From positions 1 through 38,809 of the forward strand of contig CALLAL010000033.1 in assembly GCA_938002255.1 (NCBI GenBank): a stretch of DNA of 38,809 nucleotides, given 5' to 3'. This document shows positions 1 through 38,809 of the stretch, one piece after another. The stretch comes from an uncultured bacterium. Lineage in GTDB: Bacteria; Desulfobacterota; BSN033; UBA1163. The number at the start of each line of letters is the position of its first letter. Within the stretch, counting starts at the first letter, position 1. The position numbers and the translations under genes were made by a program. Under the pieces are notes generated by a model. The model saw nothing but the letters and a program-made list of their open reading frames with translations. It ran no database searches and had not been told where the DNA came from.

Positions 1-259
1 AAAAAGGGTTGGGAGGTTGCTTCGGAAAAACCTTGAAGCGAAACCTCTGTTCGTCAAAACGACCCAATCTGATTTAAAAAAAACCGATTCAAAGGGCATG
101 AGGGCTTCGATGAGGATAACCTTTTATAACCGCTCTTCAAGGTTTTGGAGGAGGAACGTTCCAACCCTTTTAAACCGAAAACACCCCATCACTGAGGGGT
201 TACTCAGCATCTCTTGTCTCATGTTCCGTCCCATGTTATTTAATAAATAAAACCGACCG
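1..259. other. Left-edge region without a convincing gene
   Basis: I see no recognisable protein here. The only open frame (17 to 250, + strand) starts with TTG, is rich in Arg, Lys and Phe and shows no domain or good ribosome binding site. A 5-bp hairpin (ACCCC at 183-187, GGGGT at 196-200) lies inside, without a following T run. Just before the kinase gene there is a 10-bp imperfect direct repeat (216-225 and 228-237, period 12) and an A+T-rich stretch at 236-250 that may be its promoter. Confidence 0.4.
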
Positions 260-1420
260 ATGGATCCCTCGATTTTAAATGAAATCTTTTCTGCAATGGA
301 ACAGGGTGTGGTCTTTATAGATGACCAAAACCGAATTGCTTATTACAACCCCGCTGCTGAAAGGATCCGCAACGCCACTCTGAAAGAAAGAGTGGGGCAA
401 TCCATCCTGCAGTGCCATCCGGAAAAATCCCATCCAAAAGTGATCAAAATCATTGAGGACTTAAGATCTGGAAAAGTCAAAGGCCACCACCGAATGAACC
501 TTCAGCTGGTGGAAGGAAAATTTTATGACAATACCTATTCAGCCGTATGGGGTCCTGGAAACAGGTATTTAGGAGTCATTGTCGTGACTCAAGAAGTCAC
601 TGAGCGTAAAAAGGCCGAGGACGAACTGAAGGAAGCATTGACCAAACTCCAATTGGCGAATGAGGAATTGGTTCGTTTGGATCGTCTGAAGGACGATTTC
701 CTTTCAAATGTGAGTCATGAATTAAAGACTCCCATGATTTCTGTGATGGGATATCTTGGAATGATCCTGAAGGAGAAAGTGGGCCCTCTCACCGATTCCC
801 AGCGAAAGTTCCTTGAAATTTCTTATAAAAACCTTCTCAAACTCGAAAAAAACATTGACCAATTGCTCGATCTTGCAGAACTGGGGATTCAGAAAGAAGT
901 TTATTCCTTTGAATCGGTGGATCTGGTTAAAATCGTTGAATTTTCTTGCTCCACCGTTGAGCCCCTGGCTAAGGAACACCAAATTGAATTGGAAACCGAG
1001 CTCCCTTTGGATCCCTTGGTCATCGAAGGCGTTCCGGAAAAACTGGACCAGCTCTTTGATAATCTTCTCACCAACGCAGTCAAATATAATCGACGGGGAG
1101 GAAAGATCCGGGTCACTCTTTCGGAAAATGAAACATCTGTTTTTGCCCACGTCATGGACACCGGCATCGGAATCTCCCATCAATCGCTTCCCGAGGTTTT
1201 TACCCGCTACTTTCAGGAAAAAAAGAGGCCTTTAGGGGAGTTCAAGGGACTGGGGATCGGGCTCTCACTGGTTCAGGAAATAGTGAAACTGCACCAGGGT
1301 CAAATCCACATCGAAAGCGAGCCCGGTAAAGGAACGATCTTCTCTGTCATGCTTCCTAAGAAAAGGAACCGTCCCGAGTATAACGAGAGGGATGCGGACA
1401 GACAGACGATGACAGTTTAG
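260..1420 (+). CDS. PAS-domain sensor histidine kinase, soluble
   Basis: Two-component sensor kinase of 386 residues. An N-terminal PAS domain (about 5-115) contains a CHPE motif near residue 52. A short coiled coil follows (115-145), then HisKA with the phospho-accepting His153 in SHELKTP, and a HATPase_c domain with the N box (FDNLLTNAVKYN), DTGIGIS and GLGIGLSL. There is no membrane segment, so it should sense a cytoplasmic signal. No response regulator is adjacent; the nearest are about 6 kb downstream. The ATG has no clear Shine-Dalgarno sequence. It converges on the SPFH gene, with 7 bp between the stops. The ligand is unknown. The kinase call is firm, the partner is not. Confidence 0.93.
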   Translation: MDPSILNEIFSAMEQGVVFIDDQNRIAYYNPAAERIRNATLKERVGQSILQCHPEKSHPKVIKIIEDLRSGKVKGHHRMNLQLVEGKFYDNTYSAVWGPGNRYLGVIVVTQEVTERKKAEDELKEALTKLQLANEELVRLDRLKDDFLSNVSHELKTPMISVMGYLGMILKEKVGPLTDSQRKFLEISYKNLLKLEKNIDQLLDLAELGIQKEVYSFESVDLVKIVEFSCSTVEPLAKEHQIELETELPLDPLVIEGVPEKLDQLFDNLLTNAVKYNRRGGKIRVTLSENETSVFAHVMDTGIGISHQSLPEVFTRYFQEKKRPLGEFKGLGIGLSLVQEIVKLHQGQIHIESEPGKGTIFSVMLPKKRNRPEYNERDADRQTMTV

Positions 1421-1427
1421 TTCCAGA

Positions 1428-2300
1428 CTATTTTTTGCCTGGGGGAGCCCCACCTAATTTACCGATATCCAGGAAGGGAACCACGCCACCAGAGGACACT
1501 TGGGGAAGAATCCCATTCCATTTTTCAATCGCCTTATACTCCACCAGGATGGAATTCAGGGAACGTGCTAGCGCTTCATTGGCTTTGGCTTGGCCTTGGG
1601 CCACAACCAGAATGGATTCAGCCTCTCCCTTCGCGGTGACCACTTTCTGCTGGGCTTCAATCTCCCGCTGGGCAAGAACTTGACGTTGCGTTTCGACCTG
1701 TTGCTGAGCGACCTGCTTCGCCTCGATAGCCTTTTCATACTCTGGAGAAAAACGGATGTTGGAAATATAGATGTCATCAACGATGATGTGATACCTCGAG
1801 AGATTTTCACCCAGTTTGGTCATGGCTCGCTTTCGGATCTCTTCCCTTTTGGGAAGAATCTCTGTAATGGAATAGTTGGGCACGACCTCTTTGACAAAGT
1901 CGTTGAAAGCAGGATCGATGACCTTATTGGCAAAATCAAGCCCCACCTTCTGGTAGAGTTCATTGACGTAGGCTGGGTTGATATGGAAATTCATCATTCC
2001 GGTTAATTTGACCATCTGATATTCTTTGGAAGCTGCATCAATCTCTTTAAAGGGGTGGGGTTGAACTCTGACGTCAACCTTAATCACTCTCTCCGCAATG
2101 GGAACTTTAAAATTGAGGCCCTCCCCCATCACCCTTTTTTCCACACTGCCCCACCAGAGGACAATGCCCCGATGACCGGCTGGAACGATAACAAAGGAAC
2201 TCCAGATGAGAATAAGGATGAGGAAAAGAACGACGAGGAGGCCTAAGGTACGCGGTTTCGGTCCTTTGAGTTCAAACTCTTGTATGGTTCGTTCTGCCAT
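1428..2300 (-). CDS. SPFH/prohibitin-family membrane protein
   Basis: A 290-residue protein with a short cytoplasmic N terminus, one transmembrane segment (about 19-40), an SPFH (band 7) domain (about 36-190) and a charged Gln/Glu-rich coiled coil (about 190-225; QQQVETQ, QREIEAQQK). It resembles prohibitin/HflC-type proteins that oligomerise at the membrane and often scaffold proteases or stabilise membrane complexes. The tail ends Gly-Gly-Ala-Pro-Pro-Gly-Lys-Lys. The start follows a strong ribosome binding site (GGGAGGGG). It lies downstream of the TPR operon in the same direction, across a possible weak terminator. The specific function is not evident. Confidence 0.9.
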   Translation of the reverse strand: MAERTIQEFELKGPKPRTLGLLVVLFLILILIWSSFVIVPAGHRGIVLWWGSVEKRVMGEGLNFKVPIAERVIKVDVRVQPHPFKEIDAASKEYQMVKLTGMMNFHINPAYVNELYQKVGLDFANKVIDPAFNDFVKEVVPNYSITEILPKREEIRKRAMTKLGENLSRYHIIVDDIYISNIRFSPEYEKAIEAKQVAQQQVETQRQVLAQREIEAQQKVVTAKGEAESILVVAQGQAKANEALARSLNSILVEYKAIEKWNGILPQVSSGGVVPFLDIGKLGGAPPGKK

Positions 2301-2343
2301 CTTCGACCCCTCCCATTGATCTAATTTTTTATCCCGATGCCCT

Positions 2344-2380
2344 AAAAAAAGAGTAACGTTCGTCCCTCTGGGTCCCGAAC
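2344..2380 (-). terminator. Possible weak intrinsic terminator
   Basis: On the minus strand a hairpin with outer arms GTTCG and CGAAC (2358-2362 and 2376-2380) and a 3-bp inner GGG/CCC pairing is followed after about 7 nt by a run of T (plus-strand A run at 2344-2350). It lies between the leftward three-gene operon and the SPFH gene. The stem is imperfect and the T run is offset, so termination may be partial. Confidence 0.4.
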
Positions 2381-2391
2381 TTTAGCCTGTC

Positions 2392-3183
2392 TTATGGTTT
2401 CAACGTCCAGCCCATGGGTTTAGCACAAAACTCCCTGGCTGCATCAGTCCGATGAGGAGTCAGGTCTACATCGACGAACACACTGAAACAGTGGTCACTC
2501 CTCTGAAAAGGAAAACGGATATAAGGGAAGTGATATTCTGCAGATCCACTGGGAAGATAGATGTCGTTTAATTTAAAGATGGTCTGATCGCGATCTACAA
2601 TTCGAATATCCCCACGAAGGGGGACTCCATCGTTTCGCAATCTCACCCTGAACCGAACTTCCTGACCGGGCCGAGCAGGATCAGGAAACATATCGAGGTC
2701 TTCGACAAAGAAAGGTCCTGCTTGAATCTCTTTGAGCGTCCAGCCCGAGTAGCCCCTTCGAGCACAAAATTCTTTCACCACATCGATCGGCCTTCGGGTC
2801 CGCTCCATATCGACCTCCACGGTAAAACAATGTTCACGACGAGAAAAGCGGTATCCGGTCTGAGGGAAAATGATCCGATTGTGGCCAGATTTAATCAACA
2901 CATCCTGCGCTGAAGTCACCACCTCATCCCTGTCTTTGATATATAGGTTCAACCTGAAGGAATAATGCGAAAAGTTGGTTAAGGTGACTTCAAAGCGAAT
3001 CCTCTGCCCCTCCCAAACGGGATCTGGAAACATATCCAGTTGAAGAACCCGGAGGTCACTGGGATGGATCCGAGGCCCCAATTTCTCGAAGAACCGTTCC
3101 AGCGGAGGAATGGGCTGGCCAAAAGAGACAAAAGGAGAAAGAATCAACCATCCCACCATGCAGACCCACAATCCTTTTTTCAT
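2392..3183 (-). CDS. Secreted protein with two tandem beta-sandwich-like repeats, function unknown
   Basis: A 263-residue protein. The start is ATG 3183, seven codons inside the longest frame, because GGGGG lies just upstream and residues 1-22 then form a clean type I signal peptide (cleavage near SFG/QP). The mature part is two copies of one ~100-residue unit (about 48-150 and 160-262). Both begin LDMFPDP, pass through an x-x-RF-x-V-x-L-x-N stretch and an IKDRD/IVDRD stretch, and end HCF...V-V-D...EFCA...GWTLK. Each has two conserved Cys, probably a disulphide. The layout suggests CARDB-like extracytoplasmic domains, but I do not recognise the family. It is the last gene of the TPR operon. 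Confidence 0.75.
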   Translation of the reverse strand: MKKGLWVCMVGWLILSPFVSFGQPIPPLERFFEKLGPRIHPSDLRVLQLDMFPDPVWEGQRIRFEVTLTNFSHYSFRLNLYIKDRDEVVTSAQDVLIKSGHNRIIFPQTGYRFSRREHCFTVEVDMERTRRPIDVVKEFCARRGYSGWTLKEIQAGPFFVEDLDMFPDPARPGQEVRFRVRLRNDGVPLRGDIRIVDRDQTIFKLNDIYLPSGSAEYHFPYIRFPFQRSDHCFSVFVDVDLTPHRTDAAREFCAKPMGWTLKP

Positions 3184-3207
3184 CTCATCGCCCCCTTTCA
3201 TCAAGAT

Positions 3208-3618
3208 CTATACCAAGTTGTTCTCCATGAGGACGTTCAGAGAAGTTTGACACGACGTGGTGGACAGGGAAATGGCTTCAGAAAACGATTTAAGAACTTC
3301 CTCAGAGGATGACATTTGGATGCTTTCGATAATGTTCATCAGCTTGTGGTCCAAATCCAAGAAATCGTTAGTCCCGATCACATTTAGAGCGACTCGAAGT
3401 TCATGGCGGAGCCATTCAAGATATCCGATCAAAATCTTTTTGCCGCCGGCGCGTTCTCTTTCATCCTGAAGAGATTGGACCTGTTCATAGAGGCTAATGC
3501 CGGTGATGAGACCGGTCTTCATCTTCTCTGAATATTGAAAATGGTAAATGGCCTCCCGGGTATTCATCGCATCCTGATCGACTTCTTTGTTTTTGTCCTT
3601 GTTCCTGAGCTCTCTCAT
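3208..3618 (-). CDS. Hypothetical protein, mainly helical
   Basis: A 136-residue predicted cytoplasmic protein. Its ATG overlaps the stop of the upstream TPR lipoprotein gene (ATGA), so translation is probably coupled. The first 20 residues are very charged (Lys, Asp, Glu, Asn); the rest looks helical, with no signal peptide, no membrane segment and no motif I recognise. A sequence such as EWLRHELRVALNVIG hints at a helical bundle. The downstream gene follows after 24 bp. The gene is supported by operon position and the overlapping start, not by family recognition. Confidence 0.65.
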   Translation of the reverse strand: MRELRNKDKNKEVDQDAMNTREAIYHFQYSEKMKTGLITGISLYEQVQSLQDERERAGGKKILIGYLEWLRHELRVALNVIGTNDFLDLDHKLMNIIESIQMSSSEEVLKSFSEAISLSTTSCQTSLNVLMENNLV

Positions 3619-4361
3619 GATCGGTAGGGTTTGAGACGCTCCAGAAATTTGGGATCGACAACCACCCCCAGCTTTCCAGCCAGATCGGCATGTTCAATGG
3701 CGAGTTTAAATTCGCCCCTTTCAAAATAGATGAAGGCAAGGTGATAATGAGGGAGTGCATAGTTGGGGTCAATCTCAATGGCTTTCTTGAAGAACGCAAT
3801 GGCTTCATCGAGCCTCCCCTGCTGGCGATGGAGACTCCCAAGATTGAAATAACCCCTGGCGTAATCTGGTTTGAGGTCAATCGCCTTCTGATAGGCGGAA
3901 AGAGCGTCTTCCATTTTCCCTTGTCGGAAATAGATATTCCCCAGATTGGTATAAGCCTCGACATAATTTGGATTGATCTGGAGGGCTTTCTCGTATTGGG
4001 CCAATGCTTCCTTCTGCTTTCCCATCTCTCCGTAAGCCACCCCTAATTGGAAATAGGCTTCTGCAAATTGAGGATCGATGCGAAGCGCCTTCTTATACTG
4101 CGCCACCTCCTGATCCCACTTCCCCTGTCTCCCATAGACGATACCGAGATTGAGATGGGCCCTTGTGTGGTTTGGATCCAATTTCAAAACCTTCTGATAT
4201 TCCGAAAAGGCTTCATCGAGATTTCCTCTTTCTGCAGCTTTGTAAGCCAATTGAAAATGTTCTTCAACGCTTAAATCCTTTTTGGTCTTGGTCGAGGCCC
4301 CGCAGGAAGCGATCAGAAACAGAAGAACAAAAACGAAAAAACATCTCATCCCCGAATACAA
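3615..4361 (-). CDS. TPR-repeat lipoprotein
   Basis: First gene of a leftward three-gene operon. TTG 4361 is chosen because AAAGGAGAG lies about 8 nt upstream; ATG 4349 is the alternative. Both leave a short hydrophobic signal ending in the lipobox Ile-Ala-Ser-Cys, so a lipid-anchored periplasmic or outer-membrane protein is predicted. The mature protein holds about six 34-residue tetratricopeptide repeats (for example NPNYVEAYTNLGNIYFRQGK), a protein-protein scaffold. Such proteins serve in envelope assembly, secretion or cell division; which one cannot be told here. Its partners may be the two proteins encoded after it. Confidence 0.85.
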   Translation of the reverse strand: MYSGMRCFFVFVLLFLIASCGASTKTKKDLSVEEHFQLAYKAAERGNLDEAFSEYQKVLKLDPNHTRAHLNLGIVYGRQGKWDQEVAQYKKALRIDPQFAEAYFQLGVAYGEMGKQKEALAQYEKALQINPNYVEAYTNLGNIYFRQGKMEDALSAYQKAIDLKPDYARGYFNLGSLHRQQGRLDEAIAFFKKAIEIDPNYALPHYHLAFIYFERGEFKLAIEHADLAGKLGVVVDPKFLERLKPYRS

Positions 4362-4465
4362 CGCGTCTCTCCTTTCTTTTACCGTTTCAAGATCTTTAAC
4401 AAAAAATAGAATGTAAAGCAAGGTGTTTCTAACCTTTCAGGATTCACGAGAAACCTTGAAGGACC

Positions 4466-4500
4466 ATTCCCTTGACCTCTTGAAAGGGAATCTCTTAAAT
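4466..4500 (+). promoter_or_regulatory. Promoter with palindromic operator for the MFS gene
   Basis: TTGACC at 4472-4477 and TTAAAT at 4495-4500 are spaced 17 bp, a good sigma-70 layout. A perfect 8-bp inverted repeat (ATTCCCTT 4466-4473, AAGGGAAT 4484-4491) overlaps the -35 and fills the spacer, where a repressor would sit. Transcription would begin only some 7 nt before the ATG at 4514, and no Shine-Dalgarno is seen, so the mRNA may be almost leaderless. This is inferred from sequence alone. Confidence 0.55.
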
Positions 4501-4513
4501 TGATATTCATCCT

Positions 4514-5797
4514 ATGGAAAAATTATTTGCCATCGTGCAGAAACATTTTTTCTATGGCTGGGTAATTGCTGGATTAGCAATGATCTCTATGGCTTTCTGG
4601 TATGGCTTCCGAACCACCTTTTCCGTTTTTTTCGTTGCCATGATCGACCATTTTCAATGGAGTCGCGCAGAAACAGCAGGAGCCCAATCCATAGGAATGA
4701 TCGTCTATATGGTCATGGCCCCTTTGGTGGGTCACCTAGTGGATCGGACAGGACCTCGAAGAATCATTCTCCCGGGAATAATCCTGATGGGTTTGGGGCT
4801 CCTCCTCTGCACCCGGATTACAACCTTGATCCATTTCTATCTCTTTTTTGGCTTGATCGCCGGCATGGGAGTCACCTGTCTGAGCATCTCCCCTTTTACC
4901 GCAATCCTCTCTCACTGGTTTGAAAGAAAACGGGGAATGGCTAATGGTTTTGCAAGCCTTGGCATTGGAATAGGACCCCTCCTCTTTGTCCCCCTCACTC
5001 AACATCTCATAAATGTCAAAGGTTGGTCTTTTGCTTTTTTAATCTTCTCCCTTCTCGTCTTTACTATTCCCTTTCCTCTGATCGCTCTCTTTTTAAGGCA
5101 TCGCCCTCAAGACGTGGGGTTAACCGTTGATGGAGACTCATTAGATCCCTCTTCTAAGAAAGCGGAGTTTCATCCCCCTCCGCAAGAAAACCATGTGACA
5201 CACTTAATCAAGACCTCTCGGTTTTGGTCTTTCCTCCTCTTTCCATCATTAACAGTATTTAGCGTCTATATAATCATTGTCCACCATGTGAAATATCTTA
5301 TTGACCTTGGTGTGGATCGAATATGGGCAGCCTCTCTTTTCGCCGCTGTGGGCGCTCTATCTGCAGGGTTTCGTTTTTTTTGGGGATGGTTATCGGATCG
5401 AATCGGACGGGAGATGACATATACCTTAGGGGGGATGGGATTTATATTGGGCATCCTATGCCTTATCTTGTTCCGGTCTTTTCCTTCCCTTGTCGTTCTC
5501 TATCTCTTTGTCTTTTTCTTCGGCGCCGGGTGGGGATCCACAGCGCCGATGTTCATGTCCATTGCGGGAGATCTCTACAAAGGGAAACGATTTGGATTGA
5601 TTTATGGGATGCTCGAAGGCATGATCGGAATGGGAGCGGCTTTCGGCTCCTGGCTGGCGGGGTACATTTTTGATCAAACCCAATCCTATCAATGGGCCTT
5701 TTTTCTTGCCATCTTGTCCTGTATGATCTCTATTCTATTGGCTTGGCATGTGGCCCCAAGAAAATATCGTCGGCAGCCGGCCATGTCTGTGGACTAA
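4514..5797 (+). CDS. MFS transporter, oxalate/formate antiporter-like
   Basis: A 427-residue major facilitator with 12 predicted membrane helices and a central hydrophilic loop (about 205-235). The loop between helices 2 and 3 has the MFS signature (GHLVDRTGPRR, about 75-85), echoed in the second half by GWLSDRIGREM. The opening (FYGWVIAGLAMISMAF) is typical of the oxalate/formate:H+ antiporter-like family, which moves small carboxylates or related anions. Substrate is unknown. It is monocistronic, divergent from the TPR operon, with its own promoter. An acyl-CoA dehydrogenase gene follows after 70 bp with a separate promoter, so a link to organic acid metabolism is possible but unproven. Confidence 0.85.
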   Translation: MEKLFAIVQKHFFYGWVIAGLAMISMAFWYGFRTTFSVFFVAMIDHFQWSRAETAGAQSIGMIVYMVMAPLVGHLVDRTGPRRIILPGIILMGLGLLLCTRITTLIHFYLFFGLIAGMGVTCLSISPFTAILSHWFERKRGMANGFASLGIGIGPLLFVPLTQHLINVKGWSFAFLIFSLLVFTIPFPLIALFLRHRPQDVGLTVDGDSLDPSSKKAEFHPPPQENHVTHLIKTSRFWSFLLFPSLTVFSVYIIIVHHVKYLIDLGVDRIWAASLFAAVGALSAGFRFFWGWLSDRIGREMTYTLGGMGFILGILCLILFRSFPSLVVLYLFVFFFGAGWGSTAPMFMSIAGDLYKGKRFGLIYGMLEGMIGMGAAFGSWLAGYIFDQTQSYQWAFFLAILSCMISILLAWHVAPRKYRRQPAMSVD

Positions 5798-5807
5798 CGC
5801 CACTCCT

Positions 5808-5837
5808 TTGCCATTTCGATCCTTTGTATGGTAAGAT
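5808..5837 (+). promoter_or_regulatory. Putative sigma-70 promoter of the acyl-CoA dehydrogenase gene
   Basis: TTGCCA at 5808-5813 and TAAGAT at 5832-5837 with an 18-bp spacer, followed by AGGAGG just before the ATG at 5868. The match is reasonable by eye. Confidence 0.45.
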
Positions 5838-5867
5838 GACATCACAAACAATCGAAGGAGGAAATCC

Positions 5868-7052
5868 ATGATCGAATGTTTGGAAGAATACCAACCCCTC
5901 CAACAGGGAGTGAGAAAAATGGTTGAGGAGGTGGTTAAACCCCGAGCCAGGGAGATTGAAGAGAGCGATGAATTTCCCTACGATATGGCGAACCGGTTTT
6001 TCCAAGAAGGATATCTTCAAGTCTTGATCCCCAAAGAGTTGGGTGGCCACCTGGGAGATATTACCTCTTTCTGTATTTTGGCTGAAGAGGTAGCAAAAGT
6101 TTCGGCCTCTCTCTCCCTTCTGATTGTCGTCCAGAGTGTGGGAACCCTTCCCATCCTCATGGTTACAAACGAGACGCAGCGTAGAGAACTCTGCTCTCAG
6201 ATTGTCCACAATCGGCTGATCATGGCCTTTTGCCTCACCGAACCCTTAGCCGGATCCGATGTGGCCTCCTTGCAAATGACAGCAACGAAACAAAACAACC
6301 GATACCTGCTCAACGGAAAAAAAAGTTTTGTGACCAATGGCGGTGTAGCTGACCGTTATGTGGTCTTTGCTAAAACTGATCCTTCACGGGGAAGGCGTGG
6401 AATCTCAGCTTTCCTTGTAGAAAAAGATCTCCAAGGACTTACGTGCAGTCCCAAAGACGACAAGATCGGGATGAGAGGAATTCCATCCTGCATGGTCACG
6501 TTCCGCGACGTTTCCGTTCCCACCGACCATCTACTGGGACAAGAAGGGGAAGGATTTAAAATCGCTATGGAAACCCTGAATCGGTCCCGGCCAGCCATTG
6601 GAGCCCAGGCCCTTGGCATTGCAGAAAGTGCCATGGAAGTGGCGACCCTCTTTGCGATGAGACGTCGCCAGTTTGGGAAACCCATTGCCAAACTGGAAGG
6701 CATGCAATTTATGCTTGCAGAGATGGCCACCTTGATCGAATCTGCCAAGGCTTTAGTCTATAAAGCCGCTTATCATCTTGATCACGGCCTTCCCCATGCG
6801 ACCAAATACTCCGCCATGTGTAAATACTTCGCCTCGGATGTGGCGATGAAGATTACAACTGATGCTGTCCAGATCCTCGGAGGATATGGATGCCTAAGAA
6901 GTAGCAACCTGGAGCGAACCATGCGGGATGCCAAGATCACCCAGATTTACGAAGGAACGAATCAAGTCCAGCGCTTTGTGGTTGCAGAACAACTGATTAA
7001 AGAATTCCTTGAAAAATACGGCATGGGAAAGGACTGGTCTGACTTTTTATAA
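5868..7052 (+). CDS. Acyl-CoA dehydrogenase
   Basis: A 394-residue flavoprotein of the normal length for short/medium-chain acyl-CoA dehydrogenases, which oxidise acyl-CoA to trans-2-enoyl-CoA and pass electrons to ETF. FAD-binding signatures are present (FCLTEPLAGSD, then TNGGVADRYVVFAKTD), and the catalytic base is Glu362 in IYEGTNQVQR. The start has a strong AGGAGG. The chain length handled cannot be read off; the residues around the Glu resemble butyryl- or branched-chain enzymes. No other beta-oxidation or ETF gene is nearby. The gene ends 34 bp before the proposed start of the response regulator. Confidence 0.93.
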   Translation: MIECLEEYQPLQQGVRKMVEEVVKPRAREIEESDEFPYDMANRFFQEGYLQVLIPKELGGHLGDITSFCILAEEVAKVSASLSLLIVVQSVGTLPILMVTNETQRRELCSQIVHNRLIMAFCLTEPLAGSDVASLQMTATKQNNRYLLNGKKSFVTNGGVADRYVVFAKTDPSRGRRGISAFLVEKDLQGLTCSPKDDKIGMRGIPSCMVTFRDVSVPTDHLLGQEGEGFKIAMETLNRSRPAIGAQALGIAESAMEVATLFAMRRRQFGKPIAKLEGMQFMLAEMATLIESAKALVYKAAYHLDHGLPHATKYSAMCKYFASDVAMKITTDAVQILGGYGCLRSSNLERTMRDAKITQIYEGTNQVQRFVVAEQLIKEFLEKYGMGKDWSDFL

Positions 7053-7086
7053 TCTTAGGGGTTTCGTCTATAGGGGGTGGTGTTTT

Positions 7087-7773
7087 ACGGATTCCGTCTT
7101 GATCATTGAAGATGAAAAAGATATTGCCGATTTAGTCGAATATCATTTGAAGCAATCAGGGTTTCAGGTGATCCAAGCCTATGACGGTCCTTCGGGCCTT
7201 GAGAAAGCAAAAAAGGGGCGACCCAAATTGATCATTCTGGACTTGATGCTTCCAGAGATGGATGGAAGGGATGTCTGTCGGGCCCTCAAATCCAATCCTC
7301 TCACCCAATCCATTCCCATCGTCATGCTAACTGCCAAAGCCGAAGAAGTGGATCGTATTGTTGGGTTTGAATTGGGGGCAGACGATTACGTCACCAAACC
7401 CTTCAACCCAAGGGAATTAGTCCTGAGAGTCAAAGCCATTCTTCGGAGGAAAGAATCCCCTCAAGAGGGAAATAAATATTATCAGGCGGGCGAGCTCGTG
7501 ATCGATGTGGATCGCCACCTTGTTACGCTTCAAGGAAAACCCATCCCCTTGACGACGACTGAATTCAAGCTTCTTTATGAATTGGTTTGTAACCGGGGGC
7601 GAGTGAAAACCCGGAACTACCTCTTGGATAGGGTTTGGGGATATACGTATGAGGGGTATGCCCGAACCGTGGATACCCATATCCGGAGACTGAGAGAGAA
7701 GCTGGGTTCGATGGGGGATTGGATTGAGACGATCCGGGGCGTGGGATACCGGTTTCGTGAAGAGGAAGAATGA
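7087..7773 (+). CDS. PhoB-like OmpR-family response regulator (paralogue A)
   Basis: Receiver domain (phospho-acceptor Asp52 in LIILDLMLPEMDG, Lys in VTKPF) plus a winged-helix DNA-binding domain ending GVGYRF. Proposed start is ACG 7087. AGGGGGTG (7072-7079) lies 7 nt upstream, and from here the protein is 228 residues and aligns residue for residue with the second regulator of this window, whose ATG sits at the same place. In-frame alternatives are TTG 7099 (too far from the ribosome site) and TTG 7009 (inside the dehydrogenase gene). The stop overlaps the kinase start (ATGA), so the pair is a co-translated two-component system of PhoB/PhoR type. The regulator role is firm, the phosphate link is inferred. 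Confidence 0.9.
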   Translation, partial: TDSVLIIEDEKDIADLVEYHLKQSGFQVIQAYDGPSGLEKAKKGRPKLIILDLMLPEMDGRDVCRALKSNPLTQSIPIVMLTAKAEEVDRIVGFELGADDYVTKPFNPRELVLRVKAILRRKESPQEGNKYYQAGELVIDVDRHLVTLQGKPIPLTTTEFKLLYELVCNRGRVKTRNYLLDRVWGYTYEGYARTVDTHIRRLREKLGSMGDWIETIRGVGYRFREEEE

Positions 7774-9071
7774 ATCGAACCATCTCTTGGAAGATCTTTG
7801 CCCTTGTGCTTTCCTTGCTCCTCTGTTTTCTCCTGCTTCAGAGTGTGCTGATTCTTCTTGTCGAGAAGCCCTTTCTTCAAGCCACCCTCTTGAGCTTCAT
7901 CATCATTGCCTCGTTGGCTTTTCTCATCCCAAAGAGATTCCTCCAGTGGATTCAATCGGAGTATACCAAAAGGCTCGAAACGGTGAATTCTGCTTGGGAA
8001 AAAACCGTTCAACAAATCTCCAGAGAAAGGGATAACCTTCAGAAGGTTCTCAATGAAATGACAGAAGGTGTCCTCGTGGTAGACGAGAGGAACCGAATTC
8101 GTATGGTGAATGACGCTTTAAAAACCCTATTTTCCCTTCCACAAGAGATACTTGGAAAATCACTTCTTGAGATTATTCGCCATTCAGAATTGGAGGAAGC
8201 AGCCCGACAAACCATCGAGACCGGCAAAAGTAAAACTTTCGAATTGACCCTTCCTTCCTCATCTCAAAAGTCCTTCGAGGTCAATGTGGTTCCTATGATC
8301 TCAGCTTGGAGGGATCATTCAGGAGACACCAAAGGATATGGCGCGATGGTGGTGTTCCATGACATTAGTCGCCTTAAGGAATTAGAGAGGATTCGCCAAG
8401 ATTTTGTTGCCAACGTCTCACACGAATTACGAACGCCTTTGACGACCATCAAAGGATATGCTGAAACCCTTCTTGAAGGAGCATTAAAAGAAGAAAGCGC
8501 TCCTTCTTTCGTTCAGGTGATCCTGAAACACACCGATCGTTTAACGAAGATCGTCGAAGATCTCCTCATGATCTCAAAAATTGAATCCCAAGAGTCCCAA
8601 TTATCTCTGGAACCCCTTTCCCTTTCGGAAATCCTTGAAGAAACCCTCGAGGTGGTTGCAGAGAATGCCAAAAAAAAGAAAATTCCTATCATCACATCAG
8701 GTCTTCCAGACTCGCTCCTGGTGAAGGCTGACCGAAAATATTTGGAGCAGATCCTTATTAACCTTCTCGATAATGCCATCAAATATAATCGTGAGGGGGG
8801 TAAAATTGTTATCTCCGCAACCTTGACTCCTCAGAACGACGTGGAAGTGGCCATTCAAGACAATGGCATTGGAATCCCCAAGGAAGATATACCTAGGATC
8901 TTCGAAAGGTTTTACCGTGTTGATAAAGGACGATCCAAAGAATTGGGAGGAACTGGCTTAGGCCTGTCCATTGTCAAGCATCTCGTCCAAGCCCAAGGAG
9001 GTAAGGTTTGGGCGGAGAGTCAACCTGGAGAAGGATCAACCTTCTACTTCACGCTACCCTCCCCGCGTTAA
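7770..9071 (+). CDS. PhoR-like membrane sensor histidine kinase
   Basis: A 433-residue kinase with two N-terminal membrane segments (about 7-31 and 36-55) and almost no periplasmic loop, as in PhoR. It continues with a short linker, a PAS domain (about 88-205), HisKA with His218 in ANVSHELRTPL, and HATPase_c with LLDNAIKYN, DNGIGIP and GTGLGLSIV. The tiny periplasmic part argues for sensing through another membrane protein, as PhoR does with PstSCAB-PhoU, though no pst or phoU gene lies here. It is translationally coupled to the regulator before it and overlaps the convergent ACT gene by 4 bp. Confidence 0.9.
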   Translation: MNRTISWKIFALVLSLLLCFLLLQSVLILLVEKPFLQATLLSFIIIASLAFLIPKRFLQWIQSEYTKRLETVNSAWEKTVQQISRERDNLQKVLNEMTEGVLVVDERNRIRMVNDALKTLFSLPQEILGKSLLEIIRHSELEEAARQTIETGKSKTFELTLPSSSQKSFEVNVVPMISAWRDHSGDTKGYGAMVVFHDISRLKELERIRQDFVANVSHELRTPLTTIKGYAETLLEGALKEESAPSFVQVILKHTDRLTKIVEDLLMISKIESQESQLSLEPLSLSEILEETLEVVAENAKKKKIPIITSGLPDSLLVKADRKYLEQILINLLDNAIKYNREGGKIVISATLTPQNDVEVAIQDNGIGIPKEDIPRIFERFYRVDKGRSKELGGTGLGLSIVKHLVQAQGGKVWAESQPGEGSTFYFTLPSPR

Positions 9072-9562
9072 AGATCTTGGAAGAGATCCCTCACTCGCTC
9101 GAAATCGGATTCAACGATATGGACAATGAACATGGCTTTTGAAGTGTCTTCCATAGCGGATCCGTAGATATAGTCGATATTCACTCCTGCTTCGCCAAAT
9201 CGTTTGGCGACCTGGCCCAGCATGCCCGGTTGGTTGATCAGTTTGAATACTAAAACCTGATCTGTATGGACCAGATGGTTGGCCCCAAGTAAAACCTTTT
9301 CGGCCTCTTTCGGTTTATCCACCAGGATCCGGATCAAGGAATAATCCGAAGAATCCTTTAAAATGCTTCGGTAACTCTCTGCAAGGGCGATCCTCCTACC
9401 GGTCTTTTCCCTCATATTAAAGAGCTCTTTGACCGAGTCTTTGGCGTTCTGAATGCTCATCGCCAGAATGTTAATATGGCGATCCTTCAGGACATCGCAC
9501 ATCTTCGAAAGCTCCCCAGGCGCATTGGTCAGGATGACCGAAAGCTGCGTTCTTTTTTCCAT
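9068..9562 (-). CDS. Tandem ACT-domain protein
   Basis: A 164-residue protein, start ATG 9562 with AGGAAGGGAG just upstream (longer frames reach 9733 but the extra part looks non-coding). Two ACT domains (about 7-75 and 95-160) each begin with the usual strand and Gly pattern (LTNAPGELSKMCDVL; LINQPGMLGQVAKRF). ACT domains bind amino acids or similar small ligands and control enzymes or transcription. As a stand-alone pair with no catalytic domain it is probably a regulatory subunit; its partner is unknown. Its stop overlaps the kinase stop on the other strand. Confidence 0.82.
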   Translation of the reverse strand: MEKRTQLSVILTNAPGELSKMCDVLKDRHINILAMSIQNAKDSVKELFNMREKTGRRIALAESYRSILKDSSDYSLIRILVDKPKEAEKVLLGANHLVHTDQVLVFKLINQPGMLGQVAKRFGEAGVNIDYIYGSAMEDTSKAMFIVHIVESDFERVRDLFQDL

Positions 9563-9672
9563 TCTCCCTTCCTCTCTGCTCCTTCTTCGTGTTTGGGTAG
9601 TACCATAACAAATTTCTTTAAGGGAGGCAAGAAAGAAACCTTTCCTAAAATATCCATGAGAATTTAACAATT

Positions 9673-9690
9673 CCGTCATCGGATTGTCAC
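9673..9690 (+). promoter_or_regulatory. Pho-box-like repeat pair
   Basis: CCGTCAT (9673-9679) and TTGTCAC (9684-9690) are separated by 4 bp. Each matches 6 of 7 bases of the E. coli Pho-box heptamer CTGTCAT/C, the best match to that consensus in the window. No good -10 lies exactly 10 bp on; TAAGAT at 9706-9711 is 15 bp on. It faces the receiver-kinase hybrid gene, 344 bp away. Confidence 0.45.
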
Positions 9691-9952
9691 AAACATGATT
9701 CAAAGTAAGATTGATGCTCGACTGGTTATTCATAGCCCACCCGTTTCACATTTCTTTGAAAGAGAGCAAAACCCCTTTGGGGACAGTCAAAGATGGGAAA
9801 CCCTCTCTGTATGGAGTCGGAAGCCACTCTTCTCCAAACTCATCCATGCAGTTATCCCAAAGCCCCATCCTCTCCCATGACAGACATTTAAGATGGAAAC
9901 AGAAAAAAAATAAGCAAGGGATCAAAAACCCATTTGGGTAACTTAAAAAGGT

Positions 9953-9974
9953 TCTTGTTTCTTTAGAAACGAGA
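9953..9974 (+). other. Hairpin upstream of the receiver-kinase gene
   Basis: The arms TCTTGTTTC and GAAACGAGA pair over 9 bp (one G-T) around a TTTA loop. No T run follows, so it is not a standard terminator. It could be a leader structure of the downstream gene. Confidence 0.4.
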
Positions 9975-10033
9975 AGGGTTCAAAATAGATGAGGCGGGCC
10001 AAACGTACGAATCATGAACCTTAGGAGAGGAAG

Positions 10034-11215
10034 ATGGTCACCCAAGAAAAAGGCAAAATCCTGATCGTAGATGATGAGAAGGATCTCGTGGAGATGTTGG
10101 CCTATCAGCTGAACCGGAGGGGATACCCAATCCTTAAAGCTTTTGATGGAGTTGAGGCTTGGAAAACGATTGAAGCAGAAAGGCCAGACCTTCTTATTCT
10201 TGATCTCATGATGCCCAATCTTGATGGATGGGAACTTTGCCGACTGATCCGTCGCAGTCAACATAAGACCATCAGAGCCATTGGGATCCTGATGCTGACG
10301 GCCCGGGCTACCCAGGAGGACAAAATTTATGGACTTGAAATTGGAGCAGATGATTATTTGGTTAAACCATTTTCCTTAAATGAATTGATTCTGAGGGTTG
10401 AAAAAATGATGGAGAAGCACCAGTCGTTAGTCCAATTGCAGGAAGAAGTGAAAACGCTTCAAACCGCCATGGAGGCGAGGGAGGTCCACCTTAAACAGGT
10501 GGCTCATGACCTCAAGTCACCTCTTATCTCCATAGGGTTTTCTGCCAGACGAATGCTGCGAAAAGAACAGAACGAAGAAACCTCAAAAGCGCTACAGACG
10601 ATTTTTCACAACAGCCTCCATTTAACCCAATGGATTGATGACGCCCTTTTGGATCCTCCTCCTGTGGACCCTCATTTGGAGGGTCACAAAAAAGAAGTGG
10701 AGGTCCGCTCTCTCATCTTACAAACCATCGAACTTTTAAAAGAGGTGGCCTCCGAAAAAAGCATAGAGGTTGTCTTTCAGGACGCGCCCATCCATTTCAA
10801 ACCATCGCTTCATGAGGCCCTGATCCGCAGGGTTCTGACAAATCTCCTTTCCAATGCTTTGAAATATACTCCTCGGGGAGGGAGGGTTGAAATCTCATTA
10901 AAATATTATTTTAGCCAAAAGGGAACGGGAGTGATGGAAATTGTCGTAGCAGACAATGGGATTGGCATTCCAGAGGAAGAGAGCGAAAAGATTTTCGAAC
11001 CCTATTACCGAGGGAAAAATGTCTCCCATGAGGAAGGCAAGGGAACAGGACTTTCCTTTGTAAAAAAGGTGATTGACATGCACGGAGGGAAAATATTGGT
11101 TCAGAGTGAAATCACCAAAGGAAGCACCTTTTCCATTCTCTTACCCATCAAAAATGTTCCGATAGAAGTCACAGGGGAATGGTATTCAAAGGACTTCCCC
11201 CTCCCTAAGCAATGA
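10034..11215 (+). CDS. Soluble receiver-histidine kinase hybrid (REC-HisKA-HATPase)
   Basis: A 393-residue protein in inverted hybrid order: N-terminal receiver (about 8-122, Asp57 in LLILDLMMPNLDG, Lys111 in LVKPF), a coiled linker (125-150), HisKA with His158 in QVAHDLKSPL, and HATPase_c with LTNLLSNALKYT, DNGIGIP and GTGLSFV. There is no membrane segment. Such proteins act as relay nodes: the receiver takes phosphate from, or is switched by, another kinase and gates the C-terminal kinase. The start has AGGAGAGGAAG. A small gene follows by 9 bp, and two PhoB-like regulators lie on either side, so cross-talk with them is a fair inference. Confidence 0.9.
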   Translation: MVTQEKGKILIVDDEKDLVEMLAYQLNRRGYPILKAFDGVEAWKTIEAERPDLLILDLMMPNLDGWELCRLIRRSQHKTIRAIGILMLTARATQEDKIYGLEIGADDYLVKPFSLNELILRVEKMMEKHQSLVQLQEEVKTLQTAMEAREVHLKQVAHDLKSPLISIGFSARRMLRKEQNEETSKALQTIFHNSLHLTQWIDDALLDPPPVDPHLEGHKKEVEVRSLILQTIELLKEVASEKSIEVVFQDAPIHFKPSLHEALIRRVLTNLLSNALKYTPRGGRVEISLKYYFSQKGTGVMEIVVADNGIGIPEEESEKIFEPYYRGKNVSHEEGKGTGLSFVKKVIDMHGGKILVQSEITKGSTFSILLPIKNVPIEVTGEWYSKDFPLPKQ

Positions 11216-11224
11216 GGAAACATT

Positions 11225-11482
11225 ATGAAATTTCTCCCCCTGCGTCCATCAAAAGAGACGGAGGATAAAATCAAGGTTGGACAGAAAGTGATCAGCCTGC
11301 TCACAGGGATAGAATATGAGATAAAAAAATTGCTAACCGATAACAGTGTTCTCTTGCACTCCAAGGACCAAAAGGCGTCAGCCCTGGTTCATAAGGACCA
11401 TCTGAACACTTTTTATGTGTCTGCTGACTCCAATGGGATGAAAGACCCTACCCATGCACAAAAAGGAAAAGAGCCTCCATAA
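11225..11482 (+). CDS. Small hypothetical protein downstream of the receiver-kinase
   Basis: An 85-residue protein, ATG 9 bp after the upstream stop with AATGAGGAAAC as ribosome site. It is rich in Lys and Asp; the middle (about 20-60: KVGQKVISLLTG..., then VLLHSKDQ, ALVHKDHL) could form a small SH3-like beta barrel, but I do not recognise the family. The tail is Pro/Lys-rich and probably disordered. Close spacing suggests co-translation with the kinase and a possible accessory role. Confidence 0.6.
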   Translation: MKFLPLRPSKETEDKIKVGQKVISLLTGIEYEIKKLLTDNSVLLHSKDQKASALVHKDHLNTFYVSADSNGMKDPTHAQKGKEPP

Positions 11483-11539
11483 GAGAACTTGCCCCCCTTG
11501 AAGAGCCTCCCAAAGGCCTCACCTGGATGAAACGAACTT

Positions 11540-12226
11540 TTACTCTTCGATCTCCCGAAATCGATAGCCCACTCCCCGAATCGTTTCAATCCAATCTCCC
11601 ATGGCACCCAGTTTATCCCTCAGTCGCCGAATATGGGTATCAACGGTCCGGGCATACCCCTCATAGGTATATCCCCAAACTTTATCTAATAAATTTTCAC
11701 GGGTAAACACACGCCCTTTTTTCGAAACCAGCGTCACCAAAAGTTTGAACTCCGTATGCGTTAGAGAAACGGGAGTCTGATTCACAGAGACTTGGTGACG
11801 TTCAAAATCAATCAGAAGCCCCCCGATTTGAATATGAGGTTCTTCTTCATTCATAGGTTCCTTGCGTTTTAAAATGGCCTTCACTCTTAATACTAACTCC
11901 CGGGGGCTAAAGGGTTTGGTCACATAATCCTCTGCGCCCAATTCAAACCCAACAATCCGATCTAATTCCTCTGCCCTGGCGGTTAGCATGAGAATGGGAA
12001 TTTTCTGAGTCTGGGGATCAGCCTTCAGTGCCCGGCAGATATCCTTTCCATCCATATCAGGAAGCATCAAATCCAGGATAATAAGCTTAGGGCGAAGTTT
12101 CTTGACCTGCTCCAGCGCGGAAGCCCCATCAGAAACAGCCCGTACGGGAAATCCCGCTTGCTTAAACTGGAATTCAATGAGCCGTGAAATATCCGCCTCG
12201 TCTTCCACAATTAAGATGGGGTTCAT
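11540..12226 (-). CDS. PhoB-like OmpR-family response regulator (paralogue B, orphan)
   Basis: A 228-residue regulator: receiver with Asp52 in LIILDLMLPDMDG and VTKPF, then a winged-helix domain. The recognition region (WGYTYEGYARTVDTHIRR) is identical to that of paralogue A, so both should bind the same DNA sites. No kinase is directly coupled; the two kinases of the block at 7770 and 10034 are candidates. Its own upstream DNA carries a five-unit 11-bp repeat array of Pho-box type with a TAGAGT -10, suggesting autoregulation as known for phoB. It may be the true PhoB of this organism, which is inference. Confidence 0.9.
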   Translation of the reverse strand: MNPILIVEDEADISRLIEFQFKQAGFPVRAVSDGASALEQVKKLRPKLIILDLMLPDMDGKDICRALKADPQTQKIPILMLTARAEELDRIVGFELGAEDYVTKPFSPRELVLRVKAILKRKEPMNEEEPHIQIGGLLIDFERHQVSVNQTPVSLTHTEFKLLVTLVSKKGRVFTRENLLDKVWGYTYEGYARTVDTHIRRLRDKLGAMGDWIETIRGVGYRFREIEE

Positions 12227-12431
12227 AAGGATCTGTTCTCCCTAAAACGGTTCTCGGGAATATCGAACCCTGGGAAACGTCTCATGAGGAAAGATGGGAT
12301 GAGGATGCTTTGCGCATGAAAGGACAATGCATTAACAATTTCAAATACGTCAAATGGGTGAAGAGGGAAAGAAATAAGATGGCAATCCCTATTTTTTTCA
12401 TATCCGACGCCCCTTCTAAGAGTTTGATTTA

Positions 12432-12498
12432 ACTCTAACGTAACTCCGTTACAAACAGGTTTAGGTTTTGTTAATTTTTCGTTACAGGTTTGTAGGGA
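12432..12498 (-). promoter_or_regulatory. Five-unit Pho-box-like array with -10 before the PhoB-like regulator
   Basis: On the plus strand GT-starting heptamers occur at 12448, 12459, 12470, 12481 and 12492, an exact 11-bp period. Read on the coding (minus) strand they are TCCCTAC, CTGTAAC, AATTAAC, CCTAAAC and TTGTAAC, each with a 4-bp spacer. Ten bp after the last unit is TAGAGT (12437-12432), 4 of 6 to TATAAT. This is the spacing of PhoB-activated promoters. The predicted leader is about 200 nt. Confidence 0.6.
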
Positions 12499-12521
12499 GA
12501 CAAGATTCTCTGTCTTACGTC

Positions 12522-12550
12522 CCGTCACAAAAATTTCTAAGTTCTGACAT
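12522..12550 (+). promoter_or_regulatory. Three-unit Pho-box-like array facing the STAS gene
   Basis: CCGTCAC (12522-12528), ATTTCTA (12533-12539) and CTGACAT (12544-12550) are spaced 11 bp apart, with AAAA as the first spacer, the same spacer as in the phoA and phnD boxes. The last heptamer matches 6 of 7 to CTGTCAT. No strong -10 sits 10 bp on; TAATGT (12566-12571) and TTTAAT (12564-12569) are nearby. Confidence 0.5.
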
Positions 12551-12716
12551 CAAGGTGTTAACGTTTAATGTTAATTCTTAAGGGCGGAGAACTTCTCTGG
12601 TAGAAAAAGAAACGAGGGATGAGGTCGGGCAGGAAAAACCTTGAAACCATGGAAAACTGATCTTGGTTTCAGTAAAATCCATTTCCAATGGAAAAGGAGG
12701 AGATCGAAAAAAGCAG

Positions 12717-13079
12717 ATGCAATCTAAATTTATCAAAAGCGGTGAGTTCCTCATCATTAAATTATTCGGAAACACCTCGCCCAACGAGAGACTCATTTTT
12801 AGACAATCTATTGTCTCACATCTTCAAACATTACATCCCAAGGTGATTGTGGATCTCTCGGATTGGAGGGAAAACGGAGGGGTATATCTTGTGGGATTGT
12901 TGAATACAGTTCGGAAAGAGACCCATTTCTTAGGCGGGGAGGTTAAACTCTGCGCCCTCAGCCCTCAACTTTATCAGTATTTTCGGGAAAATCGTCTCTT
13001 AGACGTCTTTGAAACCCAAAAAACTCTGGACCAGGCCAAGCGAAGCTTCAAAAAAGGAACAGATGATGGCAAGCGTTAA
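12717..13079 (+). CDS. STAS-domain protein lacking the phospho-serine
   Basis: A 120-residue single-domain protein of the SpoIIAA/anti-sigma-antagonist fold (beta strand FLIIKLFGN, then VIVDLSD and helix). ATG 12717 is chosen, with GGAGGAG about 13 nt upstream. In phospho-regulated antagonists the strand VVLDLS is followed by a Ser at the helix start (DSSG); here the equivalent is RENGG, with no Ser or Thr at the tip. It therefore probably acts without phosphorylation, by direct binding. Its end overlaps the start of the MBL-fold gene by 17 bp, so the two are co-expressed. Confidence 0.75.
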   Translation: MQSKFIKSGEFLIIKLFGNTSPNERLIFRQSIVSHLQTLHPKVIVDLSDWRENGGVYLVGLLNTVRKETHFLGGEVKLCALSPQLYQYFRENRLLDVFETQKTLDQAKRSFKKGTDDGKR

Positions 13080-13803
13080 AGAAATCCAGAAGGGTATTTA
13101 TCTTTTAGGAGGCAAGGCCAAGGGGAGCCACAGCTATTTAGTAAGAGGAAACACCCGGAATGCCCTGATTGACTCAGGCTTGGATGAACATTTTTTGGAT
13201 CTTCAGGCACAACTCTCCTTTTTGGGACTTAAAATCAGAGACATCGATATTGTCATCAACACCCATGAACATCTGGATCATATCGGCTCGAATCGGTACT
13301 TTCAAGAAACCGCTCTTATCGCCGCCCATCGTTTTGCGGCTACGAAGATCTCTTTAGGGGACCATTACGTCACGTTCTATCGGTCCCGCGATTTAAATGA
13401 AGTCCCTCTCCATGTCCACCTCTGGTTAGAAAATCGATTCCTCTTCGACCTTGGAACCCATCTCCTGGAGGTCATCCATACGCCTGGACATACATCCGGA
13501 TCCATTTGCATTTATGAATACCATTCCAAAGTGCTCTTTTCTGGCGATACGGTCTTTGCCGGAGGAACGCTTTCGTATATCGCCGAATCAGGGAGCGTTG
13601 GGGATTACATTAACTCCATGATACGCCTGGAGTCACGCAAAATCACTGAAATTTACCCGGGACATGGGGCCCTGTCAAAGACCCCGGATCAGGACTTGTC
13701 CCAAGCCATCTTAAATGCAAAAAAATTGCTCAAAGGAGAGAAAGAGGTTCCTGTGGGTCTTTCCCCACACCAGGTTGACCTGGATTGGAACCAAAATCCA
13801 TAA
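13063..13803 (+). CDS. MBL-fold metallo-hydrolase (glyoxalase II-like)
   Basis: A 246-residue metallo-beta-lactamase-fold protein. ATG 13063 (or the adjacent ATG 13066) follows AAAGGAAC and overlaps the STAS gene. All metal ligand motifs are present: THEHLDH (67-73), TPGHT, SGDTVF and PGHG, a binuclear site as in glyoxalase II-type thioester or lactone hydrolases. It is not PhnP, whose sequence around the HxHxDH motif differs. The substrate is unknown. With the STAS protein it forms a two-gene unit behind a Pho-box-like array. Confidence 0.87.
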   Translation: MMASVKEIQKGIYLLGGKAKGSHSYLVRGNTRNALIDSGLDEHFLDLQAQLSFLGLKIRDIDIVINTHEHLDHIGSNRYFQETALIAAHRFAATKISLGDHYVTFYRSRDLNEVPLHVHLWLENRFLFDLGTHLLEVIHTPGHTSGSICIYEYHSKVLFSGDTVFAGGTLSYIAESGSVGDYINSMIRLESRKITEIYPGHGALSKTPDQDLSQAILNAKKLLKGEKEVPVGLSPHQVDLDWNQNP

Positions 13804-13932
13804 AAACTTAAAGCCCTTTACCACAATACCCTCATTCCAAACTGGGTTCAACCAACTTTAATTGTAGTGATATTTTCACCTGTTGGTTTTTTCCGGGAAT
13901 ACATACATTTCCCCGATAGGGAATCGGTAGAA

Positions 13933-13966
13933 ATTTCACCTAAATGTCAACCTATGGTAACACAAT
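13933..13966 (+). promoter_or_regulatory. Weak Pho-box-like promoter before arsC
   Basis: ATTTCAC (13933-13939) and ATGTCAA (13944-13950) are 11 bp apart, each 5 of 7 to CTGTCAT/C. CACAAT begins 10 bp later (13961-13966), 4 of 6 to TATAAT. The layout is right, but the matches are modest. A small inverted repeat (CCGAT 13913-13917, ATCGG 13923-13927) lies just before it. Confidence 0.35.
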
Positions 13967-14030
13967 TGCCATCACTGGATGTTAGAGAATGAAGCAATAG
14001 ACACCAATGAAATGGGAAAAGGGAGAAGGA

Positions 14031-14471
14031 ATGGACAAGAAAAACGTGTTGTTCATCTGCGTTCATAACAGTGCCCGGAGCCAGATGGCAGAGGCTTGGC
14101 TCAACCACATGTGCGGAAACCTCTTTGAAGCAGAGAGCGCAGGTCTTGAAGCTGGGACTCTAAACCCCCTTGCCGTTGAGGTCATGAAAGAGGTAGGCCT
14201 TGATATTTCTCATAAAAAGACACAACAGGTCTTTGATTTGGTCAAAGCAGGGAAGATTTACACCTATGTCATCACGGTCTGCGATGAGGCAAGTGCAGAA
14301 CGCTGTCCTATTTTCCCTGGAATGCACAAACGATTACACTGGAGTTTCCCCGACCCTGCAACTGTGACAGGGACACCAGAGGAACAATTAGAAAAAGTCA
14401 GAGAAATCCGCGACGGCATTCGTTCTGCTGTAGAAAGGTTTTGTATAGAAGAGAGAGCCACGGTATCATAA
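14031..14471 (+). CDS. arsC: Arsenate reductase, thioredoxin-coupled type
   Basis: A 146-residue protein of the low-molecular-weight tyrosine phosphatase fold. It has the P-loop CVHNSARS (Cys10 to Ser17) and the redox pair Cys84 and Cys92 ([11 protein letters not shown]), the three-cysteine set of thioredoxin-linked ArsC that reduces arsenate to arsenite. ATG 14031 lies just after GGGAGAAGGA; ATG 14007 is a possible upstream start. No arsenite pump or ArsR gene is near. It converges on the phn operon with a 6-bp overlap of the 3' ends. Arsenate enters cells through phosphate uptake, which fits its place beside phosphorus-acquisition genes. Confidence 0.9.
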
Positions 14472-15431
14472 TTCCTTTGGCTTAAAGATGCGTTCATCCC
14501 CCTCTTTGTTCTTCTTCCCCCTTTTTAGCAGGACCATCAAATTCTCCTTTGACTCTTGAAGGTGTTGAAAATATCGATTTCGAAGCTCCATAATCAGCAT
14601 CCCCTGGTATGTAGAAAGGTAAGCGTTTAACATTTCAGCCATCGGGACCTGACCCCAGCCAACGGGCATGTGGGAATCTCCGCGGCCAAAAGGGATTTGA
14701 TGGGTTTGGATTTTTTCATGGTAGTAAATGGCCCCACCAAAATTATCATGAATGTGAGTGTGCGCAACAAGAAAAGAGACCTCCTTAACTGCTTCGATTG
14801 GATCAAACTGATAAAAGAGGGCCGCCATGTAGAGATGGCCGAGATCTAAATTCACTTTCACATTAGAACGTCCGATCTGGTTCACCTGGTCCTTAAGCCC
14901 ATCTATCGTCTCTCCGTAACAATAAGGGCTGTGATAGAGGTAGGGTCTTGCATTCTCAATGCAGATCGTCACGTGAGGATATTCCTCGGAAAGACGGATG
15001 ATCTGCTCCCGCTCGATCTCCATGAGGCGATAAGCAAGACCTCTCTTGATGGGATGGCCATTCTGGATAGGAAAAGCTTCTTCCGGAATAAAGCGTCCTG
15101 CGTGATAGACCAGAATGGTTGATCCGATAGATAAGGAAAATTCGAGACTCGCTTTAAAAACCGAGTAATGAAGCTCCGGATTCCACTGATCCATTAAATT
15201 AAGTGGATTGGGGCTATGAACGCTGTAAGCAAAATCAAAATCTTTCAGAATGTTCTGAACCGCTTTGAGACGCCGTTCATCCGGCAGGCCCCCTTTAATC
15301 ACATCGAGTCCATGTACGGGTATTTCAACGGCTTCCATTCCGATTTCAGCAAAATAGGCAAGGTCTTTCTGTAAGACGTTCAGATTTCCATCCACCCGTA
15401 TTTCATCAATTTTACATCCAATTTTTATCAA
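14466..15431 (-). CDS. Xylose isomerase-like TIM-barrel protein at the end of the phn operon
   Basis: A 321-residue protein of the sugar phosphate isomerase/epimerase or AP-endonuclease 2 fold. TTG 15431 is chosen because a perfect AGGAGG lies 6 nt upstream; a longer frame to 15482 would overlap phnM. Barrel-type motifs with likely metal ligands are visible: SVHSP, LVYHAGR, ICIENAR, VNLDLGH, HTHIHDN and LIMELRNR. It lies 23 bp after phnM, last in the phn operon. The operon lacks phnN and phnP, so this protein may process a sugar-phosphate product of the C-P lyase pathway, or a sugar moiety of a phosphonate. That role is inference. Confidence 0.82.
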
Positions 15432-15454
15432 GATGACCTCCTGTTTGATGGATC

Positions 15455-16597
15455 TTAAAAAATGGGGTGTCCCTTTCTCCACACATTCTTAATGATCGGC
15501 AAGGGCGGGTCCCATTTGACACGGATCAGATCTGCCCTTTTTCCAACTTCTAAACTTCCTCGATCGTGAAGGTCGGCTATTTGAGACGGGTGGAGGGAAA
15601 CCGTAGCCATGGCGTCAGGTAAAGGAAAATCCAGTTCCTGATGGAGGAGAAAAGCTCCATAAAGGAGGCTTGATGGAATGTAATCGGATGAAAGAATATC
15701 CAATAGCCCCCGTTTCCCAAGTTCCCTCGCTGAAACATTTCCTGAATGGGAACTTCCAAGGATGAGGTTAGGAGCTCCTAAGAGGATGTGAAGCCCAAAA
15801 ACGCGGGCTGTTTTCGCAGCTTCAAGCGTGGTGGGAAACTCGCATAGAACGATGCCTTCTGAAGCCGCTTCTGCCACATGATCCGATGTCGTATCATCAT
15901 GGCTTGCAATGGGCAATCGGCGTTCTTTGCAACGTTCCAAAATCTCTCTCCTATGTCGTAAAGCAAATTCTCTTTGATAAGCCTGCCGGGTTAGGATGAG
16001 TTTATTCATCTCTACATCGCTTAACCCATATTTCCCTTGATAATAATGAGCCATCTTTTTTAGACTGGTAAATTGACGCTGACCCGGTGTATGATCCATT
16101 AAGGAAACCAATTTGACCAAGGGGTTCTGAACCAATCCCTCAAAAATTTCCAAGGTATGGGGATAACCCACTTCGCATCGCAGATGCACCAGATGTTCCG
16201 CTCTGAGAAGACCCTTTCCCTGGACGATCTCAACTGCCTTGATCATATCTTGAAGATCTCTCAGCCTGGAACTTTCCTCCACGAGGTCTCCGATAGCCAG
16301 AGCATCCAAGACGGTGGTGATGCCTGCTGAGACAATGGCGGCATCATGCGAGAGAATGGCTGCCAACGAGGGCCATCGGACTCCCGGTCGGGGGGCAACA
16401 TGATTTTCAAGGTGATCGGTATGGAGTTCAACGAGGCCAGGGAGAAGATAATCTCCTTCGAGATCGATCCTCTCTGCCAGATGGCTACCCGTCGTATCGA
16501 TCCCGGTGATGAGACCCTCTTGGACATGAAGCGTTCCTGAAATGACCTCTTTGGGGGTGACGATTTTAGCGTTGGTAAGAATGAGTTCTTTTGTCAT
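15455..16597 (-). CDS. phnM: PhnM, ribosyl-methylphosphonate triphosphate diphosphatase
   Basis: A 380-residue amidohydrolase, close to the E. coli length. It removes pyrophosphate from alpha-D-ribose 1-methylphosphonate 5-triphosphate, giving the PhnJ substrate. The metal site HTDHLENH (59-66) is present, with later ligand motifs SHDDTTSDHV and SSDYIPSSLL, all typical of PhnM. The start overlaps the phnL stop (ATGA), so translation is coupled. Cytoplasmic; works after the PhnGHIL-dependent ribosyl transfer. Confidence 0.95.
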   Translation of the reverse strand: MTKELILTNAKIVTPKEVISGTLHVQEGLITGIDTTGSHLAERIDLEGDYLLPGLVELHTDHLENHVAPRPGVRWPSLAAILSHDAAIVSAGITTVLDALAIGDLVEESSRLRDLQDMIKAVEIVQGKGLLRAEHLVHLRCEVGYPHTLEIFEGLVQNPLVKLVSLMDHTPGQRQFTSLKKMAHYYQGKYGLSDVEMNKLILTRQAYQREFALRHRREILERCKERRLPIASHDDTTSDHVAEAASEGIVLCEFPTTLEAAKTARVFGLHILLGAPNLILGSSHSGNVSARELGKRGLLDILSSDYIPSSLLYGAFLLHQELDFPLPDAMATVSLHPSQIADLHDRGSLEVGKRADLIRVKWDPPLPIIKNVWRKGHPIF

Positions 16598-17289
16598 TCC
16601 GTCCCCTCCGTTGAGACATCGAATTCTCGGGTAGCCAATGTCTCCCGGACTTCCCGATCGTGAAAGACGCCAACAATGGCTGTTCCCCTTGCAACCGCCT
16701 CTCGAATTAATTGGATCACCACGGCCCGATTCTTTTCGTCGAGGGAGGCCGTCGGTTCATCGAGGAGAAGAATCGAGTAGGGATAGATAAGTGACCTTGC
16801 GAGGTTGATCCGTTGCTGTTCCCCCCCTGAAAAGGTAGTCGGAGATACCTCCCAGAGGGATTCAGGGATGTTCAACCTTCTTAAAAGGTCCTGCGCCTGA
16901 AGACGGCTCTCGTCAGGAGAAAGCCCGAGGCGCTGAAGAGGCTCCGCGACGATATCAAGGGCGGGAACTCTTGGAATGACCCGAAGAAATTGACTCACAT
17001 ACCCTATGGTATATCGGCGAACGTCTAAGATGTGGTAAGGGTCTGCCTCAACGGTGTTGATCCATTGACCGCGATGGAAAACGAGGACCCTTCCTGAATC
17101 CGGTTTATAATTGGCGTAGAGAACTCTCAGAAACGTACTCTTACCTATGCCAGATGGTCCTGTAAGAGCCACACATTCCCCGGCCCCTAAGGTCAGATAT
17201 ACTCGCTTTAGGACATTCAATTTTTTCCCACCCTGTAGGTAGAGGATAAAGGTTTTTTGAATGTCTTCTGCTTGTAATCTCGTTTCCAT
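16594..17289 (-). CDS. phnL: PhnL, ABC-type protein of the C-P lyase complex
   Basis: A 231-residue ATP-binding cassette protein with Walker A GPSGIGKS (44-51), signature FSGGEQQRINLARSL, and Walker B ILLLDEPTASLDE. PhnL is not a transporter ATPase: with PhnG, PhnH and PhnI it is needed to join phosphonate to the ribose of ATP with loss of adenine. It lies 22 bp after phnK and overlaps phnM by 4 bp. Confidence 0.94.
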   Translation of the reverse strand: METRLQAEDIQKTFILYLQGGKKLNVLKRVYLTLGAGECVALTGPSGIGKSTFLRVLYANYKPDSGRVLVFHRGQWINTVEADPYHILDVRRYTIGYVSQFLRVIPRVPALDIVAEPLQRLGLSPDESRLQAQDLLRRLNIPESLWEVSPTTFSGGEQQRINLARSLIYPYSILLLDEPTASLDEKNRAVVIQLIREAVARGTAIVGVFHDREVRETLATREFDVSTEGTE

Positions 17290-17311
17290 CGCCGAATTCT
17301 CTTTTTCCTCT

Positions 17312-18094
17312 TCAGACCTGGATCACCGAAGAGACGAGAAGTTGAGTATAAGGATGATGGGGATCATCCAACAACTGGTCGGTCAGACCGGATTCGACAA
17401 TCTCCCCATGTCGCATCACCAGAAGTCGATGCGTGAGTAAACGAACCACTGCAAGATCGTGAGTGACGACGATTAAAGACAGGTTGAACTCCGCCACCAG
17501 AGCCCTCAAGAGATCCAGAAGACGGGCTTGTACAGATACATCCAGTCCTCCCGTGGGTTCATCCATCAATACGAGGCGGGGTTGGGTCACAAGGTTTCGG
17601 GCAATTTGAAGTCGCTGGAGCATTCCTCCTGAGAAGGTTTCTGGCAGGTCATTGGCTCGATCCGTATCGATCTCCACCCGCTCGAGCCACTTTTGAACCT
17701 CCTTACGAATCCTTCCATAATGGCGCACTCCCAATGCCATCAATCGTTCTCCTATGTTGGCCCCTGCGCTAACCCGCATGCGAAGACCTTCCCTTGGATT
17801 CTGCCTGACCATCCCCCACTCCGTCCGCATCAGATAACGTATTTGAGATTCAGAGAGTTGTCCGAGGTCAACCAATCCTTGCTGTTCCGACCAGTAAAGG
17901 ATGATCCCTCGCGTTGGCTCCAGATGATAGGAAAGCGTATTGAGAAGAGTGGTTTTCCCGGATCCTGACTCACCAACTATTCCCAAAACCTCCCCTGGCC
18001 AAAGCTCAAAGGAGATGTCCCGACAACCCACCCGGTCTCCAAAATATTTTGTCATCCCCATCACCTTCAGAAGAGGCTCCTTAGAGAAAATCAT
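17312..18094 (-). CDS. phnK: PhnK, ABC-type subunit of the C-P lyase core complex
   Basis: A 260-residue ATPase related to oligopeptide-transporter ATPases. It has Walker A GESGSGKT (41-48), signature FSGGMLQRLQIARNL and Walker B LVLMDEPTGGLDV. In E. coli PhnK docks on the PhnJ subunits of the PhnGHIJ core and its ATPase drives turnover. The start overlaps the phnJ stop (ATGA). The PhnK/PhnL assignment follows order and sequence type. Confidence 0.94.
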   Translation of the reverse strand: MIFSKEPLLKVMGMTKYFGDRVGCRDISFELWPGEVLGIVGESGSGKTTLLNTLSYHLEPTRGIILYWSEQQGLVDLGQLSESQIRYLMRTEWGMVRQNPREGLRMRVSAGANIGERLMALGVRHYGRIRKEVQKWLERVEIDTDRANDLPETFSGGMLQRLQIARNLVTQPRLVLMDEPTGGLDVSVQARLLDLLRALVAEFNLSLIVVTHDLAVVRLLTHRLLVMRHGEIVESGLTDQLLDDPHHPYTQLLVSSVIQV

Positions 18095-19044
18095 GTTGTT
18101 TCATCCCCTTTTTTCCTTCTGACTGCTTTCATGGCGACTACTTCGGATGGAGAAGCGTTCTTCCCCTTCTCTCTGCGTTGTTGACAATAATCGGTGTCTG
18201 AGCAGACAAAGAGTCGTCCACCCTGGTCGTCTTTGATGATCTCATCCAGATAACTCTCCCTGGATCCACAGAGGGCGCATTGCTGATCCCATTTCTCGAT
18301 TTCAAACGGATAATCCTCAAAATCGAGGCTTTTCACCGTCGTATAAGGTGGAATGGCATAGATCCGTTTCTCCCGTCCTGCGCCAAACAGTTGTAAGGCT
18401 GGCATTCGATCCATTTTGGGATTGTCAAATCGAGGGATCGGAGATGGACTAGCAATATAACGGTGGTGCACCAGAACAGGATACATAAAAGCCGTGGCAA
18501 TCCGGCCATGCGTCGAAATGTCTTCATAAAGTTTGACATACATCAATCCATAATCGGCCAGGGCATGCATTTTTCGTGTTTCTGGTTCCCTGGGTTCAAG
18601 AAACCTCAAGGGTTCAGGGATAGGCACCTGATAGATGATCACCTGCCCTTCCTTTAAAGGAGTCTCAGGAATCCGGTGTCGAGTCTGAATCAACGTAGCC
18701 TTCTCCGTCCTCTCCGTGATCTGGACCCCTGTTGTTTTGACAAATAATTTTTTAATGCTAATGGCGTTGGTCGTATCGTCAGCCCCCTGATCAATTACCT
18801 TCAAAATATCATCAGGGCCGATGAGAGCGGCTGTAATCTGGATTCCTCCTGTGCCCCAACCAAGAGGTAGCGGCATCTCCCGGCTTCCGAAGGGAATCTG
18901 GTGTCCAGGGATGGCAATGGCTTTCAGGAGCGTTCTTCGGATCATTCGCTTGGTTCCCTCGTCCAGGTAAGCGAAATTATATCCCTCCTGGAGAGGAACG
19001 CTCTTCGATTTCATTTTCGGTTGGAGCTTTAGCGGACCTCTCAT
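18091..19044 (-). CDS. phnJ: PhnJ, radical SAM carbon-phosphorus lyase
   Basis: The catalytic subunit, 317 residues, breaks the C-P bond of ribosyl alkylphosphonate by S-adenosylmethionine radical chemistry, giving 5-phosphoribosyl 1,2-cyclic phosphate and an alkane. The unusual cysteine set is complete: Cys256, Cys259, Cys281 and Cys287 (CALC, then FVCSDTDYC), with the same spacing as E. coli Cys241, 244, 266 and 272. Gly47 in AIPGHQIPFG corresponds to the radical-bearing Gly32. The N terminus is about 15 residues longer than in E. coli; ATG 19044 overlaps the phnI stop. All residues needed for activity appear intact. Confidence 0.97.
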   Translation of the reverse strand: MRGPLKLQPKMKSKSVPLQEGYNFAYLDEGTKRMIRRTLLKAIAIPGHQIPFGSREMPLPLGWGTGGIQITAALIGPDDILKVIDQGADDTTNAISIKKLFVKTTGVQITERTEKATLIQTRHRIPETPLKEGQVIIYQVPIPEPLRFLEPREPETRKMHALADYGLMYVKLYEDISTHGRIATAFMYPVLVHHRYIASPSPIPRFDNPKMDRMPALQLFGAGREKRIYAIPPYTTVKSLDFEDYPFEIEKWDQQCALCGSRESYLDEIIKDDQGGRLFVCSDTDYCQQRREKGKNASPSEVVAMKAVRRKKGDETT

Positions 19045-20144
19045 GGCTGTTCCCCTTCACCCTTTGGATCACGATATTCTTTTCTCAGATTTCGAAGGAG
19101 GGTCAATTCAGCCTGGAAGTCAACATAATGAGGGAGCTTTAAATGTTCAACAAATCCGGAGGCTTGAATATTATCGCTATGCATGAGAACGAACTCCTCA
19201 TCCTGAGCCGGACCCTCTTGGGCCTCTCCGAACTCTCGTGTTCGTAACGCTCGATCTAACAGGGAAATCGCGATGGCTTTTCGTTCACAGTGTCCAAATG
19301 TCAGTCCATATCCCCGGGTAAAACAGGGAGGATGAGTGGAAGAACCTTTGAATTGATTGATCATCTCACATTCCGTAACGGTGATTTTCCCTATCTCGAT
19401 GGGGAATCCTAATTCAGGTGGAACGAACTCGACCGAGACTTCCCCCACTCGAATCTCTCCGATAAAGGGGTGATTATACCCGAACCCTCGTTGGGTAGAA
19501 TAAGCCAAAGAGAGCAAAAACCCCTCGTCTCCTCGAGCCAGGTTTTGAAGTCGTAGATCTCGCGTGGCAGGAATCTGGAGTGGCTGGAGGGTGAGGTCCT
19601 GAACCGTTTCAGATTCTCCGGAATGTCCACTTTCAACCAGTCCCTCCTGATGTAAGAACTCGAGTACCCTTGCAAAAGGCTCTCCCTGGGTGGAAAATTC
19701 ACATTTCAACACTTTTTGATCCTCACCCTTTTCAGATGGGATGAGGAGAGAGAAGTCGAGCAACCGGTGGGTGTAATCATAAGTCGGGCCAAGGATCTGC
19801 CCTCCTGGAATATCTTTGTAGGCAGAAGAGATTCTCCTCAGGAGGGTCATCCGGGTCGTATCAATAGGAAGAGTGACTCCAAAACGAGTAAGGGTAGTTC
19901 GATAAGCCCGAAGCAAGAAGATGGCCTCGATGAGGTCACCAGAAGACTGTTTGATTGCCAGAGCAGCCAGTTCCGGGTCATAAAGTGATCCTTCAGCCAT
20001 CACACGATCGACGGCGAGGGAGAGTTGTTGCCGAATCTGTTCAACGGTCAACTCCGGAATTGAGAGGTCCCCACGACGCACTTCAGCCAAGAATTCATGG
20101 GCCTTTGAGATAGCTTTCTCCCCTCCTTTAGCCGATACGTACAT
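19041..20144 (-). CDS. phnI: PhnI, core subunit of carbon-phosphorus lyase
   Basis: A 367-residue protein slightly longer than E. coli PhnI. Conserved stretches include GFGYNHPFIGEIRVG and FGHCERKAIAISLLDRAL. PhnI has nucleosidase activity and, with PhnG, PhnH and PhnL, transfers phosphonate to the ribose of ATP; it contacts PhnJ in the core complex. It starts 3 bp after phnH and overlaps phnJ by 4 bp. Confidence 0.96.
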   Translation of the reverse strand: MYVSAKGGEKAISKAHEFLAEVRRGDLSIPELTVEQIRQQLSLAVDRVMAEGSLYDPELAALAIKQSSGDLIEAIFLLRAYRTTLTRFGVTLPIDTTRMTLLRRISSAYKDIPGGQILGPTYDYTHRLLDFSLLIPSEKGEDQKVLKCEFSTQGEPFARVLEFLHQEGLVESGHSGESETVQDLTLQPLQIPATRDLRLQNLARGDEGFLLSLAYSTQRGFGYNHPFIGEIRVGEVSVEFVPPELGFPIEIGKITVTECEMINQFKGSSTHPPCFTRGYGLTFGHCERKAIAISLLDRALRTREFGEAQEGPAQDEEFVLMHSDNIQASGFVEHLKLPHYVDFQAELTLLRNLRKEYRDPKGEGEQP

Positions 20145-20147
20145 AAG

Positions 20148-20747
20148 CTACTCCCTCACCTCAACCGTTCTGGGCAAACCCACAAGCGCCGAAGGGGAAA
20201 TAAAAAAGATATCGATCCCGAGTGGATAAAGGCGCTGGTTTCTTTTCCAGGCTTTCCAGAACGTCTCTGGCACTCCTTCAATTTCGAGACGCTCTTCCGT
20301 TTTAATCCCCGGACCTTTGAGGAATCTCCCAGCCCCTGATCGAAAACCCATGACCTGAATCAATAACGTGGCAGATCGCTCGGGAAATTCCTCTTCTCCT
20401 ATTGGAAATTGGTCTATGAGGCATTCTTGAAAGCCTTGGGTGAGAAGCCCGAAGTTTGCACGAGAAGGCGAATCAACCCATGAGCATCCACAGTGAAACC
20501 GGAGCCATTCCCTTACCTCACACACTTCGCTTCGATCCATCCACAAAGGGGTCTCAGGATCGAGCAAGGTTAAGCAGATGGCTGCTGTCGTGGAATAGAG
20601 GGGGGGAGGGGCCTGGATGCTGGTCTCAAAAGAGATCACCCTCCCGGGATGAGACATCGCTTGTAAAACGTGTCTGAAGGTGCTTTGACTATCAATAACA
20701 GGATCGGAAAACCCTGGCAACAGATTGGAGGATGTCAACATTTCCAT
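20148..20747 (-). CDS. phnH: PhnH, subunit of carbon-phosphorus lyase
   Basis: A 199-residue subunit of the PhnGHIJ complex. Typical PhnH features: the start LLPGFSDPVIDSQSTFR, then MSHPGRV, and AAICLTLLDPETPLW. PhnH dimers sit at the ends of the core complex and are needed for ribosyl-phosphonate formation. Its ATG overlaps the phnG stop by one base (TGATG). Confidence 0.95.
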   Translation of the reverse strand: MEMLTSSNLLPGFSDPVIDSQSTFRHVLQAMSHPGRVISFETSIQAPPPLYSTTAAICLTLLDPETPLWMDRSEVCEVREWLRFHCGCSWVDSPSRANFGLLTQGFQECLIDQFPIGEEEFPERSATLLIQVMGFRSGAGRFLKGPGIKTEERLEIEGVPETFWKAWKRNQRLYPLGIDIFFISPSALVGLPRTVEVRE

Positions 20748-21196
20748 CAGGTTTCATCTCCTCTGACCATCGTAAAAAATTCGACTCGTGTGTCTTCAAC
20801 CTTTTGCGCCATCAAAGTTTTTCTCTTTCGGAGGGTAAGCTCAAGAGGACGGATAATCAAATCCATTAAGGAGGCGTGTTGGTATGGGTCTTGTAATAAG
20901 GCGTCCAGCAAAGCCGCCAATTCGGCATGACGTTGATTACGCCCCATAATATATGCCGTACCACGAAAACCGTTTTTGACCTGAACCGTACATCGGGTGA
21001 TGGTCATCTCTCCTAAATGAAAGAGGCTCCCTGTGCCTTCTGCCCTTGCCCGGACCATAATCAAACCCGTTTCGGGAGGCCGAAGGTAATAGTATTCGGG
21101 TTTTTCCTTTAATCGCTGCCAAACCTCTTCAAGATCCTTCACCTCTACTTTAGAGAGAACAGCTATCCAGGACTGTCGAATCGTTTGGTCGATCAT
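20747..21196 (-). CDS. phnG: PhnG, subunit of carbon-phosphorus lyase
   Basis: A 149-residue protein, the same length as E. coli PhnG. ATG 21196 is chosen because the residues after it (RQSWIAVLSK) match the family N terminus (RQHWMSVLA); a longer frame to 21304 only reads the acyltransferase gene out of frame. The family ending FFTMVRGD is present. It overlaps the hexapeptide acyltransferase gene by 47 bp, the largest overlap in the operon. Confidence 0.94.
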   Translation of the reverse strand: MIDQTIRQSWIAVLSKVEVKDLEEVWQRLKEKPEYYYLRPPETGLIMVRARAEGTGSLFHLGEMTITRCTVQVKNGFRGTAYIMGRNQRHAELAALLDALLQDPYQHASLMDLIIRPLELTLRKRKTLMAQKVEDTRVEFFTMVRGDET

Positions 21197-21884
21197 GACA
21201 CTCGCTCTCCAGTTCATCCACCATAGAGGAGGGTGCGTATTTTTTACAAAAAGAAGCTGCATCCAGTTCTCGAAAGTCGTTGAGCGCTTTGAGTAACGCA
21301 TCATGAGTCCAATGCCACCATTGTATTTTCATCAAAGACGCCTCTACCTCTTCGCTCACTCGCCTTCGGATCAACCGGGCGGGATTTCCGGCAACAATGG
21401 TATAGGGGGCGACCGCCTTCGTAACCACAGATCCAGCCCCAATGACAGCACCTGTCCCCACCTGGATCCCGGGAAGAACGGTCACTCCATGGCCAATCCA
21501 GACATCATGGCCAATCACCACCTTGTTATCCCTGCGCCATTGAAAGATCGTTTCATCCTCTTCCCCCAAATCATAGAGCTGGCTTCGATAGGTGAAATGA
21601 TGGGACGTCGCCCTCCAGGTTGGATGGTTAGGAGGATTGATTCGGGTCTGGCTTGCAATGGAACAGAACTTCCCGATCTCTGCATAGATGATTTGACAAT
21701 CCTCCATGACGTAGCTGTAATCTCCAAGGAGGGTCTCTTCGATTCGACTTCGCGCACCAATCTGGGTCCACTTCCCCAATGGGGAGTTAAGAACGGAAGC
21801 ACTGGAGTCAATGAGAGGCTCACCTTTTGGTCGTGCTGAACCCATGCCGTTTTTTCGGAAAAGTGAACACGCTGTTTTCTTCAT
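21150..21884 (-). CDS. Left-handed beta-helix acyltransferase of phosphonate clusters
   Basis: A 244-residue protein with hexapeptide repeats (for example VVIGHDVWIGHGVTVLPGIQVG, interrupted as needed) forming a left-handed beta helix (about 30-185), then a Trp/His-rich C-terminal extension. It belongs to the chloramphenicol/xenobiotic acetyltransferase-like group often found inside phn operons. A likely role is acetylation of an amino-containing phosphonate or intermediate, parallel to PhnO, but no substrate is established. The ATG overlaps the phnE2 stop (ATGA) and has AGGAGG upstream. Confidence 0.85.
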   Translation of the reverse strand: MKKTACSLFRKNGMGSARPKGEPLIDSSASVLNSPLGKWTQIGARSRIEETLLGDYSYVMEDCQIIYAEIGKFCSIASQTRINPPNHPTWRATSHHFTYRSQLYDLGEEDETIFQWRRDNKVVIGHDVWIGHGVTVLPGIQVGTGAVIGAGSVVTKAVAPYTIVAGNPARLIRRRVSEEVEASLMKIQWWHWTHDALLKALNDFRELDAASFCKKYAPSSMVDELESECHDRPNDSTVLDSCSL

Positions 21885-22732
21885 AGAAGAACCTCCTGAC
21901 CAATGACTTTCCTTCTGAAAAAATCTGAAATCCGCTCCGCTGTCCAGATGACCACGAGGGTCACAACCGTGATCGCCAGGGCATCGGCATATCGAAACAG
22001 GCTCATCGCCATTTGAAGATCCACCCCGATCCCCCCTCCTCCCACGACACCTAAAAACAGGGCCACTCTCAGGTTAATGTCAAAACGAAAAAGGGTATTC
22101 GCGATGAGGGATGGAGTGACCTGTGGAAGGACAGCGTAACGGATGATCTGCGGTTTGGTAGCCCCTGCAGATTCCAGAGACTCCAGAGGTTTTGGATCGA
22201 TGGTCTCTATCGCTTCGGCAAACAGCTTCCCGAGCATCCCGATTGTACCCAGGGCAATCACAATCGTTCCTGCAAAAGGCCCTAGGCCAATCACCACCAC
22301 AAGCAAAAGGATATAAATGAGAGGAGGGATGGAACGCTCTGCAGTCAAACACCGTTTAGCGATTTCCCTGACAATCTTTGATGGTGAAAGGTTGCTGGCA
22401 GCCAGGAGAGCAAAAAAGAAAGCCCCCAAAGCTCCCCAAAAAGTCCCCACGAATGCCATCGCAAGAGTTTCAAGGATAGACCATAAAATTTTCCCCCTCC
22501 AGAAAACTTCCCAGTTAGGAGGAAACATCTCACTCACCAAATTAAAAAAGTGTGGAATGCCTTCTAAAAAAAGTCTCGGACTAATGTTCAGGTTGACCAG
22601 ACTCCAGATGAAAAGAAGCGTGAGACCAATTTTGGGGACGAGGGAATGAAGGGGCCACCGCTTATATCCCACCTCAGAAGAAATGAGCTCTCCAGAACCT
22701 TTTCGGAAAATCTCACGCAAAGGATATTTCAT
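21881..22732 (-). CDS. phnE2: Phosphonate ABC transporter permease PhnE (second copy)
   Basis: A 283-residue inner-membrane permease with about six hydrophobic segments and the EAA-type loop (LFAEAIETIDPKPLESLESAGATKPQ region, about 165-190) that contacts the ATPase PhnC. It is a paralogue of the permease encoded just before it; the two probably form a heterodimer, as in PhnCDE1E2 systems. It starts 17 bp after phnE1 and is coupled to the acyltransferase gene. Confidence 0.93.
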   Translation of the reverse strand: MKYPLREIFRKGSGELISSEVGYKRWPLHSLVPKIGLTLLFIWSLVNLNISPRLFLEGIPHFFNLVSEMFPPNWEVFWRGKILWSILETLAMAFVGTFWGALGAFFFALLAASNLSPSKIVREIAKRCLTAERSIPPLIYILLLVVVIGLGPFAGTIVIALGTIGMLGKLFAEAIETIDPKPLESLESAGATKPQIIRYAVLPQVTPSLIANTLFRFDINLRVALFLGVVGGGGIGVDLQMAMSLFRYADALAITVVTLVVIWTAERISDFFRRKVIGQEVLL

Positions 22733-22749
22733 TTGTTTCTCTACCTTCC

Positions 22750-23529
22750 CTACCGCAACAGCTCCTGTCCTATCATCACTTTCCTTAACACCTCAGCACT
22801 CTTTTCACAGAAGGTCACCAGGAGTAAGATGATCAAAATGGCTGCCATCGCCTCCTGGTATTTCATCAATCGAATCGATGTGACCAGATTGAATCCAATC
22901 CCCCCCGCTCCAACCACACCCAGTAAGATTGACATTCTGATATTGACTTCAAAACGATAGAGGGTGTTCGCAATGATGGAGGGGAAGACTTGCGGAAGGA
23001 CAGCAAAATGGATGATTTGAGCTTTGCTTGCGCCGATTGCCTCTAAGGATTCGACCGGTTTGGGATCCACCTCTTCGATGGCATCGGCAAACAGTTTTCC
23101 CAACATTCCAACACTGCTAACGGCCAGAGCCATGACCCCCGGAAAGGCCCCGAGCCCCACGATAGCGACAAAGAACAGCATCACGATGAGATCAGGCAAT
23201 GCCCTTTCCGCTGAGAGCAAAACTCGGGTGAAATCCCGTAAAAACCGCATTGAATGCATGTTACGGGAGGCAAGAATGCCGATGATGAAAGAGAGACCCG
23301 CTCCTAAAACCGTCCCAACGAACGCAATCTGCAAGGTTTCCAATGCAGGGCTAAGCAAATCAGTGATTTTCCCCCAGGCTGGAGGAAGCATATGGCCAAT
23401 CAGTTCCAACCCGCGAGGAATCCCCTTTACAAGGAGAATAGGATCAACCCGGCAGACGATCATCCCTCCTGAAACCAGCAAGGCCAAAACCCCGGCTGAC
23501 AAAAGATACTTCGAATATCGTTTGACCAT
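22750..23529 (-). CDS. phnE1: Phosphonate ABC transporter permease PhnE (first copy)
   Basis: A 259-residue permease with about six membrane segments and the EAA-type loop (FADAIEEVDPKPVESLEAIG). It pairs with the following permease, PhnC and PhnD to import phosphonates or phosphate esters. It begins 25 bp after phnC in the same operon. Confidence 0.93.
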   Translation of the reverse strand: MVKRYSKYLLSAGVLALLVSGGMIVCRVDPILLVKGIPRGLELIGHMLPPAWGKITDLLSPALETLQIAFVGTVLGAGLSFIIGILASRNMHSMRFLRDFTRVLLSAERALPDLIVMLFFVAIVGLGAFPGVMALAVSSVGMLGKLFADAIEEVDPKPVESLEAIGASKAQIIHFAVLPQVFPSIIANTLYRFEVNIRMSILLGVVGAGGIGFNLVTSIRLMKYQEAMAAILIILLLVTFCEKSAEVLRKVMIGQELLR

Positions 23530-23554
23530 AGGCCTTTTATATCCTCAGTGAAGG

Positions 23555-24322
23555 TTAATTGGATAGTTGACCACACGGGTTTCCATTCGTCCCATAAATT
23601 AAGTCGAGCATGGAGTCCGGGATATCTGGACCTCCATCATAGACCACGAGACCATCCCGAATCCCGATGATTCGAGTGCAGTATTTCGTAACCAGTTTGG
23701 GAGCGTGAAAGACGCCGATGATTGCCATCTGGTTCGTAAGAGGTTTCAGAAGGTCTAAGATCATTTCGGTATTTTTGGGATCAAGGTTTGAAACAGGCTC
23801 GTCCGCAAGCAAGAGACGTGGGTTTTGAAAGATGGCTCGGGCAATCGCCGCCCGTTGCATCTCACCCCCGCTCAGCGTCTCTGCTCGGCGTCCCGCAAGA
23901 GACCGAATGCCCACCTGATCCAGGGCTTTCAGTGCCTGTTCGACTTCTTGATCGGTAAACCCATACAGGAGGCTCCTCAAGGTACTCATTCGTCCCAATC
24001 CGCCGGTCAACACATTCTCAAGAACCGTAAGCCTCTTGACCAGGATCGAACCCTGAAAGATCATACCAATCTTTCGGCGGATGGCTCTCAGCTCCCTCCC
24101 ATTTTTCCCGTTGATTTTCTCTGGATTTCCGTCTCCATTCATGATCACTTCCCCATGGTCAGGCCGGGTTAACCCGTTAATGCATCTTAATAAAACTGTC
24201 TTCCCCACACCGCTCTCACCCAGAATCCCGATGAACTCACCCTTCTGGACTTCGAAGCTAATACTTTTTAATAAGGGTCTCCCATCCGGAAGCTTCTTGG
24301 CAATATTCCTTAAACTAAGCAT
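23555..24322 (-). CDS. phnC: Phosphonate ABC transporter ATPase PhnC
   Basis: A 255-residue import ATPase: Walker A GESGVGKT (35-42), signature LSGGEMQRAAIARAI, Walker B LLLADEPVSNLDP. It powers the PhnE permeases. AGGAG lies just before the ATG. A strong hairpin in the 92-bp gap between phnD and phnC may lower its expression relative to the binding protein. Confidence 0.94.
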   Translation of the reverse strand: MLSLRNIAKKLPDGRPLLKSISFEVQKGEFIGILGESGVGKTVLLRCINGLTRPDHGEVIMNGDGNPEKINGKNGRELRAIRRKIGMIFQGSILVKRLTVLENVLTGGLGRMSTLRSLLYGFTDQEVEQALKALDQVGIRSLAGRRAETLSGGEMQRAAIARAIFQNPRLLLADEPVSNLDPKNTEMILDLLKPLTNQMAIIGVFHAPKLVTKYCTRIIGIRDGLVVYDGGPDIPDSMLDLIYGTNGNPCGQLSN

Positions 24323-24344
24323 GTTTTTCTCCTTTCCTTATCCT

Positions 24345-24385
24345 TTCCCCAATCTCCCTGATCGCGGGTAGGAAGGATTGGGGAA
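24345..24385 (-). other. Intercistronic stem-loop between phnD and phnC
   Basis: A perfect 10-bp inverted repeat (TTCCCCAATC 24345-24354, GATTGGGGAA 24376-24385) encloses a 21-nt loop with an extra CCC/GGG pairing. On the minus strand no T run follows, so it is more likely an mRNA-stabilising or processing structure than a terminator. It would let the binding protein be made in excess over the ATPase. A smaller ATTCC/GGAAT repeat (24401-24415) touches the phnD stop. Confidence 0.6.
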
Positions 24386-24414
24386 GATGACAGGGTAAAC
24401 ATTCCAGAATGGAA

Positions 24415-25344
24415 TTAGATTTTCCCCAATTTGATAGCAATTTGGCGGATGTAGTCATAATCGCTATCATTGACTTTTACATAGCCCTTATTCTTTTCCC
24501 ATTTCGCCTCAAATTGTTTGAAGGCTTCTGGGGCTTTCTGGGGCATATTTAAAAATGCCTGCTGAATCTTTTGGATCAGCGAACTATCTAAATCCCCACG
24601 CGCAGCAACAGGCGACCGTGGAATTGGCGCCGATTTCCAGATGACCAGGACTTCTTCCTTTGTGGTTAGCCCTTTGTCGATCACCCGCTGGAGTCCTCCT
24701 TCCCACGTCGCTCCTATATCAACCTTGCGGGCTTTAACGGCAAGAACAGAAGCATCATGACCGCCTGCAAAAATGATCTCTTTGAAATCTTTATCTACTT
24801 GAATCCCCATCGCTTCTAATCCTCCTCGAGGAATCAGATGTCCTGACGTGGAAGCCGGATCCACAAAGGAAACCGTTAGCTGTTTCGATCTGGCTTTGAC
24901 ATCCTCCATGGTTTTCAATCCACTATCCCTGTGTGTAATAAAAACGCTGTGATAGGTGGCCAGCTTCCCATCTCCCTCACTCCCTCCGATGATGGCCACA
25001 GCATTAGCCCGTTTGGCCGCCAGCACATAAGAGAAAGGACCGAAATAGGCAACGTCGATCTTTTTCGATCGCATTGCTTCTACGACAGCCGTATAGTCCG
25101 TGGCTTTAAACTCTTCGATCTTCATCCCCAGCTCCTTTTCAAGATACTGCTTGGCGGGCGCAAAAGCTCGTATCATCTCCTCAATATCCTCGGCTGGAAT
25201 TAAAGCCAATCGAAGAACCCTTGGGTAAGATTGACCCCAAGAAGGTCCCACCAGGAGAGTCAACACGCAGAGAAAAATACCAAACCAGATCCCAAACATT
25301 ACCATGCGCTTACCTTTTTTTTGAACTCTTCCTCGTTTACTCAT
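24415..25344 (-). CDS. phnD: Phosphonate-binding protein PhnD
   Basis: A 309-residue periplasmic solute-binding protein, first gene of the operon. After a Lys/Arg-rich N terminus a signal peptide spans about 13-38 (to GPSWGQS). Family stretches: RLALIPAEDIEEM, KIDVAYFGPFSYVLA, SFVDPASTSGHLIPR (binding of the phosphonate head by the Ser/Thr cluster) and FAGGHDASVLAVKARKVDIG. AAAGGAGGCGG precedes the ATG. Pho-box-like repeats lie about 80-95 bp upstream. Confidence 0.94.
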   Translation of the reverse strand: MSKRGRVQKKGKRMVMFGIWFGIFLCVLTLLVGPSWGQSYPRVLRLALIPAEDIEEMIRAFAPAKQYLEKELGMKIEEFKATDYTAVVEAMRSKKIDVAYFGPFSYVLAAKRANAVAIIGGSEGDGKLATYHSVFITHRDSGLKTMEDVKARSKQLTVSFVDPASTSGHLIPRGGLEAMGIQVDKDFKEIIFAGGHDASVLAVKARKVDIGATWEGGLQRVIDKGLTTKEEVLVIWKSAPIPRSPVAARGDLDSSLIQKIQQAFLNMPQKAPEAFKQFEAKWEKNKGYVKVNDSDYDYIRQIAIKLGKI

Positions 25345-25405
25345 AACCGCCTCCTTTGAATGAATGGTTTTAAATCTGACCTCATCCTACAACCCTCATA
25401 TGACA

Positions 25406-25439
25406 ATTTCGTGGAGGAGAGATGAAATTTTTGTGAATC
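25406..25439 (-). promoter_or_regulatory. Pho-box-like promoter of the phn operon
   Basis: On the minus strand GATTCAC (25439-25433) and ATTTCAT (25428-25422) are separated by AAAA. After 10 bp comes CGAAAT (25411-25406), only 3 of 6 to TATAAT. The second heptamer and the following bases (ATTTCATC, then TC.CTCCA) repeat nearly the same sequence as the phoA box, which supports a shared regulator despite the poor -10. Confidence 0.5.
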
Positions 25440-25461
25440 GGGCGTATTCCAACAAATAGCG

Positions 25462-25490
25462 ATGACACAAAATCTTCACAAGAACTTCGT
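25462..25490 (+). promoter_or_regulatory. 11-bp-period repeats facing the sugar-pathway operon
   Basis: ATGACAC (25462-25468) and TCTTCAC (25473-25479) are separated by AAAA, with a weaker third unit ACTTCGT (25484-25490). They resemble the phoA and phnD boxes but face rightward. Read on the other strand the same bases give TTGTG repeated 11 bp apart and the half-site GTGTCAT, so they may instead serve phnD. TAAAAT (25512-25517) is a possible -10 for the rightward operon. Confidence 0.35.
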
Positions 25491-25553
25491 CTTAAAGCCA
25501 CAAAAAGGCAGTAAAATAAGTGACCAATCCAATAGCTAAGGGATGAGGAAAGA

Positions 25554-26510
25554 ATGGCTCGCAGGAAAATTCTCTTCATCGGCGGATCGTTGAATCAAAC
25601 GACCATGATGCATCAGATTGCCCAACACCTATCGGACTATGAATGTTTTTTTACACCTTTTTACGCCGATGGCCTGGTCGGCTACGCAGCCAAAAGAGGC
25701 TGGGCGAATTTCTCCATTCTGGGGGGGCCGATGAAGCAGTCAACCGAAGCCTATTTAGAACAGTACCGACTTCCAATAGATCGTGGGGGAGCAAGTCACT
25801 CCTATGATTTAGTTCTTACCGGTTCAGACCTTCTGATTCAGAAAAACATCAAAAATAAAAAAATCATTCTTGTCCAGGAAGGAATGACAGACCCTGAAAA
25901 CCTCATGTATCATTTGGTGAAATGGTTCAAGCTACCCCGATTTTTCGCGAGCACCTCGACCAATGGTCTGTCCAATGCCTACCACCGGTTCTGTGTCGCT
26001 TCGGAAGGGTACAAGGAGTTGTTCACCCGAAAAGGGGCTGATCCTTCCAAAATCGTTGTCACGGGCATCCCGAATTTCGATAACGCCATCCAATATCTCG
26101 ACAACCCCTTTCCATATCGACATTATGTGCTGGTTGCGACGTCTGATGCCCGGGAAACCTTTAAATGGGATAATCGAAAAAGATGGATCAAACAGGCATT
26201 AAAAATTGCAAACGGGCGACAAGTGATTTTTAAGTTGCATCCTAATGAGAAGGTCAAAAGGGCAACCCAAGAAATCTTATCCCTGGCACCCGAGGCCCTG
26301 ATCTTCCCCGATGGAAACACCAATCATATGATTGCAAATTGTGATGTGCTCATCACCCAATATTCCTCAGTGGTCTATATCGGTCTTGCTCTCGGGAAAG
26401 AGGTCCATTCGTATTTTGACCTAAAGATGCTCAAACGCTTACTCCCGATCCAGAACGGAGGAACCTCTGCAAAGAGGATTGCAGATCTCTGCAAAGAGGT
26501 TTTGGATTAA
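25554..26510 (+). CDS. GT-B-like transferase, CDP-glycerol/capsule transferase-related
   Basis: A 318-residue cytoplasmic protein, first of a rightward operon, with GAGGAAAG before the ATG. Two Rossmann-like halves: the N-terminal half opens KILFIGGSLNQTTMM; the C-terminal half has FKLHPNEK (about residues 225-232) and NCDVLITQYSSVVYIGLALG (about 264-283). This HPNE plus Ser-Ser-rich loop pattern is seen in CDP-glycerol glycerophosphotransferases, polysialyltransferases and capsule transferases that use a CMP- or CDP-linked donor. With a cytidylyltransferase next in line, it may transfer the CMP-activated product of this operon. Acceptor unknown. Confidence 0.65.
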   Translation: MARRKILFIGGSLNQTTMMHQIAQHLSDYECFFTPFYADGLVGYAAKRGWANFSILGGPMKQSTEAYLEQYRLPIDRGGASHSYDLVLTGSDLLIQKNIKNKKIILVQEGMTDPENLMYHLVKWFKLPRFFASTSTNGLSNAYHRFCVASEGYKELFTRKGADPSKIVVTGIPNFDNAIQYLDNPFPYRHYVLVATSDARETFKWDNRKRWIKQALKIANGRQVIFKLHPNEKVKRATQEILSLAPEALIFPDGNTNHMIANCDVLITQYSSVVYIGLALGKEVHSYFDLKMLKRLLPIQNGGTSAKRIADLCKEVLD

Positions 26511-26528
26511 ATGGAAAGGAAACCAGAG

Positions 26529-27365
26529 ATGAATATCGTGATTGTGATTCAGACCCGGTGTGGTTCGACTCGATTCCCTCAAAAAGTCTTAATGCCCGTG
26601 CTTGGTAAACCTCTTTTCGTTCGGATGGTTGAGCGCGTTCAACGGGCCACCCTGTATCATCGGATTGTTGTGGCCACGACCTGGCTGCCTGAAGACGATG
26701 TGATCCAGGGCATCTGTGAACAGGAGGGATTCGATTGTTTCCGCGGCCATCCGACCGATCTCCTGGATCGACACTACCAGGCCGCTCTGCAATCCAGAGC
26801 CACCGCCATGGTCAAGATTCCTTCTGATTGTCCCTTGATTGATCCGGGGATCATCGATCAGGTGTTGAGATTTTATATCGACCATCGGGGGTTTTTCGAT
26901 TATGTGAGCAACCTTCACCCTCCCACGTTCCCTGATGGTAACGACGTCGAGGTCGTTTCGTTTGATGCTTTAGAAATCGCATGGACAGAAGCACGAAAAG
27001 ATTTTGAGCGGGAACACACCACTCCATTCCTCTGGGATCAACCTGAACGCTTCAGAATCGGCAATGTCTTCTGGGATGCGGAACGGGACTATTCCAAGAC
27101 GCACCGATGGACAATTGACTATGAAGAAGATTATCACCTGATCAAATCGATTTATGAAGTGCTCTATCCTCAAAACCCCGACTTTGGGCTCTATGAGATC
27201 CTCGATCTCCTCAACCGAAGGCCGGACCTTCGATGCCTGAATCATCAATATCTCGGAGACAGTTGGATCAAACATCATCTGGGCAGTCTGAAGACGATCT
27301 CCCAAAAGCCCTCCATGACGAGGGTAAGGGATCCTTGGGACCATGGGATCGTCTCTCAGAACTGA
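26529..27365 (+). CDS. SpsF/CMP-sugar-type cytidylyltransferase
   Basis: A nucleotidyltransferase of about 278 residues from ATG 26529 (GGAAAGG upstream; ATG 26511, directly after the previous stop, is the alternative). It opens IVIVIQTRCGSTRFPQKVL, the CTP-binding signature of acylneuraminate cytidylyltransferase and SpsF-like enzymes, and has KIPSDCPLIDP for metal and sugar contacts. It should activate a 3-deoxy-2-ketoacid or a related sugar with CTP. With a NeuB-like synthase in the same operon a CMP-nonulosonate is the likely product. The exact sugar is unknown. Confidence 0.82.
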   Translation: MNIVIVIQTRCGSTRFPQKVLMPVLGKPLFVRMVERVQRATLYHRIVVATTWLPEDDVIQGICEQEGFDCFRGHPTDLLDRHYQAALQSRATAMVKIPSDCPLIDPGIIDQVLRFYIDHRGFFDYVSNLHPPTFPDGNDVEVVSFDALEIAWTEARKDFEREHTTPFLWDQPERFRIGNVFWDAERDYSKTHRWTIDYEEDYHLIKSIYEVLYPQNPDFGLYEILDLLNRRPDLRCLNHQYLGDSWIKHHLGSLKTISQKPSMTRVRDPWDHGIVSQN

Positions 27366-27387
27366 AGCAGAAAGGAGTCGATGAACG

Positions 27388-28251
27388 GTGTATCCTTCCA
27401 TGACATCCATCCATCCCCCTTCTGGTGATTTCTCCTTAACCTACGAGGAGATTCAGCGTCTGAAAGCAAGGTCCTTTGAAGTGAGAAAATATGTCCTCCA
27501 AATGGCATCCAGGGGAGGCTGTTTCGTAGGCGCTTCCCTCTCCTGTGTGGACTTACTGGTTTATCTCTATTCAAAATTTCTTAGGATTTCAAAAAACTCT
27601 CTGGGGGATCCCAACCGTGATTATTTCTTTTTATCAAAGGGACATGCGGTACCCGCCCTCTACGGACTTTTTGCTGTCCTTGGTTTTTTAGATCCACAAC
27701 GATTGGAGAATCATCTTAAACCCAACGACTTTATCTACTGGCACCCCAACCGGAATATTCCAGGAATTGAATTTCATTCAGGTTCCTTGGGCCATTTATT
27801 GCCGATCGCCGTTGGAGTTGCCCTCGATTGCAAATTGAGAGGTCAGAGCAACCGCGTGGTCGTGCTTCTTGGCGATGGAGAATTGGATGAAGGCTCAAAT
27901 TGGGAAGCCTGTCTGATCGCCCAAGCCTATCGCCTCGATCATCTGATTCTGGTCGTGGATCGAAACGGATTTCAGGCCAACGCACCGACCGAAGCCCTGA
28001 TCCCTCTTGACCCTCTCGAAAAAAAATTTCAAGCCTTTGGGCTTTCGGAAACGACCATTGATGGACACAGCTTTATTGAAATGGAGAGAACTTTTTATAA
28101 AATTCCATTTGATCCAGGAATGCCAAACGTGGTCATTGCGGAAACGACCCGTGGCAAGGGGGTCCCCAGTCTCGAAGAGAGAGTAGATCGCTGGTTTTGT
28201 AAACTCTCTGGCGAAGAAGTGGAGCAGTTCATTCAGGAGCTTTATGGATGA
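27388..28251 (+). CDS. Transketolase-like N-terminal subunit (ThDP-binding)
   Basis: A 287-residue ThDP-dependent subunit, start GTG 27388 after AAAGGAG (ATG 27400 is further away). It holds the diphosphate motif GDGELDEGSNWEA with the later Asn (VVDRNGFQ), and FLSKGHAVPALY with the active-site His. It covers only the first half of transketolase; the next gene supplies the second. Split transketolases move a two-carbon ketol unit between sugars. Being embedded in a sugar-biosynthesis operon, this one probably builds or trims a dedicated ketose rather than serving the pentose phosphate pathway. Overlaps the next gene by 4 bp. Confidence 0.87.
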   Translation: MYPSMTSIHPPSGDFSLTYEEIQRLKARSFEVRKYVLQMASRGGCFVGASLSCVDLLVYLYSKFLRISKNSLGDPNRDYFFLSKGHAVPALYGLFAVLGFLDPQRLENHLKPNDFIYWHPNRNIPGIEFHSGSLGHLLPIAVGVALDCKLRGQSNRVVVLLGDGELDEGSNWEACLIAQAYRLDHLILVVDRNGFQANAPTEALIPLDPLEKKFQAFGLSETTIDGHSFIEMERTFYKIPFDPGMPNVVIAETTRGKGVPSLEERVDRWFCKLSGEEVEQFIQELYG

Positions 28252-29150
28252 ATTATGAGGAATGGCTGACAGCCGTCACCCTGACCGATGACCGATATGT
28301 GGTGTTGACAGCAGAAAACCGCGCAGCAATTCGGAATCTTCCGGAGGTCCTCGGAGACCGATTCATTGATACAGGAATTACAGAACAGGCCCTCATTGGA
28401 ATCGCCACAGGCCTTGCCCTTCGTGGAAGAATTCCAATCGTCCATGGCCTTGCCTCCTTTTTGACCCTCCGGGCCTATGAATTTATCCGAACCGATGTGG
28501 GGATGACCAATCTACCCGTCAAACTCGTGGGGAGCATTCCTGGTTTCCTTTCCGAGGGAAACGGCCCCACCCATCAATCGCTTGAGGATGTGGCGCTCAT
28601 GCGATCAATTCCAAACATGAGGGTCTTCTGTCCGAGCGATGAACAGGATATGATTCTTGGACTCCAGACCATTCTTCCCGATCCCTCCCCCTGGTATATT
28701 CGACACAATCCTCTTCCTTCACCCGTCAACCATGCCCCTTTTGAAATCGGCAAGGCAGAGGTGATCGCGGAAGGAAGCGAGGTGACGCTTCTCGTTTATG
28801 GAATGCTTTTCGAGCAGGCACTCATCGCTTACCAGCTTCTCCAACAGCAAGAAATGTCCGTGGGGTTGGTTAATGTTCGGACCATCAAACCCATTGATGA
28901 AGAAACCCTCCTGAAAGTTGCCCTCCAAACTCCCTGGATTGTCACACTGGAAGACCATTTCCTGACCGGCGGGCTTTTCTCAATCGTTGCCGAACTCTTT
29001 GTAAGACACCGATTATCCTGTCACGTTTTGCCCTTAGCTCTGGAAGGAAGAGGGTTTCATCCCGGTTCCCTTCCAGATCCTCTTTACCAGGAGGAGATGA
29101 CAGCAGAACAGATGGTCCAAAAAATACTTCATACCCTGAGGAGGAATTAA
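28248..29150 (+). CDS. Transketolase-like C-terminal subunit
   Basis: A 300-residue partner of the preceding subunit, with the pyrimidine-binding domain (catalytic Glu in DTGITEQALIG, about residue 46) and a C-terminal transketolase domain (VNVRTIKPIDEETLLK...EDHFLTGG). Together the two make an alpha2beta2-type enzyme. ATG overlaps the previous stop (ATGA), so equal amounts are expected. The stop is directly followed by the aminotransferase ATG, preceded by GAGGAGG. Confidence 0.87.
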   Translation: MNYEEWLTAVTLTDDRYVVLTAENRAAIRNLPEVLGDRFIDTGITEQALIGIATGLALRGRIPIVHGLASFLTLRAYEFIRTDVGMTNLPVKLVGSIPGFLSEGNGPTHQSLEDVALMRSIPNMRVFCPSDEQDMILGLQTILPDPSPWYIRHNPLPSPVNHAPFEIGKAEVIAEGSEVTLLVYGMLFEQALIAYQLLQQQEMSVGLVNVRTIKPIDEETLLKVALQTPWIVTLEDHFLTGGLFSIVAELFVRHRLSCHVLPLALEGRGFHPGSLPDPLYQEEMTAEQMVQKILHTLRRN

Positions 29151-30581
29151 ATGTCAGATCAAATCGGACTTAACGCTTTATATCCTGACATTCGAGAATC
29201 GGATCGGCTTTACAGGCGTGCCCTGGGACTTATTCCATGTGTGACGCAAACGCTGGCAAAGGGCCCTTCACAATATGTGAAGGGAGTGGCTCCAAAATTT
29301 TTGGCCCGGGGCCGTGGATCTCATGTCTGGGATGTCGACGAAAATGAATATATTGATCTCAACATGGCTATTGGCCCTGTTTCATTGGGGTATGCCTATG
29401 AGGCAGTCGATCAAGCCATCCGGAGGCAACTGGAGGATGGCATAACCTTTTCCTTGATGCACCCCCTCGAGGTGGAAGTCGCCGAACAAATTCGGGAGAT
29501 CATCCCCAATGCGGAATCGGTACGTTTCAGCAAGACAGGTGCGGAGGTCACCAGTGCCGCCATCCGTCTGGCAAGGGCCTATACGGGTCGAGAGAAGATT
29601 CTCTGTTGCGGTTATCATGGTTGGCATGACTGGTACATCGGTATCACCGACCGGAAGCGCGGGGTTCCAGAATGCCTTCAAAAGCTTATCTGCGCTTTCC
29701 AATATAATGAGATTCAAACCCTCCGGGATGCACTGGACGATCAGGTGGCGTGTGTCATCCTTGAACCCGTTCTATTCGATCCTCCAAAAGATCACTTTCT
29801 CCATCAGGTTGCTGAGCTCTGCAAAAACAACGGATCCCTTCTCATTTTCGATGAAATGTGGACGGGGTTTCGCCTGGCTTTGGGAGGGGCACAGGAATAT
29901 TTCGGGATTCAACCGGATTTAGCCTGTTATTCCAAGGCGGTGGCGAATGGCATGCCGCTTTCAATCTTAACGGGGAAAAGGGAAATCATGGAGTTACTTG
30001 AAAAAGAGGTCTTTTTCTTCACCACCTTCGGAGGCGAAGCGCTCTCCCTGGCTGCAGCCTTGGCAACCCTTTATGAAATGAAAACCAAAAATGTTCTTTC
30101 CCATATCGCCAGGCAGGGTAAAAAACTGAAGGATGGATATAATCAGATCGCTCAAACCTTGAAGATGAACTATACCCAATGCATAGGGTACGATTGTCGA
30201 AGCATGATCCTTTTTGACCCCTCTGCCGGCAACCCTCTGGAGATGAAGTCCCTTGTACAGCAGGAGATGATCAGGAGGGGGATTCTCTGGGCAGGATTCC
30301 ATAATGTCTGTTTTTCCCATACGGACGACGATGTGGAGGTCACTCTGGAGGCCTACCGACAGGTTTTGCCGATTTTGAAAGAGGCTGTGTCAACCCAAAC
30401 GGTAAGACGTCTTCTCAGGGGTGAAGTGGTCGAACCCGTCTTTAGGAAGACCCATCAGGTTTATTCCCCAGTCATAGAAAAAAAAACACCTCCCTCCTCC
30501 CAACCCTGTCCTCCCCTACCGACTCGACGTCCTTCGGATATCCAATGGGAAATCCAAAAGAATGACCATCGAGGAGGGTGA
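29151..30581 (+). CDS. Class III PLP aminotransferase, GSA-aminomutase-like
   Basis: A 476-residue pyridoxal phosphate enzyme of the glutamate-1-semialdehyde aminomutase type. PLP contacts: FSKTGAEVTSAAIRLARAYTG (shown in part), CCGYHGWHDWY, the Asp in FDEMWTGFR, and the Schiff-base Lys in CYSKAVANGMPLS. A true HemL is shorter, and a position between transketolase and SDR genes points to transamination (or amino migration) of a keto sugar. The last 50 or so residues are a Pro-rich tail (SPVIEKKTPPSSQPCPPLP) not usual for the family, probably disordered. Confidence 0.87.
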   Translation: MSDQIGLNALYPDIRESDRLYRRALGLIPCVTQTLAKGPSQYVKGVAPKFLARGRGSHVWDVDENEYIDLNMAIGPVSLGYAYEAVDQAIRRQLEDGITFSLMHPLEVEVAEQIREIIPNAESVRFSKTGAEVTSAAIRLARAYTGREKILCCGYHGWHDWYIGITDRKRGVPECLQKLICAFQYNEIQTLRDALDDQVACVILEPVLFDPPKDHFLHQVAELCKNNGSLLIFDEMWTGFRLALGGAQEYFGIQPDLACYSKAVANGMPLSILTGKREIMELLEKEVFFFTTFGGEALSLAAALATLYEMKTKNVLSHIARQGKKLKDGYNQIAQTLKMNYTQCIGYDCRSMILFDPSAGNPLEMKSLVQQEMIRRGILWAGFHNVCFSHTDDDVEVTLEAYRQVLPILKEAVSTQTVRRLLRGEVVEPVFRKTHQVYSPVIEKKTPPSSQPCPPLPTRRPSDIQWEIQKNDHRGG

Positions 30582-30584
30582 TCC

Positions 30585-31391
30585 ATGGAATCCCCCTTTT
30601 CATTAAAGGATAAAGTGGCTGTGGTGACGGGAGGGCTCGGCCTTTTGGGAAAACAACATTGCGATGCCCTTTCGGAATTCGGGGCCCATGTGGTCGTTTG
30701 TGATCTTAACGAGGATCAGTGCCGGGCCTTTGCAAAGACACTTTCCACAGAATCAATCGGCATCGGAATCGATGTCACTGATCCAGAAACGATTAAAACC
30801 CTTGTCAAACGTGTTCTCTCTGAATATGGACGTATCGATATTCTGATCAATAATGCTGCGGTCAATGACGCCTTTGAGTCCCCTGCCCTTTCTCTTCAGA
30901 CTTCAAGGCTTGAACATTACCCACTCTCGATGTGGCAGAAAATCATGGAAGTCAATGTGACGGGCGTTTTCTTATGTTCTCAGATCATTGGAACCCAGAT
31001 GATGAAGCAGGGAAAGGGAAGTATCATTAATATCGCCTCCACCTACGGAATGGTTGGGCCCGATCAATCGATTTATCGATCTCCTGAAGGTCAGCAAACC
31101 TTCTTTAAATCTCCAGCCTATGCTGCAAGTAAAGGGGCCATTCTCGCATTGACAAGGTTCTTGGCTACCACCTGGGGAGCAACTGGCGTCCGAGTCAATG
31201 CTCTTACACCAGGGGGCGTGGAGAATCATCAGGAAGGATTCTTTATTCAGAACTATTCCCTCAAAACACCCCTGGGACGCATGGCAAGGGTAGATGATTT
31301 TAAAGGTGCCATTATCTTTTTAGCCAGTGACGCCTCCGACTATATGACAGGAGCCAACCTGGTCATTGATGGAGGCTGGACAGCCTGGTGA
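30585..31391 (+). CDS. Short-chain dehydrogenase/reductase
   Basis: A 268-residue classical SDR with NAD(P)-binding TGGLGLLG (about 16-23), NNAA (about 89), catalytic Ser in NIASTYG, and YAASK. The C terminus IDGGWTAW is typical. It oxidises or reduces a hydroxyl or keto group, here probably on the sugar made by this operon. It lies 3 bp after the aminotransferase gene with GGAGGGTG as ribosome site. Confidence 0.9.
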   Translation: MESPFSLKDKVAVVTGGLGLLGKQHCDALSEFGAHVVVCDLNEDQCRAFAKTLSTESIGIGIDVTDPETIKTLVKRVLSEYGRIDILINNAAVNDAFESPALSLQTSRLEHYPLSMWQKIMEVNVTGVFLCSQIIGTQMMKQGKGSIINIASTYGMVGPDQSIYRSPEGQQTFFKSPAYAASKGAILALTRFLATTWGATGVRVNALTPGGVENHQEGFFIQNYSLKTPLGRMARVDDFKGAIIFLASDASDYMTGANLVIDGGWTAW

Positions 31392-31421
31392 CGTAAACCC
31401 AAATCAAAAAGGAGACCACAT

Positions 31422-32354
31422 ATGAATACCAGTATGGGTATGAGAAAAATAAGGGTTCACTCTCATTGGATAGGGGATGGAGAGCCGGTCTTTGTGATCG
31501 CAGAAATTGGAATCAATCACAACGGTTCGCTCGACATCGCTAAAAAATTGATCGACGGCGCGATCTTTGCCGGTTGTAATGCAGTAAAATTCCAGAAAAG
31601 GACTCCTCTCCTTGCTGTTCCAAAACATCAGTGGTTTATTGAACGCGATACCCCTTGGGGACGCATGACCTATATCGACTATCGGAAGAAAATAGAATTT
31701 GAAATGGAGGAGTACAAAGAGATTGACCGTTACTGTCGGCTCCGCGGAATTCTCTGGTTTGCTTCTTGCTGGGACGAGGTGGCCCTCGATTTCATGGAAC
31801 GGTTTGATCCTCCCCTCTACAAAGTCCCATCTGCCTGTTTGACTGACAGGCGTCTTCTCCTCCGAATGAGATCAACTGGAAAACCGATCATCCTGTCTAC
31901 CGGCATGTCTACCGAAGAAGAAATTGAGGAAGCCGTAAAGATCATTGGGCAGGACCGTTTGCTGATTGCCCATACCACGTCGTCCTATCCTTGCAGATTG
32001 GAAGAGTTAAATCTGCGAATGATTCTGACCCTCAAAGAGAGGTTTCCTTTGAATCCAATTGGGTATTCAGGCCATGAAACAGGTCTGGTTCCTACCTGGG
32101 CAGCCGTGACGATGGGAGCTTCTTTTGTTGAAAGGCACATCACTCTTGATCGGGCGATGTGGGGAACCGACCAGGCCGCCTCTGTCGAAATCATTGGGCT
32201 TCATCGGTTGGTTTCCAATATTCGAGATATCGAAAAGTCTTTAGGAGACGGAATCAAAAGAGTTTATGAAAGTGAGTTAGAAGTGCGAAAAAAGCTTCGA
32301 CGCGCCCGGGTGGTGCATGAAGAGAGAACAGAGCCAGAGGTCTCTCTTCAATGA
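31422..32354 (+). CDS. NeuB-like nonulosonate synthase lacking the SAF domain
   Basis: A 310-residue PEP-condensing TIM barrel of the sialic/legionaminic/pseudaminic acid synthase family. Signatures: VIAEIGINHNGSLDIAKKLI, AGCNAVKFQKR, LSTGMSTEEEI, HTTSSYP, IGYSGHE, and ERHITLDRAMWGTDQAAS. Family enzymes are near 345 residues with a C-terminal antifreeze-like SAF domain that covers the active site of the partner subunit; here the protein stops soon after the barrel (RKKLRRARVV...). KVPSACLTD replaces the usual KIGSGD-type stretch. A different acceptor sugar is therefore likely. AAGGAGACC precedes the ATG. Confidence 0.88.
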   Translation: MNTSMGMRKIRVHSHWIGDGEPVFVIAEIGINHNGSLDIAKKLIDGAIFAGCNAVKFQKRTPLLAVPKHQWFIERDTPWGRMTYIDYRKKIEFEMEEYKEIDRYCRLRGILWFASCWDEVALDFMERFDPPLYKVPSACLTDRRLLLRMRSTGKPIILSTGMSTEEEIEEAVKIIGQDRLLIAHTTSSYPCRLEELNLRMILTLKERFPLNPIGYSGHETGLVPTWAAVTMGASFVERHITLDRAMWGTDQAASVEIIGLHRLVSNIRDIEKSLGDGIKRVYESELEVRKKLRRARVVHEERTEPEVSLQ

Positions 32355-32689
32355 ACCCCAAAGGTGCGGGAGGAATTACGGATTGGTGTTTTCTCTTTTT
32401 AGCAGGACTTTTTGAAATTGGGTGGATCATCAGCCTCAAATATACCCATGGCTTTACCCGATGGTTTCCCATAGTTTTTTATGTGGTGTTTGGTGCAGGG
32501 GCCGCCTATTTTCTTTCTTTGGCCTTAAGATCTCTGCCCTTAAGTCTGACCTATGCCATCTGGATGGGCATCGGCATCACGGGAAGCAACCTTGTTAGCA
32601 TAACCCTCTTCAAAGAGTCTTATTCCTTCCTGCAGGTCTTCTTTATTCTCATGATCCTTTGCGGAATCATTGGATTACGATTTTCTTAG
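32351..32689 (+). CDS. SMR-family transporter, Gdx/SugE-like
   Basis: A 112-residue protein with four membrane helices. The stretch AGLFEIGWIISLKYTHGFTR, with the conserved Glu of helix 1, and YAIWMGIGITGSNLV match the Gdx (SugE) branch of small multidrug resistance proteins, known as guanidinium exporters. Its ATG overlaps the NeuB-like stop (ATGA), so it belongs to the sugar operon. SMR-like proteins also flip lipid-linked sugars, but those resemble ArnE/ArnF rather than Gdx. The N-terminal dozen residues are longer than in Gdx. Export of a metabolite or side product is possible. Confidence 0.83.
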   Translation: MNPKGAGGITDWCFLFLAGLFEIGWIISLKYTHGFTRWFPIVFYVVFGAGAAYFLSLALRSLPLSLTYAIWMGIGITGSNLVSITLFKESYSFLQVFFILMILCGIIGLRFS

Positions 32690-32690
32690 A

Positions 32691-32924
32691 TCAGACAAGC
32701 TCATGTCGAAATTTCCAAAAATTTTTCCCCACAAAATAGCCAGAGCTGAACCCCACAAGCATATAGAGGAGCGTGGTCTTTTTTAGAAACAACCATAGGA
32801 TCCCGGATCCAATGGCCGACAAGGCACATAACACAGTGGCTAACGTAAAGAGTTCTTCCCATTTGACAAAGAAATACGTCATTTTCTTCTTGAGGGGAGA
32901 AAGATAATAAAGTTTTTGATCCAT
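32691..32924 (-). CDS. Small two-helix membrane protein
   Basis: A 77-residue protein with two membrane helices (about 25-47 and 50-66) and basic ends. AGGAGGATGCT before the ATG is a strong ribosome site, which supports a real gene. No family is recognised. It follows the GT21-like gene by 96 bp in the same direction and may be the last gene of that unit. Its stop is one base from the SMR stop on the other strand. Confidence 0.6.
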   Translation of the reverse strand: MDQKLYYLSPLKKKMTYFFVKWEELFTLATVLCALSAIGSGILWLFLKKTTLLYMLVGFSSGYFVGKNFWKFRHELV

Positions 32925-33020
32925 AGCATCCTCCTGTTTGAATGGTTAGTTGGGTGGGTAAGGCCCCCTCGATCAAGGTGGACAATGAATCCTTGAGGAG
33001 ATCGACTGTGTGGGTAACCC

Positions 33021-34232
33021 TCATGTCCCCTTCAGGGCAACTCGGTTCCGCAACCGGTAACGCCATGTCCAGATCCTCGCTTCAGAATAGGGAGATAGGA
33101 TTGTATTTTCCCCTATCACAAATCGCTTTCCCCGCCAGACAACCGTATGATTCAGGACCGATAGGAACCACACCAGCCCGATCAGGATGTCTTTCACAGG
33201 GGAGAAGAAATAAGCAAGGGGATGGAGTGGAACCTGAATCTTTTCCCCAAGATAATAATCGCCAGCTCCTTTGATCAGGCTTGTAGAAACAATCAGGATA
33301 ATCGATCTTTGGGAAATACCCTCAACCAGCAAGGAGGCGAGGGAGAAAAGTACAGGATTGCCGAGGAGTTCCAAAAGATATTTGACTCGCAGGATTTTCC
33401 AGCGCATCTTGCCCCATCTAAGATGCCTGTTCAGAAATCGCTTTAGCCCCCAATATTCATTCACATTGCTGATCAGATAATTCGAAAGAACCACCTTCTG
33501 TCCCCGTTCCTTGATTTTTTCTCCAATAAAATGGTCTTCGGCAAGAATATCTTTGACCGCCCGGAGACCTCCAATGGCTTCCAGATCTTTCTTCCTCATG
33601 AGCATCGATTTCCCGATGACACAGGGGATCTTCAGGAATTTTTGCAGGAGGCAGACGTTTCCAAGAACGAAGGAATTCAAATGAAGATTTTCGAAGAGGG
33701 ATCCAAGTGTCTTGGCACCTACCCCCCTGATCAGGTTGGTGACCAGACCGGTTTGAGGGTCTTTCATGGGCTGAATGATCTTCTTTAAGTAGTCTTGCTC
33801 CACCATGACATTGCTGTCACTGATCAGCAGGTAGGGATATCGGGCTTTCCGATAGGCTGGAAGCATGTTGTTCACTTTTGGATTCCATCCTTCTTCACAT
33901 TCCTCGATCGTGATAGACATTTCCTTTTCCGGAAATTTCTCCTTAATCTTCTGAACCACCCGATAGGCTGGGTCATTTGGATCCTGCAGGGAAAAGAGGA
34001 TCTCAAACCTGGAATAGTCCTGATTACAAAAACTGGCTAAGTTATCGAAGAGATGATCATCCAGGCCATTAAGAGGTTTTAAGATAGAAATCGGAGGACA
34101 AAATGGTGTCGAGTCCAATTCCGGATCCTCCCGGTGTTGACTTTTTATATAGGACCGGACGGCTAAAATCTGAAGACCAAATCCGATCAATCCCAAAAAG
34201 GTAAAAGCACTAATGATCCAAAAAAAATCCAT
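33021..34232 (-). CDS. GT21-type membrane glycosyltransferase (lipid glycosyltransferase)
   Basis: A 403-residue GT-A enzyme of the ceramide glucosyltransferase family: N-terminal membrane helix (about 3-25), PPISILKPLNGLDD, donor site LLISDSNVMV (the D-x-D-like Asp), and NRHLRWGKMRW (the Q/R-xx-RW motif), then several C-terminal membrane helices. Bacterial members glycosylate diacylglycerol, ceramide or hopanoids. GGAGGG precedes the ATG, and the PHP gene lies 18 bp upstream. Because that pair sits behind a Pho-type promoter, I infer a phosphate-free glycolipid made when phosphate is short. Hopanoid glycosylation (HpnI type) is the alternative, but no hopanoid gene is near. Confidence 0.83.
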   Translation of the reverse strand: MDFFWIISAFTFLGLIGFGLQILAVRSYIKSQHREDPELDSTPFCPPISILKPLNGLDDHLFDNLASFCNQDYSRFEILFSLQDPNDPAYRVVQKIKEKFPEKEMSITIEECEEGWNPKVNNMLPAYRKARYPYLLISDSNVMVEQDYLKKIIQPMKDPQTGLVTNLIRGVGAKTLGSLFENLHLNSFVLGNVCLLQKFLKIPCVIGKSMLMRKKDLEAIGGLRAVKDILAEDHFIGEKIKERGQKVVLSNYLISNVNEYWGLKRFLNRHLRWGKMRWKILRVKYLLELLGNPVLFSLASLLVEGISQRSIILIVSTSLIKGAGDYYLGEKIQVPLHPLAYFFSPVKDILIGLVWFLSVLNHTVVWRGKRFVIGENTILSPYSEARIWTWRYRLRNRVALKGT

Positions 34233-34250
34233 GGTTCCCTCCTCACTGAT

Positions 34251-34955
34251 TCACCAGGGAGTTCCATTCCGAAAAAGGGTAATGGCAACACCCCGATTGT
34301 ATCGAATACATTTTTTAATGGCCTTGATCTCCTTCTCGCAGTTGAGCATGGTTTTCCAGGAATAGAGATGCCTGGCTCGATGAAAATCGCTGCCAGCAAT
34401 ATAAGGATATTTCTTCAGGCTGATAACATTGAACACATCGTCCCGGTTGGCAATTTCCCAGGCATCGATAAAGGGTGCATACTTCTCTCGGTGGGTCCAA
34501 AGATAGAGGGTATCGATGGCCATCAATTCAGAGGAATGATGAGGGTGACAGGCGATGATCAGAGCATCTTGTTTTTTCGCTTCCAGGAAAATCTTCTCAA
34601 ACTCCCATTCGGCTGAGATAAATGTTTTCAGGTCAATCAAAAGCACATGGGCAGATTGTCTGGAAGAAAGAGAACTTTTAGTAATTTCTACTCCTGGAAG
34701 CACGAGCATTCCATACCGGTCCCAGGCTCGTTTCGCTTCTTCCTGGATGTGGAGCAGGTAATCAGGAAAATGACTTTCCTGCACAGAAAATCTGAAACGA
34801 TTGGCCATCTTACCATAAGTCGTTTTACCATTGACCACATGGTCTGTGATGGCAATCACGTCAAATCCTGCCTGACCGAAGAGATCGATCGTCCTTCTCA
34901 ATTCAATAGATCCATCTGAATATCTCGTATGAATATGAAAATCACACAACAGCAT
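34251..34955 (-). CDS. PHP-domain metal-dependent phosphoesterase
   Basis: A 234-residue hydrolase of the polymerase and histidinol phosphatase fold. Metal ligands: FHIHTRYSDG (His7, His9, Asp14), ITDHV, LPGVEIT, CHPHHSS, and GSDFHRARH. It should cleave a phosphate mono- or diester. Known members act on histidinol phosphate, pAp, and (PhnPP of Eggerthella lenta) the ribosyl cyclic phosphate made by C-P lyase. Its ATG lies about 2 nt after the predicted transcription start of a Pho-type promoter, with no Shine-Dalgarno, so a leaderless mRNA is predicted. It is co-oriented with the GT21-like gene (18 bp). The substrate is open: PhnP substitute or lipid-linked phosphoester. Confidence 0.85.
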   Translation of the reverse strand: MLLCDFHIHTRYSDGSIELRRTIDLFGQAGFDVIAITDHVVNGKTTYGKMANRFRFSVQESHFPDYLLHIQEEAKRAWDRYGMLVLPGVEITKSSLSSRQSAHVLLIDLKTFISAEWEFEKIFLEAKKQDALIIACHPHHSSELMAIDTLYLWTHREKYAPFIDAWEIANRDDVFNVISLKKYPYIAGSDFHRARHLYSWKTMLNCEKEIKAIKKCIRYNRGVAITLFRNGTPW

Positions 34956-34963
34956 TAATTGAG

Positions 34964-34997
34964 ATTATACGTGAGAATTGTTACAGAATGATGAAAA
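34964..34997 (-). promoter_or_regulatory. Pho-box promoter of the PHP/GT21 unit
   Basis: On the minus strand TTTTCAT (34997-34991) and CTGTAAC (34986-34980) are 4 bp apart. Ten bp after the second comes a perfect TATAAT (34969-34964). CTGTAAC is 6 of 7 to CTGTCAC. No -35 is visible, as expected where PhoB replaces it. The start point would fall at about 34957, next to the ATG at 34955. Confidence 0.7.
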
Positions 34998-35081
34998 AAA
35001 GGTAGATTTTGTGTGAAGAAAAGAGAAACTTTCTTAATGAAATAAGTGAGATAGGGACAGCAACGTTTTCAAGAATACGTC

Positions 35082-35831
35082 TTATCGGTGGTTTTGAGGA
35101 TCAAAATCGGCATCGGTCAATCCTGCATTTAAGATAAGGTTTTCGTATCCGTAATCCCCGAATAATCTGTTTTCAAAATCAAAGACCTGGACCCGAATCG
35201 GAATTTTCTTCTCTTGATCGAAACTCAGGAGGGCTCGATAACAATAATAACCATTTCGGGTTTCTTTCGGAAAACGTGCTTCTACAGTCAATGCTTTTCG
35301 TCCAAAAAGCATCTCTTCCTTGTCGAGTCGGTACTCCAGCTCCCCGGATGCCCAGCCCTTTCGGAAATTATCTCCAAATAGTTTGATTAAATTTTCCAGT
35401 CCGATCTCCGTAATCGGGTGGCGGCTTCCCTGCATGGCTAAAGGCCCCAGAGGATTCAAGTTTAAAATGATGGTTCCCCAGGCCCCAGGTTCGCGGACCA
35501 GGATCCGGTTTTTGTTCCAACCCTCGACATAAAAAATCTCTCTTCCCTTTCCAGGTCCATCGATCCATTTCATATGGACCTTAAAAGGTTTTTTAAATCG
35601 GAGAAAGACGGTCTCTTTTGTTTTTAAAAAATCTTTGATTCGCTCCTGTTTGTGAAAAATCGCAATGTAGGACTCGGTCTTCTCGATTAGGGTTTCAGCC
35701 TGCTGGAGCCAACTCTTTAGACAAAAAAATTCCTGACTATAGGAATCAGAAGAATCCAAAACAGTAAAAAGTGGAAAGACTAAACCAATGAGGATCGCGT
35801 ACAAAAAGAATTTGCAAGGATAAAATTTCAT
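35082..35831 (-). CDS. Secreted DUF1571-like protein
   Basis: A 249-residue protein with a signal peptide (about 1-32, ending SSDSYSQ). It has the DUF1571 pattern: Y-x-A-x-F-x-KQER, VFLRFKKPFKVHMKW, GPGKGREIFYVEG and N-x-I-L-V-R. The fold is probably LolA/LppX-like, an open beta barrel that could hold a lipid or hydrophobic ligand in the periplasm. No function is established for the family. It is monocistronic, between the PHP promoter and the phoA terminator, and has its own clear Pho-type promoter. There is no obvious Shine-Dalgarno. In this setting a role in envelope change under phosphate limitation is reasonable but inferred. Confidence 0.8.
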   Translation of the reverse strand: MKFYPCKFFLYAILIGLVFPLFTVLDSSDSYSQEFFCLKSWLQQAETLIEKTESYIAIFHKQERIKDFLKTKETVFLRFKKPFKVHMKWIDGPGKGREIFYVEGWNKNRILVREPGAWGTIILNLNPLGPLAMQGSRHPITEIGLENLIKLFGDNFRKGWASGELEYRLDKEEMLFGRKALTVEARFPKETRNGYYCYRALLSFDQEKKIPIRVQVFDFENRLFGDYGYENLILNAGLTDADFDPQNHR

Positions 35832-35871
35832 AGAAACTCAAACGTTTGACGGATCGGACACTTGGCTGGAA

Positions 35872-35916
35872 TTTATATCATTTTAAAGTGTCAAAAAGGT
35901 TACAAATAGATGATCA
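35872..35916 (-). promoter_or_regulatory. Three-unit Pho-box promoter of the DUF1571 gene
   Basis: On the minus strand TGATCAT (35916-35910), TTGTAAC (35905-35899) and TTGACAC (35894-35888) are repeated every 11 bp. Exactly 10 bp later TATAAA occurs (35877-35872). This is the clearest PhoB-type promoter in the window along with those of phoA and the PHP gene. The predicted leader is about 35 nt. Confidence 0.7.
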
Positions 35917-35929
35917 TTTCATGGCAGGT

Positions 35930-35968
35930 AAAAAAAGGAAGGGCGCCCCCAATGAGCACGCCCTTCCT
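35930..35968 (-). terminator. Intrinsic terminator of the alkaline phosphatase gene
   Basis: On the minus strand the arms AGGAAGGGCG and CGCCCTTCCT pair perfectly over 10 bp (35959-35968 and 35936-35945) and are followed directly by T7 (plus-strand A run at 35930-35936). It lies 14 bp after the phosphatase stop. Confidence 0.9.
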
Positions 35969-35981
35969 GAATCACAACGTC

Positions 35982-37493
35982 TTAGTCTCTGGGCCAGTGC
36001 CAGCCTCGGGATCTGGGTTCCAATTTGAGAGGGGATTCCATCGGTACACCTGCAGCTTCCATCATCATATGGAAAATCTGGGTGTTGTCGAGGATACGGG
36101 TCCCGGGATACCATTTCCCTTCATATTTCATAAACTTGTGGATATTGGCACCCATGGCATACATCCGGGTTAGCTCATTGGTGTGATTGGTGGAACTATA
36201 GGTCACCTCACCCTCAGGGTAAGTATAAGGCGGACCATTTTGCACCGGTAATTCCCCGGCAATGAGTTTCACCTGATTTCGCATATAACTGTTGCTGTGG
36301 TCAGAATGAACGATGAGAAGGGTGTTGCTCCAGTCCATGTCGTCGTCCGGTTGGTTCACAAAATCGATGACCCCTTGAACACCATCATGGAGATCTTTCA
36401 TGGTGCCAATCATCCGTCTAAAATCATTGCCATGGTTTGCCCAGTCAATGTCACCCTGCTCAGCGATGAGGAAGAAACCATCCGGATCCTTGCTCAGAAC
36501 TTTTAGGGCGGCAAGGGTAGCCTCTGCAAACGTGGGATTCTCCCTTGTCGCCTGGGTCACCAATGGGGTATCCGGAAGATCATGAGGAACCAATGACTCA
36601 AAATGGCCTCCTGAACCGCCAAAAAGACCAAAAAGTTTTTTACCACTGGCAGCAGCCTGTTGAGCTGCCTGAAGGATAGCGATTCCACCATCCACGCCAG
36701 TCGTTCGCGTCACCACAAGATAATCGCCATCAGCGCAGATGGCATCGTACGCCCCTTTCGAAATATAGGCTGAAGATTTCGTGTCCGAACAGCTTGAATT
36801 GGCTGGATATCCAGCACCAATGACGACATCGGGTTTAATCTCCTTTAGAATCTCTTCTGAAATGGCATGATAGTTGTTTCTGTGCTTGTTATGGCTCACA
36901 TGGGCCGCAGGAGTGGCATGACTGAAGGGCACGGTGCTCACCACACCGATGGCATAGCCTTTCAGTTCGCGAAGCCATTCCGCAATGGTTTTCAATGAAC
37001 CATTGTCCGGATCTCCGGGCAGCCAGGCGATATTTCCGTCATCCGTTTTGTAGCCAGTTGCCCAGGCCGTGGCGGCGGAGGCGGAATCTGTTGCCTTTGC
37101 AATGTGATACTCCTTTGCGCCCGGGAGTTCAGGACCCAATGGATAGGGTTTCTTTCCCCCGATCGCAGGATCATACCCACATTTAGGCTTAATGGCATTC
37201 GGATTGTAGCTTCCCTTCCCACACCAGTGTTCATAAGTGGTCACGTCCCAGGTGGCGACATTTGCCTGGTAAGGAAGTTTATGAAAAGAAAGTTCGAAGT
37301 CATTGCCATAGAGGTAGCGGCTGGCCGCAATCTCATGCTCGATGTTCATCCCGTCGCCAATGATCAGAATGATGTATTTAGCCGCCTTGGGTTGGATTCC
37401 CTTTGCTTCGACTGCAAACACAGCAAGGCATAACATCATCCACATGATGAACATGATGGATAGGGTTTGTTTGAATACGGTTCTTTTCTTCAT
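35982..37493 (-). CDS. phoA: Alkaline phosphatase, PhoA family
   Basis: A 503-residue secreted phosphatase. ATG 37493 is chosen: AGGAGGG lies 6 nt upstream and residues 1-30 then form a signal peptide (KKRTVFKQ, hydrophobic core, AVEA). Active-site elements: IGDGMN (Asp47, metal), TDSASAATAWATG with Ser137 as nucleophile, EQGDIDWANHGND and HSDHSNS for metals. It releases phosphate from organic esters outside the cytoplasm using zinc and magnesium. It carries inserts compared with E. coli PhoA (for example about 85-130 with Cys residues). It has its own Pho-type promoter and terminator, so is monocistronic. Confidence 0.93.
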   Translation of the reverse strand: MKKRTVFKQTLSIMFIMWMMLCLAVFAVEAKGIQPKAAKYIILIIGDGMNIEHEIAASRYLYGNDFELSFHKLPYQANVATWDVTTYEHWCGKGSYNPNAIKPKCGYDPAIGGKKPYPLGPELPGAKEYHIAKATDSASAATAWATGYKTDDGNIAWLPGDPDNGSLKTIAEWLRELKGYAIGVVSTVPFSHATPAAHVSHNKHRNNYHAISEEILKEIKPDVVIGAGYPANSSCSDTKSSAYISKGAYDAICADGDYLVVTRTTGVDGGIAILQAAQQAAASGKKLFGLFGGSGGHFESLVPHDLPDTPLVTQATRENPTFAEATLAALKVLSKDPDGFFLIAEQGDIDWANHGNDFRRMIGTMKDLHDGVQGVIDFVNQPDDDMDWSNTLLIVHSDHSNSYMRNQVKLIAGELPVQNGPPYTYPEGEVTYSSTNHTNELTRMYAMGANIHKFMKYEGKWYPGTRILDNTQIFHMMMEAAGVPMESPLKLEPRSRGWHWPRD

Positions 37494-37646
37494 GATACCC
37501 TCCTTTTTATTTTCTTTTTGCATACTGGCATCCCTTTGCTTCCCCTTATTCGTAAACCACTCACCTCCTTTCTTTGAATGATTTGTCTTTCTGGTTGACA
37601 TTCCGTGAATAAGGAGATTTCTGAGATGCACCCTCAACATAACTGG

Positions 37647-37691
37647 CCTATATGGAGGGATGATGAAATAAATATGATTTTTTTGTGACGA
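37647..37691 (-). promoter_or_regulatory. Three-unit Pho-box promoter of phoA
   Basis: On the minus strand TCGTCAC (37691-37685), AAATCAT (37680-37674) and ATTTCAT (37669-37663) are spaced 11 bp apart by A+T-rich 4-bp linkers. After exactly 10 bp comes TATAGG (37652-37647). E. coli phoA has the same layout with TATAGT. The array begins 5 bp after the stop of the upstream GH1 gene. The predicted leader is about 150 nt and contains a second, perfect ribosome-binding sequence (37561-37569). Confidence 0.75.
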
Positions 37692-37696
37692 GCGTC

Positions 37697-38809
37697 CTAA
37701 TCAAAATTGGACCTTTTTTTAATGAGGTAAGAATAGAATCCAGCTCCAGGAGTGGGTTTTCTTTCGAGGGTCTCATAATTGACGTTGTAAAGACCAAATC
37801 GGGCATCCAATCCTTTTAACCACTCATAGTTGTCCATCAGGGACCAGTAAAAATATCCTTGTACATTCATCCCTTTTTTAATACAGCGCTCCAGCGTATC
37901 GAGATGGCTTTTGATATACCTTTCTTTCTTTTGGCCGTCTCGCGTGGCGATCCCATTTTCTGTGATCATCATCGGAAGACCAAACTGAGAAGCCTCTCTC
38001 AGGATTTGTTCCAGACCGTTGGGGTAAATTTCCCAGCCCATATCGGTTAAGCCATATCCCTCCCTGTCTTCATATTTAAGGGCAACCCCCATCCGACGAA
38101 ATGGGTTGAATTGCAAATGGATGCGCGTATAGTAATTAACCCCCAAAAAATCTAATTTGCCCTGAATAGGAAGGTTAATTTCTATATTTTTTAAGATCGG
38201 GAATCGAAGTCTTAAATGTCCGGTCAGAAGGGCCTCCGGAAATGAACGGTTATAATATTGGTGGGCCACTTTTGAAAGGAACTGGTCCAGAGGATTCCAT
38301 CGCCAGTAGGGTGAAAAGACCACCATATTATGAGCTATACCAATCTGCACCTTAGGATTCATGGCATGGAGTAGATCGTATGCTTCTCCATGGGCACGAA
38401 GAAGATTGACAGAGGCACACACATAGGAGGTTTGATCCTTAATTCCGGGTGGCATACAGCCATCAAGGTACCCGCCCAACAGAAGCACATTCGGCTCATT
38501 GAAAGTAATCCAATATCGAACGTCTCTTAAGGCATCTGCCATCCTCTTCACATAATCCGTAAATTTCGAAATGGACCGTTCATTATGCCATGGATAGGCT
38601 TCAAGAAACCATCTCGGATGGGTGAAGTGATGGAGGGTGACCATGGGTTCAATCTGTTCCTGACGAAGAAGATAGACAATCTCCTGATACCGATGGATGG
38701 CTTTTGAGTCCCAGTGGTTTGGGGTGGGTTCAACCCTACTCCATTCAATTGAAAATCGGTAAGCATTTACCCCAATCTCTTTTAACAGTTTCAAATCTTT
38801 TTTGTAGAG
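37697..38809 (-). CDS. GH1 beta-glycosidase, N terminus outside the window
   Basis: The frame stays open to the window edge (LYKKDLKLLKEIGVNAYRFSI...), so the start lies beyond 38809; about 370 of the usual 440-450 residues are present. It is a family 1 glycoside hydrolase: acid/base Glu in WITFNEPN, nucleophile Glu in MITENGIAT, and substrate-site SIEWSRVEPT and YFYWSLMDNYEW. It is a retaining enzyme cutting beta-glucosides or beta-galactosides, probably cytoplasmic. No partner is visible; the phoA gene downstream has its own promoter. Confidence 0.92.
   Translation of the reverse strand, partial: LYKKDLKLLKEIGVNAYRFSIEWSRVEPTPNHWDSKAIHRYQEIVYLLRQEQIEPMVTLHHFTHPRWFLEAYPWHNERSISKFTDYVKRMADALRDVRYWITFNEPNVLLLGGYLDGCMPPGIKDQTSYVCASVNLLRAHGEAYDLLHAMNPKVQIGIAHNMVVFSPYWRWNPLDQFLSKVAHQYYNRSFPEALLTGHLRLRFPILKNIEINLPIQGKLDFLGVNYYTRIHLQFNPFRRMGVALKYEDREGYGLTDMGWEIYPNGLEQILREASQFGLPMMITENGIATRDGQKKERYIKSHLDTLERCIKKGMNVQGYFYWSLMDNYEWLKGLDARFGLYNVNYETLERKPTPGAGFYSYLIKKRSNFD

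Follow-up and report, generated by a model that had tools for sequence, protein, structure and literature searches.

Under phosphate limitation, the PlcP-Agt system of Pseudomonas, SAR11, and Roseobacter replaces phospholipids with glycolipids (PMC8528852, PMC8231724). In Agrobacterium and Mesorhizobium, GT21 enzymes glycosylate diacylglycerol under phosphate deprivation, and a Pho box has been predicted for the Agrobacterium pgt gene (PMC3972451, PMC8231724). The Pho box consensus of Proteobacteria is CTGTCATNNNNCTGTCAT, as quoted in PMC8528852; its 11-bp tandem repeats are common to the boxes described below, whereas its half-site is TGTCAT rather than the TGTAAC of the clade analyzed here. 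Here we describe two putative Pho promoters in a 38.8-kb stretch of DNA (referred to here, at its full length, as the window) from a member of an uncultured genus of the Desulfobacterota, a phylum indicated by its named relatives, Desulfocarbo indianensis and Candidatus Zymogenaceae. One of these promoters precedes a gene for a protein of the DUF1571 family. A Pho-controlled protein of LolA/LprG fold encoded next to a lipid glycosyltransferase would be a concrete candidate for bringing surrogate lipids from the inner membrane, where they are made, to the outer membrane during phosphate starvation, a transport step on which, to our knowledge, little has been described. DUF1571, a family of unknown function, would thereby gain a physiological condition, a fold, and partner genes; our literature searches found no paper naming DUF1571 or PF07608, nor any on the PHP domain and the Pho regulon.

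The gene in question (35082..35831, minus strand) encodes a 249-residue protein that matches PF07608 with an E value of 2.2e-44 (151.8 bits; cut-off, 27), which confirms its original assignment to DUF1571. The protein carries no other Pfam domain, and the gene is present in a single copy in the 3.27-Mb genome. On the minus strand upstream of its ATG at 35831, the repeats TGATCAT (35916-35910), TTGTAAC (35905-35899), and TTGACAC (35894-35888) start 11 bp apart, giving a Pho box of the form TGATCAT-N4-TTGTAAC-N4-TTGACAC (35888..35916, minus strand; in full, TGATCAT CTAT TTGTAAC CTTT TTGACAC), whose weakest repeat is the outermost one, TGATCAT. A 10-bp spacer (35887-35878) leads to the -10 element TATAAA (35872..35877, minus strand), and the whole promoter element lies 40 bp before the ATG. 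The minus-strand sequence thus bears out the repeats, the 11-bp period, and the TATAAA at 10 bp that had been noted earlier. The same 10-bp spacing to the -10 box is found at phoA of E. coli. A terminator-like stem-loop with a T run (35937..35959, minus strand), a pattern match of a kind whose count across the whole region is about at chance level, separates the promoter from the alkaline phosphatase gene upstream.

The pstS gene of the window's own genome is truncated by a contig end. In its congeners, the pstS promoters read CAGTAACGTTT CTGTAACATAA TTGTCAC followed after 10 bp by TAAAAT (G001), TTGTAACAGAA ATGTAACAAAT TTGTAAC followed after 10 bp by TAATTA (G008), and ATGTAAAAGAA CTGTAACGCAA ATGTAAC followed after 10 bp by TAATTT (G006 and G004). 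The half-site of the clade is therefore NTGTAAC, repeated with a period of 11 bp, with the -10 box 10 bp away, a layout that the DUF1571 site matches exactly. Searches with exact patterns and a 10-bp spacer recovered the pst promoters and missed degenerate sites. For scoring, we used a weight matrix of two half-sites and the -10 element, whose training set comprised only five pst promoter sites; since no other sites entered the training, the DUF1571 sites are independent tests of it. With this matrix, the DUF1571 site scored 18.2. The control sample consisted of 20 stretches of the same genome picked regardless of their content (364,344 bp, 722,713 scored positions), and its maximum, 12.4, lay upstream of ugpB, a classical Pho-regulon gene (UgpB was identified by an NCBIfam score of 432.8; cut-off, 411). 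Within the whole window, just two sites reached a score of at least 15, one before the DUF1571 gene and the other before the adjacent gene for a PHP-family phosphoesterase.

DUF1571 is present in 3 of the 10 genomes of the genus, and the same box arrangement was observed upstream of both other congeneric orthologues. It reads GCGTCATAAAA TTATAACCCTT TTGTAACCCTC CTGACAT followed after 10 bp by TACTAT in G008 (score, 15.1) and CTTTAACGAAA TTGTAAGGTAT CCGTAACGTGT TTGAAAT followed after 10 bp by TACGAA in G001 (9.4-10.4). The flanks of the boxes differ among these orthologues, yet the boxes are kept; moreover, the gene upstream is a different one in G008, indicating that the box stays with DUF1571 when the neighboring gene changes. 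In UBA1163 (G012), another genus of the family, the box is weak (9.1) and lies 316 bp before the start. An inverted-repeat element of the CCCCTTGGCAAGGGG type has apparently been inserted there between the weak box and the DUF1571 start (L021, ~6440-6560, minus strand).

The scan of upstream regions thus recovered the box in the two congeners and weakly in UBA1163, and inconsistently in other Desulfobacterota, Nannocystis, and planctomycetes. A lack of conservation before orthologues, named in the original prediction as grounds for refuting Pho control, was accordingly not observed among the congeners. When 39 DUF1571 upstream regions were scanned family-wide, the few low p-values were taxonomically scattered and the repeats unconvincing, and the DUF1571 genes outside the clade (in other Desulfobacterota families, Nannocystis, and planctomycetes) lack PHP, GT21, and alkaline phosphatase neighbors. 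We therefore reject a Pho link for DUF1571 as a whole: the tie to phosphate starvation proposed in the original prediction holds for one clade and not for the family.

Could the repeats have arisen without any relation to phosphate? A -10-like TATAAA is common by itself, and the site might in principle be a chance arrangement of AT-rich sequence. This is refuted statistically and its probability is negligible, because none of the 722,713 control positions scored 15 or more and the site is kept in all three congeners that have DUF1571. Half-sites in tandem, spaced by about one turn of the helix, are used by several OmpR-family regulators, and the repeats could accordingly bind another member of that family that does not respond to phosphate. 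Several congeners, however, have the same architecture before pstS, and the window's genome has it before ugpB, which makes such a regulator very improbable. Pho control of the DUF1571 gene, as had been proposed, is instead strongly supported by sequence: the site combines tandem 11-bp half-sites with the fixed -10 spacing of the clade's pst promoters, scores highly with a matrix trained on pst sites, and recurs before both congeneric orthologues. Taken alone, we consider this control very likely.

The original prediction singled out the DUF1571 box correctly and passed over a second Pho box, which precedes the neighboring PHP-GT21 operon and indicates what the function is likely to be. This box, TTTTCATCATT CTGTAAC followed after 10 bp by TATAAT (34964..34997, minus strand; score, 15.2), lies 42 bp before the start codon of the next gene after DUF1571, which encodes a PHP-family metallo-phosphoesterase (34251..34955, minus strand; PF02811, E value of 8.7e-7). 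The metal and active-site motifs HxH, TDH, GxE, HPH, and SDFH of this enzyme are intact, and its best solved relative is TM0559 (2anu; E value of 1.2e-64). A GT21 glycosyltransferase gene (33021..34232, minus strand; PF13506, E value of 9.6e-50) starts 18 bp after the PHP gene, with which it probably forms an operon; the best solved relative of its product is a ceramide glucosyltransferase (E value of 7.5e-38). The PHP box was detected in five genomes, scoring 15.2 in that of the window (G000), 20.7 in G001, 15.3 in G008, 11.9 in G011, and 15.2 in UBA1163. It lies 42 bp before the ATG in the first four of these and at a matching position in UBA1163, and GTAACA is invariant in a four-species alignment. 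A hopanoid role for the GT21 enzyme was considered and is unlikely, since its score against HpnI (TIGR03472, 265 bits) falls below the cut-off of 310 and no hopene cyclase was found in any of the 10 congeneric genomes.

PHP domains recur in the Pho regulon of this clade, as six genomes of the family (G001, G007, G008, G011, G013, and G015) encode fusions of a PHP domain with a receiver and a histidine kinase that carry Pho boxes scoring 13.6-23.7. These genes mostly adjoin PhoBR-like genes. One such PHP-receiver-HisKA-HATPase fusion of ~650 aa is encoded at L105:13269-15230 (minus strand), with others on L174, L176, L177, L178, and L179; the Pho box lies ~40-60 bp upstream, and the fusion may be an unusual Pho-regulon protein with a signaling or phosphoesterase role. 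Further Pho-box-like sites were seen before a small gene resembling arsenate reductase or low-molecular-weight phosphatase, which is divergent from a second PhoB-like regulator (L176:3896, minus strand, score of 17.0; L179:11742, plus strand, 9.2), and, in G008, before a gene for a 114-aa zinc-ribbon-like protein near pst (L103:2446, plus strand, 15.9).

Directly upstream of DUF1571 lies an alkaline phosphatase gene (35982..37640, minus strand; PF00245), whose true start is probably further in, after AAAGGAGGTGAG. The pst-trained matrix assigned it no significant Pho box; a candidate made up of TATAGG and three TCA-type repeats with an 11-bp period, partly common to G001, was discarded because its score is not significant. 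Another alkaline phosphatase paralogue and its congeners likewise showed no clear box in the upstream regions scanned. Next to the alkaline phosphatase gene at 35982..37640, a GH1 beta-glycosidase gene (37697..38809, minus strand) has a reading frame that reaches the contig end, so that its 5' end is missing. For the UBA1163 orthologue of this GH1 protein, the nearest solved relative is the Pyrococcus horikoshii beta-glucosidase 1vff, which we take to be BGPh. BGPh is membrane associated and acts on glucosides with long alkyl chains (PMC4687101).

The order of these genes varies among the genomes. GH1 adjoins the alkaline phosphatase gene in the window and in G001 and is divergent from pstS in G008, and UBA1163 has the order PhoB-PhoR-DUF1571-PssA-GH1-PHP-GT21, in which the first two genes are PhoB-like and PnpS/PhoR-like. 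The order GH1-PHP-GT21 adjoins PstS in G011, whereas in G195, which belongs to a different family, it adjoins PhoBR. The matrix detected no box in G195, which is not surprising for a genome outside the window's family. Both G011 and G195 have the module without DUF1571, which is thus not obligatory. Of the five genomes of the window's family that have the PHP-GT21 module, four also have DUF1571, against none of the 12 that lack the module (p = 0.002, ignoring kinship); for this count, GT21 was searched for across the genus, and G011 and G012 were read for it.

The window itself encodes a PnpS/PhoR-like histidine kinase (7770..9071, plus strand; NF046044, 406 bits, cut-off of 400; TIGR02966, 310.9, cut-off of 334) and a PhoB-like response regulator (11540..12226, minus strand; TIGR02154, 252 bits, cut-off of 296). 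A weak Pho-box-like site lies before the regulator at 12465 (minus strand), and strong sites (19.1 and 24.0) precede its relatives in G013 and G015, a pattern that suggests autoregulation. Two other regions of the window are mentioned here as observations only. At 10034-11215 (plus strand), a receiver domain is followed by a HATPase domain without a recognized HisKA domain. At 25554-32689 (plus strand), genes for a cytidylyltransferase, a split transketolase, a class-III aminotransferase, an SDR protein, NeuB, and a SugE/EmrE-like SMR protein form a cluster that looks like one for nonulosonic-acid-type sugar synthesis and that converges on GT21; an SMR gene is also found near GT21 in UBA1163.

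The DUF1571 protein begins with a hydrophobic signal-type segment, as read from its sequence, and no lipobox cysteine is conserved in the congeneric orthologues. According to Foldseek and VIA matches, the fold of an AF2 model built from 37 sequences (pLDDT, 88.8) is that of LolA, RseB, and LprG. The Z scores of the model were 14.5 to both RseB and a Bacteroides LolA-like protein, 11.8 to LprG, 11.6 and 11.2 to LprG with bound PIM or triacylglyceride, and 11.4 to LppX; overall, the matches span about 140-190 residues, with Z scores of 9-14.5 and sequence identities of 6-20%. The combination of a predicted LolA-like fold with an N-terminal secretion signal is that of LolA/LprG-type proteins and supports the earlier proposal of a secreted protein of lipid-binding type. 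The LprG structures hold a glycolipid or triacylglyceride.

The fold alone does not tell a carrier from a sensor, as RseB, a sensor, matches the model as well as the carriers do. A Pho-controlled DUF1571 protein might thus be an RseB-like periplasmic sensor of lipids or stress that feeds back on a PhoR-type kinase or an anti-sigma system, and RseB and MucB are indeed among the top fold matches (Z scores of 12.8-14.5). In UBA1163, moreover, DUF1571 directly follows the PhoB-PhoR-like pair, and in G034 and G134 it comes directly after a PilS-like histidine kinase and a T2SSF gene (L027:3757-6445, minus strand; L028:5077-7611, plus strand). The model, however, covers only the lipid-binding-type domain, whereas RseB chains are longer; the window and its congeners place DUF1571 with PHP-GT21 and not with a kinase, and no anti-sigma partner was seen. 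We regard a sensor as unlikely. LolA proteins are also among the top matches, and the alkaline phosphatase gene is the direct neighbor of DUF1571 in the window's genome and in G001, which would fit a Pho-induced LolA specialized for particular lipoproteins, such as phosphatases, instead of a glycolipid carrier. Yet the phosphatase gene does not adjoin DUF1571 in G008 or UBA1163, and the conserved neighbors are genes of lipid-glycosylation type and not for lipoproteins, so that this role appears less probable still.

We consider it rather likely that the Pho-switched DUF1571 protein carries lipids in the periplasm, as part of a Pho-controlled set for glycolipid remodeling that comprises GH1, PHP, GT21, and DUF1571 itself. 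What the sequence shows is the boxes and the extent to which they are conserved, the order of the genes, and the fold predicted for DUF1571; from these we infer a pathway that would start with the binding of PhoB under phosphate limitation, by which the Pho box and -10 box would switch on DUF1571. Of the two adjacent Pho promoters, one would serve DUF1571 and the other drive the PHP-GT21 operon, and together with GH1 these genes would constitute a glycolipid module induced by phosphate starvation. The PHP enzyme would probably release a lipid acceptor or phosphate, and GT21 may then glycosylate diacylglycerol (or ceramide), yielding a phosphorus-free surrogate lipid. The LolA/LprG-shaped DUF1571 protein, exported to the periplasm, would bind this lipid and carry it toward the outer membrane. 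The more specific proposal, that DUF1571 is a periplasmic carrier dedicated to surrogate glycolipids free of phosphorus, which it would deliver to the outer membrane while working with GH1-PHP-GT21 enzymes unrelated to PlcP-Agt, is tentative.

Taken together, the GT21 precedent, the PHP motifs, the GH1 relative, and the DUF1571 fold point to lipid remodeling of the PlcP-Agt type carried out by other families. With Pgt of Agrobacterium and Mesorhizobium, compared here at the family level, the locus shares a GT21 enzyme and a predicted Pho box, and, putatively, the formation of glycolipids under phosphate deprivation; it differs from Pgt in its partners, as the sections of PMC3972451 and PMC8231724 on that system describe no PHP, GH1, or DUF1571 partner. 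With PlcP-Agt it shares the pairing of a Pho-boxed metallophosphoesterase with a lipid glycosyltransferase (PMC8528852, PMC8231724), here predicted from genes: in five genomes, the sequence has a Pho-boxed operon of a phosphoesterase and a putative lipid glycosyltransferase. In place of a PlcP orthologue and a GT4 (Agt) transferase, however, the enzymes belong to PF02811 and PF13506, and the window adds a GH1 glycosidase and a secreted protein of predicted LolA fold. Having PHP and GT21 instead of PlcP and GT4, the system may thus work like PlcP-Agt without being a member of it, and the PHP-GT21 pair, if this reading is true, would be an independent answer to the PlcP-Agt problem in the Desulfobacterota.
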